Source: Ilumatobacter coccineus YM16-304 (GTDB lineage: Bacteria; Actinomycetota; Acidimicrobiia; Acidimicrobiales; Ilumatobacteraceae). From it: DNA of 64,000 nucleotides. The position numbers and the translations under genes were made by a program. The stretch's first letter is position 1. The number at the start of each line of letters is the position of its first letter. This document shows, one piece after another, positions 1 to 64,000 of this stretch. The stretch is taken from NCBI RefSeq assembly GCF_000348785.1, contig NC_020520.1:4464001-4528000 (forward strand), written 5' to 3'. Under the pieces are notes generated by a model. The model searched no databases. It was not told where the DNA came from and was given only the letters and a program-made list of their open reading frames with translations.

Positions 1-3000
1 GATGGGATCCCGCAGGAGCGCGCCGACCAGGACTTCTGCCTGAATCGCACCTTCCACGAGTTCGGTGACGGCGAGGTCACGATCTGGACCAACACCGATC
101 TGGCCGACGGCCCCGACACGATCATTCGCGGCAACTTCCCGTGGGGTAGCTACTTCTACAACTGCCACCACTGCGAAGTCGGCGACCCCTATATCGCCGA
201 CGTGCTGAACACCTGGCATCGCTTCGCTCAGGAGTGGAACGCGAACGGCGTCGCTCCCTCGGCCGAGTCGGACGCCGCATTCGCCGAACCCGGCGAGGCC
301 GACACCGACGGGCCAGCAGATCCCGACGGCGAGGCCGACACCGAGCCAGCCACGAGCGATCCGGCGAACCTCGAACCCGACGACGGCGACGCGCCAGACG
401 ACGAGGAACCAGACCGTGACGCGGCGGCATCCGAGGACGACGACGTCGACGCAGAGGACATCGCAGCGATCGCACTCGTGTCCCTGCTCGGCGCGGCTGG
501 GCTCGCCGGCTCCACGATCGCCGAGAGCGGCCACTCCATGAGCGAGCTCGTCGACGCCTACCGCAACGGCGGGCGCGAACGCGTGGAGGAGCTGCTCGAC
601 ACCGACCTCGAACCGGCGGAACGCCCCGACGACCCGGTGCGCGGCTGGGACCCGAATCGCGAGGAGTTCCGCGACATGACGCGCGCGGAGCGCGATCGAC
701 TCGAAGGGGTCGACCGCGATCAGCGACGCACCGAACGACTCGAACGTGACGCCGAGCTGCTGGCCGACATCCGCGCCGACCGCGCCCGCGTCGATCGGCT
801 CACCGAGCAGCTGCGACGTCGCGACGAGCTCGAAACGCAGCTGTTGGCTGCCGAGGCCGATCAGGAGCGCTGGTCTGATCCGGCTCGCGTTCGCGAGGCG
901 ATGCTCGACGACGCGTTCGACGGCATGCTGCGCGATGTCGAAGGGTTGCCCGGCGAACTGCGCGAGGTCGCCCAGTCGGTGAACGAGACCTTGAACGACC
1001 CCGAGACGTGGGAGATTCTCAGCGACGCCATGGGCGGCACTGCCTACGACCTGGCCGGCATGCTCTCGCCCGTGGAGTTCGGCGAAGGCCGACGACACAT
1101 CTCCGAGTCGTCGCGGGCCCTGGGCCGATTCGGGGAGGCGATGGCCGAGGCGTTCGCCGCCGACCCCGTCGGCTTCGCGATGCAGATGAGCCCGCTCCAA
1201 GACGTGAAGGATTCGCTCGACGGAGACCGCACGCTCGGTCAGCGACTCGCCTCGCTCGGAGCGGTTCTCGGCGAGCTCTTCCCGGCGATGGGCGGCGCGT
1301 CGATGGCTCGCGACGCCTCGAACCTCGTCGACGCGTCACGCGATCTGGAGCGAGCAGCCGATGCAGCGCGTTCGTCTGAGCGGCTGCACCACCTCGGTCG
1401 GGCGGGCGACCTCTCCGACGCCGGCGTCGACGGTCGGCGTTCGCTCGACAGGTTCACCGATGCTCGACGGGAGTCCGCGCTGGCGTCGTCGCTCGACGAC
1501 ATCAACAGCAACGCGACCCGCGCGCCGGGAGGAGTGGTCGACGACATCGAGGCGCAGATCGCCCGCAACAGGGCGCGGCTCAGCGATGCGTTGGGATCCC
1601 CCGACGACAAGGCGCGTCGAGCAGCTTGGGAGAACAACCAACGCGTCGGCGCGGCGGCCGTCGACGACTTCGCTCATCACGCCACACGTCCGATCGACCT
1701 CGACGTCGAGACCGTGGGCGAGCTGAGTGCGGCACAACGCGAGGCGGCACTGCGGGTCCAGACGAACAAGAACGCACTGCAACAGATCAAGAACCAGCCC
1801 GAGGCGGTTCAGCGAGTGTTCGTCAATCAGATGCGCGAGGTGTACGACGAGACCGACGCAGCGGTGCTCGACTGGGCGACCGACTACATCAACCGTCAGG
1901 ACTCCGGCCGCCTCGGCGGCGTCCGGATCCAAGGCGACCTTCAGCTGGACCGCATCGAGAACGGCCGTCACGTTTTCGTCGACACCGTCGGCAACGAGAT
2001 CCAGTTGTTCGAGCCGACCAACGCGAGGCCTGGTCAGATCAGTGTCGGTGCCGACCGTGACTTCACCACGTACGTGAAGCCGGCGGGAAGCACGGCGCCG
2101 GCGTTCTCGTTGCCGAGGGATGAGGTGCGCCCCGTCTACAACGACGCGTTCTACGACGCGATCGGCGGCGACGACATGCGCGAGCGACTCGGGATCCCCG
2201 CGGCCACCCCCGCGGAGGTGCTCGCCGATGCCGAGCGCCGCGGCGTGCCACCGCCGACCGACCTGGACGGAGCCGCACGCCGGCAAACCATCGACCGCGT
2301 TGCCGAGCGACTCGACCAGGCGGTCACCGACGACCTCGACCCCGAGGCCTACCGCAACGTGCGCGCCGTGATCAACCGGCCGTTCGGTGAGATCGGCGAC
2401 GCCCAGCAGGTCGGGTTGACGGTGACGCACAAAGGTGAGGAGTGGGCGTGGCGAGCCGACCATTCCGGCGACCGGGCGATCCGACCGACGTCGTCGAGGA
2501 GCGGTGGGGGTGGCGCCGGCGGTGGCATCGACTGGTCGGAGCTGTCGGAGGACCAGCGGGCCGAGGGCGTCCGCCAGATCGTGAAGCAGAACGGCAAACA
2601 GGTGCAGCCGCGACTCGACGCGTTGCGACGCCAGACCGAGTACCTCGTCGATCAGGGGCTGTTGCCGGCGACGACGCCGGTTCCCAAACCCGATACCCGG
2701 CTCGATCGAGCGATGGAGATCATGGAGACGATCAAGAACGACGGGGTGTCACCCGTCGACATGGAACGCCGGCTGCTCGCCGAGACCGGGATGACGCCGT
2801 CGCATGTCGCGAACGCGACCGGTGAGCGCATCAGGTTGATGGAGCAGCTTCGGCCTCCTGAGGTGCGCGAGCTGCAGCAGCGGATGGACCGCATCGCCGA
2901 TCAACTCGAGCGCGAGCTCAAGACCGCCGCCGATCCAGCAGATCGGATACCGACTGCGGACCAGGTGTGGGAGCGGTTGATCCTCGAGGATCGCGGTTCG

Positions 3001-3018
3001 ACCGGGGGTGCGTCGTGA
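1..3018 (+). CDS. Large multidomain protein of unknown function, 5' end outside window
   Basis: The frame is already open at base 1, so the gene starts upstream and only its last 1,005 codons are visible. In order: a Trp/His/Cys-containing globular stretch (about residues 1-80 of the visible part), a very acidic low-complexity linker (about 80-155), a short Ala/Gly/Leu-rich hydrophobic segment that could be a membrane helix, a charged region likely to form a coiled coil (about 215-290), an Ala/Gly-rich helical region, and a C-terminal half with another helical segment at the end. I recognise no catalytic motif. The acidic linker, hydrophobic helix and long helical tail resemble secreted or polymorphic-toxin-like proteins, but that is only an impression. 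The stop overlaps the next gene's GTG (GTGA), so the two are translationally coupled. Confidence 0.8.
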   Translation, partial: DGIPQERADQDFCLNRTFHEFGDGEVTIWTNTDLADGPDTIIRGNFPWGSYFYNCHHCEVGDPYIADVLNTWHRFAQEWNANGVAPSAESDAAFAEPGEADTDGPADPDGEADTEPATSDPANLEPDDGDAPDDEEPDRDAAASEDDDVDAEDIAAIALVSLLGAAGLAGSTIAESGHSMSELVDAYRNGGRERVEELLDTDLEPAERPDDPVRGWDPNREEFRDMTRAERDRLEGVDRDQRRTERLERDAELLADIRADRARVDRLTEQLRRRDELETQLLAAEADQERWSDPARVREAMLDDAFDGMLRDVEGLPGELREVAQSVNETLNDPETWEILSDAMGGTAYDLAGMLSPVEFGEGRRHISESSRALGRFGEAMAEAFAADPVGFAMQMSPLQDVKDSLDGDRTLGQRLASLGAVLGELFPAMGGASMARDASNLVDASRDLERAADAARSSERLHHLGRAGDLSDAGVDGRRSLDRFTDARRESALASSLDDINSNATRAPGGVVDDIEAQIARNRARLSDALGSPDDKARRAAWENNQRVGAAAVDDFAHHATRPIDLDVETVGELSAAQREAALRVQTNKNALQQIKNQPEAVQRVFVNQMREVYDETDAAVLDWATDYINRQDSGRLGGVRIQGDLQLDRIENGRHVFVDTVGNEIQLFEPTNARPGQISVGADRDFTTYVKPAGSTAPAFSLPRDEVRPVYNDAFYDAIGGDDMRERLGIPAATPAEVLADAERRGVPPPTDLDGAARRQTIDRVAERLDQAVTDDLDPEAYRNVRAVINRPFGEIGDAQQVGLTVTHKGEEWAWRADHSGDRAIRPTSSRSGGGGAGGGIDWSELSEDQRAEGVRQIVKQNGKQVQPRLDALRRQTEYLVDQGLLPATTPVPKPDTRLDRAMEIMETIKNDGVSPVDMERRLLAETGMTPSHVANATGERIRLMEQLRPPEVRELQQRMDRIADQLERELKTAADPADRIPTADQVWERLILEDRGSTGGAS

Positions 3019-3584
3019 GTTGGGTGTTGGTGCGCCCCGATCGCGAGGTCGCTGCGTCAGTCGGCTTGCCCGATACCGAGATACCGGTTCGTGCCGAGCA
3101 CGTCGACCGCATCTTCGGGCGACGCGTCGACCTCGCTGCGCTCGTCGACGAAGTGGAGGCGTTCGCCGCCGCCGAGCCGGACGCGATCGCGAAGATCGAG
3201 GCCACCGCGATCGCCATGTTCGGCGCCGTCGTCGACGAACTGCTTCGCGACCGGAACTTCGAGCTCGCCGAGTCGTATGCGCTCCGCGGGTTGCGTTGGG
3301 CCCCCGGCTTGATCAGCCTGCGCGTGCAGCTCGGACGGGCGCAACACGGGATGGGCCGCGCCGCCGAGGCGACGGTGCACTGGCTCGCCGCGGTGACGGC
3401 AGCACGGTCCGAGCAGCGGTGGTCGCCGATGCTCTGGCTGCTGACGGCCCGAGCTCTGATGGAGCAGGATCAGCTCGATGCTGCCGCCACGCTGCTCGAC
3501 GACCTCGCCGACATGCTCCCCGAGCAGTACGAGTTCTGGGAGCTCCGAGGCCTCGTGCGCGATCTGGCGGGCAACGGTGACTGA
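3015..3584 (+). CDS. TPR-like helical repeat protein
   Basis: 189 codons. I chose GTG 3015, which overlaps the upstream stop as GTGA; the same frame is open to an ATG at 2967, but that would overlap the upstream gene by 52 bases. From about residue 65 the protein has paired amphipathic helices with small and aromatic residues spaced as in tetratricopeptide repeats (ALRGLRWAP, LGRAQHGMGRAAEA, LLTARALMEQDQLDAA, YEFWELRGLVRDLAG), giving about three repeats. TPR proteins are protein-binding scaffolds or chaperones, so this is probably a partner of the large protein encoded just upstream. There is no signal peptide or membrane helix, so it should be cytosolic. The exact role is unknown. Confidence 0.75.
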   Translation: MSWVLVRPDREVAASVGLPDTEIPVRAEHVDRIFGRRVDLAALVDEVEAFAAAEPDAIAKIEATAIAMFGAVVDELLRDRNFELAESYALRGLRWAPGLISLRVQLGRAQHGMGRAAEATVHWLAAVTAARSEQRWSPMLWLLTARALMEQDQLDAAATLLDDLADMLPEQYEFWELRGLVRDLAGNGD

Positions 3585-3614
3585 GCGGCAACTCGACTGG
3601 AGAGGAACGATCGG

Positions 3615-4655
3615 ATGAAGGCAACGTGCGGGAACTGTTCGGCGTTGAACGCTGCCGATGCTCGGTACTGCCGGGCGTGTGGTCGCGAGTTCGGCGGGCC
3701 GGTCGCTGCTTCTGTTTCGACGTCACCCCCACCGTTCGATCAGTCGGCGGAGCGCACCGGCCCCTCGGTCGGGCTGATGGTCGCGACGGTCGTCGCCGTG
3801 ATCGCGGTGCTCGGTGCCGGACTCGTGCTGGTGACGCGTTCGGGCGACGACGACGCGAGCCCCGGCGCGGCGACGGCCCCGACCGTCGATTCTCCGCCCG
3901 ACGCATCGTTGGCGACCGCTCCTTCGAGCACGCTCGCGCCGACGACCGTGGCGCCGACGACCGGCGTGCCGACCACGGTGGCTCCCGTGACCACCGTCGC
4001 GCCGACCACGGTTCCTCCGACCACCGCTCCCCCGACGACGATCCCTCCGACCACGGTTCCTCCGACCACGGCGCCGCCGACCACCGCTGCACCGACCACG
4101 GTCGCGCCGCCGACGACCGTGGCCCCGACGATCTGGGACACGCCGGTGCTGCCGACGCCACCCCTGCCGACCAGTGGCCCGGGGTCACCACAGATCGAGT
4201 CGGCCGAGCTGCGATCGGGCGTGTTCGCCGCTGATGCGTTGCCGTTCCTCCTCAACGCGCAGGCGCTCGTCGACGCGTTCGCCGCGCAGGATTGGTCGAC
4301 GGCCCGTGCGCTTGATCCGTCGATCGTTGCCACCGATACCGAGCTCGCCGCGACGTTCGCTGCGCTCGACCGAGCGTCGCTGATTCTGCTCGATGCAGGC
4401 GTGGCCGCAGGGAGCTACGAGATGGTCATCGCGGAGGTGCTCTACAACGGCGACGATGCAAAGACCGCCGTTCGTTGCGTGCAGTACGTCTCGAACGGGA
4501 CCACCGGCACCGTGTCGCGACGTGGCGGATTCTCGATCACCACGATCGACGGCAACGTGTCACCGCAAGCGGTCCGACTCGACACTCCCACGTTCACCGA
4601 AGTGCAAGCCCGCTGCACGTTCGCCACGCTCGCCGACGCGCTCGGCCTCACGTGA
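3615..4655 (+). CDS. Zinc-ribbon protein with one membrane helix and Pro/Thr-rich linker
   Basis: 346 residues. The N-terminus has a zinc ribbon with Cys5, Cys8, Cys19 and Cys22 (CGNC...CRAC). A single membrane helix covers about residues 52-74. It is followed by a long linker of TTVAPTT/PPTT repeats (about 100-170) and a C-terminal globular domain (about 190-346) that would lie outside the cell. This layout, a cytosolic zinc ribbon, one helix and an extracytoplasmic domain on a Pro/Thr stalk, is common in actinobacterial cell-surface proteins. An AGAGG ribosome site lies about 9 bases before the ATG. It follows the TPR gene by 30 bases and probably shares its transcript. The C-terminal domain is not recognised. 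Confidence 0.75.
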   Translation: MKATCGNCSALNAADARYCRACGREFGGPVAASVSTSPPPFDQSAERTGPSVGLMVATVVAVIAVLGAGLVLVTRSGDDDASPGAATAPTVDSPPDASLATAPSSTLAPTTVAPTTGVPTTVAPVTTVAPTTVPPTTAPPTTIPPTTVPPTTAPPTTAAPTTVAPPTTVAPTIWDTPVLPTPPLPTSGPGSPQIESAELRSGVFAADALPFLLNAQALVDAFAAQDWSTARALDPSIVATDTELAATFAALDRASLILLDAGVAAGSYEMVIAEVLYNGDDAKTAVRCVQYVSNGTTGTVSRRGGFSITTIDGNVSPQAVRLDTPTFTEVQARCTFATLADALGLT

Positions 4656-4777
4656 TGCACGCCTGCGCTCGGCGCCGTCCGACCGAACCCTCGACGAGCG
4701 ATGTCTCCGACGAGCATCGGTGCTCGGCCCGCGTTGATGACCGCCGTCGCCGACCGCGGGAGCTGCGCATCGAAGGA

Positions 4778-5323
4778 CTACGGGAGCAGGGTTGCGACGA
4801 GTAGGTCGAAGTAGTCGGCGTCGGCGGTGAGGTCGGGGCGTGCGGCGGCGACGTGGAAGTGGCCGAGGTAGGTGGAGTAGGCGATGGCTGCCCGTCGTTC
4901 GGCGTCGGGATCGGGCACGCCGAGCTGGCGGTAGGCGTCGGCCATGAACGCAATGCGGCGCTCGGCCACCGCGCTCGCCACGGCGAGCACTGTCGGGTCG
5001 GCCGACACGGCGAGCATGACGTCGATGGTGCCCCATTCGTCGTCTCCGAACGCAACGGCGAGCACGGCGCGGAGGCGTTCGGCGGGGTCGTCGACCTGTT
5101 CGAGCTCTTCGATGACCACGTCGGTCGCGAGGCGTTGCCAGTGTTCGAGGGATCGCTGCAGGAGATCGGACCGGTCGGCGAAGTGGTGGTAGAAGCTTCC
5201 CTTGGTGACGCCGAGCGTGGCGGCGAGGCGTTCGACCGAGACTCCGGCCTCGCCGGTGCTCGCCACCGTGCGGAGACACTCTTCGATCCACCGCTCAGGT
5301 GGAGTTCGCGTTGCCCTCGGCAT
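4778..5323 (-). CDS. TetR-family transcriptional regulator
   Basis: 181 residues from ATG 5323. The N-terminal helix-turn-helix is typical of TetR proteins (GVSVERLAATLGVTKGSFYHHFADRSDLL), followed by an all-helical ligand-binding domain. The reading frame stays open upstream to 6376, but the ATG at 5323 gives a normal TetR length and sits beside the operator. It is divergent from a DUF3995 membrane protein gene 24 bases away, with two near-palindromic sites in and beside the gap. It most likely represses both genes. The ligand is unknown. Confidence 0.88.
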   Translation of the reverse strand: MPRATRTPPERWIEECLRTVASTGEAGVSVERLAATLGVTKGSFYHHFADRSDLLQRSLEHWQRLATDVVIEELEQVDDPAERLRAVLAVAFGDDEWGTIDVMLAVSADPTVLAVASAVAERRIAFMADAYRQLGVPDPDAERRAAIAYSTYLGHFHVAAARPDLTADADYFDLLVATLLP

Positions 5324-5328
5324 GTTGC

Positions 5329-5367
5329 ATACGGTACCGTACGCAACATGAACATACGTAACCGTAT
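5329..5367. promoter_or_regulatory. Tandem TetR-type operator between divergent genes
   Basis: Two near-palindromes of the same design: ATACGGTACCGTAC at 5329-5342 and ATACGTAACCGTAT at 5354-5367, centres 25 bases apart. The first sits just outside the tetR start codon and inside a larger imperfect palindrome spanning 5321-5350 that contains both start codons. The second overlaps the first codons of the DUF3995 gene. The position fits autorepression plus repression of the neighbour. Confidence 0.7.
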
Positions 5368-5815
5368 GGAAAGTGTGGCTGTTGGGTTCACGGTGGCCGG
5401 CCTCGGCGCGGCTGGCGCGTTGCACGCGCTCTGGGCGAGTGGTTCGACGTGGCCGCGCGACTCGAGCGACGAGCTCGCGGACCTGGTGGTGGGAACTCGA
5501 CCATTCCCGTCGCCTCCGGCGACGTGGGCGGTGACCGGTCTGGTCGCCGGGGGCGCATGGCTGGTGCTCGCCGCCGACGGCAGGGTCCCCGCACCGATAT
5601 CGGTCCGCCTCACTCGGCTCGGAGCCGCTGGCGTCGCGGGCGCACTCGCTCTTCGCGGGGCGGGCGGTCTCGTGGCAGGGGCGACGCGACTCATCGACGT
5701 GACCGACGAGTTCCGCCGTTGGGACCTGCGCGTCTACTCCCCGCTCTGCCTCGCGCTGGCAGCAGGCGCCGCCGTCGCCGCTCGACCCACGAAGGTGCCG
5801 CCTTCCTCGGCCTGA
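5348..5815 (+). CDS. DUF3995-family small membrane protein
   Basis: 155 residues with four hydrophobic segments and the early HALWASGSTWP motif characteristic of DUF3995 proteins, which are small four-helix membrane proteins of unknown role. I used ATG 5348; an in-frame ATG at 5366 is also possible, since neither has a clear ribosome site. The operator pair overlaps the start, so the neighbouring TetR protein probably controls it. Its function may relate to export of, or tolerance to, whatever ligand the TetR protein senses. That is inference. Confidence 0.8.
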   Translation: MNIRNRMESVAVGFTVAGLGAAGALHALWASGSTWPRDSSDELADLVVGTRPFPSPPATWAVTGLVAGGAWLVLAADGRVPAPISVRLTRLGAAGVAGALALRGAGGLVAGATRLIDVTDEFRRWDLRVYSPLCLALAAGAAVAARPTKVPPSSA

Positions 5816-6418
5816 GGCCGTATTCCATGCGGGGCGTTGCGACGCTGCTGTCGATCCCGGCCGGCGTGCCATCACGCCCCTTCGCAACCGAATCAACCCC
5901 AACCATCGAACCCGACTCACCAGCCGGAACGACCGACAACAACGACCAGACCATCCGTGCACGCGTGTCGGACCGCTGCGACCGCCAGCTCGGGCTCTCG
6001 CCTTGTCCACAGCACGTATGGACACTGTTGCATAGTTATGCGACAACGTCGCATAACTGGTGATGCGCATCACATACGCGTGGTATAGCTGTGACGTGAT
6101 GTCAAAGGATCTCACGATCCGCCGCTCAGACGTTGTGGGGCTGTCCCAGCCGTAACGGACCAGGCGGCACCATCGTTCAGCCGCATGGTCGACTCCGGGA
6201 AACTCACGATGCGCGGCGAGAAGCGTGGTGCTCACTACGTCCTGCCAGAACCAGGATGAGTAGCCTGCGCGCCCCAGTCGAGCCAGGGAGTACCTCGGGA
6301 TGTAGGTCATCAGCGGCCAGTTGGAGCCCGCATCGTTTGACGCTGGAGAGCAGCACGTCTCCCTGCACCTGGTCACGTGGATTGCCGGCGGCTCGTTCAG
6401 CTACACTCGGCGCTCTTC
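5816..6418. other. 600-base region with no confident gene, partly low GC3
   Basis: No gene fits the codon bias of the window. From about 6310 down to 6030 the minus strand encodes a protein-like stretch (starting MTYIPRYSLARLGRAGYSSW) that uses many A/T-ending codons and runs without a stop into the tetR frame. It may be a remnant of a foreign gene. Two strong palindromes lie at 6034-6073. GGTATAGCTG near 6080-6090 could contain a plus-strand -10 element but has no gene to serve. The region abuts the tRNA gene. Confidence 0.5.
6034..6073. repeat. Two adjacent perfect palindromes
   Basis: 6034-6058 is a perfect inverted repeat with 11-base arms AGTTATGCGAC and GTCGCATAACT around AAC. It is followed at 6060-6073 by the perfect 14-base palindrome GTGATGCGCATCAC. 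Both lie in AT-richer DNA about 350 bases before the tRNA gene. They look like protein-binding sites more than a terminator, since no T-tract follows. No gene next to them is an obvious target. Confidence 0.75.
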
Positions 6419-6492
6419 GCGGATGTAGTTCAATGGTAGAACATCAGCTTCCCAAGCTGAGAACGCGGGTTCGATTCCCGTCATCCGCTCCA
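6419..6492 (+). tRNA. tRNA-Gly (anticodon CCC)
   Basis: 74 bases fold as a complete cloverleaf: acceptor GCGGATG with CATCCGC, D arm GTTC/GAAC, anticodon stem TCAGC/GCTGA with loop TTCCCAA giving anticodon CCC, a 4-base variable loop, T arm GCGGG/CCCGT with loop TTCGATT, discriminator T and an encoded CCA end. It reads GGG glycine codons. Confidence 0.97.
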
Positions 6493-6590
6493 ATCAGATG
6501 TCGCGAGACACCCCGGACACCCGAGCCCCGTTTGGAGGTTCGAGTGTGGTCGTTTTCGGGCCCCTTGCCAACCTCCTCGTTCGCAACCAG

Positions 6591-6722
6591 CGAACGCCCA
6601 CCATCAACGTGCGTCTCGTCGAGCAAGGCGTCGAATTCACGACGCCAACCGACGCCGGCCCCTCGATCATCGCCGTCTTCGACGACACCTGCGGCAACCT
6701 GATCCAGATCGTCCAGATGAAG
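6591..6722 (+). pseudogene. C-terminal remnant of a VOC (glyoxalase-fold) protein
   Basis: About 44 codons match the end of VOC/glyoxalase proteins: VEQGVEFTTPTDAGPSI followed by AVFDDTCGNLIQIVQM, where the Asp-xx-Gly-Asn-xx-x-Ile ending is typical. The upstream part of the domain is missing; the preceding frame opens only a few bases after the tRNA and does not resemble the family. The frame runs on to 6884 and overlaps the antisense GTPase gene, another sign of decay. It is probably a leftover from a rearrangement at the tRNA. Confidence 0.65.
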
Positions 6723-6776
6723 TGGACCGATCAGACCACGCCGCTCATCGGCCCAGCCTGGCCGCTCGGCCGCGGC

Positions 6777-8012
6777 TCAGTCGTCGTCGAGGTCGTCCCA
6801 TGCCGGGAGTGGATCGGCGAAGTCGGCCCAGCCCGCGAACCCGGCTTCGATCTCGTCGACGGTCAGCACGCACGCGTCGAGTGATGCGGAAATCGCGGCG
6901 TGGTCCATCTCGATGCCGATGAACACCAACTCGGTCATCCGGTCGCCGAGCAACGGGTCCCACCGTCCGTCGAGGTCGGCCTGCTCGTCCGGCTCGAGCT
7001 CCCACTCGTCGCGAGGGATGGTCGCGAGCCACGGCCCCGCTGGCTCGAGGGTGACGGCCGCTCCGGCGTGATGCCAGATCGCCTGCACGTCCGGCCGCGT
7101 CGCGACCCAGAAGAAGCCCTTCGACCGCAGCACGCCGTCCCACGCCGACTCGGTCAACAGGTCGAACAGGCGGCCCGGGTGGAAGGGCCACCGCGATCGG
7201 TACACGAAGTTCGTGATGCCGAACTCCTCGCTCTCCGGCACGTGCTCACCGTTGAGCGCCTGCGCCCAGCCCGGGAACGCACCGGTCGAGTCGGGATCGA
7301 ACCGGCCACTGTCGAGCAACTCGCCGACCGGCACTCGCCCGAACGGAGCGATCTCGATTCGGCTGTCGGGATTGAGCACGCGGATCAGCGCGCAGACCCG
7401 CTCCGTGTCCGCGGTGTCGAGCAGATCGGTCTTGGTGAGCACGATCAGGTCGGCGAACTCGATCTGGTCGACGATCAGTTCGGCGATCGTGCGCTGGTCG
7501 TCACTGTCGCGACCGATGCCCAGCTCGGCGAGTTCGTCGACGTCGTCGAAGTGGTCGAGCAGGCGATGCGCGTCGACCACGGTGGTCATCGAGTCGATGT
7601 GCGCACGGTCGACGAGCGAGAGGTCGTCACCGGTGTCGAAGAGGAACGTGGCGGCGACCGGCAGCGGCTCGCTGATCCCGGTCGACTCGATGACGAGGTG
7701 ATCGAAGCGCCCCTCGTCGGCGAGGCGACCGACTTCGGCGAGCAGGTCGTCGCGCAGCGTGCAGCAGATGCATCCGTTGGTCATCTCGATCAGCCGCTCT
7801 TCGGTCCGGTCGAGCTGCACCTCCCCGGAGACGAGGTGCGCGTCGACGTTGATCTCGCTCATGTCGTTGACGATCACCGCGACTCGACGGCCGTCGCGGT
7901 TGTGGAGGATGTGGTTGAGCAGCGTGGTCTTCCCGGCTCCGAGGAAGCCGGACAGCACCGTGGTGGGGAGTGACCCCGTCGATTCGGGACGGGTCGAGCG
8001 AGTTGTGATCAT
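6777..8012 (-). CDS. COG0523/CobW-family zinc-responsive GTPase
   Basis: 411 residues. The Walker A motif GFLGAGKTT is at 22-30, the metal-binding CICC motif of COG0523 metallochaperones at 81-84, Walker B/switch residues appear around [10 protein letters not shown], the guanine motif is TKTD, and a CobW C-terminal domain follows. The family delivers metals, often zinc, to client enzymes during scarcity. I chose ATG 8012, placing the start directly beside a Zur-type box at 8022-8044. Divergent zinc-free L33 and L31 genes across the same box support a role in zinc starvation. The 3' end converges on the VOC remnant. Confidence 0.93.
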
Positions 8013-8021
8013 CCGATCATC

Positions 8022-8044
8022 GTAATGATAATGATTCTCATTAC
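8022..8044. promoter_or_regulatory. Zur-type zinc-uptake-regulator box
   Basis: A 23-base near-perfect palindrome beginning GTAATGATAATG and ending ATTCTCATTAC, with 10 of 11 arm positions paired. It matches the AATGATAATCATT-like core of Fur-family boxes, and of actinobacterial Zur sites in particular. It lies between the divergent COG0523 GTPase and ribosomal L33/L31 genes, both classical Zur targets. I assign it to Zur rather than Fur from the neighbours. Confidence 0.85.
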
Positions 8045-8051
8045 GACTAGC

Positions 8052-8129
8052 ATGATCGACATGACCAACATGAACGACACGGCCACGCACCACAGTCCGC
8101 AACGGGAACACGACGGCGGACGGAACTGA
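8052..8129 (+). CDS. Possible 25-codon leader ORF before rpmG
   Basis: An ATG eight bases after the Zur box opens a 25-codon frame (starting [14 protein letters not shown], containing three His) that stops three bases before the L33 start. It could be a translated leader coupling to rpmG, or just untranslated leader. No homology is recognised. Confidence 0.3.
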
Positions 8130-8132
8130 ACG

Positions 8133-8303
8133 ATGGCCGCAGCGAACAAAGATCGCCGACCGATCGTCACGCTCGAGAGCACCGCCGGCACGGGCTACCG
8201 ATACGTCACGAAGAAGAACAAGGTCAACACGCGCGAGCGGATCGTGCTGAAGAAGTACGACCCGATCATCCGACGCCACGTCGAGTTCAAGGAGACACGC
8301 TGA
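8133..8303 (+). CDS. rpmG: 50S ribosomal protein L33, zinc-independent paralogue
   Basis: 56 residues with the L33 pattern ([19 protein letters not shown], then RLV-like [16 protein letters not shown]). The two CxxC zinc pairs of zinc-binding L33 are absent, making this the C-minus form that replaces the zinc form under starvation and frees zinc. It overlaps the L31 start as TGATG and lies directly downstream of the Zur-type box, so it should be derepressed when zinc is low. Confidence 0.95.
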
Positions 8304-8557
8304 TGAAGCCGGGCATCCACCCCGACTACCGGCCGGTGGTCTTCGAGGACTCGACCGGCGGCCAACGATGGATCTGCCGCTCGACGATCCAGACCGACCG
8401 AACCACCACGTGGGAGAACGGTGAGGAGTATCCACACGTCCTGCTCGACGTGTCGAATCACACGCATCCCTTCTACACCGGCAACATGACCATCATCGAC
8501 ACCGCCGGCCGTGTCGAGCGGTTCAACAAGCGGTACGGGCGTCGGAATCGCGGCTGA
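8303..8557 (+). CDS. rpmE2: 50S ribosomal protein L31 type B, zinc-independent
   Basis: 84 residues with the type B L31 signature: [20 protein letters not shown], a middle [24 protein letters not shown] and the end [11 protein letters not shown]. Only one Cys is present in place of the zinc-ligating set of type A L31. It is translationally coupled to rpmG (start at 8303 overlaps the rpmG stop). This L33-L31 pair behind a Zur box is a standard zinc-sparing ribosome module. Confidence 0.95.
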
Positions 8558-8768
8558 GTTCGGCGGGCTGGGCACCGAGCAGGTCATCGACTGCTTCGGG
8601 CAGACGACCCACGAACTCACGCTCGACGACGACGGAACCGTCACGATCCGATTCGCGTCGAGCGGCGTCACCGCGTTCGTCGATCCGGCCCAGCGGGCCG
8701 TCCTCACCCCAGGCGTCGTGGTGCCCGACCCGATCATGCACCTCGCGGTCGAACTCCGACCGGGCTGA
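8511..8768 (+). CDS. Small protein of unknown function
   Basis: Up to 85 codons from GTG 8511, overlapping the end of rpmE2 by 47 bases in another frame. From about codon 18 the codons are strongly GC3-biased and give a beta-rich sequence (HELTLDDDGTVTIRF, then PGVVVPDPIMHLAVELRPG) that looks like a genuine domain. The true start may lie within the overlap, or this may be the tail of a larger broken gene. No family recognised. Confidence 0.5.
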   Translation: MSSGSTSGTGVGIAAEFGGLGTEQVIDCFGQTTHELTLDDDGTVTIRFASSGVTAFVDPAQRAVLTPGVVVPDPIMHLAVELRPG

Positions 8769-8827
8769 CGACCAGCGGACGACCAGCAGAACGAGCGGGC
8801 GACGTCGTCGCTCGACCCACGTGCAGC

Positions 8828-9724
8828 TCAGGGAAAGCGACCGGCCCGACTCAGATTGCCCGGCACCGTCGACCCGAGGATCTCGCCGACGAACTGCGCG
8901 GTTCGAATCAGTTCGTCGAGGTCGAGTCCGGTGTCGATCCCCGACCGTTCGAGCATGTAGACGAGATCTTCGGTGGCGATGTTGCCGGTCGCATCGGGGG
9001 CGAACGGGCAACCGCCGATGCCGCCGACCGACGAGTCGAGCGTGACGACGCCCGCCTCGATCGCCGCGAACGCGTTCGCGTATCCGGTGTTGCGCGTGTT
9101 GTGGAAGTGCGCCCGCAATGCGACGTCGGGTGCGGCTCGTCGACACCGGTCGACGAGGTCGGTCACCTGTGCCGGAACGCCGACACCGATCGTGTCGGCC
9201 AGCGCGATCTGCGCCGGCGCGAGCGCCCCGATGCGGCCGGCGATCGCCTCCACCCGGCCCGGGTCGACCTCGCCCGAGAACGGACAGCCGAACGCCGCGC
9301 TCAGCGTGACCGACATCGGAGTCCCGACCAACGCAGCGCGAGCGGCGATCACGTCGACGACGTCGAGCATCTCGTCGGTCGTCATGCGCTGGTTGCGCGT
9401 GCTGAACTCGTCGCTGACCACCACGACGACGTTGATCTCGTCGCACAGCCCGAGGTGCGCGCGATCGAAGCCGCGCTCGTTCAACACGAGGCCCTGGTGC
9501 ACCACGCCGTCGACTCGCGACACGCCGCGCATCACGTCGTCGGCGTCGGCCAACTGCGGCACGGCGGCGGGATGGACGAAGCTCGTCGTCTCCAACCGTC
9601 GCACGCCGGCGCCGATCAGTCGGTCGATCAGTTCGAGCTTGAGTGCGGTCGACACCGTGACCGCCTCGTTCTGCAGCCCGTCGCGGGCGCCGACTTCGAG
9701 GACCTCGATCGACGACGGCATCAT
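8828..9724 (-). CDS. Hydroxymethylglutaryl-CoA lyase-type enzyme
   Basis: 298 residues. A TIM-barrel lyase of the HMGL-like family: VGARDGLQNE near the N-terminus binds metal and substrate, GxCDEINVVVVVSDEFSTRN matches the family core, AHFHNT gives metal-binding His residues, and SVGGIGGCPFAPDATGN near 235 holds the catalytic Cys loop of HMG-CoA lyases. The known reaction splits HMG-CoA into acetoacetate and acetyl-CoA; relatives cleave citramalyl-CoA-like substrates. It is the last gene of the operon and overlaps the MmgE/PrpD stop as ATGA. Beside a CoA transferase it probably performs the C-C cleavage step. The true substrate is not established. Confidence 0.92.
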   Translation of the reverse strand: MMPSSIEVLEVGARDGLQNEAVTVSTALKLELIDRLIGAGVRRLETTSFVHPAAVPQLADADDVMRGVSRVDGVVHQGLVLNERGFDRAHLGLCDEINVVVVVSDEFSTRNQRMTTDEMLDVVDVIAARAALVGTPMSVTLSAAFGCPFSGEVDPGRVEAIAGRIGALAPAQIALADTIGVGVPAQVTDLVDRCRRAAPDVALRAHFHNTRNTGYANAFAAIEAGVVTLDSSVGGIGGCPFAPDATGNIATEDLVYMLERSGIDTGLDLDELIRTAQFVGEILGSTVPGNLSRAGRFP

Positions 9725-11121
9725 CGACCCTGGACCTCCGACCGGCCTGCAGCGAACAACGCCGTCAGATCGGCGATGTCACCGCCGACGCCGAGGGCAT
9801 CGATCGCACCGTGCCACCGCTCGCGCTCCGCCGCGTCGAGTCGATAAGCGAGCAACGCGTCGTGCTTCTCGCGCAGAGCATCTCCCTGCAGCGGCCGCAG
9901 GTGGCTGCCGAGCGCGACGCCGACCTCCAGCTCGTGGGTCGACCCGCCGACGGTCGTGATGCAGGTGCGGTTGGGCGCCTGCCCGGGATAGCGCGTGGAG
10001 AGTTCGGGATCGGGGGTGATCGTGATGCGCTCCATCAGACGGCGCACGTCGGGGTCGAGCCACGCTCCCCCGTCGAACTCCTCGAGCCCGACCTTGCCGT
10101 GTCGGATCGCTGCGGCGACGACGTACTGCACCGACAGCCTGGCCGCCATCGCGGTCTCGGGTTCGTAGTTGACGCCATGGCGTTCGGAGTACGGCGGCTG
10201 GAACAACTCGACCGACTCGATGCCGTCGACGTTCAGGCCGTGCTCGCTCATCAGGGTCACGACCCCTTCGACCGCGGTGTGCGAACTCAGGATGCACGGG
10301 TGTGCCTTGAGGTCGTTCTCCTCCACTTCCCACCGCTCGCCGAGATCGTCGAGGTGTTCGGGAAGACGGTGCGGGTCGCGCTCGTCGGAGTAGGCCCAGA
10401 AGAATCCGAAGTCGTGCTCGAGATGCCCGACCGGGCCGATCGCTCCGGCGTGCACGAGCAGCGCCGCGCGCATGCCCTTCTGCGACGCCGCGGCCGCATG
10501 CAGGCTCTTGGTCACGTCACCCTGGCGGATGCACACGCGTGTGCCGCCGGTGTCGTCGGCCGCGATGCCGAGTGCCATTTCGGTCGCCGCCGCGTCGAGA
10601 CCGAGCGCGACCGATGCCGCCGCCGCGCTCGCGATCCCGCCGAGCGACGCGGTCGCGTGCCACCGCTGATAGTGCTGTGGCATGACGGCGCGGCCCACGC
10701 GACCGCCGACGTCGAATCCGGCGACGACCGCCGCGAGGAAGGTCTCGGCCGATGCACCGACGTGCTCACACGCGGCGAGCGCCGAGGTGACCACCGACGA
10801 ACCGAGGTGGGCGACGACCGCCATCAGCGTGTCGTCGAAGTCGATCGTGTGCACGATGGCACCGTTGAGGAACGCCGCGTCGACGGCGGGCAGCGATCCG
10901 CCGGTCAGGATCGACGTCGATCGACCGCCCGATGTGTCGGCGACGAGCGCCGAGACAGGACCGACGATGTCGTCGGCGACGACGGATCCGGCGATGGCGC
11001 AGGCCAGCGCGTCGGAGATCGTCGAGCGGGTGGCGGCGAGTGCCGATGCCGGGATCTGGTCGACCGTGAGGCCGGCGGCGTGTTCGGCGAGACGGCGGGT
11101 GAGGCCGGTCCACTGGTTCAT
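9721..11121 (-). CDS. MmgE/PrpD-family protein (2-methylcitrate dehydratase-like)
   Basis: 466 residues from ATG 11121, a usual length for the family. Characteristic stretches are AFLNGAIVHTIDFDDT, HPTA-like GGRVGRAVMPQHYQRWHATASLGGIASAAA, and the C-terminal lid domain. Members include 2-methylcitrate dehydratase, cis-aconitate decarboxylase and iminodisuccinate epimerase, so the fold handles substituted di- and tricarboxylic acids. It is coupled to both neighbours by 4-base overlaps. In this operon it probably dehydrates, isomerises or epimerises the dicarboxylic acid released by the upstream amide hydrolases. That is inference. Confidence 0.92.
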   Translation of the reverse strand: MNQWTGLTRRLAEHAAGLTVDQIPASALAATRSTISDALACAIAGSVVADDIVGPVSALVADTSGGRSTSILTGGSLPAVDAAFLNGAIVHTIDFDDTLMAVVAHLGSSVVTSALAACEHVGASAETFLAAVVAGFDVGGRVGRAVMPQHYQRWHATASLGGIASAAAASVALGLDAAATEMALGIAADDTGGTRVCIRQGDVTKSLHAAAASQKGMRAALLVHAGAIGPVGHLEHDFGFFWAYSDERDPHRLPEHLDDLGERWEVEENDLKAHPCILSSHTAVEGVVTLMSEHGLNVDGIESVELFQPPYSERHGVNYEPETAMAARLSVQYVVAAAIRHGKVGLEEFDGGAWLDPDVRRLMERITITPDPELSTRYPGQAPNRTCITTVGGSTHELEVGVALGSHLRPLQGDALREKHDALLAYRLDAAERERWHGAIDALGVGGDIADLTALFAAGRSEVQGR

Positions 11122-12029
11122 CGAGTCGTTGCTTTCTGGAGAGGTTCGGTCTGAAGCGATGCGGCCGCATCCGTCCAGTGGGTGAGGGTCGCGCCGTCGA
11201 TGTCGACGACGGCGTCGACGAAGTGGTCGAACACGCCGACTCGGAAGGGCTGACCGGTCAGCCACGGGCGAACGCAGAACGACAGCACGCGGGCGCCGCG
11301 ACCGTCGTCGATCGCCAACTCGGTGGCCGCGTCGACGAGGTGCTGCCCGTAGGCGGCGGGTTCGGCCATCCGGTTGGCGAGCGTCGTCTGGTCGTCGAGG
11401 TCGGCCGACAGCGGGAAGCCGGTGAGCCGTCCGGTGTCGACGTGGAAGTCGACGAACTGCTCGTCGCCCGTCCAGTCGAAGACGTACTCCATCCCGGCCG
11501 CGGCCAGCACGCCCGGAGTCCGTTCGGACTCGCCGTACTCGGGCCCAAGCCAACCGTTGGTCTCGATGCCACATGCGGCGAGCCGTTCGATCGTCTCGGT
11601 GACGTAGGCGCGTTCTTCCTCCGCGGTGAGGTGCGAACCGATGGGCCGCGTCACCGAGATGCCGTGCGCGATCCAGTCGGCACCGGCGTCGACGAGGCGC
11701 TGCACCAGCCACGGGTAGCCCTCGGCCGTCATCGCGTCGATCGCGATGGTCGGTCGCACGCCGTGTCGCTCGAGCGCGTCGAGCAGTCGGAAGATCCCGA
11801 CGCGATGGCCGTACTCGCGCATCGACACCCGCGAGATGTTGGGGAACGCGCGGTCGAGGCCACCGGCCGTCGAGGACGGTTGCGGCCAACCTTCGGGAAG
11901 CGGATCTTCGTACAGTTCGAGCAGGATGATCGGCACGACCGCCACCCCGCTGCCCGGGCGCCGGCGGTCGGCCAAGGCGCTGTAGTCGAACCATTCGTGG
12001 TCGTAACCGGGACGCCGCTCAGCGGGCAT
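11118..12029 (-). CDS. Polysaccharide-deacetylase-fold hydrolase, PuuE/imidase-like (copy B)
   Basis: 303 residues from ATG 12029, preceded by AGGAG. A NodB-type barrel of the PuuE subclass: N-terminal RRPGYDHEWFDYSALADRRR, SMREYGHRVGIFRLLDALE, AIDAMTAEGYPW and AHGISVTRPIG, where conserved His residues bind metal. This subclass includes ring-opening cyclic amide hydrolases (PuuE allantoinase and a bacterial imidase), not only sugar deacetylases. It overlaps copy A by 11 bases and MmgE by 4. The two copies are clearly paralogous but divergent and may form a heteromer or act on successive substrates. Confidence 0.88.
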   Translation of the reverse strand: MPAERRPGYDHEWFDYSALADRRRPGSGVAVVPIILLELYEDPLPEGWPQPSSTAGGLDRAFPNISRVSMREYGHRVGIFRLLDALERHGVRPTIAIDAMTAEGYPWLVQRLVDAGADWIAHGISVTRPIGSHLTAEEERAYVTETIERLAACGIETNGWLGPEYGESERTPGVLAAAGMEYVFDWTGDEQFVDFHVDTGRLTGFPLSADLDDQTTLANRMAEPAAYGQHLVDAATELAIDDGRGARVLSFCVRPWLTGQPFRVGVFDHFVDAVVDIDGATLTHWTDAAASLQTEPLQKATTR

Positions 12030-12975
12030 CGGAACTCCTTGCTGCGCCGACCGCGGCGAGATCGCGGGCGTAGGCCAACTGTTCGTCGTAGGCGTGTTCG
12101 AGGTAGTGGTCGGCGATCTCGTCGGCGGTGGCGTGCCACACGCGGTCGTCGCCGACGATGTGGTCGAGGATGCGGCGCAGACGCCCGATGTGTTGCGGCT
12201 GACCGATCTGATACGGGTGCAGCGCGATGCACATCGTGAGGCCGGTGTCCCATCGCTCGGCATCGGCGAGCAGTCGGTCGAACTGCGCGATGCACGAATC
12301 GACGAGGTAGTCCCCCGAGTACGGGCGTCCGTCCCAGAGCGGGGCGTCGTTGAGGTCGTACGAGTACGGCATCGAGATCATGCGGCCGACCCCGACGTCG
12401 AGCGGGACCGGTTGGTCGTCGTGGACCCAGTCGGCGTGATACGTGAACCCCATCTCGGCCATGAGCGTCGGCGTGTTCGGGGTGTTGCTCACCGCCGGGG
12501 TGAGCATGCCGCGCAGTCGGTGACCGGTGTGTCGCTGGAGCGACTCGATGTTGTCGGTGTAGAACGCCCGCTCCTCCTCGGGTTCCATCCCGAACAGGAA
12601 GCGCGTGTTGAAGATGCCGTGCGACATGACGCAGAGGTCGCGCTCGATGATCTCGTCGCGGATGCGCGGGAACATGTCGAGGACGGCGAGGTTGAGCGAG
12701 AGCGTGGGCGCGATGCCGACGGCGTCGTACGCCTCGAGCGTCCGCCAGAGGCCGACCCGGTTGCCGTGGTCGCGCAGCGAGTACTCGCGGACGTCGGGCT
12801 CGTGGGTCACTCGATCCCAGGTGACGCGGCCGACGGCGGGCGGCGTCATCATCTCGTAGTGTTCGACGTTGAGGGCCGTCCACACCGCGAGGCGCTTGCC
12901 GCCGGGCCATTCGAGCTTCGGGCGATCGACGATCGGCGAGTACGGGGTCACATCACGGAGCGACTGCATCGTCAC
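12019..12975 (-). CDS. Polysaccharide-deacetylase-fold hydrolase, PuuE/imidase-like (copy A)
   Basis: 318 residues from GTG 12975; ATG 12969 is an alternative. Same subclass as the next gene: RLAVWTALNVEHYEMM, SLRDHGNRVGLWRTLEAYD, MSHGIFNTRFLFG and a C-terminal IALHPYQIGQPQHIGRLRRIL with metal-site His. It is a cytosolic enzyme with no signal peptide, which argues against a role on wall polysaccharide. It lies between GntR (23-base overlap) and copy B. With the isochorismatase-type amidase in the same operon it suggests stepwise hydrolysis of a cyclic amide, imide or ureide. Confidence 0.88.
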   Translation of the reverse strand: MTMQSLRDVTPYSPIVDRPKLEWPGGKRLAVWTALNVEHYEMMTPPAVGRVTWDRVTHEPDVREYSLRDHGNRVGLWRTLEAYDAVGIAPTLSLNLAVLDMFPRIRDEIIERDLCVMSHGIFNTRFLFGMEPEEERAFYTDNIESLQRHTGHRLRGMLTPAVSNTPNTPTLMAEMGFTYHADWVHDDQPVPLDVGVGRMISMPYSYDLNDAPLWDGRPYSGDYLVDSCIAQFDRLLADAERWDTGLTMCIALHPYQIGQPQHIGRLRRILDHIVGDDRVWHATADEIADHYLEHAYDEQLAYARDLAAVGAARSSDAR

Positions 12976-13636
12976 CCCTCGCCGCGATGAACTTGTTGCG
13001 CGTCGCCACGACGTGTGTGCGGGTGATCGCCTCGGCCCACGACTCGTCGCCGGCCGCGATGGCGTCGACGATCTCGGCGTGGTGCTGGTTCGACCGATCG
13101 AGCAGCGCGGTGCTCTGTCGAGCGATCTGGTTGTGCAGGAGCGAGGGTGCCATCAGACCGAGCGCCGCTGTTTCGAGGCGTCGGTTGTCGGAGCCGCGGA
13201 GGAGGTCGCGGTGGAACTGGTTGTTGATGACGGCGTACTCGTTCCAGTCCTCGGCGCGCAGATCGTGTCCGCCGAAGCGTTCCATCCGATCGCACAGCTC
13301 GCGCAGCGACGTCACTTCCTCCGGCGTGGCTCGGGCCGCGGCGAGGCGGGCTGCGAATCCTTCGAGTTGGGCGCGCACTTCGAACATCTCGTCGAGATCG
13401 CGGTCCGACCACTGCGGCACCGCGGCGCCGCGGTTGGGCGTGAGTTCGAGCAGCCCCTCGCCGACGAGGCGGCGAATGGCTTCGCGCACCGGGGTGCGCG
13501 ACATGTCGAGCGACTCGGCGATCTCGACTTCTTTGAGCCGACGACCCGGCGGATACTTGCCGTTGGCGATCGCCGAGCGGAGCGATGCCATCGCCACGGC
13601 GACGTGGTCGTGCGATTCGGTGGGTTTGGCGGTCAT
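12953..13636 (-). CDS. GntR-family regulator, FadR/FCD subfamily
   Basis: 227 residues from ATG 13636. Winged helix at the N-terminus (LRSAIANGKYPPGRRLKEVEIAESL, then SRTPVREAIRRLVGEGLLE) and an all-helical FCD ligand domain with the DLDEMFEVRAQLEGFAA start and metal-site His residues (FHRDL, HAEIVDAI). FCD regulators typically sense organic acids. It is encoded within the operon, overlapping VOC by 4 and deacetylase copy A by 23 bases, so it probably controls that operon and the divergent aminotransferase unit. TGTATACA sites at 17581 and 17699 are candidate operators. Confidence 0.9.
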   Translation of the reverse strand: MTAKPTESHDHVAVAMASLRSAIANGKYPPGRRLKEVEIAESLDMSRTPVREAIRRLVGEGLLELTPNRGAAVPQWSDRDLDEMFEVRAQLEGFAARLAAARATPEEVTSLRELCDRMERFGGHDLRAEDWNEYAVINNQFHRDLLRGSDNRRLETAALGLMAPSLLHNQIARQSTALLDRSNQHHAEIVDAIAAGDESWAEAITRTHVVATRNKFIAARGDDAVAP

Positions 13637-14376
13637 GTACACACCTCGATGAAGACGCCGAGGAGCGCACGCGCGTCGAGCGTGGCGACGGCCTCGGCAA
13701 GTTGGGGACCCGATGGGTCGGTCGGTTCGATGCCGATCGACGACATCGAGCCGAGGAGACGGTCGGTGTCGTCGGCGCGGACGATCACGGTGTCGACCGG
13801 AGCGGTGACCTCGGCGAGGTCGGCGGGGGCGACCGACAGGTCGAGCGCGGTGACGAGCCGTGACGCGGTGCGGTAGCCGATGATGGCCGACATCGAATTC
13901 GGTTGCTCGGACGACGCGGTGACGCGGTCTTTGTCGTGGTGCTGCACGATCACGTGCAACGGGCCGGGTCGTGCGCCCGACGCCGGCGACGGCACGAGCG
14001 ACGCGAACGAGAACCGAGCTTCGCCGTCGGGCGTGTCGCGTGCCCACGTGACGGGATCGGTGGTCTGGTGTCCGGCTCGGCGCGCTGCGTCGACCGCGGC
14101 GCTGACGTCGTCGGTCGACCAGGCGACGACGGCGGTCACCGGTCGGAACTCCCAGAGGTGTTCGAGCGGATGATCAAGTCCGAGCTCGGCGAGTTCTTGG
14201 ACCTCGACGTAGCCCGACGCCGTCACGAACGTCTGCTGCACGCCGCCGGTCGGCTCACCGCCGCCCCGTGCGAGTTGCACGGGGGGCGTGAGCTGGAAAC
14301 CGGCGGCGACGAGCTGCGCCGCGACGTCGTCGAGCGAGTCGACGAGGTGACCGATGTGGTCGAGGCTTACTTCCAC
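13633..14376 (-). CDS. VOC-family (glyoxalase-like) protein
   Basis: 247 residues with two glyoxalase-type halves. The start SLDHIGHLVDSLDDVAAQLVAAGF and the YVEVQELAE segment fit the Glyoxalase_3-like group, in which metal-bound betaalphabetabetabeta modules catalyse isomerisation, C-C cleavage or epimerisation. It sits between the substrate-binding protein (10-base overlap) and GntR (4-base overlap), so it is part of the pathway. A CoA-ester epimerase or isomerase role is conceivable; substrate unknown. Confidence 0.8.
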   Translation of the reverse strand: MEVSLDHIGHLVDSLDDVAAQLVAAGFQLTPPVQLARGGGEPTGGVQQTFVTASGYVEVQELAELGLDHPLEHLWEFRPVTAVVAWSTDDVSAAVDAARRAGHQTTDPVTWARDTPDGEARFSFASLVPSPASGARPGPLHVIVQHHDKDRVTASSEQPNSMSAIIGYRTASRLVTALDLSVAPADLAEVTAPVDTVIVRADDTDRLLGSMSSIGIEPTDPSGPQLAEAVATLDARALLGVFIEVCT

Positions 14377-15257
14377 CAGCTGGGCTTCACGAAGCTGGCG
14401 AAGTTCGGGTCGTTCTCGACGAAGGCACGGAACTCGTCGGACTCGAAGGCGGCGACGACCGCTTGGGCTCCGGCGCTCTCAGCGTTCTCGGCGAGCACGG
14501 TCACCGTGATCTGCGAGGCCTCTGGCACGTCTTCGAGTGCGATCGCGTCACCGAGGGTCACGCCGTCGGCTGCGTAGATGTGGTTGCCGAGTGCGACGCC
14601 GTAGTCGACGTCGGGCAGGGTGCGCGGCACCTGCGGGGCGTCGACCAGTTCGAACTTCAGGTTCTTCGGGTTCGACGTGAGGTCCTTCTCGGTGGCGAAC
14701 TCGCCTTCGGGAACCTCACCGACTTCGACGAGACCGAGGGTCTCGAGGAAGTTGAGGCTGCGGGCCAGGTTGCTCGCCTCCGACGTGAGCGCGAGCGTCG
14801 CGCCGTCTTCGATGTCGGCGGGCGACGTGGCGCTGCCCTTGCCGGCGTACATGCCGAGCGGCGCCGACGGGATCTTGAGGATCGACACGATGTCGGAGCC
14901 GTTGGCCGCGTTGTAGCCGTCCATGAACGCGTCGTTCTGGAAGATCGTCATGTCGAGGTCGCCGTCGACCGTGGCCTGGTTCGGGATCGTGAAGTCGCTG
15001 ATCTCGTCGATGTTCGCCTCGATGCCCTGCGCTTCGAGAATCGGAGCGATTCCGCCCTTGAACATGTCGGCGTACGGGCCGGGGATGAAGCCGATGTCGA
15101 GCTCGATCGTCTCGGCTTCGGCCACCGTGTCGTCGGTGGCTGCTGCCGGGGCGTCGGTGGTCTCGGCGGCGTCGTCGTCGCTTCCGCAGGCGGCGAGCGC
15201 GAACGCTGCGGCGGTGAAGAGGGCGATCGCGCCTCGGGTCGGTGCTGGGAACTTCAT
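14367..15257 (-). CDS. MetQ/NlpA-family substrate-binding lipoprotein
   Basis: 296 residues. Signal peptide with lipobox LAACGS (Cys about residue 23) followed by an acidic Ala/Thr linker, then the NlpA/MetQ two-lobe domain: IGFIPGPYADMFKGGIAPIL, IPNQATVDGDLDMTIFQNDAFMD, PDVDYGVALGNHIYAADG. MetQ proteins bind methionine and relatives, but the family also serves other small molecules. AGGAGACAG gives a ribosome site. A 164-base C-rich spacer separates it from the permease, probably allowing independent expression. The gene company argues for a ligand other than methionine. Confidence 0.9.
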   Translation of the reverse strand: MKFPAPTRGAIALFTAAAFALAACGSDDDAAETTDAPAAATDDTVAEAETIELDIGFIPGPYADMFKGGIAPILEAQGIEANIDEISDFTIPNQATVDGDLDMTIFQNDAFMDGYNAANGSDIVSILKIPSAPLGMYAGKGSATSPADIEDGATLALTSEASNLARSLNFLETLGLVEVGEVPEGEFATEKDLTSNPKNLKFELVDAPQVPRTLPDVDYGVALGNHIYAADGVTLGDAIALEDVPEASQITVTVLAENAESAGAQAVVAAFESDEFRAFVENDPNFASFVKPSWWK

Positions 15258-15286
15258 GCTGGCTGTCTCCTTGATGTGGGGGTGGT

Positions 15287-15331
15287 GGGGTGGTTGGTGG
15301 TGGGGTGGTTGGTGGTGGGGTGGTTGGTGGT
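15287..15331. repeat. Three tandem 15-base G-rich repeats in permease-SBP spacer
   Basis: Three exact copies of GGGGTGGTTGGTGGT on the plus strand; on the mRNA of the minus-strand operon they read as a CCACC-rich tract almost without G. They lie in the 164-base gap (15258-15421) between permease and substrate-binding-protein genes. The tract could be a Rho-loading or processing site in RNA, or a G-quadruplex in the opposite DNA strand. The rest of the gap holds no gene. Confidence 0.85.
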
Positions 15332-15421
15332 GGTGCGGGGTGTGGATGGACGGTTCGGGGATGGTGGGAGGACGCGTGATGCCGGAAGCGGGGTGCCGGG
15401 CGAGGTCGCCTGCCGACGCGG

Positions 15422-16114
15422 TCAGCGTTTGTCGACGACCTTGACTGCGATGGTTCCGGCGAGTTGGACGATCTGCACCGCCACGATCAACACGATCACG
15501 GCGGCGTACATGACCGGCTCGATGAAGCGGTTGTAGCCGTAGCGGATGGCGAGGTCGCCGAGCCCGCCGCCGCCGACGAGACCGGCCGTCGCACTGAAGG
15601 CGATGAAGCTGATCACCGTGGTGGTGAAGCTGGCGATCAGGCTCGGCATCGCTTCGGGGATGAGCACCTTGCGGACGACCTGCGAGGTGCTCGCTCCGGC
15701 TGCGATCGCCGCCTCGGCGAGGCCGCGAGGCACGTCGCGGATGCTCTGTTCGACGAGCCGGGCGTAGAACGGAATCGCCGCGATCGACAGCGGAACCGCC
15801 GCCGCCTTCGGGCCGATGCCCGTCCCCGCGATCTGCCGGGTGAGCGGGATGATCGCGATGACCAGCACGACGAACGGGAACGAACGGATCACGTTCACGA
15901 TCCAGCCGAGCGTCTCGGCGAGCCATGGCTTGTTGATCAGTCCACCCCGGCGTGCGAGGTGCAGGAGGATGCCGACCGGCGTGCCGAACACGAGGGCGGC
16001 GGTCACCGAGATCGACACCATCAGTGCCGTCTCGCCGATCGCCTCGCGGAACTCGGGCATCACGTCGATGACTTCGTCGGGGATGATCCCGGCGATGGTT
16101 GCGGCGAACATCAT
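15422..16114 (-). CDS. MetI-like ABC transporter permease
   Basis: 230 residues with five to six membrane helices. The permease-ATPase coupling motif is EAAIAAGASTSQVVRKVLIPEAMP, the EAA loop of binding-protein-dependent permeases. MetI-type features include the short single-chain form and the IRSFPFVVLVIAIIPLTR segment. It overlaps the ATPase stop as ATGA. It forms the membrane channel, as a homodimer, of the importer encoded in this operon. Confidence 0.93.
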   Translation of the reverse strand: MMFAATIAGIIPDEVIDVMPEFREAIGETALMVSISVTAALVFGTPVGILLHLARRGGLINKPWLAETLGWIVNVIRSFPFVVLVIAIIPLTRQIAGTGIGPKAAAVPLSIAAIPFYARLVEQSIRDVPRGLAEAAIAAGASTSQVVRKVLIPEAMPSLIASFTTTVISFIAFSATAGLVGGGGLGDLAIRYGYNRFIEPVMYAAVIVLIVAVQIVQLAGTIAVKVVDKR

Positions 16115-16902
16115 GTGGTTGCTCCTGCGACTTGCTCGGCCAACCGGACGGTGTCTTCGTCCCAGCCGGTGGCCGACTCGAACAGGAACCGACCGAGTGG
16201 CGTACTCGGTTCTGGTGGGCCGTCTCGGAGGTCGATGCCTTCGACGATCGCTCCTCGCTCCATCACCGAGACGGTGTCGCAGAGGTAACTGACGACGTTG
16301 ATCTCGTGCGTCACGATCACCAGGGTCAGGCCGAGGTCGGCGTTGAGGTCGCGGAGGAAGTGCAGGATGCTCAGCGTGGTGTGCGGGTCGAGGGCACTCG
16401 TCGCCTCGTCGGAGAGCAACACCTTCGGTTCGGTCACGAGCGACCGGGCGATGGCGACGCGCTGCTTCTGCCCGCCGCTCAGTTGAGCGGGGTACGCCTT
16501 GGCGCGTTCGGCCATACCGACGCGTTCGAGCGCCACCATCGAGCGTTTCCGTCGTTCGGCTCGGCTGCAGCCGTCGAGTTCGAGCGCCAGGCCGACGTTG
16601 TCGAGCGCGGTGCGATTCGACAGCAGGTTGAACCCTTGGAAGATCACGCCGATGCGGCGCCGGGCTTCACGAAGTCGACGTCCGGAGAGCTTGGTGATGT
16701 CGGTGCCGTCGACGACCACGCGACCGGTGGTCGGTTCTTCCAGACGGTTGACGAGTCGGAGGAGGGTCGACTTTCCGGCGCCCGAGAATCCGACGATGCC
16801 GGCGATCTCGCCCTCCCCGATCGACAGGTCGAGCGGTTGCACCGCTTGGACGGCGTCGGACCCGGAGCCAAACTCCTTGGACACCCCGGTCAGTTCGATC
16901 AT
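16111..16902 (-). CDS. MetN-like ABC transporter ATP-binding protein
   Basis: 263 residues. Walker A GFSGAGKST, Q-loop GVIFQGFNLL, signature LSGGQKQR, Walker B VLLSDEATSALDP and switch His in VTHE are all intact. The core resembles MetN, including LLSNRTALDNVGLALEL, but true MetN proteins are about 340 residues and end in a methionine-sensing NIL/ACT-like domain. Here only about 25 residues follow the ATPase core. Loss of that domain removes methionine feedback and supports a different substrate. It is coupled to both neighbours by 4-base overlaps. Confidence 0.93.
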   Translation of the reverse strand: MIELTGVSKEFGSGSDAVQAVQPLDLSIGEGEIAGIVGFSGAGKSTLLRLVNRLEEPTTGRVVVDGTDITKLSGRRLREARRRIGVIFQGFNLLSNRTALDNVGLALELDGCSRAERRKRSMVALERVGMAERAKAYPAQLSGGQKQRVAIARSLVTEPKVLLSDEATSALDPHTTLSILHFLRDLNADLGLTLVIVTHEINVVSYLCDTVSVMERGAIVEGIDLRDGPPEPSTPLGRFLFESATGWDEDTVRLAEQVAGATT

Positions 16903-17573
16903 GCGTCGGCTCCGATCTGTGTGAACTTGGCGCACACCTCGGCGGAGGTGGTGAGGTCGCCGTACTTGGTGTCGATGTCGAACAGCGCCGCATCGGACGA
17001 CGGTTTCGATCGGTCGGCCACACAGTCGACCGCAACGATCATGCGGAAGCCGTGCGACACCCCATCGACGACGGTCGAGCGGACGCAGCCACTCGTGGAG
17101 GTGCCGGCGACGACGATCGTGTCGACGCCGGCGGATCGGAACGCGTCGCGCACGGTCGGGTCGAAGAGCGCCGAGGGCACCGTCTTCACGTGGACGATCT
17201 CGCAGTCGATCGGCGCGATGAGCGGGTCGACCGACGATGCTTCCGAACCGCGTCGGGCTTCGAGGAGCCCGGGGCACTTCATCGTCCAGGCGTGATCGTC
17301 GGGGACGGCCTCGGCCTCGTAGCCGACGACGGCGAATGCGACGGGGACGCCGTTGGCTCGAGCTGCAGCCAGCAGGGGCACGGTGTTCTCGACCGCCTCG
17401 AGGCCGGTCGATGCACGACCTCGGGTGTAGAGGTGCTGGAAGTCGACGATGAGCAGTGCTGCCTTCGCACCCCACCCCACCGAACCGCCGCCGATCCGCT
17501 GCTCACGGTAGAGCTCGCCGACTTCGGTGTACTGATCGTCACTCTGGAGCGAAAGCCCTTGCGTCGAGGTCAT
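16899..17573 (-). CDS. Isochorismatase-family amidohydrolase (N-carbamoylsarcosine/maleamate amidase-like)
   Basis: 224 residues. The cysteine hydrolase triad is visible: Asp in ALLIVDFQHLY, Lys in VHVKTVPSALF and the nucleophile Cys in TSTSGCVRSTVVDG. The GCVRSTVVD context and the N-terminal LYREQRIGGGSVGWG are typical of N-carbamoylsarcosine or maleamate amidases, which release ammonia from a linear amide. It is the first gene of the ten-gene operon, overlapping metN by 4 bases, with divergent promoters directly upstream. The likely job is deamidation of the ring-opened product of the PuuE-like enzymes. Confidence 0.88.
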   Translation of the reverse strand: MTSTQGLSLQSDDQYTEVGELYREQRIGGGSVGWGAKAALLIVDFQHLYTRGRASTGLEAVENTVPLLAAARANGVPVAFAVVGYEAEAVPDDHAWTMKCPGLLEARRGSEASSVDPLIAPIDCEIVHVKTVPSALFDPTVRDAFRSAGVDTIVVAGTSTSGCVRSTVVDGVSHGFRMIVAVDCVADRSKPSSDAALFDIDTKYGDLTTSAEVCAKFTQIGADA

Positions 17574-17580
17574 GCGGTAT

Positions 17581-17706
17581 TGTATACATTCTACCGATGA
17601 GCTTGTCCAGCGAAAATGTCGAAACGGCACCAAACGCCGGTTATTCAAGCGTTCCTGCCACCTCGGACGCTGGACCGTTCCAGGCGTCGACCGAGGACTG
17701 TATACA
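17581..17706. promoter_or_regulatory. Divergent control region with two TGTATACA palindromes
   Basis: Perfect 8-base palindromes TGTATACA occur at 17581-17588 (in ATTGTATACATT) and 17699-17706, 118 bases apart, between the isochorismatase start and the conserved body of the divergent aminotransferase. GT-AT-AC cores are common in GntR-family operators, and the operon encodes a GntR regulator. Base usage between the sites is less GC-rich than the flanking coding DNA. Assignment to that regulator is inference. Confidence 0.55.
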
Positions 17707-18931
17707 ACGTACGGGTATGAAGTGGTCGGAAACGGTACCGGGCACGATCCCGGCGTGGGTCGCCGAAACCGACTTCCGGCTGCCGCCGAGCGTCGAGTCC
17801 GTTCTGGTCCGGGCGGTGACGAGCGGCGACGTCGGCTACCGACCGAGCGACGAGACCTCACCATTGCGCGCGAGCTGGTCGCGTCACCTGGCCACCGAGT
17901 GGGGCGTCGACGTCGACCCCGATTCGGTGTTCGGCGTCCCCGGCGTGGTCACCGGCCTCTACGCGTCGATCCGTGCGTTCACCAAACCGGGCGGCGAGGT
18001 CGTGGTGACCACACCGGTCTACGCACCGTTTCTCGACGCACCGGGCGAACTCGGCCGCCACCGCGTCGACGTCCCGCTCGTCGACGACGGCTCGCGCTGG
18101 CGTCTCGACCTCGACGGCATCGACCGCGCGTTCGCGGGCGGCGCTCGCCTGCTGCTCCTCTGTCATCCGCACAACCCGACCGGCACGGTGTTCGAGCGGA
18201 GCGAACTGGTCGAGCTCGCACGCATCGCCGCCCAGCGCGGTGCCGTGGTGGTCAGCGACGAGGTCCACGCACCGGTCACGTACGCCGGCACCGACTTCTG
18301 CTCGTACGCAGAGGTCGCCGGACCCGAGCACTGCGTGGTCCTCGTTTCGATGTCGAAAGCGATGAGCTTCGCGGGACTGCTGTGCGGTGCCGCGATCGTC
18401 GGCGCCGCATGGCGCGACGAATGGCTGGCGATTCCGCGACGCCTGCGCTCGGGCCCCTCACTCCTCGGCGTGCTCGCGACCGAGGCCGCGCTCGAACCGC
18501 CCGCCCAGGAGTGGCTGCGCCAGATGGTCACGCTCCTCGGCAGTCATCGCGACCGCCTCGCGGCGACGCTCGACGAAGCATTCCCCGGGGTCGTACATCG
18601 AGCCCCCGAGGCTGGCTACCTGTACTGGGCCGATTTCTCCGACACGTCGATCGCCGGTGACCCCGTGGCCGCGTTCGCCGACGTCGGGCTGCGCGTCGAG
18701 ACCGGCAACTACTTCGTCGACAGCTCCAGCGACGACTACGCCGGCCACGTCCGCATCAACTTCGGCACCTCCGACGAGATCTTCACCGAGATGCTCGACC
18801 GCATCACCGCCGCCGGACACGCCCACGACGCCGCAACCCGCTCCTCCGCAATCCCTACTTCCGCAACCCCGACCTCCGCAACCCCCACCCCTCGAACCAC
18901 CACCCCTCGAACCACCAAGGACACACAGTGA
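17597..18931 (+). CDS. MalY/PatB-type PLP-dependent aminotransferase or C-S lyase
   Basis: 444 residues from ATG 17597. Fold-type I PLP enzyme: MKWSETVPGTIPAWVAETDF is the MalY/PatB substrate-loop motif, LLLCHPHNPTGTVF and VVSDEVHAP bind PLP, and SMSKAMSFAG carries the Schiff-base Lys. Relatives cleave cystathionine-like C-S bonds or transaminate. The start is uncertain: codons 1-40 have low GC3, and ATG 17717 would shorten the protein to 404 residues, but RTGMKW resembles the family N-terminus. The C-terminus ends in a Thr/Pro/Ser-rich tail. GTGA overlap with the next gene. Confidence 0.85.
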   Translation: MSLSSENVETAPNAGYSSVPATSDAGPFQASTEDCIQRTGMKWSETVPGTIPAWVAETDFRLPPSVESVLVRAVTSGDVGYRPSDETSPLRASWSRHLATEWGVDVDPDSVFGVPGVVTGLYASIRAFTKPGGEVVVTTPVYAPFLDAPGELGRHRVDVPLVDDGSRWRLDLDGIDRAFAGGARLLLLCHPHNPTGTVFERSELVELARIAAQRGAVVVSDEVHAPVTYAGTDFCSYAEVAGPEHCVVLVSMSKAMSFAGLLCGAAIVGAAWRDEWLAIPRRLRSGPSLLGVLATEAALEPPAQEWLRQMVTLLGSHRDRLAATLDEAFPGVVHRAPEAGYLYWADFSDTSIAGDPVAAFADVGLRVETGNYFVDSSSDDYAGHVRINFGTSDEIFTEMLDRITAAGHAHDAATRSSAIPTSATPTSATPTPRTTTPRTTKDTQ

Positions 18932-19785
18932 CGATTCTCGACATCGACGGCCACCAACTCTGGTACGAACGACACGGCGAGGGCGCACCCGCGCTGGCGA
19001 TGGGCGGTTGGGGCACGTTCTGCCACGGTGGCCTCGGCGCCGTGCCGCGTGCAGTCCGATCGAGCCGCGAAGTGATCGTGTTCGACTACCCCGGTGTCGG
19101 CCAGTCGAGCGACGGCGCCGACCGCGACTCCACCACCCTGCAACTCGCCCACGACGCCATCGCGCTGCTCGACCACCTCGGCCTGACCAACATCGACATC
19201 GTCGGGCTCGTCGGGCTCGGGGCCTGCGTCGGTCAGCAGATCGCCATCCACCGACCCGACCTCGTGCGGTCGCTCGTGATGACCGGAACGTGGGCGCAGC
19301 CCGACCCGACCTTCAACGATCAGATCGACGGCTTGCGTCGAGCACACCTCGAAGCCGGCTTCGAGACCTTCCAACTGCTCGTCGCCTCCTTCTCGTTCAC
19401 GTCGGAGTTCTACAACGAGAACCGCGACCGGCTGCTCGGTCCGACCGGCGCGTGGGGCGACCTCGACGGCCGCGCCGCCGCGCACTCGCGCCTGGTCGAT
19501 GCCTGCCTGTCACACGACGTCCTCGACCAGTTGCCGTCGGTGACGTGTCCGACCTTCATCGTCCACGCCGGACGCGACATGATCACTCGACCCGACATGA
19601 CCCAGATCATCGAGAACGCCATGCCCAACGCCCGCGGCGTGCTGTGGCCCGAGATCGCCCACGTGATCGCCGGCAAAGACCAGAAGATCCAGTTCGACGC
19701 CATGCTGAACGAGTTCTACGACGCCGTGGCCAACGGCACCCACACCCCGACCACCACCCCCCTGAACACGAAGGACGCATCATGA
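18928..19785 (+). CDS. Alpha/beta-hydrolase-fold protein lacking the usual nucleophile
   Basis: 285 residues from GTG 18928. Clear alpha/beta-hydrolase: VIVFDYPGVGQSSDG, the nucleophile-elbow region, an acid in FIVHAGRDMITRP and a late His in EIAHVIAGK. At the elbow, where G-x-S-x-G is expected, the sequence is VGLVGLGACVG (residues 92-102), with Val95 or Gly98 where Ser should be; Cys100 is nearby. So either the register differs, it uses non-nucleophilic chemistry, or it has lost hydrolysis. It is coupled to the aminotransferase (GTGA) and the CoA transferase (ATGA). Function in the pathway is open. Confidence 0.85.
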   Translation: MTILDIDGHQLWYERHGEGAPALAMGGWGTFCHGGLGAVPRAVRSSREVIVFDYPGVGQSSDGADRDSTTLQLAHDAIALLDHLGLTNIDIVGLVGLGACVGQQIAIHRPDLVRSLVMTGTWAQPDPTFNDQIDGLRRAHLEAGFETFQLLVASFSFTSEFYNENRDRLLGPTGAWGDLDGRAAAHSRLVDACLSHDVLDQLPSVTCPTFIVHAGRDMITRPDMTQIIENAMPNARGVLWPEIAHVIAGKDQKIQFDAMLNEFYDAVANGTHTPTTTPLNTKDAS

Positions 19786-20975
19786 ACGGCCCAATGAGCG
19801 ACATCAAGGTCATCGAGCTCGGACAACTCCTCGCCGGGCCGTACTGCGGCCAACTGTTCGCCGACTACGGCGCCACGGTCATCAAGCTCGAACAACCCGA
19901 GGTCGGCGACCCGCTGCGCAAGTGGGGTCGCGAGCGCGTCGACGGCGAGACCCTCTGGTGGCCCATCGCGGCACGCAACAAGCGGTCGGTCACGTGCAAC
20001 CTGCGCGACGAGCGCGGGCAAGACATCGTCCGCCGCCTCGTCGCCGACGCCGACGTCCTCCTCGAGAACTTCCGCCCCGGAACCATGGAGCGGTGGGGTC
20101 TCGGCTGGGAAGAACTCTCGGCGATCAACCCGAAGCTCGTGATGGTGCGCGTGTCGGGCTTCGGCCAGACGGGTCCGTACGCGAAGCGACCCGGCTACGC
20201 CTCGATCGGCGAAGCGATGGGCGGCCTGCGCTACGTGATGGGCGACCCGTCGAGCGCGCCGAGCCGTGCCGGCATCTCGATCGGTGACTCACTCGCCGCG
20301 ATCTACGCCACGCTCGGTGCGATGGCCGCCCTGCATCACGTCAACATCACCGGCCGCGGCCAGGTCGTCGATGCGTCGATCTACGAATCCGTGCTCGCCG
20401 TGATGGAATCGCTCGTGCCCGAGTACACCGTCGGCGGCTTCACGCGCGAGCGCACCGGACCGATGCTGCCCAACGTCGCACCGTCGAACCTCTACCCGAC
20501 GATCGACGGCGAATGGGTGCTGATCGCCGCCAACCAAGACACGCTGTTCCGTCGCCTCTGCAACGCGATGGGCAAGCCCGAGTGGATCACCGACGACCGC
20601 TTCGTCGATCACCTCGCCCGCGGCGCCCACCAGGCCGAACTCGACGGTCTGATCGCCGAATGGACCGCGACCATGACCGCCGACGAAGTGCTCGAACTCA
20701 TGGTCGAACACGAGGTGGCGGCGGGTGGCGTGTACCGCGCCCCCGACATGCTCGCCGACCCGCACTTCCAAGACCGTGAATCGATCGTCGAGGTCGACCA
20801 CCCGCGGCTCGGCACGTTCGCCATGCAGAACGTGTTCCCGAAGTTCTCCGAGACGCCCGCCGCCGTCGAGTGGGTCGGCCCCGAGCTCGGCGAGCACAAC
20901 GACGAAGTGCTCAAGGGAACACTCGGCTTCGACGACGAGACGCTCGCCCAGTTCCGCGCCGACGGCGTCATCTGA
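19782..20975 (+). CDS. CaiB/BaiF-family (type III) CoA transferase
   Basis: 397 residues from ATG 19782. N-terminal IKVIELGQLLAGPYCGQLFADYGATVIKLE, VTCNLRDERGQDIVRRLVADADVLLENFRPG and VRVSGFGQTGPYAKRPGY are classic. The catalytic Asp of formyl-CoA transferase follows the RPGY motif; here the residue is Ala140 (RPGYASIGEAMGG), as I align it. Many family members with Gly or Ala there exist, so activity is uncertain but not excluded. Predicted role: CoA activation of the dicarboxylate before the HMGL-type lyase. Last gene of the divergent unit. Confidence 0.92.
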   Translation: MNGPMSDIKVIELGQLLAGPYCGQLFADYGATVIKLEQPEVGDPLRKWGRERVDGETLWWPIAARNKRSVTCNLRDERGQDIVRRLVADADVLLENFRPGTMERWGLGWEELSAINPKLVMVRVSGFGQTGPYAKRPGYASIGEAMGGLRYVMGDPSSAPSRAGISIGDSLAAIYATLGAMAALHHVNITGRGQVVDASIYESVLAVMESLVPEYTVGGFTRERTGPMLPNVAPSNLYPTIDGEWVLIAANQDTLFRRLCNAMGKPEWITDDRFVDHLARGAHQAELDGLIAEWTATMTADEVLELMVEHEVAAGGVYRAPDMLADPHFQDRESIVEVDHPRLGTFAMQNVFPKFSETPAAVEWVGPELGEHNDEVLKGTLGFDDETLAQFRADGVI

Positions 20976-21137
20976 GGTCGGGAGGCTCTCGCCGTGGCCC
21001 CGTGACCCCGGGACACCCGGGACTCCGGGACTCCGGGACAGCTTCGTCTGGGTTTCGTCTGGCGCGGATCGGGGACCCTCTCTGCAGCGACCCGATGAGC
21101 GGGTGTGCATCGCCGAGACCGAACGAGGAGCCAAATC
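20976..21137. other. Short intergenic region with CCGGGAC repeats
   Basis: About 21003-21042 holds alternating CCCGGGACA and CCGGGACT units, able to form GC-rich hairpins, after the CoA transferase stop. No T-tract follows. This may be a weak terminator. GAGGAG before 21138 is the ribosome site of the next gene. Confidence 0.4.
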
Positions 21138-22088
21138 ATGTGCCGGGTGCTGGCCTACATCGGGCCCGAGATACCACTCGAGAGCCTGCTGCTCACACCC
21201 GAGAACAGCCTGATCAACCAGACGCTCGACCCCGAACTCCACCCGCTGCTCCAGCTCGCGGGTTGGGGCTTCGGCGCGTGGAGCGACCACCTGCTCGAGC
21301 CCGAGAAGCCGTTGCTGTACCGCCGGCCGATGGCCGCGTTCTACGACGACAACGCGCGCAGCGTGATCCCGAGCTTGCAGGCGAGCACGTTGCTCGCGCA
21401 TGTTCGAGCCGCGGCGTACGACTCCACGACGGTCCTCACCGACGAGAACTGCCACCCGTTCTCGTACGAGGGAACACCGTGGATCATGGCCCAGAACGGC
21501 GCCCTGCCGAACTGGAAGGTGCTCCAACGCGACCTGCTCGAGCACTGCGACGACCGTTACCTCGAACAGATGCGAGGGACCACCGACACCGAGTTCCTCT
21601 ACGTGCTCCTGCTGTCGCTGCTCGACGGCGACGAGGACGACGACGTGCAACGCGGCTTCGAAACCATGTTGCGTCTGATCCTGCGGGCGATGAAGCGCCT
21701 CGACCGAGTCGAACTGACGAAGTTGAAGCTCGCGCTGGTGGCACCGAACCGGATCATCGGCGCGAACTACGGATCAGATCACGACGGTGCCACGGTGGCG
21801 ACCGCCGACTGGCGTGAGCTCCGCGAGGCCGAGCCCGGCACCGACGACCACGCGCGGTCGATGCTGCTCGAGCCGATGTATCTGCTCACCGGCCGCAACT
21901 TCGAAGATCACGAGAACTCGTACGGCGTCGACGTCACACCGGTCGACGAGGCGATGTCGGCGATCTTCGCGTCCGAACCGTTGACCGACGACGCCTCCGA
22001 ATGGTCGACCATCGAGTTCGGTGAGATGGTCGCGCTGCACAAGACCGCGAGCGGCATCACGAAGACGGTGTCGACGCTCGACATCTGA
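21138..22088 (+). CDS. Class II glutamine amidotransferase
   Basis: 316 residues starting MCRVLAYIG, so Cys2 becomes the N-terminal nucleophile after Met removal, as in Ntn-type glutaminases. Further family features are LLAHVRAAAYD (Arg binding glutamine), NCHPFSYEG and WIMAQNGALPNW. It belongs to the YafJ/EgtC-like stand-alone group, whose members hydrolyse glutamine or gamma-glutamyl bonds. The start was chosen for Cys2 and the GAGGAG ribosome site. No synthase partner is adjacent, so the acceptor is unknown. Confidence 0.92.
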   Translation: MCRVLAYIGPEIPLESLLLTPENSLINQTLDPELHPLLQLAGWGFGAWSDHLLEPEKPLLYRRPMAAFYDDNARSVIPSLQASTLLAHVRAAAYDSTTVLTDENCHPFSYEGTPWIMAQNGALPNWKVLQRDLLEHCDDRYLEQMRGTTDTEFLYVLLLSLLDGDEDDDVQRGFETMLRLILRAMKRLDRVELTKLKLALVAPNRIIGANYGSDHDGATVATADWRELREAEPGTDDHARSMLLEPMYLLTGRNFEDHENSYGVDVTPVDEAMSAIFASEPLTDDASEWSTIEFGEMVALHKTASGITKTVSTLDI

Positions 22089-22159
22089 CGCGGTGTACCC
22101 AGGCGGCGCACTGCCAACGGCGCCGACGACCGTGATCAGCACGTCACGATGCGTCGGCG

Positions 22160-22231
22160 ATGCGCAGCCAGAACAGAACAGACCAGCCAGACCAGACCAG
22201 ACCAGATCACAACCCCCACGAGAGGAGCAAC
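22160..22231 (+). promoter_or_regulatory. CAGAC-repeat leader with strong ribosome site
   Basis: The leader runs through short AGACC/CCAGA repeats at about 22165-22205, nearly G-poor, then CACGAGAGGAGCAAC before ATG 22232. Similar GACCA repeats occur at 32238-32465. It is an example of the C/A-rich leaders seen elsewhere in the window. Confidence 0.5.
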
Positions 22232-22642
22232 ATGAACGAGAACTCGACTCCACGACCGAACCAGCCGACCCCGGGTGCCGGCGACCGAGCGGCGACCGGC
22301 GCCGACACGCTGCTCGACGTGCTCGACGAAGCAGCCGCCCACGGCTACGACGTCCAACAGATCGCTCGCGACGAAGGCGCCATCGAGTGCACGGCGTGCG
22401 ACCAGCGACGACCGGCCACCGAGTTCGAGGTCACCCGCGAGCGGCGCCTCGAAGGCGCGAGCGACGCAGCCGACCTGATGCTCGTGCTCTGGACCGTGTG
22501 CCCGTCGTGCTCACGGCGAGGCGTCGTGACGCTGGGATACGGCCCCAACGCCAACGAGATCGACACCGCCGTCCTCGAACAGGTCGACCTCACCGGTGCC
22601 GACAGCTCGTCACCGGAGCAGACCGGCTCGAAGACCGACTGA
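22232..22642 (+). CDS. Small zinc-ribbon-like protein of unknown function
   Basis: 136 residues from ATG 22232 with an AGAGGAG ribosome site. Two Cys pairs, ECTACDQ and VCPSCSR, are about 35 residues apart and could bind zinc. The N-terminal 25 and C-terminal 20 residues are Pro/Thr/Ser-rich and probably disordered. No family assigned. It follows the glutamine amidotransferase by 143 bases and may share its transcript. Confidence 0.7.
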   Translation: MNENSTPRPNQPTPGAGDRAATGADTLLDVLDEAAAHGYDVQQIARDEGAIECTACDQRRPATEFEVTRERRLEGASDAADLMLVLWTVCPSCSRRGVVTLGYGPNANEIDTAVLEQVDLTGADSSSPEQTGSKTD

Positions 22643-23060
22643 CGACTCCCCGCACGCGACGCTGACTCCGGGCCGAGGGACTGAGCGCGCCGGCGATCCG
22701 ATGTCTCGCCACCGCGTGTCGACGTCTGGATGCGACGTCCGGTGTCGGGCCGGGAGCGACGGCGCGACGAAGCCGACGCAGCGGTGACGCTCTCGCCCGG
22801 GCCGGGCTCCCTGCTCGAGGTCGACGTCCCGCGACCCGAGCCCGACTGCGCAGTGCCCTGGAACAACCCGACCCGCCGTCACGACTCGACCGCACGACTC
22901 GACGCCGGAACCTGCAACTGCACGCGACGTCGACGGTCAGCGACCGAATCCGGCGTGTCGGCATCGCTCTCGGGGTCAGCACCAGGATGCGGCGCTGAGT
23001 GCCGCTCTCGGGTGGTCGGCGCCGGGTCGCGACGTCGAGTATCCGCGTCGGGCCTCGCGG
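22643..23060. other. Intergenic region, no gene seen
   Basis: 418 bases of GC-rich DNA with many short CGAC/GTCG words. Open frames here are Arg/Ser-rich and lack the codon bias of real genes. I see no promoter, RNA or repeat worth naming. Confidence 0.6.
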
Positions 23061-23738
23061 TCAGGTCTCGACGGCTCCCGAGTCACCCAGGTCGGTCGAG
23101 CCGTCGCCGAACTTCGCCCGCACGACTTCGATCAACTGGATCGCACGGTTCGGCGCGGTCCAGTACTCCCATCGATCGGACAGCACGCGAAGGACGATCG
23201 GTCCGTCGTTCTTGCCGTCGGGGAAGAAGGCATCGGTCATCGGATCCCAGAGTTCGTCGAGTGCCGCTCGGTCGTCGTCGAGGGTCATTCGTCCGGCGAC
23301 CGAGATCCACGTCCGTGAGCCGTCGACGAAGGCGACGTTGATCGGCTCGACGGCCTGGGTCACCCACTCGGCATTCCGGTCGACGATGAACGCGAGGTCG
23401 CCGTCGTCGGCGATCCGCTGGACGGTGAGCGGTCGCGATGACAGCGTGCCGCGCTCGTCGACGGTCGTGACCATGACGGTCCGGATGTCGCCGGCGCGCG
23501 CGATGAGCTGCTCCAGCGACAGTTCGTCGGCGGGGTCGTCGTTCGATCCGTCGCCGCGTTCCGAAGCAAGGCGACCGACACGGTCAGCGGCTCGGGAGAG
23601 TCCGGTCGATACGGCCGCCGCGAACCGCGACGACACCGACCCGAGGCGTCCGCGCACCGTTCCGTCGGTGTGGTTCGACACGCCAGCGGTACGCGCCGAC
23701 ACGTCATCGGTCTGTTCGGGCATGAGTTCCTGTGTCAT
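23061..23738 (-). CDS. Pyridoxamine 5'-phosphate oxidase-like flavin-barrel protein (general stress type)
   Basis: 225 residues. The last 150 form a split-barrel flavin domain of the general stress protein 26 group: IRTVMVTTVDERGTLSSRPLT, LAFIVDRNAEWV, ISVAGRMTLDDDRAALDELW, FFPDGKNDGPIVLRV and WEYWTAP are all typical. The first 70 residues are an unusual polar extension; an internal ATG (23723) would trim only part of it. Such proteins bind flavin, F420 or haem and are often stress-induced. It is a single-gene unit. Confidence 0.88.
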   Translation of the reverse strand: MTQELMPEQTDDVSARTAGVSNHTDGTVRGRLGSVSSRFAAAVSTGLSRAADRVGRLASERGDGSNDDPADELSLEQLIARAGDIRTVMVTTVDERGTLSSRPLTVQRIADDGDLAFIVDRNAEWVTQAVEPINVAFVDGSRTWISVAGRMTLDDDRAALDELWDPMTDAFFPDGKNDGPIVLRVLSDRWEYWTAPNRAIQLIEVVRAKFGDGSTDLGDSGAVET

Positions 23739-24373
23739 GAGGGAGTGGTACCCAGATGGGCACGATTCGATCCGTCTCGGTCGTCACACGTCGATCCTCA
23801 TCGGCACTCGTCGGCACTCATCGACACTCGTCGGCACTCGTCGACCTCGCCGACCCGACCGCAGGCACCGCCTCGAACCGCCGCTGCCGAGGCGCCTCGA
23901 ACCGGACCCACGACGACGGAGCTTGCGGCCGGCAGCGGACGACGAACTCCTCGACCGGGGATGTCGTCGGCCCTTCTGCCGATGCCACTACTCGGCATCC
24001 CGGCGTACCACGTCCCCAAGGCCGGTCAGATCGACCTGTTCCACCGGGAGCTCGAAGCGACGCTCGTCACCCCGTCGCACCACCGTGCACACCACGGAGC
24101 GAACCCGCAGTTCCCGGCAAGAGACCCGACTGAGGCCGACGCTGGCCGGCGCCCAGTCGGCGCAGCATCCGGTGTCGTCGTGTCAGGAGTCGAAGGTGCA
24201 GGCCGACGACCTGGGCACGTCGCTGCACCAGCAGCGTGGATTCGGCAGGTCGCGCACCCGGTGTCGACGCTCGAGCATCGACGACCCAGCATCGACGGCC
24301 GGCATCGACGGACAACGCCTCGTCGGATCCACGCCTCGACGGTCCATGCCTCGATGAACGCGGTCCCGGCGAG
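23739..24373. repeat. Intergenic region with short degenerate repeats
   Basis: 635 bases without a convincing gene. 23797-23845 repeats GTCGGCACTCGTC/ATCGACACTC-like units about four times, and 24265-24355 repeats CATCGACGGxC/GCCTCGACGG units. Open frames through this region are low complexity. The repeats resemble replication-slippage DNA. Confidence 0.6.
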
Positions 24374-24751
24374 TCAGGCGTGTTCGTCGGGGAGACCGAG
24401 GCGGGGTCGGAGCTCGGCCGGAGCGGGGTCCGAGCCGTCGCGCGCCGACAGGGTGCGCGTCGCGGCGGCGAGACGGAACGCGTCGTCGGCTGGCGTGGTC
24501 GGCTCCCACCACTTCGGGCCACGCTCCCCCAGCGCGACCTTGGCGTCGTGCACTGCGTCGCGGGCACGGCGCAGCGCCTCGTCGTCGTCGGCTGCGAGCG
24601 CAGCTTTCACCGCTCGCCGGGCGCTCATCAATCCGGCGACGAGCTCGGTACGCAGGTCGTCGTCGAGCGCCGGATCGCTGACCCGCCAACGTCGACCGGC
24701 GATGACGCGATCGGTCTCGGCGCGCTCTCGCACCTCGCTCCACCGCGTCAT
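24374..24751 (-). CDS. Conserved hypothetical small helical protein
   Basis: 125 residues. The pattern [59 protein letters not shown] belongs to a widespread actinobacterial family without known function (relatives are sometimes labelled biopolymer transporter Tol, with no support). Mostly helical, with a conserved C-terminal GERGPxWW signature. It follows the catalase gene's stop by 33 bases on the same strand and may be cotranscribed with katE. Confidence 0.75.
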
Positions 24752-24784
24752 CGCCGGACGTCTTTCGTGCTGACCGACGGCGGT

Positions 24785-27010
<2,226 letters not shown>

Positions 27011-27165
27011 GGGTGCTCCTCTCGCTCGTGGGACGAGAGAGGAGTACCCCGTTCTGCGAAGTTCTAGTCAAGTTCTTAGTCGTCAATGTCGTGGTCCGTG
27101 TCGCCATCCCCAGGCGAGACCGCCACCGAATCCAACGACCGCGAGACCACCCAGCAAGCCACACC

Positions 27166-27290
27166 CGCGACGATTCCTGCCCAGGCCAAAAATCACCCCC
27201 AAACCGGGCTCGCGACCATTTCTGCCCAGGCCAAAAATCACCCCCAAACCGGGCTCGCGACGATTTCTGCCCAGGCCAAAGATCCCCCCC
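27166..27290. repeat. Tandem 45-base repeat array (about 2.7 copies)
   Basis: Units at 27166-27210, 27211-27255 and 27256-27290 (partial). Each contains CTGCCCAGGCCAAAAATCAC and ends AAACCGGGCT CGCGA. The gap around it (27011-27344) has no gene. The core GCCCAGGCCAAAAATCAC recurs in the 36-base array on the far side of the lipoprotein gene. Confidence 0.9.
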
Positions 27291-27344
27291 CCTCACGGGT
27301 GGGGTGGGTGGCATCGCTCGGGCGGCGCGGGCGGGCGCAGCGGT

Positions 27345-28769
27345 TTACTCGTCGGCTGGCAGGAGTCGCGAGGGGTCGAAGCGGATCGAGTCACGAATCG
27401 TTTGGGCGTCCGTTCCCGTCGACCATCGAGCCTGCACGAACACGATCTCCCCGTCGATCGCCAGCACGTCGCCAGTGCCCGAACCCGCTGCCTCGAAGGT
27501 GAGCCGGATGGTCTCGCGGCCGTCGATCTCTGCCGCCGAGCGCTCGACGTCGGCCGCTTCGCTGAGGAACGCCTCGATGACGTCGGCCACTTCCTCCACC
27601 GTGGTCGACTGCGACGACACCACCTGGAACACGGCCACATCGCTGTCGCCGACCCCGACGCCGGCGATCCCCCGGAGATCACCGACACTGACTGGTTCCG
27701 GATCGGCGATGGCCGACGAGCGTTGTGCAGGCACGTCCTCGAGGGTCTCAGCGACCGACGCGACATCGAGGATCACGAACCCACCGCTCAGCTCGCGGGC
27801 CTCGACGACCACCTCGGTCGGGGCGATGTCGATCTCCACGCGATCGTCGACCGGGATGACGACGTCGTCGATCTTGACCTCGCCGGCGAACTCGGCGCGC
27901 AACGTCCCCGGCTGATCGAGATCGAACGAGCGCAGCACATGAACCAGTCGGCCGTTCGAGTCGACGTCGTCGGCGTCGTGCCGTTCACGGTCGTTGAGGC
28001 TGATGACGGACTCGCCGTCGTCGATCTCCCCTTCCACCAAGACCTGCACGTCGTCGGCGCCGAGCGCACCCTCGACCACGATCGACACCCACACGCGATC
28101 GAACTGCGCCGGCTCGATCGGGTTGCCGTCTGGGTCGGTGAAGAGCAGTGCCGCCGACATGCCGTCCGGAATGTCGGCGATCTCGCCATCGGACGCATCA
28201 TCATCTGCGGCGTCACCGTCGGCCGCGCCATCGTCGGCCGCGCCATCGTCGGCGGTGACACCGCCATCGGCAGTCGCGCCGTCATCGGTCTCATCGCCTG
28301 ATTCGTCCGTCTCATCGTCGTCGGGCGCCGCGTCGTCGGGCGCCGCGACGTCGGGCGCCGCGTCGTCAAACGGCGTGCCGAACGACGATGACGACATGGT
28401 GAACGTGCCGCCTCGAGAAGATCCCGACACGATGCAGTCGGCTGCGGCCTGACCGGTGGCCGACGGGTTCGACAGCGACGACGCCGCATACTCGATACCG
28501 CAGGCGACGGTGCCGGTCTCGCCGAGGTTGGTGATCCCGAGATCGAGCTCGAAGACGCCGCTGACGTCGACCGTCTGTTCCCACGGCGTCGTCACGGTCT
28601 CGGTGACTCGCGCATCGTTGTCGAGCTGGTACGACACCTCGGCCTCTCCCGACGACGACTGTGCGGTCAGTGTCAACGTCGACGAATCATCGCCGCCCCC
28701 GCACGCACTCGCGGCGAGGAGGAGGGCGGCCGCGAGCGTGGCGGCAAGGGGTCGGGGAGCGCAGGCCAT
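27345..28769 (-). CDS. Secreted lipoprotein of unknown function with acidic linker
   Basis: 474 residues from ATG 28769. Signal peptide with lipobox LAASACGGG, a first beta-rich domain (about 30-125) with a Cys pair, an Asp/Ala-rich linker (about 135-195, many DDAAPDD-like units), and a second beta-rich region with VWVSIVVEGALGADDVQVLV and RAEFAGEVKIDDVVIPVDD. The protein should sit on the outer face of the membrane. No enzyme motif found. It lies alone between two related tandem-repeat arrays. Function unknown. Confidence 0.8.
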   Translation of the reverse strand: MACAPRPLAATLAAALLLAASACGGGDDSSTLTLTAQSSSGEAEVSYQLDNDARVTETVTTPWEQTVDVSGVFELDLGITNLGETGTVACGIEYAASSLSNPSATGQAAADCIVSGSSRGGTFTMSSSSFGTPFDDAAPDVAAPDDAAPDDDETDESGDETDDGATADGGVTADDGAADDGAADGDAADDDASDGEIADIPDGMSAALLFTDPDGNPIEPAQFDRVWVSIVVEGALGADDVQVLVEGEIDDGESVISLNDRERHDADDVDSNGRLVHVLRSFDLDQPGTLRAEFAGEVKIDDVVIPVDDRVEIDIAPTEVVVEARELSGGFVILDVASVAETLEDVPAQRSSAIADPEPVSVGDLRGIAGVGVGDSDVAVFQVVSSQSTTVEEVADVIEAFLSEAADVERSAAEIDGRETIRLTFEAAGSGTGDVLAIDGEIVFVQARWSTGTDAQTIRDSIRFDPSRLLPADE

Positions 28770-28853
28770 GAGGTCATCTTCCCTTCCCGCCGTGAACCAG
28801 CCATCATCCAGTCCACGCCAGCCCATCCCGAAGGCGATTTTCAGCCAGTCCAG

Positions 28854-29089
28854 AAATCACCCCCTCGCGACGATCTCGAGCCTGGGCAAAAATCACCCTC
28901 ACGCGACCACTCCGAGCCAGGCCAGAAATCACCCTCACGCGACCACTCCGAGCCAGGCCAGAAATCACCCTCACGCGACCACTCCGAGCCAGGCCAGAAA
29001 TCACCCTCACGCGACGATTCTGAGCCTGGGCGAAAATCACCCTCACGCGGACACTTTGAGCCTGGGCAGAAATCATCCTCGTGGGTGGT
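28854..29089. repeat. Tandem 36-base repeat array (about 6.5 copies)
   Basis: AAATCAC recurs exactly every 36 bases at 28854, 28890, 28926, 28962, 28998 and 29034, with a variant (AAATCAT) at 29070. The middle copies are nearly identical (TCACGCGACCACTCCGAGCC plus AGGCCAG); outer copies diverge and resemble the 45-base array at 27166. Unit length is a multiple of three, so frames stay open, but amino-acid products are repetitive and unlikely real. There are no unique spacers, so this is not CRISPR. It fills most of the 389-base gap before the DUF427 gene. Confidence 0.9.
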
Positions 29090-29158
29090 GACTGGACGGA
29101 TTGGGTGAGGCCGGGTGGGTGACGGAATAGGTGGGTGGGGGTGCCTGTTGGACCGACC

Positions 29159-29515
29159 ATGACGCAGGGACACACCATCACCACGCACGCCGAAGACGTT
29201 CACGTCGAGGTTCGCCTCGACGGTGAGGTGGTCGCCAGTGCTCAGCGGCCCGTCCTGCTCGAAGAGACCGGCCTCCCGACGACGTACTACATCCCGAAGT
29301 CCGATCTCGTCGTCGAGGCCCGCCCCATCGAACTGAGCACGCACTGCCCGTTCAAGGGCGACGCCTCGTACTGGACCATCGACGCCGGCGGTCGCACCCA
29401 CGACGCCATCGCCTGGAGCTACGAACAGCCCAAAGAAGGTGCCGAAGAGATCGCCGGACACGTCGCCTTCTTCGCCAACCGAGCCGAGATCCTGGTCGAC
29501 GGCTCCCCCGCCTGA
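29159..29515 (+). CDS. DUF427-domain protein
   Basis: 118 residues from ATG 29159; the frame opens at a GTG 24 bases earlier. Compact beta-domain of the DUF427 family: VHVEVRLDGEVVASAQRPVLLEE, LPTTYYIPKSDL, THCPFKGDASYWTI and AIAWSYEQP are all typical. Family function is not established. Single gene, no clear operon partner. Confidence 0.9.
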   Translation: MTQGHTITTHAEDVHVEVRLDGEVVASAQRPVLLEETGLPTTYYIPKSDLVVEARPIELSTHCPFKGDASYWTIDAGGRTHDAIAWSYEQPKEGAEEIAGHVAFFANRAEILVDGSPA

Positions 29516-29866
29516 ATCGCTCGCAGCTCGAATCGGTCGAGCCCTCGAACGCTGCTTCGATCTCGGCACGCTGGTCGGCCGACCGCGTGACAAGCGCCTC
29601 TGACGTGCGCTCACCCCGCCCGCACCGAGGTCGCAGCGACCCGACGTCGCGACGATCCGGCGGCACGACGACCCGACGTCGCGACGATCCGGCGTCACGA
29701 CGACCCGGCTGTGCTGCGACCTTGCGACGCGAGGACGCGAAGGATCACCGAGGACGAACGATCGCCGAGGACGCGAGATCGCCGAGCCGTCGTCGCGGCG
29801 ACCCTGAGGTCGGCGCGACGGGAGCTGGATCTCTCACGGCGTCGGACGCGGGTGCAGAATCGAACC
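29516..29866. repeat. Intergenic region with 32-base tandem repeat
   Basis: A 32-base unit starting CGACCCGACGTCGCGACGAT occurs at 29637-29668 and 29669-29700, with a third partial copy from 29701. The rest of the 351 bases has no convincing gene. Confidence 0.7.
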
Positions 29867-30085
29867 ATGAGCTACGAAATCCACATCGGTGACTCCGTGG
29901 AATGGGACTGGGGCAACGGCACGGCGAGCGGGAAGGTGACCGAGCGCTTCACTTCGAAAGTGAGCCGAACGCTCGACGGAACCGAGGTCACCCGCAACGC
30001 GACCGACGACGAGCCGGCGTACCTGGTCGAACAGGAGGACGGCAGCGAGGTCCTCAAGTCGGCATCCGAGTTGCGCTCGGCGTGA
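29867..30085 (+). CDS. DUF2945 (TUDOR-like, hypervirulence-associated) small protein
   Basis: 72 residues. IGDSVEWDWGNGTASGKVTERF, VTRNATDDEPAYLVEQEDGSEVLKSASEL match the DUF2945 family, a small SH3/Tudor-like barrel of unknown function found in bacteria and fungi. Full length for the family. It precedes the photolyase remnant by 61 bases; an association with stress or repair genes is possible but unproven. Confidence 0.9.
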   Translation: MSYEIHIGDSVEWDWGNGTASGKVTERFTSKVSRTLDGTEVTRNATDDEPAYLVEQEDGSEVLKSASELRSA

Positions 30086-30146
30086 GCCGCTCGAGGCCAC
30101 GCGGTGAGCGTCTCCCTGTCGGCGATGTCGGGGGAGCACTGATTCC

Positions 30147-30380
30147 GTGAGCACGGCGACGGTCGAACCGGAACGCGTTCGGACCCTGAACGATGCCGAC
30201 GTCGACGCCGACGGGCGATACGTCGTGTACTGGATGCAGGCCGCGCAGCGGGCGGAGCAGAACCCGGCGCTCGAACATGCGATCCAACGCGCCAACGCGC
30301 ACGATGTTCCCATCGTGGTCTGTGCGATCGTCATCCCCGACTACCCGGATGCCTCGCACCGACAGTTCGCATTCATGCCG
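30147..30380 (+). pseudogene. N-terminal remnant of class II CPD photolyase
   Basis: From GTG 30147 about 77 codons match class II deoxyribodipyrimidine photolyases: RVRTLNDADVDADGRYVVYW, MQAAQRAEQNPALEHAIQRA and VPIVVCAIVIPDYPDASHRQ, then FAFM. After FAFM the frame turns into Arg-rich non-homologous sequence and the remaining 370 or so residues, including the FAD domain, are absent. So the gene is truncated and cannot repair DNA. Confidence 0.8.
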
Positions 30381-30771
30381 ACTGCGCCTCGAGTCGGTCG
30401 GTCGTGGCCAGTTGCGCTTCGACGGAGGCGATGGCCAGTGCATCGACGACAGGGCGGCGAGGCCTGGCGGGGCGTGACGGGGCGCGACGACGGACCAGCG
30501 TTCACTCGCTGGCGTTCAGGCAGACGGCTGCTCCCTTTCGCACGGACACCACTGCATGCGTCGTCGTCGGCGAGACACGACGGTCGAGGCCACTGCCTCA
30601 CGGGCAGCAGCCGGTGAATGGTTCACGTCGGTGGACGTCGATGTTCGGGCGACGTGCGCCAGGAGGTCCCGGCAGCACTACGTCGTCGGCGATCGGGTCG
30701 TCGGTCTCGACGGGAGATCTGTTGCCGAACCTGTCGGCGCGGATGGCTGGGCGATGCCCGGTGGCTCGACG
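30381..30771. other. Degenerate region after photolyase remnant
   Basis: About 390 bases with no convincing gene between the photolyase break and the convergent HNH gene. It does not visibly encode the rest of the photolyase in any frame. Confidence 0.5.
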
Positions 30772-32064
30772 TCAGACCGTGACGAGTTCCGGAGCCGGGC
30801 GTGGGCGATCGGCGGCCGGGCCGATGTGGTGGACCGTGCCATCGGGGCGGGTCCACGTGGCGGATCGTTCAGGCGTCATCGCCAGTCCCCAGCCTCCCTC
30901 GTGAACGAGGTGATGGTGCCGCTCGCACAGCGGCACGAGATTGGAGAGATCGGTCGGCCCGTGTTGCGTCGCCCAGTGGACGACGTGATGGATCCGGCAG
31001 GCATCGAACCCGACCGTGCAATCGGGATGCGCACAGCTGCGGTGCAGCACGCGCAGCGCCCGCCGCTGCTCACGCGTCGCCGTGCGCTTCGACCGGCCCT
31101 CGTCGAGCACTCGCCCGCCACCGTCGAGCACCACCGGCAACACCTCGGCGTCACAGCACAGCCGGCGAACGGTCGACACCGGAAGCGGCACACCGTTCTC
31201 GGTTTCGCAGATCGCACCGATCGAGGCCGCCCCACGCACGAGCGTGTCGTGGTCGACGACGACGGTGATCTCGGGAACACGATCGACCGCGACACGCTCG
31301 ACCGGGCCACGATCGGCCGAGTCGCTACGAGCACCAACGACATCCCCGGTGACGGCGGCGACGAACGCATCGACCTGCATCTGCTGCCACGGGACCTCGG
31401 CCGACTGCACGGCTGTTCGGATCCGGGCGAGCGCCCGGTTCATCGCGGCGTTCAACTTCGCATCGCGGATCGGGTCGAGTTCGACGCGGGTGTTGTGCAT
31501 GCCGGTCGCCTTGTCGACCCAGCGCGTGACCTTGGAAGCGGCACGCTGCGCCTTGAGCTCCTCGGCATCGCTGAGCCCGCGACGTGACTGGGCGAGCAGA
31601 TGCTTGGCCAGCTCACGGCACTCCCGCCCGAACTGCTCCAACGACACCTGCTGGGCGCGTTCCAGGAGATCGTCGGAATGAGCGAGATACTCCGCCCGCA
31701 CCTCGTCAGGCAGACCCCGTCCGGCAGCGCTGATCGCGTCGAGATGCTTCGCCGTCAGGTCACCGGTCGCCAGCGCGTCTTCGAGGTGAGGTTGGTCGTC
31801 GCACAACTCGTCACGGGTGGTCACGTCACGGGCGTCGCGACCGCTGTGACCGGCCGAGTTGACGAGCGCCGACTCGGGCGCCTCGGAACGCCCCTGTTCA
31901 GTGAGCCGGCGGAGCTGGCGCGCTGCTCGCAACTCGATCGAGTCGAGCCACGCCCGAACCCGTTTGGTTGCGTCGAGCAACTCGAGCGTCTCGTCGCGAG
32001 ACATCGAGTCGGGGTCGGCGGCACCGAGAGCGGACCACGCCGCTCGAGTGCTCTCGGGAATCAT
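30772..32064 (-). CDS. DUF222 / HNH endonuclease (13E12-like family)
   Basis: 430 residues from ATG 32064. The N-terminal DUF222 helical domain (LDATKRVRAWLDSIELRAARQ to about 300) is followed by an HNH nuclease domain: CAHPDCTVGFDACRIHHVVHW, TDLSNLVPLCERHHHLVHEGGW, with zinc Cys residues and the catalytic His intact. The family is multi-copy in actinobacteria and corresponds to the 13E12 repeats of mycobacteria, some of which are mobile. Here it faces a truncated photolyase and follows repeat-rich DNA, fitting a mobile or rearrangement-prone locus. Confidence 0.93.
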   Translation of the reverse strand: MIPESTRAAWSALGAADPDSMSRDETLELLDATKRVRAWLDSIELRAARQLRRLTEQGRSEAPESALVNSAGHSGRDARDVTTRDELCDDQPHLEDALATGDLTAKHLDAISAAGRGLPDEVRAEYLAHSDDLLERAQQVSLEQFGRECRELAKHLLAQSRRGLSDAEELKAQRAASKVTRWVDKATGMHNTRVELDPIRDAKLNAAMNRALARIRTAVQSAEVPWQQMQVDAFVAAVTGDVVGARSDSADRGPVERVAVDRVPEITVVVDHDTLVRGAASIGAICETENGVPLPVSTVRRLCCDAEVLPVVLDGGGRVLDEGRSKRTATREQRRALRVLHRSCAHPDCTVGFDACRIHHVVHWATQHGPTDLSNLVPLCERHHHLVHEGGWGLAMTPERSATWTRPDGTVHHIGPAADRPRPAPELVTV

Positions 32065-32237
32065 GGGTTGTCTCCGATCTGTGGGTGAACGAGATCGGGG
32101 GAGTCGGTACTGCCCATCAAAGCAGAGGGGTGTATCACAGTTGTCGGGAACGGCCGGTCGACGCTCGACTCCCTGGACACGAGGGCGACAGGTCACCGAG
32201 ACGCGACATCTCGCGAAGCGATCCGGGCCGTCCGCCC

Positions 32238-32465
32238 ACCGAACACACCGACCAAGCCGAACACACCGACCAAGCCGACCAGACCGTCCAGACCGTCCAG
32301 ACTGACCAGGCCGACCAGCCGACCAGATCCACCGGCCCGACCAAGCCGACCAGACCCACCAGACCGACCGGCCGACCGGCCGACCAAGCCGACCTGCCCG
32401 TTCAGACTGTCCAGACCGTCCAGAGCGCCCAGACCGTCCAGGCTGACCAGGCCGTCGAGCCGGGC
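32238..32465. repeat. Low-complexity GACCA/CCAGACCGT repeat tract
   Basis: About 230 bases built of 5- and 10-base units (CCGACCAAGC, CAGACCGTC, CCACCAGACC), very G-poor on the plus strand. Together with the 78-base duplication it accounts for most of the 670-base gap between the HNH and Rieske genes. No gene seen. Confidence 0.85.
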
Positions 32466-32576
32466 ACGCCGCAGACGGCGCGATCACCAGCGCAGCCCGT
32501 CGCCGACACCTCACGCCGCGACAGACACGCCAGCACCCCACCCCGGAGAGCGGCAACGAGCCCGACCCGGGCCGGT

Positions 32577-32733
32577 CAGGCGTCGAAGTGGAGCGTCGAC
32601 GTCAGGTCTCGCGGTCAATCGTCGACGTCAGGTCTCGCGTCCGAGCACCGCGAACAGGCGTCGAAGTGGAGCGTCGACGTCAGGTCTCGCGGTCAATCGT
32701 CGACGTCACCCCCGCGTCCGAGCACCGCGATCA
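32577..32733. repeat. 78-base tandem duplication next to Rieske gene 3' end
   Basis: CAGGCGTCGAAGTGGAGCGT begins at 32577 and again at 32655 (period 78); a third start CAGGCGTC at 32732 is the last codons of the Rieske oxygenase gene. Each unit carries GTCGACGTCAGGTCTCGCG and GTCCGAGCACCGCGA. The array therefore seems to have grown outward from the gene end. Confidence 0.85.
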
Positions 32734-34119
32734 GGCGTCTGGGTAGGCGCCCACGTGGTCGCGCACGCGCTCTTGCAGGTGTCGCGCCCGCACCTCTTGA
32801 TAGTTGCCCAGCGTCTGCCCGCGCTTGTTGCTCGACCGGAAACCCCGAGTCTGCGCGGCCATGTTCGCAGTGTCCTGGTCGTACACGCGTCCCAGGCCGC
32901 CGAGCCCTTCGGCGATCGTGTAGCTGTCGTCGATGTCGAGTTCGATCACCTCGGGTGGCATCGGTGCCGGACCGTCGACCGGTCGCGGCCGCATCATCAG
33001 CAGGTCGAAGTAGCTGTGATCGATCGAGTCAGGGTCGGGCCGGAATCGGTAGACCATCGGCAACTGCAGGCCGGGGAACAGGAACGTGTTGGGGAAGACG
33101 AAGTACTCGATCGAGTCGAGCGTCATCGCCTGGCTCAACCCGGAGTAGTCAAGTCCGTGCGCCTTGCTCATCTGCTCCTGCACCATCCGCGCGTGCCGGT
33201 CGCGCGCCCGCTCGCCCTCGTCGAGGGTGACCGGATCGGCGCCGCGCCGCACGACGAGTCGGTCCATCAACTCCTGTTCGGTGCGCGGCGGGTTGCGCAG
33301 CGGGCTGTTGAGCCCGGTGGTGTGGATGAAGCGAGACACGTTGGGTTCGAACACGTCGTACGCCGTGGTGACCTCGTCGCCGAGTTGGCCGGACGCGTGC
33401 GTCTCGCGCACGTGGTACGCCTCGAGAAACGCCTCGGCCGCGGCCTTCCAGTTGCACGGCAGGCGCTTGCGCACGTGCGTGTCGATGTAGCGATCTTCGA
33501 GCCCCCAGTCGGCCCAGTGCTCGGGCAGCACGCCGAGGTAGTCGTGCAGCGGCTCGGCCTGCGGGTCGAAGTTGACCCAGACGAATCCACCCCACGCGTC
33601 GACCGACAACTCGGGCAGGCGATGCGTCTCCTCGCCGACGTGCGGGAAGTCCCACTTCGCCGGGATCTCCTTGATGTCGCCGTCGAGCTCCCACGTCCAC
33701 CCGTGGAACGGGCACCGGAGCGTGTTGCTGAACCCGCACGACCCCGGCGGCTTGAGCTGCGTGCCGCGGTGCATGCACGCGTTGTAGAAGGCACGGATCT
33801 GGAGGTCGTCGCCCCGCACGATCAGTGCGGAGTGCGGCCCGACGTCGTACACGTAGTAGTCGCCCGCTTCGGGGATGTGGTCGACGTGACACGCCCATTG
33901 CCAGGTGCGCGCCCACATCTTCTCGTACTCGGCCTCGGCGTACGACTCCGATGTGTAGACGGTCCAGGGGATGTCGTCGTCACCGCGGAACTCGTACGAC
34001 TCCTCGAGGAGCGGTGCGGGCGGCGGGGCCGGATCGGCGCGCAGTTGGTCGTAGAGCGACGGCCCGATCTCTCGCGCCGCGCCGGGTGCGCTGCTGTCGT
34101 TGTGCTCGGTGACGGTCAT
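32731..34119 (-). CDS. Rieske non-haem iron oxygenase, alpha subunit (ring-hydroxylating type)
   Basis: 462 residues from ATG 34119. The Rieske [2Fe-2S] site is C-x-H in NACMHRGTQLK and C-xx-H in LRCPFHGWTWE. The catalytic iron site is EAFLEAYHVRETH with two His, and the C-terminal domain carries the family Asp. The length and inserted GLNSPLRNPPRTEQELMDRL region fit large alpha subunits of unknown substrate. No beta subunit, ferredoxin or reductase is adjacent. Divergent from a TetR gene with an operator between them, so probably induced by its substrate. Confidence 0.93.
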   Translation of the reverse strand: MTVTEHNDSSAPGAAREIGPSLYDQLRADPAPPPAPLLEESYEFRGDDDIPWTVYTSESYAEAEYEKMWARTWQWACHVDHIPEAGDYYVYDVGPHSALIVRGDDLQIRAFYNACMHRGTQLKPPGSCGFSNTLRCPFHGWTWELDGDIKEIPAKWDFPHVGEETHRLPELSVDAWGGFVWVNFDPQAEPLHDYLGVLPEHWADWGLEDRYIDTHVRKRLPCNWKAAAEAFLEAYHVRETHASGQLGDEVTTAYDVFEPNVSRFIHTTGLNSPLRNPPRTEQELMDRLVVRRGADPVTLDEGERARDRHARMVQEQMSKAHGLDYSGLSQAMTLDSIEYFVFPNTFLFPGLQLPMVYRFRPDPDSIDHSYFDLLMMRPRPVDGPAPMPPEVIELDIDDSYTIAEGLGGLGRVYDQDTANMAAQTRGFRSSNKRGQTLGNYQEVRARHLQERVRDHVGAYPDA

Positions 34120-34207
34120 GACGGCTCCAGTCGCTGCGAGGTGACCACCGCGAGGTCGGCGGCTGCGCCGACGACTCGGAAGTGATTCACCGATGACATG
34201 TCGAAAA

Positions 34208-34240
34208 GTAATCGACCGATTACAACCTGTCAATTATGAT
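34208..34240. promoter_or_regulatory. TetR operator and -10 for leaderless tetR transcript
   Basis: GTAATCGACCGATTAC at 34208-34223 is an inverted repeat with perfect 7-base arms. TATGAT (34235-34240) is a good -10 element located 7 bases before ATG 34247, implying a leaderless tetR mRNA. The operator lies where both the tetR and the divergent Rieske promoters must be. Confidence 0.75.
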
Positions 34241-34246
34241 GAGTCG

Positions 34247-35083
34247 ATGGCAGCGGGCGACACGGGAGAGCAACCCTCCCGCTCCGAGCACTCCACTCGC
34301 ACCGACCACACCACTCGCACCGAACGCCCACCGCACGGCCACGAGCCGCCCGCACGATCGTCGACGGCCACGCGCTCCGACCTCGGTCGGCCCCGAACGT
34401 CGCAGCGCACTCCCGACGAGACCCGCGGCCGCCTGATCAGCGCCGCGATCGACGTGTTCCTCGACGTCGGCTACCAGCGCGCCTCCATCAAGGAGATCGC
34501 CACCCGCGCCGGCGTCACGAGCGGCACGATCTACCGACACTTCGACAACAAGGCCCACCTGTTGAGCGTCGCGATCGACACCGCGCTCTCGACGATGCGC
34601 ACCCGACGCAACGATCCCGGCACCTCGCCGTGGTCACCGATCCGCGACGTGGTCGCCGACTACACCAACCCACAACTCGGGCCGCTGCGCGGGATCGCCG
34701 TGTTGATGCACGACGCGGCCGTCCACGACGACGAGACCCGCGAGCAACTGGTCGACCTGCAGTCGACCGCACACGCGCAGCTCACCGAACAGATCGGCGC
34801 CGCGATCGAGCGTGACGACCTGCCCGACGATCTCGACCCGGCACACGCGGCGAGCCTGCTCGTCGTGGTCGCCATGGGGCTGTCGCACCTCGAAGTGCTG
34901 CAGCCCGGCCTCATCGGCGACACCGCGTTCGCCGAATACGTCGAAGCCGCGATCGTGGCCGGCATCTCGTCGCCCCGACTCCGCGACCGCTCCCCCGAGT
35001 CCGAGACCACGAACAAGACCGAGGCCGAGACCGAGTCCGGGACCGAGGTCGGGTCCGAGACCGAGGCCGACACCGGGACCTGA
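34247..35083 (+). CDS. TetR-family transcriptional regulator with disordered ends
   Basis: 278 residues from ATG 34247, preferred over ATG 34193 because a -10 element ends 7 bases upstream and the operator would otherwise overlap the coding start. Residues 1-45 are a polar Thr/Arg/His-rich extension. The helix-turn-helix follows (ASIKEIATRAGVTSGTIYRHFDNKAHLL), then a helical ligand domain. The last 35 residues are Glu/Thr-rich repeats (TEAETESGTEVGSETEAD), reflecting a GACCGAG repeat in the DNA. It probably represses itself and the Rieske oxygenase. Confidence 0.88.
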   Translation: MAAGDTGEQPSRSEHSTRTDHTTRTERPPHGHEPPARSSTATRSDLGRPRTSQRTPDETRGRLISAAIDVFLDVGYQRASIKEIATRAGVTSGTIYRHFDNKAHLLSVAIDTALSTMRTRRNDPGTSPWSPIRDVVADYTNPQLGPLRGIAVLMHDAAVHDDETREQLVDLQSTAHAQLTEQIGAAIERDDLPDDLDPAHAASLLVVVAMGLSHLEVLQPGLIGDTAFAEYVEAAIVAGISSPRLRDRSPESETTNKTEAETESGTEVGSETEADTGT

Positions 35084-35218
35084 ACCGAACCCGAGCGGCC
35101 CCGAGCCGAGACCGACGGGCCCGACCACGACGACCACGACGACACGCCCGAACGCGACCACTGACGAGCGACGTCGCCCGGCCATCAGCCGCCGACACCG
35201 CGGTGTTACCGTCGTCAC

Positions 35219-36592
35219 ATGCCGACCGAATCGCTCGCACCGACCGACGCGCTGCCCTGGCACCTTCGGAACAACTGGGCGCCCGTGCTCGACGAGCGCA
35301 CCGATCTCGACCTCCGTGTCGAGGGCGTGATCCCACCCGAGCTGCAGGGCACCTACGTCCGCACCGGCCCGAACCCAGCGTCGGGCGAATCCGACCACTG
35401 GTTCTTCGGCGACGGCATGTTGCACGGCGTCCGCCTCGCGAACGGCAAGGCCGAGTGGTATCGCAACCGTTTCATCCAGACGCCCAACATCACCGACCCG
35501 CTCGACGATCCGATGGGCGGCTTCGGCGACCTCACGCGCGGCACGGGCAACACACACGTCATGGCGCACAACAAGCAGCTGCTGTGCCTGGAGGAAGGGC
35601 ACTGGCCGTGGATGGTCGACGGCGAACTCAACACGCTCGGCTACCAGAACTACGGCGGCGCGCTCACCTGCTCGATGACCGCGCACCCCAAGATCTGCCC
35701 CGTCACCGGTGAACTGCTCGCGTTCAGCTACACCAGCCCCGAGCCGCCATACCTCAACTACATCCGGATCAGCGCCGACGGCCAACTGCTGCAACTCGAG
35801 GGCATCGACATTCCGAACATGGTGATGATGCACGACTTCAACGTCACGCAACACCACGTGGTCTTCATGGACCTGCCGGTGTGCCTCAACCTCGGTGCGC
35901 TCGAGTCCGGCGTGCCGTTCCAGTTCGACCGCGACGCGGGCGCCCGCCTCGGGGTGATGCCCCGCAACGGCACCAACGCCGACGTGCGCTGGTTCGAGAT
36001 CGACCCGTGCTACGTGTTCCACCCCGTCAACGCACACGAAGACGGCAACAAGATCGTGCTCCACGTCTCGCGCCAGCGCGAGGCATTCGGCGCGAGCAAC
36101 GACGACTACACCGAGGTCGGCCGCCTGTGGAAGTGGACGATCGATCTCGACGCCGGCGTGGTGACCGAAGAACAGGTCGACGACCGCCCCGGCGACTTCG
36201 GTCGAGTCAACGACCGGATGGTCGGGCTCGACGCGCAGTACGGCTACGTCATGGCAATGGCCGGTGAAGGCAACGCCGAGGAGCCGGTCTACGGGTCGGC
36301 GCTGTGGAAGTACGACCTGCGCAGCGGCGCGTGCGTCGAGCATCACCTCGGCACCGGCGTACGCGGCGCGGAGCCGGTGTTCGCTCCCGCCGACGGGAAT
36401 GGCGGCGAAGCTGGTGACGAAGACGCCGGCTGGGTCATCAGCCTCGTCCACGACACGAACTCCGACGAGTCCCGACTCGTGATCATCGACGCGCAGGACT
36501 TCTCCGCCGCACCGGTCGCCACCGTCCATCTCCCCCGGCGCATTCCGTACGGCGCACACGGCAGCTGGGTGCCCGACACCGCCCTGAGCTGA
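35219..36592 (+). CDS. Carotenoid cleavage oxygenase (RPE65 family)
   Basis: 457 residues, typical length. Beta-propeller enzyme that splits carotenoid, apocarotenoid or stilbene double bonds with one Fe(II). The four His ligands are apparent in SMTAHPKICP, MMHDFNVTQHH, VFHPVNAHEDG and PYGAHGSWVP. The opening GTYVRTGPNPASG and WFFGDGMLHGV motifs are also classic. No signal peptide. The stop codon leads straight into a 43-base palindromic element, probably its terminator. The substrate is unknown; no carotenoid synthesis genes are nearby. Confidence 0.95.
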   Translation: MPTESLAPTDALPWHLRNNWAPVLDERTDLDLRVEGVIPPELQGTYVRTGPNPASGESDHWFFGDGMLHGVRLANGKAEWYRNRFIQTPNITDPLDDPMGGFGDLTRGTGNTHVMAHNKQLLCLEEGHWPWMVDGELNTLGYQNYGGALTCSMTAHPKICPVTGELLAFSYTSPEPPYLNYIRISADGQLLQLEGIDIPNMVMMHDFNVTQHHVVFMDLPVCLNLGALESGVPFQFDRDAGARLGVMPRNGTNADVRWFEIDPCYVFHPVNAHEDGNKIVLHVSRQREAFGASNDDYTEVGRLWKWTIDLDAGVVTEEQVDDRPGDFGRVNDRMVGLDAQYGYVMAMAGEGNAEEPVYGSALWKYDLRSGACVEHHLGTGVRGAEPVFAPADGNGGEAGDEDAGWVISLVHDTNSDESRLVIIDAQDFSAAPVATVHLPRRIPYGAHGSWVPDTALS

Positions 36593-36634
36593 CCGCTTGT
36601 TTCCCTTGGACCCGGTCCGAAGGAAACAAGCGGT
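36592..36634. terminator. Palindromic CTTGTTTCCC element, copy 1
   Basis: A 43-base near-perfect hairpin starting in the stop codon of the carotenoid oxygenase: left arm ACCGCTTGTTTCCCTTGGAC, right arm GTCCGAAGGAAACAAGCGGT. Four relatives occur at 37248-37317 and 55052-55130, each at a gene 3' end. It probably acts as a bidirectional terminator or REP-like mRNA-end element. Confidence 0.8.
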
Positions 36635-36653
36635 CGCTCGTAGAGTCGACGGG

Positions 36654-37259
36654 ATGACAGCCAGATGGCGCCGTTCCGCTCCCGGCCGGTACATCGACCT
36701 GGAGTGGCGCAACGGCGACATCTACCTCGAAGACGGGCCCGACGACTGGCCGCGGCGCGGCCACGAAGGCGTCGGCGGAACCTTCTCGCTGCACGAGATC
36801 CGCCGTCGCGGCGAAGAATGGTTCGAGGGGTACGACGGCCTCTACGACGACCTGCTCGACGACCTCGCTCCGCAACTCCAAGCGATCGAGACGCGCCACG
36901 GCGTCGTCGTCACGCTGAGCAACGATCTGGTGCCGCTCCCGACTCCCTGCCGCTTCGCGTTCGCTGGCTCCAAGGTCTACGTGTACCCGAGCACCGCCGA
37001 ACCGATCGAGCACCTGACAGCCGCACCCGACGCGAGCCTGCTGATCACCGCACCCGACGCCGGGCCTGCTGGCGCCCACAGGTTCGCGTGGGCGCGCATC
37101 CAGGGCGCGGCGTCGGTGGTCGACGACCCCGAATGGGAACTCGACCGAGTGGCCGAACTGCTGGCCGAGAAGTACGGCGACGACGCATCGACAGTTGTCC
37201 CGACCATCCGCATCGACATCGCCGAATGGACGACCCACGTCCCGGATGTTTCCCCCTGA
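36654..37259 (+). CDS. Pyridoxamine 5'-phosphate oxidase-like flavin/F420-binding protein
   Basis: 201 residues. The C-terminal 120 form a split barrel: VVVTLSNDLVPLPTPCRFAF, AAPDASLLITAPD, WARIQGAASVVDDPEWELDR, LAEKYGDD and VPTIRIDIAEWTTH fit the PNPOx-like fold. The N-terminal 75 residues are an extra acidic/aromatic segment (YIDLEWRNGDIYLEDGPDDW). The last codons lie inside the second palindromic element, so the stop (37257-37259) is part of the repeat. Cofactor and substrate unknown. Confidence 0.8.
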   Translation: MTARWRRSAPGRYIDLEWRNGDIYLEDGPDDWPRRGHEGVGGTFSLHEIRRRGEEWFEGYDGLYDDLLDDLAPQLQAIETRHGVVVTLSNDLVPLPTPCRFAFAGSKVYVYPSTAEPIEHLTAAPDASLLITAPDAGPAGAHRFAWARIQGAASVVDDPEWELDRVAELLAEKYGDDASTVVPTIRIDIAEWTTHVPDVSP

Positions 37260-37317
37260 CCAGGTCTGAGAGAAACAAGCGCTTGTTTCCCTTGGACCGG
37301 GTCTGAGGGAAACAAGC
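37248..37317. terminator. Palindromic CTTGTTTCCC element, copies 2 and 3
   Basis: Two head-to-tail copies: 37248-37280 (5' end truncated, GTTTCCCCCTGACCAGGTCT then GAAACAAGC) and 37281-37317 (GCTTGTTTCCCTTGGACCGG ... GGGAAACAAGC). They follow, and partly overlap, the 3' end of the flavin-barrel gene. Confidence 0.8.
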
Positions 37318-37379
37318 CAACTGCGAGCGACGCCCGCGCTCACATTCGGTACTGTTCGTCGGAGACAGAGGGGAGCCCG

Positions 37380-38723
37380 ATGAACGTCATCACCATCGAA
37401 ACCGCATCGCTGGGCGACCGGTCGTACATCGTCCACGACGGCAGCGTCGCACTCGTCGTCGACCCGCAACGCGACATCGATCGCGTGCTCGCGCACGCCG
37501 CAGACGCAGGCGTCGAGATCACCCACGTCGCAGAGACGCACGTGCACAACGACTACGTCAGCGGTGGGCTGACCCTCGCTCGCGTCACCGGTGCGACCTA
37601 CCTCCACGCTGCCGCCGAGCCGCTCCGGTTCGACTATCACGAGGTGGCCGACGGTGACGTCGTCGACGTCGGGTCGATGCGCGTCGAGGTTCGCCACACG
37701 CCAGGCCACACCCCGCACCATCTCTCGTACATCGTCACCACCGACGGCACGCCGCCCGCCGCGTTCACCGGCGGGTCGATGCTCTACGGCACCGTCGGCC
37801 GCACCGACCTGATCGGACCGGAGTCGACCGACGAACTCGCACACGCGCAGTACCGGTCGGTGCACGCCCTCGCCGACACGCTCCCGGACGACACCATGAT
37901 CTACCCGACGCACGGGTTCGGCAGCTTCTGCGCCTCGGTGTCGAGCGACGAGGAATCCGACGGCACCCTCGGCACCGAACGACACGCCAACATCGCGCTC
38001 ACCGCATCCGACGAGGACGCCTTCGTGCGCGATCTCGTCGCCGGACTCGACGCGTTCCCGAAGTACTACGCGCAGATGGGTCCGCTCAACACCGCCGGCG
38101 CCACGGCGATCGACCTGTCGCCACCGGCCGAGGTCGACCCGGTCGAACTGGCCCGCCGCATCCACCGCGGCGAGTGGGTCGTCGACCTCCGGAAGCGACG
38201 TGACTTCGCCGAGTCGCACCTCGCCGGCACGATCGGCATCGAACTCGCCGACGGCTTCTCGACCTACCTCGGCTGGCTGCTCCCCTGGGGCATGCCCGTC
38301 ACGCTCCTGGCCGACACCCGCGACGAGATCACCGAAGCGCAGCAGCAGCTCGCCCGCATCGGCATCGACCGACCGACCGGCGCAGCCGACGGTGGCATCG
38401 GCTCGTGGTCACCCGACGCCGACCGGAGCTCGTTCGGCGTCGTCACGTTCGCCGACCTCCGCGACCTCGACGAGCCGACCGTGCTCGACACACGTCGCAA
38501 CGGCGAGTACGCCGACAGCCACCTGCGAGGTGCAACACACATCCCGCTGCACGAACTTCTCAGTCGACTCGACGAGGTCCCCGACGGCGTGGTGTACGTC
38601 CACTGCAAGAGCGGCTACCGCGCCAGCATCGCCACCTCGCTCCTCGACCGCGCCGGACACGACGTCGTGCTGATCGACGACAGCTTCGACAACGCGACCG
38701 ACTCCGGCATCGCCGTCGACTGA
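37380..38723 (+). CDS. Persulfide dioxygenase-like MBL fold fused to two rhodanese domains
   Basis: 447 residues. The metallo-beta-lactamase domain (1-235) has THVHNDYVSG (His54, His56, Asp58) and HTPGHTPHH metal ligands, as in ETHE1-type persulfide dioxygenases. Then come rhodanese domain 1 (about 255-340), in which the active-site Cys position reads LLADTRDE and so is inactive, and rhodanese domain 2 (about 350-447) with the intact loop VHCKSGYRAS. CstB-like fusions oxidise persulfide to sulfite and make thiosulfate. It probably detoxifies sulfide or low-molecular-weight persulfides in the cytosol. It is transcribed alone and converges on the 2OG oxygenase gene. Confidence 0.9.
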   Translation: MNVITIETASLGDRSYIVHDGSVALVVDPQRDIDRVLAHAADAGVEITHVAETHVHNDYVSGGLTLARVTGATYLHAAAEPLRFDYHEVADGDVVDVGSMRVEVRHTPGHTPHHLSYIVTTDGTPPAAFTGGSMLYGTVGRTDLIGPESTDELAHAQYRSVHALADTLPDDTMIYPTHGFGSFCASVSSDEESDGTLGTERHANIALTASDEDAFVRDLVAGLDAFPKYYAQMGPLNTAGATAIDLSPPAEVDPVELARRIHRGEWVVDLRKRRDFAESHLAGTIGIELADGFSTYLGWLLPWGMPVTLLADTRDEITEAQQQLARIGIDRPTGAADGGIGSWSPDADRSSFGVVTFADLRDLDEPTVLDTRRNGEYADSHLRGATHIPLHELLSRLDEVPDGVVYVHCKSGYRASIATSLLDRAGHDVVLIDDSFDNATDSGIAVD

Positions 38724-38776
38724 TCGCGAGCGGCGACGAGCTCGCTGGCGGCCCGCTCCCGCTGCGGCGACCGGGA

Positions 38777-39862
38777 TCAGCGCAGCGTCGGGTCGGCCGC
38801 TTCGCGCTCGGCGAACTGCTTGCTGGTGTCGTAGCCCGAGTCGATGTTCTCCTGCGCACGACGCAGCCAACCGCGACCGGTGTAGGTCTCGTAGCGCGGC
38901 TCCTCGCCGGCGTCGAGCAACTCGGGGATCGGTCCGATCACGGCATCGAGGTCGGGCTTGAAGAAGAACGGCGCCGACATGCGCGGCCGCTCCTCCGCCG
39001 GATTCTTCGGGGCGAGCACGCGGTGCGGCGTGGCGCGCAACTTGTCGTTGGTCCAGCGCGCCATGAGCTCGCCGATGTTGACGACGAACGTTCCCGGCAC
39101 CGGCACGACGTTCCGCCAGCCCTCGCCGCGCTGATGCAACTGCAGCGAGCCCGGCCCTTCGTCCTGATAGAGGATGGTGAAGATGTCTTCGTCGGTGTGA
39201 GCGGGGAAACGGAACGGCGACGGCTCGTGGCCCGAGTCGATGTCGTTGGAGTAGTAGTTGGCCGCGAGCGTCGACGGCGAGAACTTCACGTGCGGAGCGA
39301 ACCAACCGTCGGCGAGACCCAACCCGCGTTCGAAGGCGCGGAGCAGCCGGCTGGCGATGTGCTCGATGGCGGCGTAGTACTCGCGCCAGATCGCGGGGAA
39401 CTCGGCAGGGCGCTCCGGCCAGATCGCGTCGTAGAACACGGCGCCGACGTCGGCGGGGTAGCCGTTGGCGATCGCGTCGGCGACGGTGTCGAACTTGAAC
39501 ACGTTGAACGACTGGCGCTCGCTGGTGTGGAATCCGGGGCCCGTGCCGGGGCAGGCGTAGCCCTGGAAGAGCAGGTCGTTCGGCGAGCGGAACTTCAGCT
39601 TCTCCTCGAGCGGCAGCCGGAAGAACTCTTCGGAAATCGCGAAGAAGCGCTGGATCAGGTCGGCATCGACGCCGTGGCCGGCGACCGAGACGAAGCCGAC
39701 GGTCGCGCATGCGTCACACAGCGCCTTCGACAGTCCGTCGGGGTCGGTGTCGAACGTCGAGAGGTCGACGATCGGGACCTCGGCATCGGGCACGGCGTAG
39801 GGATCCGGGCGGTCGATCGCCGCATTGTTCGTCACAGCGTTGTTCGTCATCTTGTTCACCAT
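38777..39862 (-). CDS. 2-oxoglutarate/Fe(II) oxygenase, isopenicillin-N-synthase-like family
   Basis: 361 residues from ATG 39862; ATG 39850 is an alternative. N-terminal DIOX_N segment VPIVDLSTFDTDPDGLSKAL plus VGFVSVAGHGVD, and a jelly-roll with the Fe site HTDEDIFTIL (His, Asp), later His in ATPHRVLAP and the 2OG-binding Arg in RPRMSAPFFFKPD. Family members hydroxylate, desaturate or close rings on small molecules. It is the last gene of the 48-39 kb run, 55 bases after the Rieske gene across an A/C-rich spacer. It probably acts on the same imported substrate. Confidence 0.92.
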   Translation of the reverse strand: MVNKMTNNAVTNNAAIDRPDPYAVPDAEVPIVDLSTFDTDPDGLSKALCDACATVGFVSVAGHGVDADLIQRFFAISEEFFRLPLEEKLKFRSPNDLLFQGYACPGTGPGFHTSERQSFNVFKFDTVADAIANGYPADVGAVFYDAIWPERPAEFPAIWREYYAAIEHIASRLLRAFERGLGLADGWFAPHVKFSPSTLAANYYSNDIDSGHEPSPFRFPAHTDEDIFTILYQDEGPGSLQLHQRGEGWRNVVPVPGTFVVNIGELMARWTNDKLRATPHRVLAPKNPAEERPRMSAPFFFKPDLDAVIGPIPELLDAGEEPRYETYTGRGWLRRAQENIDSGYDTSKQFAEREAADPTLR

Positions 39863-39917
39863 TCAGTTTCGTCGTGTGCAGTGCTGGTGGTCGGTTGGTG
39901 GTGGTCGGTGCGTGGGT

Positions 39918-40958
39918 TCACGTCGTGGCGTTCGCAGGTTCGGAGTCGGGCGTGGCGAGCCCCGGCCAAGTGCCGTCGACGATCTCGCGGTAGATCTTGC
40001 GGAGCGCGATCGTCCCGCGGTCGACCTTGAGGTGCACCAGGTCGACGAGGTCGAGCTCGTAGTCGTTCGTGGTCCCTTCGAGCAGGTCCTTGTCTTCGAA
40101 CGTGACGGCCCGGTCGAACGCGACGACGTCCGCGGCCGCGACGTCGTCTTCGGTGTCGTTGCGAATCGCCCACTGCACCAACCGCATCGTGCCGTCGTCG
40201 ACCGGGCAGATACCGGTGACGAGGATGTGGTGCAGCCCGTTGGGATACGTGATCCCCATCACGCGCAGGAACGGCGCGACGAACCGGCTGACGGTGGTGC
40301 GCACCGTCGTCGGATCGCTGATGCGGTTCGCGCGCTGCGACACGTCGAGTTGGTTCTGCACGACGAGTTCAGTGCGCGCTTCGAGACCTTCGTCGGTCAT
40401 CGTGATCTCGGGCGGGTCGATGTTGGCGTCGGCCTCGGCGCCGAACGTACGGCGGTGGACGAACGCGACGTGCGCCGGATCGAACGAGTTGTCGACCAGC
40501 CGCGGCGCCGCGACGTCCCACGTCTCGTCGAACTCGCGGATGTGTCGGTAGCCGGGGTCGGACCACTCGGGAATGTCGGGGAGACCGCCCACCGGTTCTT
40601 CGAGCGCGACCCACGCGACGCCGTACCGGACGGTGGCGTGCACCGACCGCAGCACCGCTTTGGGCGGGATGGGAACGCCGGGGTCGAGCTGCGGGATGAG
40701 TTGGGCCTTGCCGCTCTGCCCGAACTGCCACCCGTGGTACGGGCAGACGATGCAGCCGTTCTCGACCCAGCCCTTCGACAGCGCCGACGACCGGTGCGGG
40801 CACACGTCGTGCGCCGCGCCGATCTCGTCGTCCGACACCTTCCACACGACGAGGTGCTCGCCGAGCACGGTGCGTCGCAACGGTCCGTCGGCGAGGTCGT
40901 CGACGAACGCGACGGGATACCAGAACGATCGGAATGCGGGGACCTCGGTGACGAGCAT
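39918..40958 (-). CDS. Rieske oxygenase, VanA/PaO-like
   Basis: 346 residues. Short N-terminal SFWYPVAFVDDL, Rieske ligands in HDVCPHRSSALSKG and IVCPYHGWQFG, and the mononuclear iron site in VDNSFDPAHVAFVHRRTFG (Asp plus two His). This architecture is shared with vanillate O-demethylase, caffeine N-demethylase and pheophorbide a oxygenase, so O- or N-dealkylation is a reasonable guess. A separate reductase is needed and none is adjacent. It lies 12 bases after creatininase, so it is in the same operon. Confidence 0.92.
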   Translation of the reverse strand: MLVTEVPAFRSFWYPVAFVDDLADGPLRRTVLGEHLVVWKVSDDEIGAAHDVCPHRSSALSKGWVENGCIVCPYHGWQFGQSGKAQLIPQLDPGVPIPPKAVLRSVHATVRYGVAWVALEEPVGGLPDIPEWSDPGYRHIREFDETWDVAAPRLVDNSFDPAHVAFVHRRTFGAEADANIDPPEITMTDEGLEARTELVVQNQLDVSQRANRISDPTTVRTTVSRFVAPFLRVMGITYPNGLHHILVTGICPVDDGTMRLVQWAIRNDTEDDVAAADVVAFDRAVTFEDKDLLEGTTNDYELDLVDLVHLKVDRGTIALRKIYREIVDGTWPGLATPDSEPANATT

Positions 40959-40970
40959 GGCGGGGCTTCC

Positions 40971-41810
40971 TTACAGATCGTGAGTGAGGTCGGGTGACGG
41001 AGCGGACGCGCTGTCGGGGAAGTCGAACCGGGCGACTTCGCGCAACCCGTCGGCGAGCGTTCGCAGACACGCTTCGAACAGGTGCTCACCGTGCTCGGCG
41101 GTGGCGAGTGTGGCATCGCCGATCACGCCGGCCGGGCCGAAGTCGTCGGAGGTCCAGCCGAATCCGACCGTGCCGCCGAAGCGGACGTGTTCGTACTCCC
41201 CCATCCACTCGGGCACGTTGCGCACGGCTGCGTCGAGGTCGACGAGGTCGGGATGGAGGTGCAGCATCAGCGACGTCTCGTCGATGCCGCCGTGGATGCC
41301 GAAGCCGTGTTCGTCGTCGGCACCGTGGCCACCGTGATCGGGTGGAAGCACCGGATGGACGAGGAACGTCTGCAGCCCGGTCGCGCGGCGGATTTCGCGG
41401 CAGGCCACGTCGAGCAGACCGGAGTTACCGCCGTGGGAGTTGAGCAGGACGAGTTTGCGAGCGCCGAGCATGGCGACCGAGTTGCCGATCTCACGCATGG
41501 TCGACAGCATCGTGTCGGCACTGAGCCAGAGCGTGCCGGCCGACCAGGCGTGCTCGTCGGACTTGGTGACCGCGAGCGTCGGCAGCACCCAGAGGTCGAG
41601 TTCGTCGCCGAATCGTTCGGCTGCGGCGTCGGCGAACGACTGTGCGAGGAACGTGTCGGTGCCGAGTGGAAGGTGGTCGCCGTGCTGCTCGGTCGCCCCG
41701 ATCGGCACGATCAGGATCGACCGCTCGGTGATGGCGGCGTCGACGACGGTGGCCGGGGTGTCGGCGAGTCGACGCGTCGCCCGACGAGATGGAGTGTGGG
41801 CGGTGGTCAT
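40971..41810 (-). CDS. Creatininase-family amidohydrolase
   Basis: 279 residues from ATG 41810. IVPIGATEQHGDHLPLGTDT carries the metal-binding Glu/His/Asp, LVLLNSHGGNSG the next ligand His, and HGGIDETSLMLHLHPDLV the family Glu. Known members open cyclic amide rings (creatininase), act in riboflavin/F420 or PQQ-type pathways, or trim peptide precursors (MftE of mycofactocin). The start overlaps the stop of a 31-codon ORF as ATGA. Beside an importer and two oxygenases, ring opening of an imported N-heterocycle is the simplest role. Peptide processing is the alternative. Confidence 0.93.
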   Translation of the reverse strand: MTTAHTPSRRATRRLADTPATVVDAAITERSILIVPIGATEQHGDHLPLGTDTFLAQSFADAAAERFGDELDLWVLPTLAVTKSDEHAWSAGTLWLSADTMLSTMREIGNSVAMLGARKLVLLNSHGGNSGLLDVACREIRRATGLQTFLVHPVLPPDHGGHGADDEHGFGIHGGIDETSLMLHLHPDLVDLDAAVRNVPEWMGEYEHVRFGGTVGFGWTSDDFGPAGVIGDATLATAEHGEHLFEACLRTLADGLREVARFDFPDSASAPSPDLTHDL

Positions 41811-41902
41811 GCGGAGATCAGCTCGTCCGGAACCGGGGGGAACCCGCACACAGGTGCGGATTCCCCCGTCGCCGAGAGCTCGATGTGATCGAGGCTCACC
41901 AT
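41807..41902 (-). CDS. 31-codon small ORF coupled to creatininase-family gene
   Basis: The ATG at 41902 follows the substrate-binding-protein stop by two bases, and the ORF's TGA overlaps the creatininase ATG, so ribosomes could pass through all three genes. The peptide starts MVSLDHIELSATGE and ends CGFPPVPDELISA, with one Cys. Codons are GC3-rich. It could be a leader for coupling, a small binding subunit, or a precursor peptide cut by the creatininase homologue as MftA is by MftE. There is no radical SAM gene in sight, so a classical mycofactocin-like system is not supported. Confidence 0.5.
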   Translation of the reverse strand: MVSLDHIELSATGESAPVCGFPPVPDELISA

Positions 41903-41904
41903 GT

Positions 41905-43146
41905 TCAGTTGGGCCAGATGACCTTGCCGTCGTCGCCGTAGAGGCCTGCGACGATCGAGGCGTCGTACGGGCTCGTGTCGTCGGGGGCACCGTCGGGCCA
42001 CACGCCGGCGGCGACGTACGACTCGTACTCGGCGGCGAACAGCTCGGGGTCGATCTCACCGACGTGCTGTCCCTCGGGCGTGGAGGCCAGGATCTCGGCG
42101 AGTTCGCTCTCCCAGCGGAACAGCTCTCCTTCCATCGTGAGGAAGGCGCTGTTGCCGGCGGCGTCGATGCGGACGATCGACTTCTCGACAGCGGCCACCG
42201 GGTCGGCGATCGCGTCTTCCATGCCCTTCAGCGCAGCACGCATGAAGTCCTCGACCGCGGTCGGGTGCTCGGCGGCGAAGCCCGGCGACGTGTAGAGCAG
42301 ACCGAACGTGCCCGAGACGCCTTCGGCCGTCGGGTCGAAGAGGGTGTAGCCGACACCGGCTCGGTCGAGCTGACCGGGCTCGTTCGACTTGTAGACCGGC
42401 AGGGCATCGATGCCGGTGGCCAGGTGCGCCTGCGGGTCGAAGCCGTCGAGGAGCACCTCGTCGTAGTCTTCGCCGCGGGTCAGGCCGGCGTCGGCGAGCA
42501 TCGCGACGAGCGACGGTGGGATGTCGCCCTTCACGCCGATCGTGGCGCCTTCGAGGTCGGCGAGGCTGGCGGCGCCACCTTCGGGCACGACCAGTCCGTT
42601 GATCGACGACTTGCCGAAGTCGGCGGTGATGAGGAATTCGGCGCCCTCACCGGAGAAGTTGAGCACCTCGGTGTAGCCACCGGCGGAACCGAACTGTGCC
42701 TGGTTGCTGCCGATGAGCGTGTAGTTGGCGGTCGAGAAGCTCGGACGGAGTTCGACGTCGAGACACATGTCGTCGAAGTAGCCCGACTCGTCGGCGACGA
42801 CGACTTCGATGATCGAGGCGGCTGCCGCGAAGTCGAAGCTCGACAGGTAGGTCACCGTGCCGGCCGCTCGGTTGGCCTCACAGCGCTCGGGATCGAGCTC
42901 GGCGAGCGTCGCACCCTCGGCGGCAGGCTCCTCGGTCTCCGTCTCGGTGCCGGTCTCGGTCTCGGTCTCGGTCTCCGTTTCGGTGTCGGTCGACTCGGCG
43001 GCGTCGGTGTCGACCGGCGCCGCGGTGTCGTCGGCCGGTTCGGCGTCGTCGTCGCTGCCGCAAGCCGTGGCGACGAGGCCGAGCGCGAGGGCTGCGGCAC
43101 CGAGTCGGCGGATGCGAGGACGGGCAATGGGGTTCACGGTGCTCAT
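41905..43146 (-). CDS. NMT1/THI5-like ABC substrate-binding lipoprotein
   Basis: 413 residues. Signal peptide with lipobox LVATACGS, a Thr/Glu repeat linker (ETETETETETGTETETEE, about residues 55-72), then a two-lobe domain: AAASIIEVVVADESGYFDDM, NYTLIGSNQAQFGSAGGYTE, LADLEGATIGVKGDIPPSLV, LATGIDALPVYKSNEPGQLD. This is the NMT1/THI5-like group that binds pyrimidines, taurine-like sulfonates or other small organics. AAGGATCC ribosome site. It is separated from the permease gene by a C-rich 139-base spacer. Confidence 0.92.
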   Translation of the reverse strand: MSTVNPIARPRIRRLGAAALALGLVATACGSDDDAEPADDTAAPVDTDAAESTDTETETETETETGTETETEEPAAEGATLAELDPERCEANRAAGTVTYLSSFDFAAAASIIEVVVADESGYFDDMCLDVELRPSFSTANYTLIGSNQAQFGSAGGYTEVLNFSGEGAEFLITADFGKSSINGLVVPEGGAASLADLEGATIGVKGDIPPSLVAMLADAGLTRGEDYDEVLLDGFDPQAHLATGIDALPVYKSNEPGQLDRAGVGYTLFDPTAEGVSGTFGLLYTSPGFAAEHPTAVEDFMRAALKGMEDAIADPVAAVEKSIVRIDAAGNSAFLTMEGELFRWESELAEILASTPEGQHVGEIDPELFAAEYESYVAAGVWPDGAPDDTSPYDASIVAGLYGDDGKVIWPN

Positions 43147-43285
43147 TGGGGATCCTTCTGGGTTGGTGGTGCTGGTGGCTGGTGGGTGGGTGGGTGGTTG
43201 GTTGGGTTGCCGGGTGCGTTGTGGAGACGGTTCGGCGGGGTGGGACTGGTGGATGGGTCTGGTGTCGACGAGGACCCGCGGCGGG
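43147..43285. repeat. C-rich, G-poor spacer between permease and SBP genes
   Basis: On the transcribed message this 139-base spacer reads as CCACC, CCCA and CAACC words ending in AGAAGGATCCCC before ATG 43146. The plus strand has GGTGG and GGGTGGGTGGGTGG runs. It is the counterpart of the spacer at 15258-15421 in the other importer operon. No gene. Confidence 0.8.
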
Positions 43286-44188
43286 TCAGGGTCGGTTCGA
43301 CTGGTGCCAACGGAGGGCGACGCGTTCGACCGCAGCGATCAGTGACGTGGCGACGGCACCGATGAAGCCGAGCACGAAGATGCTCCCCCACAGCTGTTCG
43401 AGCAGCTGGATGGGTCGAGCCTGCGCGGTCTTGACGGCGTAGCCGAGCCCTTCGGTGGTGCCGGCGAAGAACTCGCCGAGCACCGCGCCGATGAGCGCGA
43501 GTCCGACGGCGATGCGAGCCGCCGAGAACAGGTGCGGCAACGACGAGGGGAAGCGCAGCTTCCAGAAGATGACCCGCTTGCGGGCGTCGACCGATCGGGC
43601 CAACTCCAGCAGGTTCGGATCGACCGAGCGGAGCCCGGCGATCGCGTTGATGAGGAACGGCACGAAGCACACCATCGAGGTGATGACCAGGATCGGCTTG
43701 AGGCCAAACCCCAACCAGACCACGACGGCGGGCGCGTAGGCGATGATCGGGGTGACCTGGATGATGACGGCCAGGGGCAGCGCCGCTCGCTCGATGAATC
43801 GCGAGTGCGCCATGATCGTCGCCGCGATCATCGCCAGCACCGCGGCGATCGAGAAGCCGAGGAACGCCTCCCAGATCGTGACCCGCGCGTTGCTGATGTA
43901 GAACGACGGGTCGCTGGCGATGTGTCGAACGATCGCCCATGGCGCGGGCAGCACGAATCGTCGCACGTCGAAGATCGCGACGAGCGCTTCCCACAGACCG
44001 AGGAAACCGACCACGCCGACGACCGGCGCGACGATGTGCAGGATGCGCTCGCGTCGGGTGCGACGGCCGTCGGCCGCGAGCAGGGCGCCCACGTCGACGG
44101 TCTCGAGCGCGGGCAGCGGTGAATCGACCGCGCCGGTGTCCGCGTCGACCACCGCCGGTTCGGCGTCGGGTCCGAGACTGGTCGTCAC
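43286..44188 (-). CDS. ABC transporter permease (SsuC/ThiX-like)
   Basis: 300 residues from GTG 44188, which overlaps the ATPase stop as GTGA. A 60-residue cytosolic N-terminus precedes about six membrane helices. The EAA loop is LLELARSVDARKRVIFWKLRFPSSLP, typical for nitrate/sulfonate/taurine/pyrimidine permeases that pair with NMT1-type binding proteins. It forms the channel of this importer. Confidence 0.93.
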   Translation of the reverse strand: MTTSLGPDAEPAVVDADTGAVDSPLPALETVDVGALLAADGRRTRRERILHIVAPVVGVVGFLGLWEALVAIFDVRRFVLPAPWAIVRHIASDPSFYISNARVTIWEAFLGFSIAAVLAMIAATIMAHSRFIERAALPLAVIIQVTPIIAYAPAVVVWLGFGLKPILVITSMVCFVPFLINAIAGLRSVDPNLLELARSVDARKRVIFWKLRFPSSLPHLFSAARIAVGLALIGAVLGEFFAGTTEGLGYAVKTAQARPIQLLEQLWGSIFVLGFIGAVATSLIAAVERVALRWHQSNRP

Positions 44189-45018
44189 GAGTGATGCTCC
44201 TTCAGGTGTGTCCGCAGCACGCGTGCGTGCTCGTGGAACTCGTGGGCATCTTCCATCTCGGGCGTGCGCGGACGGGGCAGCCCGATCTCTTCGACGGCGG
44301 CGATGCGTCCCGGGCGGGCCGCCATGACGACCACCCGGTCGGACAGGATGACCGATTCGCTGATCGAGTGCGTCACGAACACGACGCTTGTACCGGTGCG
44401 TTCCCACAGTTCGAGCAGGAGGTAGCGCATGTCGGAGCGGGTGATCTCGTCGAGCGCGGCGAATGGTTCGTCCATCAGCAGCACGGGGGCGCCGAGGGCG
44501 AAGCCACGCACGAGCGAGACGCGCTGCTGCATGCCGCCCGACAGCTCGTGCGGGTACGAGTTGCGGAACTTGCTGAGCCCGACGGTGTCGATCAGGTCGT
44601 CGATCTCGTCGTCGGAGAGCGCGGAGTGCCCGACGTCGCGACGCGATTCGAGCGACGAGAGGAAGCGCACGTTCTTGTCGACGGTCGCCCACGGCACGAG
44701 TGACGACGCCTGCGGGACGAGGCCGAAGCGCTTCATCCGCCGCGCCGTGTTGGGGGTGAGTCCGCCGACGGTGACGATGCCGGCGTCGGGTTCGACCAGT
44801 CCGCCGATCACACGGAGCAAGGTCGACTTGCCGCAACCCGATGGGCCGAGCAGGCTGACGAACTCGCCGCCGCGGATGTGGAGGTCGACCGAACGCAACG
44901 CCTCCACCGCAGTTCCACGGCTCCGGAACACCTTGTGGACTCCGGAGATGGCGACCGACCGTTGGTCGGAGAGCTCATCGGGGGCGTCGGAACGACGACC
45001 GGTCGGCAGCAGTGGCAT
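44185..45018 (-). CDS. ABC transporter ATP-binding protein (SsuB/ThiZ-like)
   Basis: 277 residues from ATG 45018; GTG 45060 would add 14 residues. Walker A GPSGCGKST, Q-loop LVPQASSLVPW, signature ELSGGMQQRV, Walker B VLLMDEPFAALDE and switch VTHS are intact. Typical of nitrate/sulfonate/pyrimidine importers. TATTAC on the minus strand (45028-45033) lies about 10 bases before the ATG and could be the -10 of a short-leader promoter. Imperfect GTAA...TTAC arms nearby might bind the upstream GntR protein. Confidence 0.93.
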   Translation of the reverse strand: MPLLPTGRRSDAPDELSDQRSVAISGVHKVFRSRGTAVEALRSVDLHIRGGEFVSLLGPSGCGKSTLLRVIGGLVEPDAGIVTVGGLTPNTARRMKRFGLVPQASSLVPWATVDKNVRFLSSLESRRDVGHSALSDDEIDDLIDTVGLSKFRNSYPHELSGGMQQRVSLVRGFALGAPVLLMDEPFAALDEITRSDMRYLLLELWERTGTSVVFVTHSISESVILSDRVVVMAARPGRIAAVEEIGLPRPRTPEMEDAHEFHEHARVLRTHLKEHHS

Positions 45019-45125
45019 ATCGGAAAGGTAATACGTCTTTGTTTCCGTCGCGTTACGCACGAGGGTCGCGTCGGTGACGACCGGTCCGAGGCAGGCACGC
45101 CGTCGGTCGGTCTCCGACCCGCTCG

Positions 45126-45839
45126 CTACTGCAACGTGTGGATCAGGCCGTACTCGACGATGCCGGGGCAGTGGTACTCGAGCGCATGGAACACGCGGCG
45201 ATCTCGACGGTCGACGCCGAGGTTCTCGATCCGCAGGACCGCGTCACCGTCGGAGCGTTGCAACAACTCGGCCGTCTCGGCGTCGAGCACCGCGGCGGCC
45301 GGCCAGGTGAACATCCAGTCGGCGGTGCCGCGACCGATCGACTCCGCCAGCACCGTCATCGCGTCGGCGGCACGGGCCGTGGCCTCGTCGTCGGACACGT
45401 TCGGAGCGAGCGGCACCTGGTCGACCGCGACCACGGCCACCGCGTCGTCGGCCCACCAGCGCTTGGTCGTGCGGAGCAGTCGGATCGGCTCGGTGGTGGC
45501 GAAGCGCGGCACGTCGTCTGGGTCGACGACGAGCACGTCGGCGCGCATCACTTCGACACGCGACTCGTAGCCGGCGGCGGCGAGTCGGTCGGCGAAGTCG
45601 GCCGCCTTGTCGAGCCGCGTCGGCACCTCGAGCGCCGCCGGGTTCGGGTACGTGCCCGATCCGTGACGCCGCACGATCAGTCCGTCCTCCTCCATGCGGA
45701 TGAGGACTTCACGCACCGCCGGACGGCTGGCCCCTGCCTGCTCGGCGAGTTCGGCCTCCGACGGCATGCCGAGTCCCGACGCCAACGCGCCGCGCCAGAG
45801 CCGCAGGACGGCGGACGTGATGTCGCGATTGTCTTTCAT
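45126..45839 (-). CDS. GntR-family regulator with UTRA domain
   Basis: 237 residues. Winged helix (LASGLGMPSEAELAEQAGASRPAVREVLIRMEEDGLI split over residues 20-55), then a UTRA ligand domain (about 75-235) with RLDKAADFADRL and RVFHALEYHCPG. UTRA regulators sense small polar molecules and usually repress uptake and catabolic genes. It overlaps the AMP-binding-like gene as ATGA and precedes the importer genes by 107 bases, so it is the likely substrate-sensing switch of this cluster. Confidence 0.9.
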   Translation of the reverse strand: MKDNRDITSAVLRLWRGALASGLGMPSEAELAEQAGASRPAVREVLIRMEEDGLIVRRHGSGTYPNPAALEVPTRLDKAADFADRLAAAGYESRVEVMRADVLVVDPDDVPRFATTEPIRLLRTTKRWWADDAVAVVAVDQVPLAPNVSDDEATARAADAMTVLAESIGRGTADWMFTWPAAAVLDAETAELLQRSDGDAVLRIENLGVDRRDRRVFHALEYHCPGIVEYGLIHTLQ

Positions 45840-46747
45840 GCGTCGTACACCTCGAGGTCGAAACGTTCCTGCAGAAGTCCGAGCATGGCAGCTGCGTCGA
45901 CGTCCGCCGCGACCACCGCACGCAGAGCCGCTGGCGTTCGCCCTCGCGCCGACGACTCGTCGAACAGATCGCGACAGTGCATCACATCGGCGCAGAGCAC
46001 GGTGGTGCCGTGCCGGTCCATTGCTTCCCACGCCGATTCGCGGTCCCACGTCTTGAGCATTCCGGCCGTCGCCCCCACCGAGAACGCGGCGAGCACGCTC
46101 GCTTCGAGATGGAAGCGAGTCGCCAGCGGAACCGCGCACAGCGTCACGTCGTCGACGGTCAACCCGACGCGCTCGACGAAGCGCTCGGCCCCATCGACGA
46201 GATCTCGATGACGAACCGCGACGGGCGCATCGTCGGGGCCGAACGTGACGATGGCCGTCGCCTCGCCGTCGACCGAGATCGATCCGTCGGCCGAGCGCGG
46301 CGTGGCGGTCGCCAGCGCCTCGAGCCAACCGACGTTGCCGGCCTGCGGACCGTCCATCCCGGCGTAGGCGCGGACGGTCGGGAGCTGGTCGATCGCCGGC
46401 CGGACGTCGTCGAAGTGATCGTTGGTGTAGATGATCGCGTCGGGAGCGACACTCGACATCTGCGCTCCGAACGACTGCTTCGCAGCGAGGTCGACGAGCG
46501 CGGCCGCGGCGCCGAGCGACCACGAGCCGAGCATCGCCACCACGTAGTCGAGACCAGGGTGAGCGAAGACGCCGACGTGTCCGCCGGGGGCGACGCCGAA
46601 CGCGTCGAGTGTCGAAGCGGCCCGCGCCATCGCGTCGCTCGCCGCTGCGTAGGTGAGCGTGCGATCGCGATCGACCCAGTGCAGTGCCGTTCGATCGGCG
46701 TGCGCGAGGGTCGACGACGAGAGGAGCTCGTGTGCGGTGGAGGTCAT
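45836..46747 (-). CDS. Truncated, degenerate AMP-binding (acyl-CoA synthetase-like) protein
   Basis: 303 residues. The first 300 residues follow the acyl-adenylate synthetase fold (TLTYAAASDAMARAASTLDA, GVFAHPGLDYVVAMLGSWSL), but the AMP-binding P-loop YTSGTTGxPKG is replaced by VTFGPDDAPVAV. The later TYGxTE motif and the whole C-terminal subdomain are missing. It ends in-frame at a proper stop overlapping the GntR start and begins 4 bases after the full-length synthetase gene, so it looks kept rather than broken. It may be a pseudoenzyme that binds a ligand or partners the synthetase. Confidence 0.8.
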   Translation of the reverse strand: MTSTAHELLSSSTLAHADRTALHWVDRDRTLTYAAASDAMARAASTLDAFGVAPGGHVGVFAHPGLDYVVAMLGSWSLGAAAALVDLAAKQSFGAQMSSVAPDAIIYTNDHFDDVRPAIDQLPTVRAYAGMDGPQAGNVGWLEALATATPRSADGSISVDGEATAIVTFGPDDAPVAVRHRDLVDGAERFVERVGLTVDDVTLCAVPLATRFHLEASVLAAFSVGATAGMLKTWDRESAWEAMDRHGTTVLCADVMHCRDLFDESSARGRTPAALRAVVAADVDAAAMLGLLQERFDLEVYDA

Positions 46748-46751
46748 CGGT

Positions 46752-48194
46752 TCACTCGCTCACGCTGGCGGCCATGCGCAGGCGGTCGGCCTTGCCGCTG
46801 AACGTTCGGGGCATCTCGTCGAGCTGCGTCATCGAGGCCGGAAGCAGTGCCGGGGCGACGAGCTCGGCGGCGTGCGCCAGCAGGGCATCGGGGTCGAGCG
46901 GCTCGCCGTCGAGCGTCTGGAAGAACCCGGCCAGCCGACCGTCGTCGGTCTCGACGACGGCAGCGTGGAGCACCGCGGGATGTTCGTACAGCGCATCTTC
47001 GAGCTCGCGGAGGAACCCGCCGCGCTCGACGGCCGCCTCGGTCTCACGCGTGCGACCGAGGACCTTGAGGAAGCCGTCGGCGTCGCTCACCGCGACGTCG
47101 CCGGTGTGGAGCACGCCACCGGCGGTCGCCTCGTCGAACTTGCCCGGCTTGTTCCGGTACGAGTCGAAGTAGCCGTGCGTCACCATGACCTCGCCGATCT
47201 CACCGGCCGGGAGTTCGGCATGGTCACGACCACCGACGTACGCCACGCGGTCGGGCAACGGGCGGCCGACGTATCCGGCGAGCGCTCGGTCGCCGTCACT
47301 CGGGCTGCCCATCGCCATGAACCCGCCCATCTCGCTCTGCCCGTAGGTCTCCATGAGCGCGATGCCCATCCGGTCGCGGTAGTCACGCTTGATCCGAGGC
47401 GCGAGCGGTGAGCCTCCCGACATCGCGATGCGGAACGAACTGTCCTCGGCACCGGGAGCGTTGACGATGTCGGCCAGCGTCAGTGGGTAGCCGACCATGA
47501 CCGTGGCATTGGAGGTACGCGCGACCTCCCACATCTCGTCGACCGGACGGCCGGCGACCAAGGCCACCGCAGCACCGGCGTGGATCGCCGGCATCAGCGC
47601 CGCGACCAGTTGGAAGCTGCTCGCGATCGGCGTGGTGGCGAGCAGCACGTCGTCGCTCGTCAGCCCGAGTCGTTCGCCGATGCACGCCGTTGCCAGGGTG
47701 ACAGGACCCGACCGGAGCACGGCGCCCTTCGGCGCACCGGTCGTACCCGACGTGTACGACAGGTACAGCGGCGCGTCGTCGTCGTGACAGTCGATCGGCG
47801 CCTCGTCGGCCCGACCGAGCTCGCCGAGGGCGATGACCGATGCGGCTCCAGCGGCGCGGAGGTCGTCGTGGCGGGCGGGAACGGCGACGACGACCTTCGC
47901 GTCGATGTCGTCGATGAAATACGGCAGCGCATCGGGACCCAGTTGCGGGTCGAGCAGCGCGGGCAGTGCTCCCGCTTTCCACGTGCCGATGATGGCCAAC
48001 CAGAGTCCGACCTGATCGGGCGCACAGAGACCGACACGATCCCCTCGCTCGATGCCGCGCGCCTGTAGATCGGCCGCGATCGCGTCGGTCATGCGGTCGG
48101 CCTGGGCGTAGTTCAGGCAGGTCTCACTGTCGATCAGGAACGTGCGCGCGCCGTGGCGTCGGGCGGTTCTCCGGAAGGTCCACACGATGTTCAT
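46752..48194 (-). CDS. Acyl-CoA synthetase (AMP-forming)
   Basis: 480 residues from ATG 48194. The P-loop is LYLSYTSGTTGAPKGAVL, the adenine motif METYGQSEMGGF, the hinge Asp VLHTGDVAVSDADGFLKVLGRT and the C-terminal PRTFSGKADRLR, which ends in an Arg where most members have the catalytic Lys near the end (GKAD/GKxxR region). It activates a carboxylic acid to its CoA thioester through an acyl-AMP. It is the first gene of the 48-39 kb minus-strand run. Substrate unknown; it is probably an acid formed from the imported compound. Confidence 0.9.
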   Translation of the reverse strand: MNIVWTFRRTARRHGARTFLIDSETCLNYAQADRMTDAIAADLQARGIERGDRVGLCAPDQVGLWLAIIGTWKAGALPALLDPQLGPDALPYFIDDIDAKVVVAVPARHDDLRAAGAASVIALGELGRADEAPIDCHDDDAPLYLSYTSGTTGAPKGAVLRSGPVTLATACIGERLGLTSDDVLLATTPIASSFQLVAALMPAIHAGAAVALVAGRPVDEMWEVARTSNATVMVGYPLTLADIVNAPGAEDSSFRIAMSGGSPLAPRIKRDYRDRMGIALMETYGQSEMGGFMAMGSPSDGDRALAGYVGRPLPDRVAYVGGRDHAELPAGEIGEVMVTHGYFDSYRNKPGKFDEATAGGVLHTGDVAVSDADGFLKVLGRTRETEAAVERGGFLRELEDALYEHPAVLHAAVVETDDGRLAGFFQTLDGEPLDPDALLAHAAELVAPALLPASMTQLDEMPRTFSGKADRLRMAASVSE

Positions 48195-48544
48195 GGGCGG
48201 GCAAGCTAGCCCACGGTCCGTAACAATGCAGTCTGACGACTTGCTGGTAATCCAGCGTTCATCGTGGCAAGATCTCGGAGGTGGACGCCGTTGCAGCCTC
48301 GGAACCTCAGTGTTTGCAGGCACAACGTCGCCTTCGGACCGCATCCGGCACACGGCCGACGTCGACTGTGAACGCCATGTGAACACGTGCGCGAATATGA
48401 CGAAAGCGACCATCGAGCGATGTATCGATGTCACCGGACCGAACGCCAGGTCGCAACATCCGGCACCGACGTCACGCCCACGACAACTCACGACATTCCT
48501 CCCCCGAGAACCACAGACAACCGAAGAGAAAGCCGAGATCAGCC
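48195..48544. other. Divergent intergenic region, no riboswitch seen
   Basis: 350 bases between the acyl-CoA synthetase and riboflavin synthase genes. I see no FMN-riboswitch consensus, no strong palindrome and no convincing small gene. CGAAGAGAAAGCCGAG before 48545 may serve as a weak ribosome site. Confidence 0.5.
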
Positions 48545-49183
48545 ATGTTCACCGGAATCGTTCAAGACCAGTGCGAGGTCATCGAGAAGGAGATCGTCGA
48601 CGGCGTCTGCCGCATGACGGTCGACCTCGGCGACCATGCCGAGGGCTTGCAGTTGGGCGCTTCCGTCGCCAACAACGGCGCGTGCCTCACCGCCGCGAAG
48701 ATCGACGGCGGCATCGTGCGCTTCGACGTGATCGGCGAGACGCTCAGTCTCACCAACCTCGCCGACGTCGAGGTCGGCGACCGCGTCAACATCGAACGGT
48801 CACTCAAGTTCGGTGACGAGCTCGGCGGACACATCCTGTCGGGCCACGTGTCGGGCACGGCCATCGTGTCGGAGATCGAGGTCGACGGCGACAACCGAAC
48901 CATGTGGTTCGACGTCGAACCCGAACACATGCGCAACCTGCTGTGGAAGGGGTGGATCTCGCTCGACGGCGCGAGCCTCACGATCTCGCGCGTCGACCGC
49001 GACGCCAACCGGATCGCCGTCAGCCTGATCCCCGAGACGCTCGAGCGCACCACCCTCGGTCGCGCCGAGCCCGGCACACGGATCAACATCGAGGTCGACG
49101 CACAGACCCAGACGATCATGCACGCCGTGCAGGAGCTGTTCCGCGACGAGTCGCTGCGCGCGCAGGTGCTCGGCCAGGCGTGA
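48545..49183 (+). CDS. ribE: Riboflavin synthase alpha subunit
   Basis: 212 residues, normal length. Starts MFTGIVQDQCEV, the hallmark N-terminus. Two lumazine-binding repeats: GASVANNGACLTAAKIDGG with VNIERSLKFGDELGGHILSG, and WISLDGASLTISRVD with TRINIEVDA. It dismutates two 6,7-dimethyl-8-ribityllumazine molecules to riboflavin. It stands apart from other rib genes and is followed 4 bases later by an SDR gene, so flavin supply may be linked to the flavoenzyme-rich neighbourhood. Confidence 0.97.
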   Translation: MFTGIVQDQCEVIEKEIVDGVCRMTVDLGDHAEGLQLGASVANNGACLTAAKIDGGIVRFDVIGETLSLTNLADVEVGDRVNIERSLKFGDELGGHILSGHVSGTAIVSEIEVDGDNRTMWFDVEPEHMRNLLWKGWISLDGASLTISRVDRDANRIAVSLIPETLERTTLGRAEPGTRINIEVDAQTQTIMHAVQELFRDESLRAQVLGQA

Positions 49184-49187
49184 CGGC

Positions 49188-49919
49188 GTGACCACCACGC
49201 TCGCAGGCCGCCGCGCCCTCGTCACCGGCGCGGCGAAGGGAATCGGACGGTCGGTCGCCGAGCACCTCGCCACGATCGACATGCGCCTCGTGTTGCTCGA
49301 CGTCGACCCCGGCGTCACCGAGGTGGCCGACCGACTCGGAGCCACCTCGATCGTCGCCGACCTCACCGCGTCCGACGACGTGCGCGGGCAGTTGGCCGCG
49401 CTGGCCGACGACGAGGCGTTCTGGCTCCTGGTCAACAACGCCGGCGTCTTCTTCCGCTCGTCGATTCTCGACATGGAGATCGACGACTGGGATCGCGTGC
49501 AACAGATCAACGTCCGTTCGATGGTCACCACGATGCAGGCGGTCGTGCCGGCGATGATCGCCGCGGGCGGTGGTCGCGTCGTCAACATGGCCTCGATGGC
49601 GGCCAAGCTCGGCACGCCCGGTGAGGCCGCGTACGCCGCGTCGAAGTCTGCGGTCGTCGCGCTCAGCCGGATCGCTTCGATGGAGTTCGGCGAGCACGAC
49701 ATCACCGTCAACTCGATCTGCCCGGGCTACGTGCTCACCGAGATGGGTGCCGACACGCGGAGTCCGCAGGACGTCGCAGCATGGACGGCGAAGAGTCCAC
49801 TCGGCCGGCTCGCGAGCGAGGGCGACGTGGCGTCGCTGATCGCCCACCTCGCGTCGGACGGGGCCGGGTACCTCACCGGTCAGGCGCTCAACGTCACCGG
49901 CGGGATGTGCACCTGGTGA
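49188..49919 (+). CDS. Short-chain dehydrogenase/reductase (SDR)
   Basis: 243 residues from GTG 49188. Nucleotide motif TGAAKGIGRS, LVNNAGVFFRSS, the catalytic Ser in VVNMASMAAK with YAASKSAVVAL giving Tyr and Lys, and the C-terminal GxxLNVTGGMCTW typical of classical SDRs of the FabG-like group. An Asp after beta-strand 2 (LLDVD) favours NAD. It follows ribE by 4 bases. Alcohol/ketone substrate unknown. Confidence 0.94.
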   Translation: MTTTLAGRRALVTGAAKGIGRSVAEHLATIDMRLVLLDVDPGVTEVADRLGATSIVADLTASDDVRGQLAALADDEAFWLLVNNAGVFFRSSILDMEIDDWDRVQQINVRSMVTTMQAVVPAMIAAGGGRVVNMASMAAKLGTPGEAAYAASKSAVVALSRIASMEFGEHDITVNSICPGYVLTEMGADTRSPQDVAAWTAKSPLGRLASEGDVASLIAHLASDGAGYLTGQALNVTGGMCTW

Positions 49920-49938
49920 ACGCCGGCTGACATCGGCA

Positions 49939-50838
49939 CTACGGCGTCGTGGTCGCGGCATCCTCGCCGCGAACGTCGAACGACACCGAGACGGTGCCGA
50001 GCCCGGTCATCTCGGCGACGAAGTGTTCACCGCCGGCTACAACCACCATCGGCCCGAGCGCACCCGACAACACGACCTCGCCGGAGCGGAGCGGCCGACC
50101 GAGTTCGCGGGCGGTCTGCGCCAACCAGACCAGCGCGTTGAGCGGATCGCCGAGACACGCGTCGCCACGCCCCGACGACACCACCTCGCCGTCGCGCCGG
50201 ACCTCCATCTCCACCTCGGCGGGTTCGACCTCGTCGAGCGTCCGCCCCGTCTCGCTCAACACGAACAACCCACTCGATCCGTTGTCGGCGATGGTGTCGC
50301 CGATCGTGATGTCCCACGTGGCGATCCGACTGTCGACGATCTCGAACGCAGCCCGACATTCGCGCACGGCGGCGCGCACGCGAGCGACGTCGAGTTCACC
50401 GTCGACGAGGTCGTCGCCGAGCACGAAGGCCACCTCGGCTTCGACCATGGGTTGGATCAGTTCGTCGAGTGACACGGTGGCGCCGTCGGGCCGCGACATG
50501 TCGTCGAACAGGACGCCGATGTCGGGTTCGTCGACGCCGAACTGATCGCGCGCCGCCTGCGACGTGAGCCCGATCTTGCGACCGACGATGGTCGCACCGT
50601 CTCGGATCCGGAGCTGCGTCGCGCGCTCTTGAACCTCGTACGCGTTCGACGCGTCGGAGCCGATCAGATCGCGGACCGGAGCGCACGGCACGCCGGAGGC
50701 CGCGGCAGCGGCCAGACGCCCGACGGCTCGATCGACCACGTCGCCGCCGCCATCCTCGTCGGCGCCGCCAGCGCCGTCGAGGGGTCGGCAGTTGCCGTCG
50801 AGGGGTCGGGAGTTGCCGTCGGAACCGGGGGTGCTCAT
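49939..50838 (-). CDS. 2-keto-4-pentenoate hydratase-type enzyme (FAH superfamily)
   Basis: 299 residues. IVGRKIGLTSQAARDQFGVD, the metal-ligand Glu pair in PMVEAEVAFVLGDDL, AFEIVDSRIATWDI and LGDPLNALVWLAQTARELG match MhpD/XylJ-type hydratases of meta-cleavage pathways. An extra 30-residue N-terminal segment holds the repeat RPLDGNxRPLDGA, encoded by a duplicated 22-23-base DNA unit (GTCGAGGGGTCGGCAGTTGC). It converges on the SDR gene. It probably hydrates a 2-oxo-pent-4-enoate-like product of aromatic ring cleavage; no ring-cleavage dioxygenase is in the window. Confidence 0.92.
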   Translation of the reverse strand: MSTPGSDGNSRPLDGNCRPLDGAGGADEDGGGDVVDRAVGRLAAAAASGVPCAPVRDLIGSDASNAYEVQERATQLRIRDGATIVGRKIGLTSQAARDQFGVDEPDIGVLFDDMSRPDGATVSLDELIQPMVEAEVAFVLGDDLVDGELDVARVRAAVRECRAAFEIVDSRIATWDITIGDTIADNGSSGLFVLSETGRTLDEVEPAEVEMEVRRDGEVVSSGRGDACLGDPLNALVWLAQTARELGRPLRSGEVVLSGALGPMVVVAGGEHFVAEMTGLGTVSVSFDVRGEDAATTTP

Positions 50839-50926
50839 CGCCCGATCATGCCAGCCCAGCTCGCCCCCGAACGCACCGCGGCTCGGGCGCGAACGGTTGC
50901 GCTCACGGGCCGAGCCAGAAAATCAG

Positions 50927-50972
50927 TTGACTTCGTACATTGTACGACTACAGTGTCTCGTACAAAGTACGA
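50927..50972 (+). promoter_or_regulatory. Promoter with twin TCGTAC palindromic operators
   Basis: TTGACT (50927-50932) and TACAGT (50949-50954) form a -35/-10 pair with a 16-base spacer. TCGTACATTGTACGA (50933-50947), a perfect 7-1-7 inverted repeat, fills the spacer, and TCGTACAAAGTACGA (50958-50972, 6-3-6) follows, 25 bases on. Binding would block polymerase. No regulator gene is next door, so the repressor acts from elsewhere. Confidence 0.75.
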
Positions 50973-50992
50973 ATCGAAACTCGGAGACACCC

Positions 50993-52042
50993 ATGCAGAC
51001 CATCAACCGCACACAGAGCAGCCCCACGACACTCTCGGGCACGCGCATGCGTGCCGTCGTCCAACACCGCTACGGCGGTACCGACGTGCTCGAACTCGCC
51101 GAGATCGATCGGCCCACGATCGGCGCCGACGAGGTGCTCGTCGAGGTCGTCGCCGCCGCCGTCGACCGCGGCACCGAACACCTGATGACCGGCCGTCCGT
51201 GGCTGATCCGCCTCGTCGGCTACGGGTTCCGTCGCCCGAAGCAGCCGGTCGTCGGTCTCGACGTCGCCGGCATCGTCCGCGCCGTCGGCGACGACGTGAC
51301 CCGCTTCGAGGTCGGCGACGAGGTGTTCGGCATCGCGAAGGGTTCGCTCGCCGAGTTCACCGCTGCCGCCGAGAGCAAGTTGGCGAAGAAGCCCGCCGGG
51401 CTCAGCTTCGAGCACGCAGCAGCGTCGAGCGTGTCGGGCATCGCGGCGCTCCAGGCGCTGACCGACGTCGGCCGCCTGGAGCCCGGCCAACGCGTCCTCG
51501 TCATCGGCGCGTCCGGTGGCGTCGGCAGCTTCGCGGTGCAGTTGGCGCGCGCCCTCGGCGGCATCGTCGACGGGGTCGCCGGCACCGACAACCTCGAACT
51601 CGTCGCCTCGCTCGGCGCCGAGCGGGTGTACGACCATCGGACCACCGACATCGCCGACATCGCCGAACAGGCCGATCCCTACGACCTGGTCGTCGACATC
51701 GGCGGCCGCAACCCGGTGCGCAAGCTGCGCCGCCTCCTCACCCGCTCGGGCACGCTCGTCATCGTGGGTGGCGAAGACGGCAACCGCATCACCGGCGGTG
51801 TCGGTCGGCAGATCCGCGCCACGGCGCTGTCGCCCTTCGTCCACCAACGACTCACCATGTTCATGAGCACCGAAGCGCACTCGTTCATCGAACGTCTGGC
51901 CGAGCACCTCGAGTCGGGGGCGGTCGTCCCGGCGGTCTCCAACCGCTTCCCGCTCGATCAGGCACGCGACGCGATGCGTCAGTTCGAGACCGGCACGGCG
52001 CGCGGCAAGACCGTCATCCGCGTCGCCGACGACGGCGAGTGA
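50993..52042 (+). CDS. Zinc-less MDR alcohol dehydrogenase/quinone reductase-like
   Basis: 349 residues from ATG 50993 with CGGAGACACCC upstream. GroES-like domain (GGTDVLELAEIDRPTIGADEVLVEVVAAAVD split over residues 29-60), VVGLDVAGIVRAVGDDVTRFEVGDEVFG, then a Rossmann domain with VLVIGASGGVGSFAVQLAR. The catalytic and structural zinc Cys sets of classical ADHs are absent, so it belongs to the quinone oxidoreductase/reticulon-4-interacting group, using NAD(P)H on quinones or enones. Controlled by the twin operator just upstream. Confidence 0.93.
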   Translation: MQTINRTQSSPTTLSGTRMRAVVQHRYGGTDVLELAEIDRPTIGADEVLVEVVAAAVDRGTEHLMTGRPWLIRLVGYGFRRPKQPVVGLDVAGIVRAVGDDVTRFEVGDEVFGIAKGSLAEFTAAAESKLAKKPAGLSFEHAAASSVSGIAALQALTDVGRLEPGQRVLVIGASGGVGSFAVQLARALGGIVDGVAGTDNLELVASLGAERVYDHRTTDIADIAEQADPYDLVVDIGGRNPVRKLRRLLTRSGTLVIVGGEDGNRITGGVGRQIRATALSPFVHQRLTMFMSTEAHSFIERLAEHLESGAVVPAVSNRFPLDQARDAMRQFETGTARGKTVIRVADDGE

Positions 52043-52260
52043 TGAGCACGATCGATCATCCCGCTCGGCCGTCGGGGCGACGCTCGACGCTGCGGCGCGT
52101 GCTGCCGTGGGCGTGGCTCGCGCTGTCGGCCGTGTGGGCCGCGGTCATCGTCGTCACCGACTCGTCGGCGTGGCCGCTCGCGTTGTGGATCGCCACCACG
52201 ATCGGTCCGCTCATCGCACTCGAGCGACGTGCACGCGAGGAACCCGACGCGCTCCGATGA
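52042..52260 (+). CDS. Small two-helix membrane protein
   Basis: 72 residues. The ATG overlaps the dehydrogenase stop (TGATG). Two hydrophobic segments (VLPWAWLALSAVWAAVIVVT and WPLALWIATTIGPLIAL) flank a short loop; ends are charged. No family recognised. Tight coupling suggests it works with, or anchors, the reductase. Confidence 0.7.
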   Translation: MSTIDHPARPSGRRSTLRRVLPWAWLALSAVWAAVIVVTDSSAWPLALWIATTIGPLIALERRAREEPDALR

Positions 52261-52323
52261 GCACGACGCACCGACCGCTTCATAGTGTCGGTGGCGTACT
52301 CCACGTGCGAAAGGAACGCAGCC

Positions 52324-52923
52324 ATGACGCGACTGTCGTCGATCGATCCGCAGGATTGGGATCCCGAACTCAAGGACGCGATCCATCCAGAGAACCGAAC
52401 GCCGTTGGAGAACGGGCTGATGCGCTACTTCGCGCATCGCCCCGATCTCGCCAAAGGGCTGATGTCGTTCTCGGGGAGCCTCAAACGCAACCGCACGCTG
52501 AGTCCGCGCCTCGTCGAGCTCGTCAGGTTGCGCGTCGCATTCCACAATCAGTGCCGAAGCTGCATGGCGATTCGCTACGACGACGCGCTCCAGGACGGGC
52601 TGACCGAAGACGCCGTCTGCTCGCTCGAGAAGCCCTACGAGGCACCCGATCTGAGCGAGGCCGAGAAGGCCGCCATCCGATTCGGTGAGCTGTTCGCCAC
52701 CAACCATCTCGACATCGACGACGAGCTCTTCGAGCGCCTGCACGAGCACTTCAGCGAAGGCGAGATCCTCGAACTCGCGTTCAACGCCGCGCTGTTCGTC
52801 GGCATCGGACGGCTGGGTGCGGTGCTCCACATGGTCGAGGAACTGCCCGACGCGTTCCGCTCCGACGACGTCGCTCCCGCTGCGGTGTCACCCTGGGGCA
52901 ACGAGTCGATCGTCGTCCGCTAG
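52324..52923 (+). CDS. Carboxymuconolactone decarboxylase/AhpD-like protein
   Basis: 199 residues from ATG 52324 with AAAGGAA upstream. Helical CMD domain with the redox pair in FHNQCRSCMAIRYDDAL (CxxC), as in AhpD-type peroxidases, and LELAFNAALFVGIGRL. Lone CMD proteins with CxxC usually handle peroxide or thiol redox; true gamma-carboxymuconolactone decarboxylases lack the pair. Monocistronic, between the dehydrogenase unit and the convergent siderophore genes. Confidence 0.9.
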   Translation: MTRLSSIDPQDWDPELKDAIHPENRTPLENGLMRYFAHRPDLAKGLMSFSGSLKRNRTLSPRLVELVRLRVAFHNQCRSCMAIRYDDALQDGLTEDAVCSLEKPYEAPDLSEAEKAAIRFGELFATNHLDIDDELFERLHEHFSEGEILELAFNAALFVGIGRLGAVLHMVEELPDAFRSDDVAPAAVSPWGNESIVVR

Positions 52924-52962
52924 GCCCACGACGTCAGCGAGACGTCGTCATACCGACGCGAG

Positions 52963-53880
52963 TCAGTCCTCGCGTTCTTCGAACGCGAGCGCGAACTCGT
53001 CGAGCAACTCCATCGAGTCACCCGAGGCGACCAGCTCCCGGGTCAGTTCGAGGATCTTCTCGTCGAGTTCGTCCGACGCCGTGTTCGCGCGCCAGTAGCC
53101 CGATGCTCTGATGTGCTGCGGCGGAGGACTCGTCTGCTCCAGCAGTCGGCGCACGCCGCGGGCCATTCGCGCCTCACCGGCCACCCACACGACCGCTCCC
53201 GCCGGAAGCGCGAGCGCCGCCACACCGGCGACGAGCGCCGCGCCGGGCGTCTGACCGTCGCGTCGATACCACGCGACCGGCACACCGAGTTCGATCTCGT
53301 CGGCGCTCGTGTCCACTTCGACGCCCACGTGGAACAGCGGTATCCGATCCCTCGACGATGTCTCGATGATGGCCGCGATGGCAGGCAGAGCCGACTCGTC
53401 GCCGAGCAAGACGAGCGGACCATCGGGCAAGGGAGGGAACCGACGCGGCCCGGCGAACCCGACCTCGCCACCAACCGCAGCCGAGGAGGCCCAGTCGACC
53501 AGGACACCGTCGTGCGTCATCGCGACATCGATCTCGATCGTCGCGGCGACCGGATCGTGGCGCCGAACGGTGATGGTTCGGGGAGTCGACGGTTCGACTC
53601 CGTCTGGATACGTGAGGCCGGCTTCGAGCGAGGCGGTCGGCATCACCACCGGGTGACCGGACGACGGGATGAGCACTCGGAAGCCCGGCGCCGGCCCGTC
53701 ACCGCAGTCGAGAGTCTCGAACTCCGGTGCCTGCACGACGACTCGTCGCAGGCGCGGTCCGACGTCGCTGGCAGCGACGACCCGACCGACGCCGGTGACG
53801 AACCCCGGCGGCAGCGTTCGCTCGCCCGAGCCGACCCGACCGCCGGTCGCATACCCGCCGCCACCGGCGCGCTCGGCCAT
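52963..53880 (-). CDS. Siderophore-interacting protein (FAD-dependent ferric reductase)
   Basis: 305 residues. FAD-binding barrel with PRTITVRRHDP (R-x-T/Y-T-V-R) and MTHDGVLVDWASSAAVGGEVGFAGPR split over the flavin site, then an NAD(P)H domain with LVLLGDESALPAIAAII, VVWVAGEARMARGVRRLL and the C-terminal RASGYWR signature. SIPs release iron from imported ferric siderophores by reduction. It starts 1 base after the stop of the siderophore-binding lipoprotein gene, so the two are cotranscribed. Confidence 0.94.
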   Translation of the reverse strand: MAERAGGGGYATGGRVGSGERTLPPGFVTGVGRVVAASDVGPRLRRVVVQAPEFETLDCGDGPAPGFRVLIPSSGHPVVMPTASLEAGLTYPDGVEPSTPRTITVRRHDPVAATIEIDVAMTHDGVLVDWASSAAVGGEVGFAGPRRFPPLPDGPLVLLGDESALPAIAAIIETSSRDRIPLFHVGVEVDTSADEIELGVPVAWYRRDGQTPGAALVAGVAALALPAGAVVWVAGEARMARGVRRLLEQTSPPPQHIRASGYWRANTASDELDEKILELTRELVASGDSMELLDEFALAFEERED

Positions 53881-53881
53881 G

Positions 53882-54985
53882 TCAGGCGTCGCCGGCGACG
53901 AGTTCGAGTTGCGGACGCATCAGGTCGAGCAGGTACGGGACCGACAGCGGCGTCGGCGTGTTCAGGCCGACGATGTCGGGCAGCGTGAAGTCGATGAGCG
54001 CACCGCTCTCGGCCGACGGCAGTTCGGACAGGCCGACGATCGAGTCAGGCTCGGCGCCGTTCAGCAACACGCCGACGAGGTCGGCCTGGAGCAGGCCGAT
54101 TTGCTCGTAGCTGATCTGCACACGGCCGACGGCTCCTTCGTCGATGGCGACGATCTCCGGGTCGAGCTCCATACCGAGTGCGTTGAAGACGCGGCTCGCG
54201 CCGTCGTCGGGGTCGGCGATCACGTAGATCGTGTCACCGGGAACGAGGTTGGCGAAGGTGTAGGTCTTGCCGGCGAGGCCGGGCAGCTCGGCCGCGAGTT
54301 CGGCCACTTGGGCGTCGACCCCGGCGATCACCTCGGCCGCCCGTTCGGGTTCGCCAAGTGCCTCACCGAGCGCGGCCACCTGGTCGGCCCACGGCTCGAC
54401 CTCGAGATCGCTGAGGAAGGCGAGGGTCGGGGCGATGTCGGAGAGCAGGTCGAAGTCGGCCTCCTCGGCGACGGCGAACGTGACGAGAATGAGGTCGGGG
54501 TCGAGTGCCGACACCATCTCGAACGGAATCTGACCGGCGGAATCGATTCGTTCGACACCGTCGAGCAGACCGGTCTGCCACGGGTACGGGTCGGTCTCGC
54601 CGACGGTGCTGGTCAGCATGTAGGCGGCGGGCGTCTCGCCCATGGCGAGCACGGCGTCGGTCCATTGCACGTTGAGCGTCACGATGCGCTCGGGTCGTTC
54701 GGGGATGACCGTCGAACCGAAACGGTGCTCGATCGTGACCGGGTACGCCGCGTCGTTCACCTGGTCGACGGCCGACTCGTCGGCGGCTTCAGACTCGGCC
54801 GACTCGGGAGCCTCGGTCGTGTCGGGACCGTCGGTGGCTTCGGTCGCCGACACGTCGGCGGTGACGCTGGGCGAATCAGCCGAGGTGTCGGCCTGGTCGG
54901 CGCCGTCGCTTCCGCACGAAGCGGCGACGAGCGACAGCAGGACCGGAACGGCCAGACGACGGAGACGGCGTGATGAGTTGAGCAC
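53882..54985 (-). CDS. Iron-siderophore ABC substrate-binding lipoprotein
   Basis: 367 residues. Signal peptide with lipobox LVAASCGS, an acidic Ser/Ala/Thr linker to about 75, then a FepB/FhuD-type domain: VTIEHRFGSTVIPERPERIV, QWTDAVLAMGETPAAYML, LDPDLILVTFAVAEEADFDLL, LGEALGEPERAAEVIAGVDA. It captures ferric siderophores outside the membrane. The matching permease and ATPase are not in the window, so it must use an importer encoded elsewhere. An IdeR-like site may lie upstream. Confidence 0.93.
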   Translation of the reverse strand: MLNSSRRLRRLAVPVLLSLVAASCGSDGADQADTSADSPSVTADVSATEATDGPDTTEAPESAESEAADESAVDQVNDAAYPVTIEHRFGSTVIPERPERIVTLNVQWTDAVLAMGETPAAYMLTSTVGETDPYPWQTGLLDGVERIDSAGQIPFEMVSALDPDLILVTFAVAEEADFDLLSDIAPTLAFLSDLEVEPWADQVAALGEALGEPERAAEVIAGVDAQVAELAAELPGLAGKTYTFANLVPGDTIYVIADPDDGASRVFNALGMELDPEIVAIDEGAVGRVQISYEQIGLLQADLVGVLLNGAEPDSIVGLSELPSAESGALIDFTLPDIVGLNTPTPLSVPYLLDLMRPQLELVAGDA

Positions 54986-55024
54986 GCCGAGAAGCTAGCC
55001 CGCTGTTCGCGCTACTTACAACAT

Positions 55025-55042
55025 CTGATTAACCATGCCTTA
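55025..55042 (-). promoter_or_regulatory. Possible IdeR/DtxR-type iron box
   Basis: On the minus strand, TAAGGCATGGTTAATCAG, about 40 bases before the siderophore-binding gene, matches the IdeR consensus TTAGGTTAGGCTAACCTA at 10 of 18 positions by eye. Iron control would be expected for this gene pair, but the match is weak. Confidence 0.3.
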
Positions 55043-55051
55043 CACACGGTG

Positions 55052-55130
55052 ACCGCTTGTTTCCCTCAGACCGGGACCAAGGGAAACAACCGCTTGTTTC
55101 CCTCAGACCAGGTCCGAAGGAAACAAGCGG
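55052..55130. terminator. Palindromic CTTGTTTCCC element, copies 4 and 5
   Basis: Two head-to-tail copies: about 55052-55089 (CCGCTTGTTTCCCTCAGACC ... AAGGGAAACAA) and 55090-55130 (CCGCTTGTTTCCCTCAGACC ... GAAGGAAACAAGCGG). They sit just beyond the 3' end of the minus-strand flavin oxidoreductase gene and before the siderophore gene's promoter, as expected for a terminator separating the two units. Confidence 0.8.
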
Positions 55131-55136
55131 CTCGCG

Positions 55137-57116
55137 TCACATGGTGCGGGTCACGGCCGCGGCGCTGTGGATGGCGGCTTGGATCGTGTCGGTGCCGTTG
55201 GCGTTGCCGACGAGGTGGACGCCGAACGACGTCGCGTCGCCGGCGTGGTGTGTGGCGTGGTGTGTGGAGAGGTGCGTGGCGAGTTCGTCGTTGAGGTCGT
55301 GATAGGTGACGATGCACACCGTGTCGGCCTCGATGGTCTGCTCGTGGCCCAAGCCGAGTCCGACGGCGACCACCGAGGTCTCGGTGATGCGCGACAGTGC
55401 CATGGTCGGAACGAACGTGACGCCCGCAGCGAAGAGCCGTTCGCGGCTCGCGGCGACGGTCGCGGGCGGGAACGGGATCTTCGCGCCGAGCTGTTCGTGG
55501 CGACCGATGATCGTGACGTCGGCACCGGCGGCGAGCAGTTTGTCGGCGACCGAGATCGCTTCGAAGGTGCCGGTGTCGTCGTACACGACCGCCTTCGTGC
55601 CGACCGTGGCGCGCCCGCCGAAACCGAGGACCTCCCAGCTCGTCGCGACGTGTGGGAGATCGGCGCCCGGCACCGCGATCGACGGCGACGACAGCTGGAA
55701 GCCGGGCGACTTCGGCGTCGACCCGGTGGCGACGATGACCTCGTCGGCACCCGCCGCCACGATCAGGTCGGGGTCGACGGGTGTGCGCAGGTGGACGCGC
55801 ACGCCGAGCCGATCGATCTCGTCGGCCTGCCACCGGGTGATCGCTTCGAGGTCGGAGCGCGGCGGCACCGAGGCGGCCATCCGCACCTGCCCGCCGAGCG
55901 CACCGGTCATCTCGTACAGGTCGACCTCGTGCCCGCGAAGCGCCGCGGTGCGCGCTGCTTCCATTCCGGCGGGGCCACCGCCGACCACGATCACCTTCTT
56001 GATCACGTCGGCCGGTCCCGGTGTCTCGAACGGCACCTTCGTCTCGGCGCCGGCGGCGACGTTGACGACGCACTGGATCTTGCCGGTGGTCATCAACTGC
56101 GCGACGCACCCCATCGACGTGCCGATGCACGGCCGGATCTCGCTCTCGCGACCCTCGCTCGCCTTCACCACCAGATCGGGGTCGGCGATCATCGCCCGCA
56201 CGATCGACACCATGTCGGCCATGCCCGAACCGACGATGTGGTCGGCGTGGTCGAGGGTCATGATCCGACCGGTCACGATCGTCGGCACGTCGACGACCTT
56301 CGTGACGTGCTGGTTGTTGTCGAGTTCGTAGCCGAGCGGGTCGTCGAGCGTCGACAAGAACTTGTGGAACCGCCAGTAGGTCCCCATCGACACGTCGAGG
56401 AAGTCGATGTCTCCTTCGAGTTCGCGAGCGATCGCCTCGGCTTCGACGTGATCGATGCCACCGTCGATGAACTCGTCGCCCGAGATGCGGATGCCCACCG
56501 GGAACCCGTCGCTCACCTCCGACCGGATCGCGGCGAGCACCTCGCGCACGAAGCGGACCCGATTGGCGAGCGATCCGCCATACTCGTCGTCGCGCTGGTT
56601 GGTGGCCGGCGAGATGAACGAACCGAGCAGGTAGCCGTGCGCCGCGTGCAGCTCGATGCCGTCGAGGCCGCCGCGCTCGACGCGCCGGGCTGCTGCCGCG
56701 AAGTCGGCGACGACGTCGGCGATCTCGCCGGTGGTCATCGCTCGGGGTGTCACGCCGACCATCGCGTTGGGGATCGCGCTCGGTCCGACCGGCCGCTTGC
56801 CGGGCACGCGCTGCACCGTGATGCCGCCGTGCCACAGCTGCTGTAAGACCTTGGTGCCGTGCGTGTGCATCCGCTCGGCCAACTGCTCGTACCAGGCCAG
56901 CACGTCGTCGGAATACACGGGGATGCCGGTCGGTGAGTCGGTGTTGACCCCGGCGATCTCGATGATCGCGAGACCGACACCACCCTTCGCTCGGGCCTCG
57001 TGATAGGCGATCAGCCCGTCGCCCGTCGCCCCGGTCGAGTGCGCGGTACGCACGATCCGGTTCGGGATCGTGCACCCGCCGATCGTCAGCGGCTGGAAGA
57101 CGTTGGGGTAACTCAC
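55137..57116 (-). CDS. Old-yellow-enzyme/2,4-dienoyl-CoA reductase-type fusion with altered Fe-S site
   Basis: 659 residues from GTG 57116. FMN TIM barrel (1-325) with LQQLWHGG, GIELHAAHGYLLGSFISPAT, NQRDDEYGGSLANR; a cluster region; then FAD/NAD(P) domains with VIVVGGGPAGMEAARTAALR and VIVATGSTPK. The usual C-x2-C-x3-C-x11-C cluster motif here has Cys330, Thr333, Cys337 and Cys349, so one ligand is lost. Relatives reduce enoyl-CoAs or demethylate amines. The start overlaps the P450 stop as GTGA, so the two enzymes are made together and may act on one steroid- or terpenoid-like substrate. Confidence 0.93.
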   Translation of the reverse strand: MSYPNVFQPLTIGGCTIPNRIVRTAHSTGATGDGLIAYHEARAKGGVGLAIIEIAGVNTDSPTGIPVYSDDVLAWYEQLAERMHTHGTKVLQQLWHGGITVQRVPGKRPVGPSAIPNAMVGVTPRAMTTGEIADVVADFAAAARRVERGGLDGIELHAAHGYLLGSFISPATNQRDDEYGGSLANRVRFVREVLAAIRSEVSDGFPVGIRISGDEFIDGGIDHVEAEAIARELEGDIDFLDVSMGTYWRFHKFLSTLDDPLGYELDNNQHVTKVVDVPTIVTGRIMTLDHADHIVGSGMADMVSIVRAMIADPDLVVKASEGRESEIRPCIGTSMGCVAQLMTTGKIQCVVNVAAGAETKVPFETPGPADVIKKVIVVGGGPAGMEAARTAALRGHEVDLYEMTGALGGQVRMAASVPPRSDLEAITRWQADEIDRLGVRVHLRTPVDPDLIVAAGADEVIVATGSTPKSPGFQLSSPSIAVPGADLPHVATSWEVLGFGGRATVGTKAVVYDDTGTFEAISVADKLLAAGADVTIIGRHEQLGAKIPFPPATVAASRERLFAAGVTFVPTMALSRITETSVVAVGLGLGHEQTIEADTVCIVTYHDLNDELATHLSTHHATHHAGDATSFGVHLVGNANGTDTIQAAIHSAAAVTRTM

Positions 57117-58303
57117 GCCATGTCCCAGGCGACCGGCAGCGTCTCGACGCCGTGGAGTACGGGTGCCGAGATGAAGGTCGGTTCACCGGTGAGGCGGAGG
57201 TTGGGCAGCCGATCGAGGATCGCGTCGAGTGCCACCGACGCCTCGACTCTGCTGAGCGGTGCACCCATGCAGAAGTGGATGCCTTTGCCGAACGCGAAGT
57301 GCTTCTTCAGCGTGTCGAGATCGCGCGTGATGTCGAACCGCTCGGGTTCATCCCACATCTCGGGGTCCATGTTCGCCGAGAAGAACGAACACATCACCTT
57401 CGAGTTCTCCGGGATCGCCACACCGCGCAGTTCGGTCGGTTCGGTGTTGGTGCGGAACAGACCGTGCACCGGGGCGTCGAAGCGAAGACTCTCCTCGACA
57501 CAGTTCGGGATGAGTGACCGGTCGTTGCGCACCAACTCCAACTGATCGGGATGTTGGAGCAGGCGCCAGACCATGTTGCCGATGAGCTGCGTGGTGGTCT
57601 GGCTGCCCGCGATGAACAGGAACCCCATGAAGCCGAGCACGTCGATGTCGGTGAGCACCCGACCATCGACCTCGGCGGTCATCAGGGCGGTGAGCGTGTC
57701 GTCGGGGAGTTCGGCGCCGTCGGCCATCATCTGGCGACGCTCGGCGATCATCCGCAGGAAGTAGGTGGTCTCCTCCTCGCGATCACGGTTGCGCGAGTCG
57801 GGCTTGGCCGACTGGATGTCGGCGTTGCGGGCGACGACCGCGTCGGCGCGTGGACGGATCTCGCGGCAGTAGTCGACGTCGAGACCGAGCAGCCAGGCGA
57901 TGACGATCAGCGGCACGGGCGTGGCCAGCAGTGCCATGAGATCCCCCTCACCGCCGGCCTGCCAGGTGTCCATCTCGGCACCGACGAGCGTGCGGATGTC
58001 GGGCTCCATCGCTTCGAGGGTCTCGGCGTTGAACGCCTGCTGCACGAGCCGCCGGTCGGACGTGTGCTGCGGCGGGTCGACGCTGACGAGCGCACTCCCT
58101 CCGGCGTACGCCAGGCCCGGGCCCTCGGCGCTGCTCCACAACTTGTACTTGCGCAGCATCTGGCTGACGTCGTCGGCGCGTGTGGCCGCCCACCAGTCGT
58201 ACGGCTCGCTGGCGTGCGCGACCGGGCACTCGCCACGCATGCGGGCGTAGGCGCTGTGCGGATCGGCGCGAAACGCGTCCGAAAAGAAGTCGAAGTCGTC
58301 CAT
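57113..58303 (-). CDS. Cytochrome P450
   Basis: 396 residues from ATG 58303, preceded by GGGGGACGAG; GTG 58336 would add 11 residues. I-helix GFLFIAGSQTTTQ, where the usual acid/alcohol pair (A-G-x-D/E-T) reads A-G-S-Q-T with Gln for the acidic residue; K-helix EESLRFDAP; haem loop FAFGKGIHFCMGAPLSR with the Cys ligand. Soluble bacterial class, needs ferredoxin and reductase from elsewhere. Forms an operon with the flavin oxidoreductase, opposite a TetR gene 93 bases away. Confidence 0.95.
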   Translation of the reverse strand: MDDFDFFSDAFRADPHSAYARMRGECPVAHASEPYDWWAATRADDVSQMLRKYKLWSSAEGPGLAYAGGSALVSVDPPQHTSDRRLVQQAFNAETLEAMEPDIRTLVGAEMDTWQAGGEGDLMALLATPVPLIVIAWLLGLDVDYCREIRPRADAVVARNADIQSAKPDSRNRDREEETTYFLRMIAERRQMMADGAELPDDTLTALMTAEVDGRVLTDIDVLGFMGFLFIAGSQTTTQLIGNMVWRLLQHPDQLELVRNDRSLIPNCVEESLRFDAPVHGLFRTNTEPTELRGVAIPENSKVMCSFFSANMDPEMWDEPERFDITRDLDTLKKHFAFGKGIHFCMGAPLSRVEASVALDAILDRLPNLRLTGEPTFISAPVLHGVETLPVAWDMA

Positions 58304-58359
58304 CTCGTCCCCCGAGGAGTTCGTCGTCCGAGCCACCCGTCCCCCGGGAAGCCGACCGT

Positions 58360-58388
58360 TTGCCGAATAAGTGAATGCAGATTAACCT
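58360..58388 (+). promoter_or_regulatory. Probable tetR promoter in P450/tetR divergent region
   Basis: TTGCCG (58360-58365) and TAACCT (58383-58388), spacer 17, end 8 bases before ATG 58397, suggesting a leaderless or near-leaderless transcript. No clean inverted repeat is visible in the gap, so the operator is not located. Confidence 0.4.
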
Positions 58389-58396
58389 TTCGCTCG

Positions 58397-58990
58397 ATGG
58401 CGGCGCAACGTGGACCCACCCAGCGCCGGTCGAGCGCCCGGATCGGTCGACCGGCCAAGGACGACAACGTGGTCGCCACCGGCGAACGACTCATCGCTGC
58501 TGCGGTCGACGAGTTCGTCGAGCGCGGGTTCAGCCGGGCCAGCCTCACCCGGATCGCCGAGCGGGCGGGCATCTCCGGGCCCGCCGTCTACAAGCACTTC
58601 GCCGGCAAGGCCGACCTGCTCATCCACGCCGCGCGCCACAGCCTCGAACAGACCCTCAGCACGATCGCGACCCCATCACGATCGCCGCACGACATCGCCC
58701 GCCGCTGGCTCGCCGACGACTTCGCACCGACACGCCGGCTGCTCCTCGAACTCCACGTCGCCGCCGGGCGCGAAACCGACCTCGCCTCGCTCCTCACCGA
58801 CTGGCACCTCGAACGCACCGCCGTGTGGCAGACCACACGCGCCGACTCCGTCGAGCAGATCAAGGTCTTCTACCTCTTGCTCCTCGGCCTGGCACAGATC
58901 GACTCACTCACCCCACTCGACACGTCGCCCGACGCGATCGCCCAACTCGTCGACCGGATGGTCGACGCGCTGTTCGCCGACACCGTCTGA
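58397..58990 (+). CDS. TetR-family transcriptional regulator
   Basis: 197 residues from ATG 58397. Helix-turn-helix RASLTRIAERAGISGPAVYKHFAGKADLL, then a helical ligand domain (HDIARRWLADDFAPTRRLLLELHVAAG, FYLLLLGLAQIDSL). A basic N-terminal tail (QRRSSARIGRPAK) precedes the DNA-binding domain, as in many TetR proteins. Divergent from the P450/flavin-reductase operon and probably its repressor, and 37 bases upstream of a nitroreductase gene it may also control. Confidence 0.9.
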   Translation: MAAQRGPTQRRSSARIGRPAKDDNVVATGERLIAAAVDEFVERGFSRASLTRIAERAGISGPAVYKHFAGKADLLIHAARHSLEQTLSTIATPSRSPHDIARRWLADDFAPTRRLLLELHVAAGRETDLASLLTDWHLERTAVWQTTRADSVEQIKVFYLLLLGLAQIDSLTPLDTSPDAIAQLVDRMVDALFADTV

Positions 58991-59027
58991 CACGGCCGAT
59001 CGCACACACACGTACTGGAATACGACC

Positions 59028-59660
59028 ATGGATGTCTTCGAAGCAATGAGCACCTGCCGGGCGATGCGCTACCTCGAGCCCGACCCGGTCGACGACGAAC
59101 TGATCGAGCAGATCATCACGGCGGCGACGTGGGCGCCGAGCCCCGGCAACTCGCAGGGTCGCGACTTCGTCGTGGTGAAGGACGCCGACAAGAAGCGTCG
59201 GATCGGCGATGCCATCGAAGCCGTCATGGCCCGTCCGGTCGCCGCGATGGAACGCCCCGATCGCACGCACCGTCTCATGCTCGACGGCACCGCGCACCTG
59301 ATCGAGACCCTGAAGTCGTGTCCGGTGTTGATCCTCGTGTGCGGCAAGGCGGTGTATCCCTATGCGGCGCCTCGCGAGTCGTTCGTGTGGTCGTCGATCT
59401 ACCCCGCCGCGCAGAACCTCATCGTCGCTGCGCGAGCGCTCGGCCTCGGCACGGTGTTCACCACGTTCCAGGGCACGGCCGAACCGACGATCCGCGAGAC
59501 GCTGTCGATTCCCGACGACGTCCACATCGGCTGCGTCATCCCCGTCGGCTGGCCCGGCAAGAAGTTCGGGCCGCTCAAACGAGTGGGCTACGACTCGGTC
59601 GTCCACGTCGACGAGTGGCGAGGCGACCTGCGCACCTACCCGCCGACCTACGACGAGTAG
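59028..59660 (+). CDS. Nitroreductase-family FMN oxidoreductase
   Basis: 210 residues. VFEAMSTCRAMRYLEPDPVDDELIEQIITAATWAPSPGNSQ is the FMN-binding start (residues 2-42, Arg and Ser/Asn contacts), SIYPAAQNLIVAARALGLGTVFTT the core helix, and GCVIPVGWPGKKFGPLKR the C-terminal FMN loop. Such enzymes reduce nitro, quinone or enone groups with NAD(P)H. It follows tetR on the same strand and so may belong to the same response. Confidence 0.93.
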   Translation: MDVFEAMSTCRAMRYLEPDPVDDELIEQIITAATWAPSPGNSQGRDFVVVKDADKKRRIGDAIEAVMARPVAAMERPDRTHRLMLDGTAHLIETLKSCPVLILVCGKAVYPYAAPRESFVWSSIYPAAQNLIVAARALGLGTVFTTFQGTAEPTIRETLSIPDDVHIGCVIPVGWPGKKFGPLKRVGYDSVVHVDEWRGDLRTYPPTYDE

Positions 59661-59826
59661 GTCACCTCGACCGGCCGTCCGGCATCGACGTTGCCCGCGA
59701 CCTCGGCGGCGCGAGTGCGCGGTTCGGTTCAGAATCGACGCCGCCGAGCCGATACATGCGTGTGGCTTTCGATCGTCATCCCCTTCGACGTCGGGTCGCC
59801 GGGCGCGTCGCCGCCGGAGCGGCCGG

Positions 59827-60687
59827 ATGACTCCGGTTGGTCAACGCTCGCGCCGCGCGTTCGCCGCGACGATCGTGACGGCCGTGATCGTCGGTGGCTC
59901 GATCAGCGCGCAGGGCGCCGACGGACCGTCGACGATCGTCGGACTCGCAGGAGGTCAGGCGTTCGAACCAGCCGAGCGGACGACGCCGCCGGAATCCGAC
60001 CCCGACGACGTGGCCTCGTTCTCCGACGACTTCGACGGCACCGGACCGCTGATCGGGTACACCACCACGAATGCCGAGGTCTTGCCGACCGTCGGCCGCG
60101 TCGACGGCCGCTATCGCGCCGAACTCACCGACAACGCCGACGACAAGACGCTGCACTACCACGATGCGCAGGGGCGTCTCGACGCCGTGCCGGCGACCTT
60201 TCCGTTCGTGTACATCGCTCGCAACGTCGGCATCGGCACGCTGGCCGACTCGCAGGTCGCGCCCGACCCACCCGGAGCGGCCTACATCTTCGCCGGCGTG
60301 CAGGTGCACTCGGCCGACCTCGACGCCGCCGACAGCGCCCACGTCGTGGTCGGACACCGAGGCGGCACCCAGTTCACGATCGAAGGCAAGAACACGGTCG
60401 CCGGTCACTCCCGCGTCGATGACATCGGTGCCGGTACGGCTCCCGCCGGCCGCGCCGACATCCGCATCGTCGGCAATGCCGACCGGACCCTGACCGTGTA
60501 TTGGCAGACACCGAACCTCGACGGCGGCGCCGACGACTGGCAGCTCTACCGGGGCACCGGCAACCTGCCCGGGCCCACCGCCGCCTTCGGCCCGACGGTG
60601 TACGTCGGCCTGATCACCTACGCCTTCGGCTCCGCCGGGCTCCCGTTCGTCGGCACGGCCGACAGCGTTCACCTCGACCGCAGCTAG
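59827..60687 (+). CDS. Secreted protein of unknown function
   Basis: 286 residues from ATG 59827. A signal peptide (RRAFAATIVTAVIVGGSISAQG) with an AQG-type cleavage site, then a beta-rich domain of about 220 residues (FSDDFDGTGPLIGYTTT, GRYRAELTDNADDKTLHYHD, ADIRIVGNADRTLTVYWQTP) reminiscent of carbohydrate-binding or concanavalin-like jelly-rolls. No catalytic motif seen. Its stop TAG overlaps the antisense Rieske gene's TAG within GCTAGC. Confidence 0.75.
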   Translation: MTPVGQRSRRAFAATIVTAVIVGGSISAQGADGPSTIVGLAGGQAFEPAERTTPPESDPDDVASFSDDFDGTGPLIGYTTTNAEVLPTVGRVDGRYRAELTDNADDKTLHYHDAQGRLDAVPATFPFVYIARNVGIGTLADSQVAPDPPGAAYIFAGVQVHSADLDAADSAHVVVGHRGGTQFTIEGKNTVAGHSRVDDIGAGTAPAGRADIRIVGNADRTLTVYWQTPNLDGGADDWQLYRGTGNLPGPTAAFGPTVYVGLITYAFGSAGLPFVGTADSVHLDRS

Positions 60688-61715
60688 CGCACCGCCACCG
60701 GCTGGTCCACCTCGGCTCCGGCGGAGAGACCGGACACGGCGGGCGCCGGTCCAGGACGGTCGGAACGGTCGGAACCGTCGGAACCATCGCCGCCGAGCAT
60801 CTCGCGCCAGCGACGGATCCAGAGTTCGGAGCCGGTGTCGGCGGGCATCAATGCCATCCGTTCGAGCGGGCTCGGTGCCGATCCGAGGCCTTCGAAGATG
60901 CTCCGGTCCTGTCGCTGGAAGAGCTTGAAGTCGACGAACATCGCCAGCCATGCCTCGACCACGCGCAGTCCGGGGATGCGCTTGGTGTACGACGGGTGAT
61001 AGTTGGCCGCCACCCAGGTGCGGTCGTCGTCGACGGGGGTCCCGACCGCGACGAACTCGGTCGACCCGATGCGCACGCGCAGTGCACACGGCATCACGAC
61101 CTCGCCGGCGACGGCGATCGATCGACCCGACGACGCGTTGGTGAGCTTCGCGGTCATCGACAGACGTGTGCCGTCGTCGATCAGCTCGACATCGGTCAGT
61201 TCACGTCCGATGCCCGGCGTGTACGCACCGTGGACGAAGGGCACGTGGTGGAAGTCGAGCGCCGATTCCATGAACCGCGAGTAGTGGACGTCCCACACCT
61301 GGTCGTCGCCGACCGTGGCCGTGGGTTCCTCGACGTCGAACCACTCCGGGCCGTCGAGCGGCGAGAGGTCGCCGTGCCACACCCAGATGTAGCCGTGCGC
61401 GTCGACGGTCGGCAGGGTGCGCAGGTTGGCGTCGGCGGGGACGTCGTCGTTCGCTCCCATGGCGGGTCGCGTGGCGACACTGCCATCGGCGGTGTAGCCG
61501 ATGCCGTGATACGGGCACGTCAGGCAGCCGTCGACCACCTTGCCGGCACCGAGGTCGGCGCCGCGATGCGGACACTGGGCCGGGGCGGCGTGGACGCCGT
61601 CGCGAGTGCGCCAGACGACGAGTCGTCGGCCGAGTCGCTCGACGGTGACGGGCCGACGACCGAGCGCACTGCTGCGGTGGATGGCGTACCAGGTGTTGTC
61701 GACGAGATGTTGCAC
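60684..61715 (-). CDS. Rieske oxygenase (VanA-like), third copy
   Basis: 343 residues from GTG 61715. Rieske ligands in PAQCPHRGADLGAG and LTCPYHGIGYT; iron site in FMESALDFHHVPFVHGAY with two His and a later Asp; the C-terminus is a Ser/Gly/Asp-rich tail. Same general class as the gene at 39918 but only distantly alike. It shares its stop region with the convergent secreted-protein gene. Oxidises or demethylates an unknown substrate; no reductase nearby. Confidence 0.9.
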   Translation of the reverse strand: MQHLVDNTWYAIHRSSALGRRPVTVERLGRRLVVWRTRDGVHAAPAQCPHRGADLGAGKVVDGCLTCPYHGIGYTADGSVATRPAMGANDDVPADANLRTLPTVDAHGYIWVWHGDLSPLDGPEWFDVEEPTATVGDDQVWDVHYSRFMESALDFHHVPFVHGAYTPGIGRELTDVELIDDGTRLSMTAKLTNASSGRSIAVAGEVVMPCALRVRIGSTEFVAVGTPVDDDRTWVAANYHPSYTKRIPGLRVVEAWLAMFVDFKLFQRQDRSIFEGLGSAPSPLERMALMPADTGSELWIRRWREMLGGDGSDGSDRSDRPGPAPAVSGLSAGAEVDQPVAVR

Positions 61716-61800
61716 GGGAGAGCTCCGATCGGGTTGCGTGTCGGGTTGACGACGCTCATGATTCCGATCGTTCGGGTGAGCACGCCTCGCCCGAACGCAC

Positions 61801-61818
61801 CGCTCACCCGGGTGAGCG
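61801..61818. promoter_or_regulatory. Perfect 18-base palindrome CGCTCACCCGGGTGAGCG
   Basis: Lies just 7 bases past the LuxR-type regulator's stop and about 85 bases before the Rieske start, with further GGGTGAGC half-sites at 61774-61781. It could be the luxR terminator hairpin (no T-tract) or an operator for the Rieske gene. Confidence 0.55.
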
Positions 61819-61824
61819 CTCGCG

Positions 61825-63996
61825 CTACAGCAGACCGAGATCGCGCGCTGCCTGCACGGCCGGCTTGCGACCGTCGACGGCGAGCTTGCGGTAGATCGAC
61901 CGGCAGTGCGTCTTGACCGTGTTGAGCGACACGTACAACTCGCCGGCGATCTCGCGTTGGCTCAGCCGGCTCGGCAGGTAGCGAAGGACCGACAACTCCC
62001 GATCGCTGAGCTCCTCGACGAGCTCGCCGACCGCGGCCGGGCGTTCGGCTTTGCCGTGGCGTGACTCGACGCGGGCGAGGTAGCGACCGGCGATGCCGGG
62101 GTCGGGACAGCGGTCGATGATCGAGCGCGCTTCGAGCAGCATGCTCTCGGCGTCGGGGTCGTCGTGGTCGAACGCGACGTCGGCGGCCGAGGCGAGCGCA
62201 TACGAGAGCATCACGGCTTCGGGCGAGCGACGGGCGAGCTGTACGCCGCGTCGCGCTGCGGCGAGCGCCTGGTCGGGATCGTCGGTGGTGCGGGCGACGA
62301 CGCTGTGCGCGAGTGCGAGCTGCGCAGCCTCGGTGAAGCGATGCTCGTCGGCGTAGGCGATCGCGCGCTCGGCGGTCTCGCGAGCGATGGCGGTCTGTCC
62401 GGTCTCGATGTCGGCGATGGCCGAGAAGACCGGCGTGACCGCCGCCGAGAAGTGGTCGGGGGCGCTGGTCGCCATCTCGTCGGCGCGGGCGAGGTACGGC
62501 CGAGCCTCGTCGAACAGGCCGGCCATCACCCGAACACCGCCCAGCACCATCGCGTGGGTCGGCAGCTTCACCTCCGGCGAATCCTCAACGATCGCCAACC
62601 CCGACGACACGTCGCCCTGAGCGAGCTGGATCATGGCCGACAGGCCGCAGATCAGCCCGGCGTCGATCCCGTCGACGTCGAGCCGCTCGGCCAGTGCCAG
62701 CGCCCGTTCGGCTTCACCGAACCGGCCGGTGACGAACGTGGTCCAGCCGTGCACGACGGCGAGCGCCGAGTGTTCGTCGAGCACGTCGCCGAGGCGTTCG
62801 ATGTATCGCAGCACGGTGTACGTCCTGCCCTTGTTCAGCAGCGTGGTCGCATTGTCGGCGACGAGATCGGCGGCCTCGACGCGGCGTCCACCCTCGATGA
62901 AGTGCTCGATCGCGTCCTCGAGGTCGCCGTCGTCGCGGTGCCATTCTCCCGCGGCGGCGTGCAGCTCCTGACGTCGCTCGGGTGCGCTCCGCTCGAGTTC
63001 GAGGCGCAGCAGATCTCGAAGGAGGTGATGGAACCGGAACCACGTGCCGGTTCGGTCGAGTGCGATCACCAGCTGGTTGGTGCCGGCGATGGTGCGCAGC
63101 CAGTCGGCACCGTCGTCGGTGCCGCACACCGCGTCGATGAGCGGCCCCGACATGCGTTCGAGGACCGACGCGTCGAGCAGACGGGCCCGCTCGTCGTCAT
63201 CGAGCGAGTCGAGCAGCTCCTCCGCGAGGTAGTCGGCGATCAGCTGGTCGTCGCCGTGGAACGACGCGACGAACTCGTCGACGTTCCCCTCGGTCGGGAG
63301 CGAGAGCCCGGCGAGGACGAGTCCGGCCGCCCAGCCTTCGGTGCGGTCGCACAGCCGGTCGACTGCCGTCCGATCGAGTCCGAGCGCCTCGGCGTCGAGC
63401 AGCCAGCTCGCCTCGTCCTCGTCGAAGCGCAGGTCGGCGGCGCGGATCTCGGCGACCTGGTTGCGGACTCGGAGTCGGCCGAGGCGGAACGGAGGATCGA
63501 CCCGCGTCGACACCACCAGGACGAGGTTCGACGGTCGGAAACCGATGAGCTGCTCGACCGTCTGATGGACCGCGGCGTTGTCGATGAGGTGATAGTCGTC
63601 GAGCACGAGCACCACCTCGTCGGCATGCTCGGTCACCGTGTTGACCACGGCGGTCACGACCTCGTCGTATCCGGCGCTCATCGCCGTGGCGACCGCGCCG
63701 GTGATCGCCGGCACGGTCTCGGCGAGCGACGACGCCACGTAACTCCAGAACCGGGCGGGGTCGGCGTCGGCCTCGTCGATCTGCACCCAGGCGACGCTGC
63801 CCGAACGATTCGACAGCCATCCGCTCACCAGCGTCGACTTGCCGGCGCCGGCGGGTGCGCTGACGAGCACGAGCCCGCACCTGTGTCCGAGCGAGGCGTC
63901 GAGCCGCTCGACCAGGCGGGGTCGATCGAGGTACCGGATCGGCGGGCTCGGGCGGGTGACCTTCGTGGCCGTGAGTGCGCGGCCGTTCGGGACCAT
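61825..63996 (-). CDS. MalT-type LuxR transcriptional activator (STAND ATPase)
   Basis: 723 residues from ATG 63996, four bases from the window edge, so an upstream start cannot be excluded. N-terminal NTPase with Walker A SAPAGAGKSTL (about 47-57) and Walker B VVLVLDDYHLID, a winged-helix/arm region, a long TPR-like helical sensor (about 370-640), and a C-terminal LuxR helix-turn-helix (LSQREIAGELYVSLNTVKTHCRSIYRKL). MalT-like proteins bind an inducer and ATP, oligomerise and activate promoters. Possible target: the downstream Rieske gene, with which it is codirectional. Confidence 0.92.
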   Translation of the reverse strand: MVPNGRALTATKVTRPSPPIRYLDRPRLVERLDASLGHRCGLVLVSAPAGAGKSTLVSGWLSNRSGSVAWVQIDEADADPARFWSYVASSLAETVPAITGAVATAMSAGYDEVVTAVVNTVTEHADEVVLVLDDYHLIDNAAVHQTVEQLIGFRPSNLVLVVSTRVDPPFRLGRLRVRNQVAEIRAADLRFDEDEASWLLDAEALGLDRTAVDRLCDRTEGWAAGLVLAGLSLPTEGNVDEFVASFHGDDQLIADYLAEELLDSLDDDERARLLDASVLERMSGPLIDAVCGTDDGADWLRTIAGTNQLVIALDRTGTWFRFHHLLRDLLRLELERSAPERRQELHAAAGEWHRDDGDLEDAIEHFIEGGRRVEAADLVADNATTLLNKGRTYTVLRYIERLGDVLDEHSALAVVHGWTTFVTGRFGEAERALALAERLDVDGIDAGLICGLSAMIQLAQGDVSSGLAIVEDSPEVKLPTHAMVLGGVRVMAGLFDEARPYLARADEMATSAPDHFSAAVTPVFSAIADIETGQTAIARETAERAIAYADEHRFTEAAQLALAHSVVARTTDDPDQALAAARRGVQLARRSPEAVMLSYALASAADVAFDHDDPDAESMLLEARSIIDRCPDPGIAGRYLARVESRHGKAERPAAVGELVEELSDRELSVLRYLPSRLSQREIAGELYVSLNTVKTHCRSIYRKLAVDGRKPAVQAARDLGLL

Positions 63997-64000
63997 GCCG

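Follow-up and report, generated by a model that had tools for sequence, protein, structure and literature searches.

A candidate cyclic-imide catabolic gene cluster with a conserved pair of PuuE-like proteins in Ilumatobacter coccineus

Background

In Aspergillus nicotinate catabolism the cyclic imidase HxnM, an HP0310/PuuE-like protein, is followed by an amidase step, as described in the part of PMC9304392 used here. The HxnM-HxnN route and the Pseudomonas putida YZ-26 imidase cited in the same part, in which PuuE/HP0310-like imide opening and a separate amidase lead to a diacid, resemble our proposal for the locus described below; the latter differs in encoding a conserved pair of PuuE-like proteins, and its diacid would go to MmgE/PrpD, CaiB and HMG-CoA-lyase-type enzymes. 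PuuE allantoinase (3CL6) shares its fold and two histidines with one member of the pair, PuuA, but PuuA (91.8 bits) and its partner PuuB (45.2) miss the PuuE equivalog cut-off (TIGR03212, 424.6), and the operon has no purine genes and an extra partner subunit.

According to the cited part of PMC12290011, the substrates of characterised MmgE/PrpD enzymes are substituted 1,4-dicarboxylates with that backbone in common, and the itaconate/methylsuccinate cluster likewise combines a CoA-transferase, MmgE/PrpD and a C-C lyase for branched 1,4-dicarboxylates. Our locus, in contrast to that cluster, has no itaconyl-CoA hydratase or methylsuccinyl-CoA dehydrogenase (the Pfam matches of its 13 genes include no itaconate-type hydratase or dehydrogenase), its lyase is of the HMGL family, and nitrogen-ring genes are added. 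In the 2-methylcitrate cycle some organisms use an unrelated dehydratase (AcnD/PrpF) instead of PrpD (PMC5690661, cited part), much as either MmgE/PrpD or LeuCD is found beside PuuA-PuuB; however, the 13 genes include none of citrate-synthase type, and another substrate is expected. The Rut pyrimidine pathway (PMC8113886, cited part) has isochorismatase-fold and alpha/beta-hydrolase-fold members in common with the locus, and a RutA-type enzyme is encoded in a related locus (L131), whereas none of the 13 proteins matches RutA, RutC or RutF. No account of such a pathway was found in the literature searched.

Results

Gene organisation and predicted operators

The window, i.e. the whole 64,000-nucleotide stretch of I. 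coccineus YM16-304 DNA that was analysed, contains a block of 13 genes (Table 1), ten on the minus strand in one chain and three coupled genes divergent from it, at the positions given in the original prediction. The chain was predicted to comprise nine genes joined by overlaps apart from one C-rich gap; the overlaps and the gap were recovered, but eight overlaps plus one gap were counted, and therefore all ten minus-strand genes chain. The overlaps measure 4 bases for HMGL/MmgE, MmgE/PuuB, GntR/Glx3, MetI/MetN and MetN/isochorismatase, 10 for Glx3/MetQ, 11 for PuuB/PuuA and 17 for PuuA/GntR (23 if PuuA begins at GTG 12975), and 164 bases separate MetQ from MetI. Both overlaps of the divergent arm are also of 4 bases (GTGA at 18928, ATGA at 19782), so that ATGA occurs in six and GTGA in one of the seven 4-base overlaps. 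The gap is indeed C-rich in the mRNA, since the plus strand is G-rich there, and contains a 15-base tandem repeat (15281-15333, 3.5 copies, 100% perfect). Twelve of the 13 proteins exceed the cut-off of a Pfam family and PuuA matches the NCBIfam PuuE profile; the predicted family names are supported.

Table 1. Features of the 13-gene block, in window coordinates
Feature	Position	Strand	Evidence or remark
HMG-CoA-lyase-type C-C lyase (HMGL), 298 aa	8828..9724	-	Pfam HMGL-like 138.7 bits; NCBIfam NF004283
MmgE/PrpD family enzyme (MmgE), 466 aa	9721..11121	-	Pfam MmgE_PrpD N and C
PuuB, second PuuE-like subunit, 303 aa	11118..12029	-	Polysacc_deac_1 24.4 vs cut-off 23.1; PuuE profile 45.2 bits
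PuuA, PuuE/imidase-like putative ring-opening subunit, 316 aa	12019..12969	-	PuuE profile 91.8 bits; GTG start 12975 also possible
GntR/FCD transcriptional regulator, 227 aa	12953..13636	-	GntR and FCD domains
Glyoxalase_3/VOC-fold protein (Glx3), 247 aa	13633..14376	-	Pfam Glyoxalase_3 39.1 vs cut-off 25.1
NlpA/MetQ-like binding lipoprotein, 296 aa	14367..15257	-	Lipoprotein_9 156.5 bits
164-base gap, C-rich in mRNA	15258..15421	-	sequence
MetI-like permease, 230 aa	15422..16114	-	BPD_transp_1
MetN-like ATPase without C-terminal sensing domain, 263 aa	16111..16902	-	ABC_tran only
Isochorismatase-fold amidohydrolase, 224 aa	16899..17573	-	Pfam Isochorismatase
Predicted GntR operator 1, palindrome TTGTATACAT	17580..17589	.	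between divergent start codons
PatB-like PLP enzyme, C-S lyase or aminotransferase, 444 aa	17597..18931	+	Aminotran_1_2; other possible start ATG 17717
Predicted GntR operator 2, CTGTATACAA	17698..17707	.	within PatB, or shortly before the alternative PatB start
Alpha/beta-hydrolase-fold protein (ABH), 285 aa	18928..19785	+	Abhydrolase_1
Class III (CaiB) CoA-transferase, 397 aa	19782..20975	+	CoA_transf_3 416.8 bits

The predicted operator palindrome is matched 4 times in the window (two sites, each on both strands), where 0.05 matches would be expected, and of the three TGTATACAW sites in the genome two are at this cluster. The genome has 3 FCD matches; one is the GntR/FCD protein, which may control both arms via the two TGTATACA sites between them.

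The PuuA-PuuB pair

PuuA and PuuB are names coined here for the two adjacent PuuE-type proteins. The PDB relatives of PuuA are 3s6o, 3rxz and PuuE (3cl6), the last two being also nearest to PuuB. With the predicted model of PuuA (pLDDT 88.7), PuuE, HP0310 and PuuE-like proteins without a name fill the ten top places among the PDB chains (E 6e-19 to 5e-15), all others scoring 2.6e-7 or weaker. Both PuuE histidines (in SHG and GLHC..GRP) correspond to H117 and H251 of PuuA and are present in all of the best 80 PuuA loci, as are N34 and N121, with E36 kept in 78 of these. PuuB has histidine at the first of these positions in 55 of 76 sequences and at the second in 47, the remainder having Arg (20), Thr (8) or Asn (1); PuuB of the window has Arg 254 there. 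Polysaccharide deacetylases of the CE4 family carry metal-binding TFDDG and HxxxH motifs. PuuA lacks both, with NxE and HGxxN in their place.

In the best 80 PuuA loci elsewhere, chosen by PuuA alone, PuuB is adjacent in 78 and fused in 6; the pair recurs in many unrelated bacteria, and relatives number at least 583. PDB relatives, model matches and residue pattern support the earlier suggestion that the two deacetylase-fold proteins are of PuuE/imidase type in character and not of sugar-deacetylase type. Fold and gene context of PuuA-PuuB are likewise consistent with a cyclic imide hydrolase.

Amidase, carbon-skeleton and accessory enzymes

Among PDB entries the isochorismatase-fold enzyme matches N-carbamoylsarcosine amidohydrolase best (26st, E 3e-30), followed by 3ot4/3uao (E 1e-29) and 4l07 (E 2e-29), which we take to be maleamate amidases. 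The Asp-Lys-Cys triad typical of the N-carbamoylsarcosine/maleamate amidase group is present (D44, K130, C163) and invariant in 11 sequences. The enzyme has just three NCBIfam matches, to RutB, BiuH and a general hydrolase, none of which comes near its cut-off.

MmgE is the sole MmgE_PrpD_N match in the genome; its nearest PDB relative is iminodisuccinate epimerase (2hp3, E 6e-38), the active-site residues of which appear to be kept in the alignment, and it reaches at most 44.2 bits with the 2-methylcitrate dehydratase PrpD equivalogs (cut-offs 458-950). Judged by eye, residues of MmgE may correspond to His99, Tyr145 and those that coordinate the substrate in 2HP0 (residue set from the cited part of PMC12290011), and the enzyme is predicted to act on a 1,4-dicarboxylate. 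MmgE of the window has a tyrosine in line with that of the epimerases, whereas none of the 32 neighbouring rows has it (17 being gaps, and one protein appearing twice), so hydration by MmgE is not secure. HMGL passes NF004283 (292.2 bits, cut-off 246) and is closest in the PDB to human HMG-CoA lyase (2cw6, E 7e-63), with which RDGLQNE, HxH and GGCP line up; a second copy (44%) is encoded elsewhere in the genome. CaiB is the top-scoring of 9 family matches in the genome and reaches no NCBIfam equivalog cut-off.

The PatB-like enzyme has PDB relatives 3fdb and 6qp3 and misses the TIGR04350 (PatB C-S lyase) cut-off (244.8 against 340), so it is equally possibly a transaminase. ABH scores far below the PcaD- and RutD-like cut-offs; aligned to Est1 it has glycine at the usual position of the serine nucleophile, and 3 ABH homologues also lack serine there. 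Glx3 shows 33% identity over 125 aa (E 4e-10) to a VOC protein adjoining the GntR gene of L086, an alphaproteobacterial locus.

Importer

The binding lipoprotein has PDB relatives of the MetQ type and is the only NlpA/MetQ-type match in the genome at E 1e-5. It misses both MetQ cut-offs (81.1 and 81.3 against 374 and 228.85), the permease misses that of MetI (188.9 against 212), and the ATPase that of MetN (271.6 against 499.7, covering 1-243 of 343). The predicted absence of the methionine-sensing (NIL) domain was supported, Pfam giving ABC_tran as the one domain of the ATPase.

Recurrence in other genomes

Repeated co-occurrence was found: PuuA-PuuB recur with amidase, MmgE/PrpD or LeuCD, CoA-transferase and lyase. 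Comparison of the best 80 PuuA loci, picked by PuuA alone, with 20 control stretches (few, and not taxon-matched) gave counts of 24/0 for CaiB, 20/0 for MmgE, 18/0 for ICL, 16/0 for isochorismatase, 14/0 for AS amidase, 7/1 for LeuC and 7/0 for LeuD. MmgE or LeuC together with a lyase was found in 14 of 80 (odds ratio 11.7, p 2e-5, the loci not being independent), while the four partner classes are all missing from 23 loci and CaiB is the only one present in 16 more. HMGL is rare near PuuA-PuuB (2 of 80 loci; 5 of 98 by tblastn). Neither the MetNIQ-like importer nor the PatB-like enzyme finds support as a conserved part of the system: MetQ and MetI were each found in 0 of 98 loci (a looser search gave one weak MetI match, in L015), and weak PatB homologues in 3 of 98 (2 of 80 against 1 of 20 controls).

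A single cluster in L086 encodes homologues of 8 of the window's 13 proteins, and the order PuuA-PuuB-MmgE of the window recurs in L086, L072 and L089. Plasmid loci carry CaiB, HMGL, isochorismatase, PuuA, PuuB and LeuCD, two of them in one gene order. The cluster is accessory: it was found in 0 of 9 sampled congeners, only 2 of which are at least 90% complete, and in 2 of 60 relatives overall, one being the source genome itself. Lack of synteny in relatives, named beforehand as a refutation, thus holds near home but not across phyla, and the return of the core gene set in other phyla means that chance does not explain it.

Proposed function and alternative readings

What the computations show directly is the gene order, the protein families, PuuA-PuuB as a conserved unit with recurrent partners, and the rarity of the palindromes. 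From the sequences we consider the chances about even that the two arms of the block form a pair of inducible operons for the breakdown of a small cyclic imide, for which a substituted succinimide or maleimide is the likeliest candidate. The known MmgE/PrpD substrates are 1,4-dicarboxylates, and hydrolysis of a five-membered imide yields such acids. The substrate could perhaps enter through the NlpA/MetI/MetN-like transporter. The two-subunit PuuE-like enzyme would then open the ring hydrolytically to the half-amide, with PuuA probably providing the active site and PuuB acting as partner, as family, conserved pairing, fusion and residue pattern suggest. The isochorismatase-fold amidase, judged by its nearest relatives, would remove ammonia to give a 1,4-dicarboxylate, MmgE/PrpD would hydrate or isomerise it, CaiB would activate the acid with CoA, and the HMG-CoA-lyase-type enzyme would cleave it to acyl-CoA and a 2-oxo acid. 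If so, PuuA-PuuB would mark ring-opening catabolic operons now annotated as 'polysaccharide deacetylase' in many bacteria, cyclic-imide hydrolysis would be linked to branched-dicarboxylate metabolism, MmgE/PrpD proteins without known function would gain a substrate class, and there would be a testable entry to the use of recalcitrant N-heterocycles in sea and soil. A further-reaching reading, rather unlikely and with its substrate guessed from chemistry, is that the cluster and its many relatives degrade alkyl maleimides and succinimides derived from tetrapyrroles, by a route that is widespread but undescribed; one subunit of the two-subunit imide hydrolase would be catalytic, and its degenerate twin would support it. 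Hematinic acid and methylethyl- or methylvinylmaleimide from chlorophyll, haem or bilins would be our guesses, and SAR202, Acidimicrobiia and others in sea and soil could then reclaim the carbon and nitrogen of pigment remnants.

A lesser but real possibility is that PuuA-PuuB act on a cyclic ureide, namely a substituted uracil, dihydropyrimidine or hydantoin; allantoin, on which PuuE acts, is a ureide too. Here PuuA-PuuB would open the ring, the isochorismatase-fold enzyme would take off the carbamoyl group like RutB or N-carbamoylsarcosine amidase, and ABH would act like RutD. The best PDB match of the amidase and its sub-threshold RutB and BiuH hits agree with this, and L131, which has no PuuA-PuuB, holds the best relatives of ABH (60%) and CaiB (70.5%) together with GntR, isochorismatase and a RutA-like protein (486.4 bits, cut-off 498.3), so ureides are pointed to as well. 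At the third genomic TGTATACA site there is an operon encoding amidohydrolase and nitrilase-fold proteins, of dihydropyrimidinase type when judged by eye, although the site adjoins a MocR-type regulator gene which may own it; moreover, MmgE, LeuCD, ICL, HMGL and CaiB handle nitrogen-free dicarboxylates, less directly obtained from a ureide. A six-membered ring, i.e. glutarimide or glutaconimide from pyridine catabolism (where citrazinate is a further parallel), opened as in the fungal HxnM step to aconitate-like products, seems unlikely. Xanthine-dehydrogenase-type genes accompany PuuA-PuuB in L012, L036, L046 and L056, with asparaginase also in L012 and L046, and LeuCD and ICL suit aconitate-like acids; but the Pfam and NCBIfam matches of the 13 proteins include no xanthine-dehydrogenase-type hydroxylase, and XDHL occurs in 3 of 80 loci and 1 of 20 controls. 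The imide of HxnM is six-membered (PMC9304392, cited part), while the known MmgE/PrpD substrates have a four-carbon 1,4-diacid backbone (PMC12290011, cited part), though an aconitate-type acid has one too.

In a further rival reading the compound contains or acquires a thioether. Maleimides are electrophilic and react with thiols, and a PatB-like C-S lyase and the VOC protein might clear or use a cysteine adduct, which we regard as quite improbable. Besides the PatB-like enzyme of the window, Salipiger has VOC, sulfurtransferase and cystathionine beta-lyase genes in the same run, 7-10 kb downstream of PuuA-PuuB; L072 has two GST genes between GntR and PuuA; and OYE occurs in L086 and L089, with N-ethylmaleimide reductase as the top NCBIfam profile, under cut-off, in L086. 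Against it stand the rarity of PatB homologues and the possible transaminase function. Annotated by family names, the locus would be no more than a methionine importer, two deacetylases for sugars or peptidoglycan and some unrelated catabolic genes side by side, and the lack of a second NlpA-type match in the genome fits this; such a reading is very improbable, as the importer proteins miss the methionine-specific cut-offs and the sensing domain, PuuA has no deacetylase motifs, the whole chain overlaps but for one gap, and the pairing of PuuA with PuuB is conserved together with its partners.

Gene content of the cluster

The gene cluster is real, and the broad idea of the original prediction, a catabolic system for cyclic amides or imides, is likely right; PuuA-PuuB (two adjacent PuuE-type proteins, named here) form a unit that has recurrent partner genes, and the transporter and PatB are not supported as conserved parts. 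The thirteen genes form two divergent arms (Table) in a genome of 4,830,181 bases, assembled as one contig, of which the window covers positions 4,464,001-4,528,000. Across 98 loci from other genomes, a search at E 1e-8 gave no homologue of MetQ or MetI and three weak ones of PatB; a looser search returned one weak MetI match (L015). MetQ, MetI and PatB belong to the cluster by operon structure only. The tandem repeat upstream of the binding-protein gene might tune the ratio of permease to binding-protein expression. In the alpha/beta-hydrolase-fold protein (ABH), a glycine aligns with the nucleophilic serine of Est1, and RutD-like chemistry was dropped on this ground; the ABH homologues in L131, L086 and L133 are likewise devoid of the serine nucleophile, and close to the N-terminus there is a conserved GGWG motif.

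Coordinates of the cluster, its flanks and the associated sequence features
Feature	Location	Strand	Remarks
Isochorismatase-fold amidase, MetN-like ATPase, MetI-like permease, NlpA/MetQ-like lipoprotein, Glyoxalase_3 protein, GntR/FCD regulator, PuuA, PuuB, MmgE/PrpD protein, HMG-CoA-lyase-type protein (HMGL)	window 17573 down to 8828	-	minus arm
PatB-like PLP enzyme, ABH, CaiB CoA-transferase	window 17597 to 20975	+	plus arm
PuuA	window 12019-12969	-	
PuuB	window 11118-12029	-	
ABH	window 18928-19785	+	
Tandem repeat	within window 15258-15421		perfect, 15 bases, 3.5 copies, G-rich on + strand; between permease and binding-protein genes
Repeats in PatB-like gene	window 18831-18917		code for the Pro/Thr/Ser-rich tail closing the protein
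Palindrome TTGTATACAT	window 17580-17589		between the divergent start codons
Palindrome CTGTATACAA	window 17698-17707		
ZigA-like GTPase	window 6777-8435		flank; 529 bits, cut-off 600
EgtC-like class II glutamine amidotransferase	window 21138-22088		flank; 103 bits, cut-off 219
RutA-like monooxygenase, nitrilase-fold and isochorismatase-fold genes	L131 8164-13816		with close relatives of window ABH and CaiB
VOC protein, sulfurtransferase and cystathionine beta-lyase genes	L014 20768-23539		Salipiger plasmid; downstream of PuuA-PuuB-amidase-HyuAB, in one run
Third TGTATACA site	L127 5738 (genome 1569737)		in a divergent promoter

The cluster is an accessory trait. At E 1e-30, none of nine sampled congeners has its PuuA, two of these genomes being 90% complete or better. 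A wider set of 60 relatives gave 2 with PuuA and a phylum-level set of 396 genomes gave 5, each of these two counts including the genome itself.

PuuA and PuuB

Within the polysaccharide-deacetylase superfamily, PuuA and PuuB both group with PuuE. Their scores against the PuuE profile (91.8 and 45.2 bits, respectively) are far under its equivalog cut-off of 424.6; PuuE and unnamed PuuE-like proteins are among the nearest solved chains for both. A single-sequence AlphaFold prediction of PuuA (pLDDT 36) was set aside, and a model built from 41 sequences of the window and the loci (mean pLDDT 88.7) was compared with the PDB: the ten top chains are PuuE, HP0310 and PuuE-like proteins (E-values from 6e-19 to 5e-15), the eleventh is a CE4 pseudoenzyme (2.6e-7), and the first sugar deacetylases appear at 8e-7. 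H117 and H251 of PuuA, which align with the PuuE histidines, are kept in 80/80 loci (the best 80 of at least 583). The first equivalent site of PuuB is histidine in 55 of 76 sequences and the second is H in 47, R in 20, T in 8 and N in 1. Since the histidines are invariant in PuuA and variable in PuuB, and the metal motifs of the deacetylases are replaced in PuuA, the catalytic subunit appears to be PuuA, with PuuB as its helper.

Relatives were sought in a contig collection with one genome per species (84,980 species). The single window PuuA sequence found none there, while the PuuA alignment matched at least 594 stretches, of which at least 583 encode a PuuA relative. The best 80 by PuuA similarity were retained, a few sharing a contig or genome (L030/L052, L073/L102, L032/L037) and some being short (L035, L061); 18 other loci (L008-L025) were inspected outside the 80. 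All-frame de novo clustering split families and served solely to pick frames for annotation. Among these best 80 of at least 583, PuuB directly follows PuuA in 78 (exceptions: L030 and L040), and in six of the 80 both lie in one open frame as a natural fusion (L044, L047, L051, L054, L055 and L062). CaiB frames occur near 5 of the 6 fusions. A monooxygenase of the luciferase type (NtaA/DmoA) is encoded in L055, and L051 has a frame similar to it.

Fourteen plasmid records were opened, 11 of them with a gene table. Seven of the 11 (Burkholderia, Salipiger, Sphingomonas, Acidiphilium, Comamonas, Terrarubrum and Sphingobium) have a gene annotated as isochorismatase immediately before PuuA-PuuB; in Variovorax the gene at that position is annotated as a cysteine hydrolase, the Arthrobacter and Rhizobium records have PuuA-PuuB without a preceding isochorismatase gene, and the Microbacterium record has just one PuuE-like gene, after which comes a gene for N-carbamoylsarcosine amidohydrolase. 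Two of the three records without a gene table (L021 and L022) have an isochorismatase match before PuuA.

Genomic neighborhoods

In other genomes, several further cluster genes recur near PuuA in addition to the adjacent PuuB. Compared with 20 control stretches, each 20 kb long and drawn from one of four actinobacterial genomes, a small and taxon-unmatched set, the best 80 of at least 583 loci contain CaiB in 24 cases versus 0 (Fisher p 0.003), MmgE in 20 versus 0 (p 0.011), ICL/PEP mutase in 18 versus 0 (p 0.020), isochorismatase in 16 versus 0 (p 0.037) and AS amidase in 14 versus 0 (p 0.066), as counted with profiles which, except for PuuA and PuuB, were retrained on those same loci and controls. 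On the same scale, GntR was found in 11 versus 1, FAD oxidoreductase in 10 versus 0, LeuC in 7 versus 1, LeuD in 7 versus 0 and HMGL in 2 versus 0; no enrichment near PuuA was seen for MetN-like ATPase (12 versus 4), AcDH (7 versus 2), XDHL (3 versus 1), PatB (2 versus 1) or MFS (2 versus 1). MmgE or LeuC stands together with a lyase gene in 14 of the 80 loci, one of the two is alone in 16 and neither is present in 50 (odds ratio 11.7, p 2e-5, with some loci sharing a contig or genome). CaiB is the sole partner class in 16 loci, and 23 of the 80 lack all four classes (amidase, MmgE/LeuC, lyase and CaiB) within the stretch examined.

L086, an alphaproteobacterial MAG (Pararhodobacter), has homologues of 8 of the 13 window proteins in one cluster: the VOC protein (33% identity over 125 aa), GntR (38%), ABH (43%), CaiB (49%), HMGL (46%), PuuA, PuuB and MmgE. 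A different amidase (AS) within the cluster takes the place of the window isochorismatase, and after MmgE come a TRAP binding protein, an OYE and a fusion of acyl-CoA synthetase with enoyl-CoA hydratase. PatB and the three transporter proteins gave no match in this locus. The gene order PuuA-PuuB-MmgE is common to the window, L086, L072 and L089. In the same family as the window genome, G031 (L008) has two PuuE-like genes, an isochorismatase, MmgE (30%) and CaiB (40%), as well as a CitE-type lyase and a cyclase-family protein, both named by eye. L133 combines CaiB (40%), a CitE/RipC-like lyase, MmgE (32%), ABH (34%) and another cyclase-family protein, also named by eye; neither cyclase-family protein has an NCBIfam match at E 1e-20. 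L131, from another actinobacterial family, has ABH (60%), CaiB (70.5%), GntR (30%) and an isochorismatase (34%) beside a RutA-like protein that scores 486.4 bits, under the cut-off of 498.3. Some 10 kb from its CaiB there is a match to HMGL (54%), and the 32 kb examined gave none to PuuA or PuuB.

Predicted pathway

According to a study of MmgE/PrpD enzymes (PMC12290011), the substrates characterised for them have in common a four-carbon 1,4-dicarboxylate that is substituted at C2 or C3. Ring opening and deamidation would turn a substituted succinimide or maleimide into exactly this type of compound, and a five-membered imide is favoured for that reason. The occurrence of both MmgE/PrpD and LeuCD near PuuA-PuuB recalls PrpD versus AcnD/PrpF in the methylcitrate cycle (PMC5690661). 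The window MmgE keeps, in an alignment assessed by eye, the catalytic histidine, both lysines and the remaining coordinating residues, plus the epimerase tyrosine. Of 32 neighbouring rows, which stand for 31 proteins because one appears twice, 30 have the histidine; none has the tyrosine, and 17 show a gap at that position, the row for H150 in this comparison being misindexed. The window enzyme could therefore catalyse either hydration or isomerisation. The best NCBIfam profile for the L086 OYE is N-ethylmaleimide reductase (237.5, cut-off 403), and L089 encodes a protein 54% identical to it.

We give the imide route, running from ring opening and deamidation through the MmgE step and CoA transfer to lyase cleavage, roughly even chances of being the one used by this cluster, and tetrapyrrole-derived imides seem improbable as its natural substrate. 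Xanthine-dehydrogenase-type genes lie beside PuuA-PuuB in L012, L036, L046 and L056, with an asparaginase too in L012 and L046; these loci perhaps carry a form of this ring-opening unit that serves pyridines or pyrimidines. The open-licence literature searched, which took in imidases, the degradation of maleimides and hematinic acid, dimethylmaleate enzymes, citrazinate and Rut-imide links, yielded no description of the gene set or of a PuuE-like ring opener with two subunits that is linked to the metabolism of branched 1,4-dicarboxylates.

Putative regulatory sites

The window contains four palindrome matches (two sites, both strands) versus 0.05 expected. The pattern TGTATACAW has three sites genome-wide, two of them in this window, and the reversed-pattern control gave one match per strand. 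The divergent start codons are 23 bases apart (17573-17597) if PatB starts at 17597; a start at ATG 17717 instead would put both palindromes between the genes. The third TGTATACA site is flanked by a MocR-type regulator gene and by an operon for a class III aminotransferase, a nitrilase-fold protein, an amidohydrolase and an aldehyde dehydrogenase; because that regulator gene adjoins the site, no cross-regulation is claimed. By-eye picks among other GTATAC matches, made without a chance estimate, are ATTGTGCACAAT upstream of ABH in L086 and GTATAC-centred sites in the GntR/PuuA gap of L089, in the HMGL/CaiB gap of L017 and, in L072, upstream of its GST genes.
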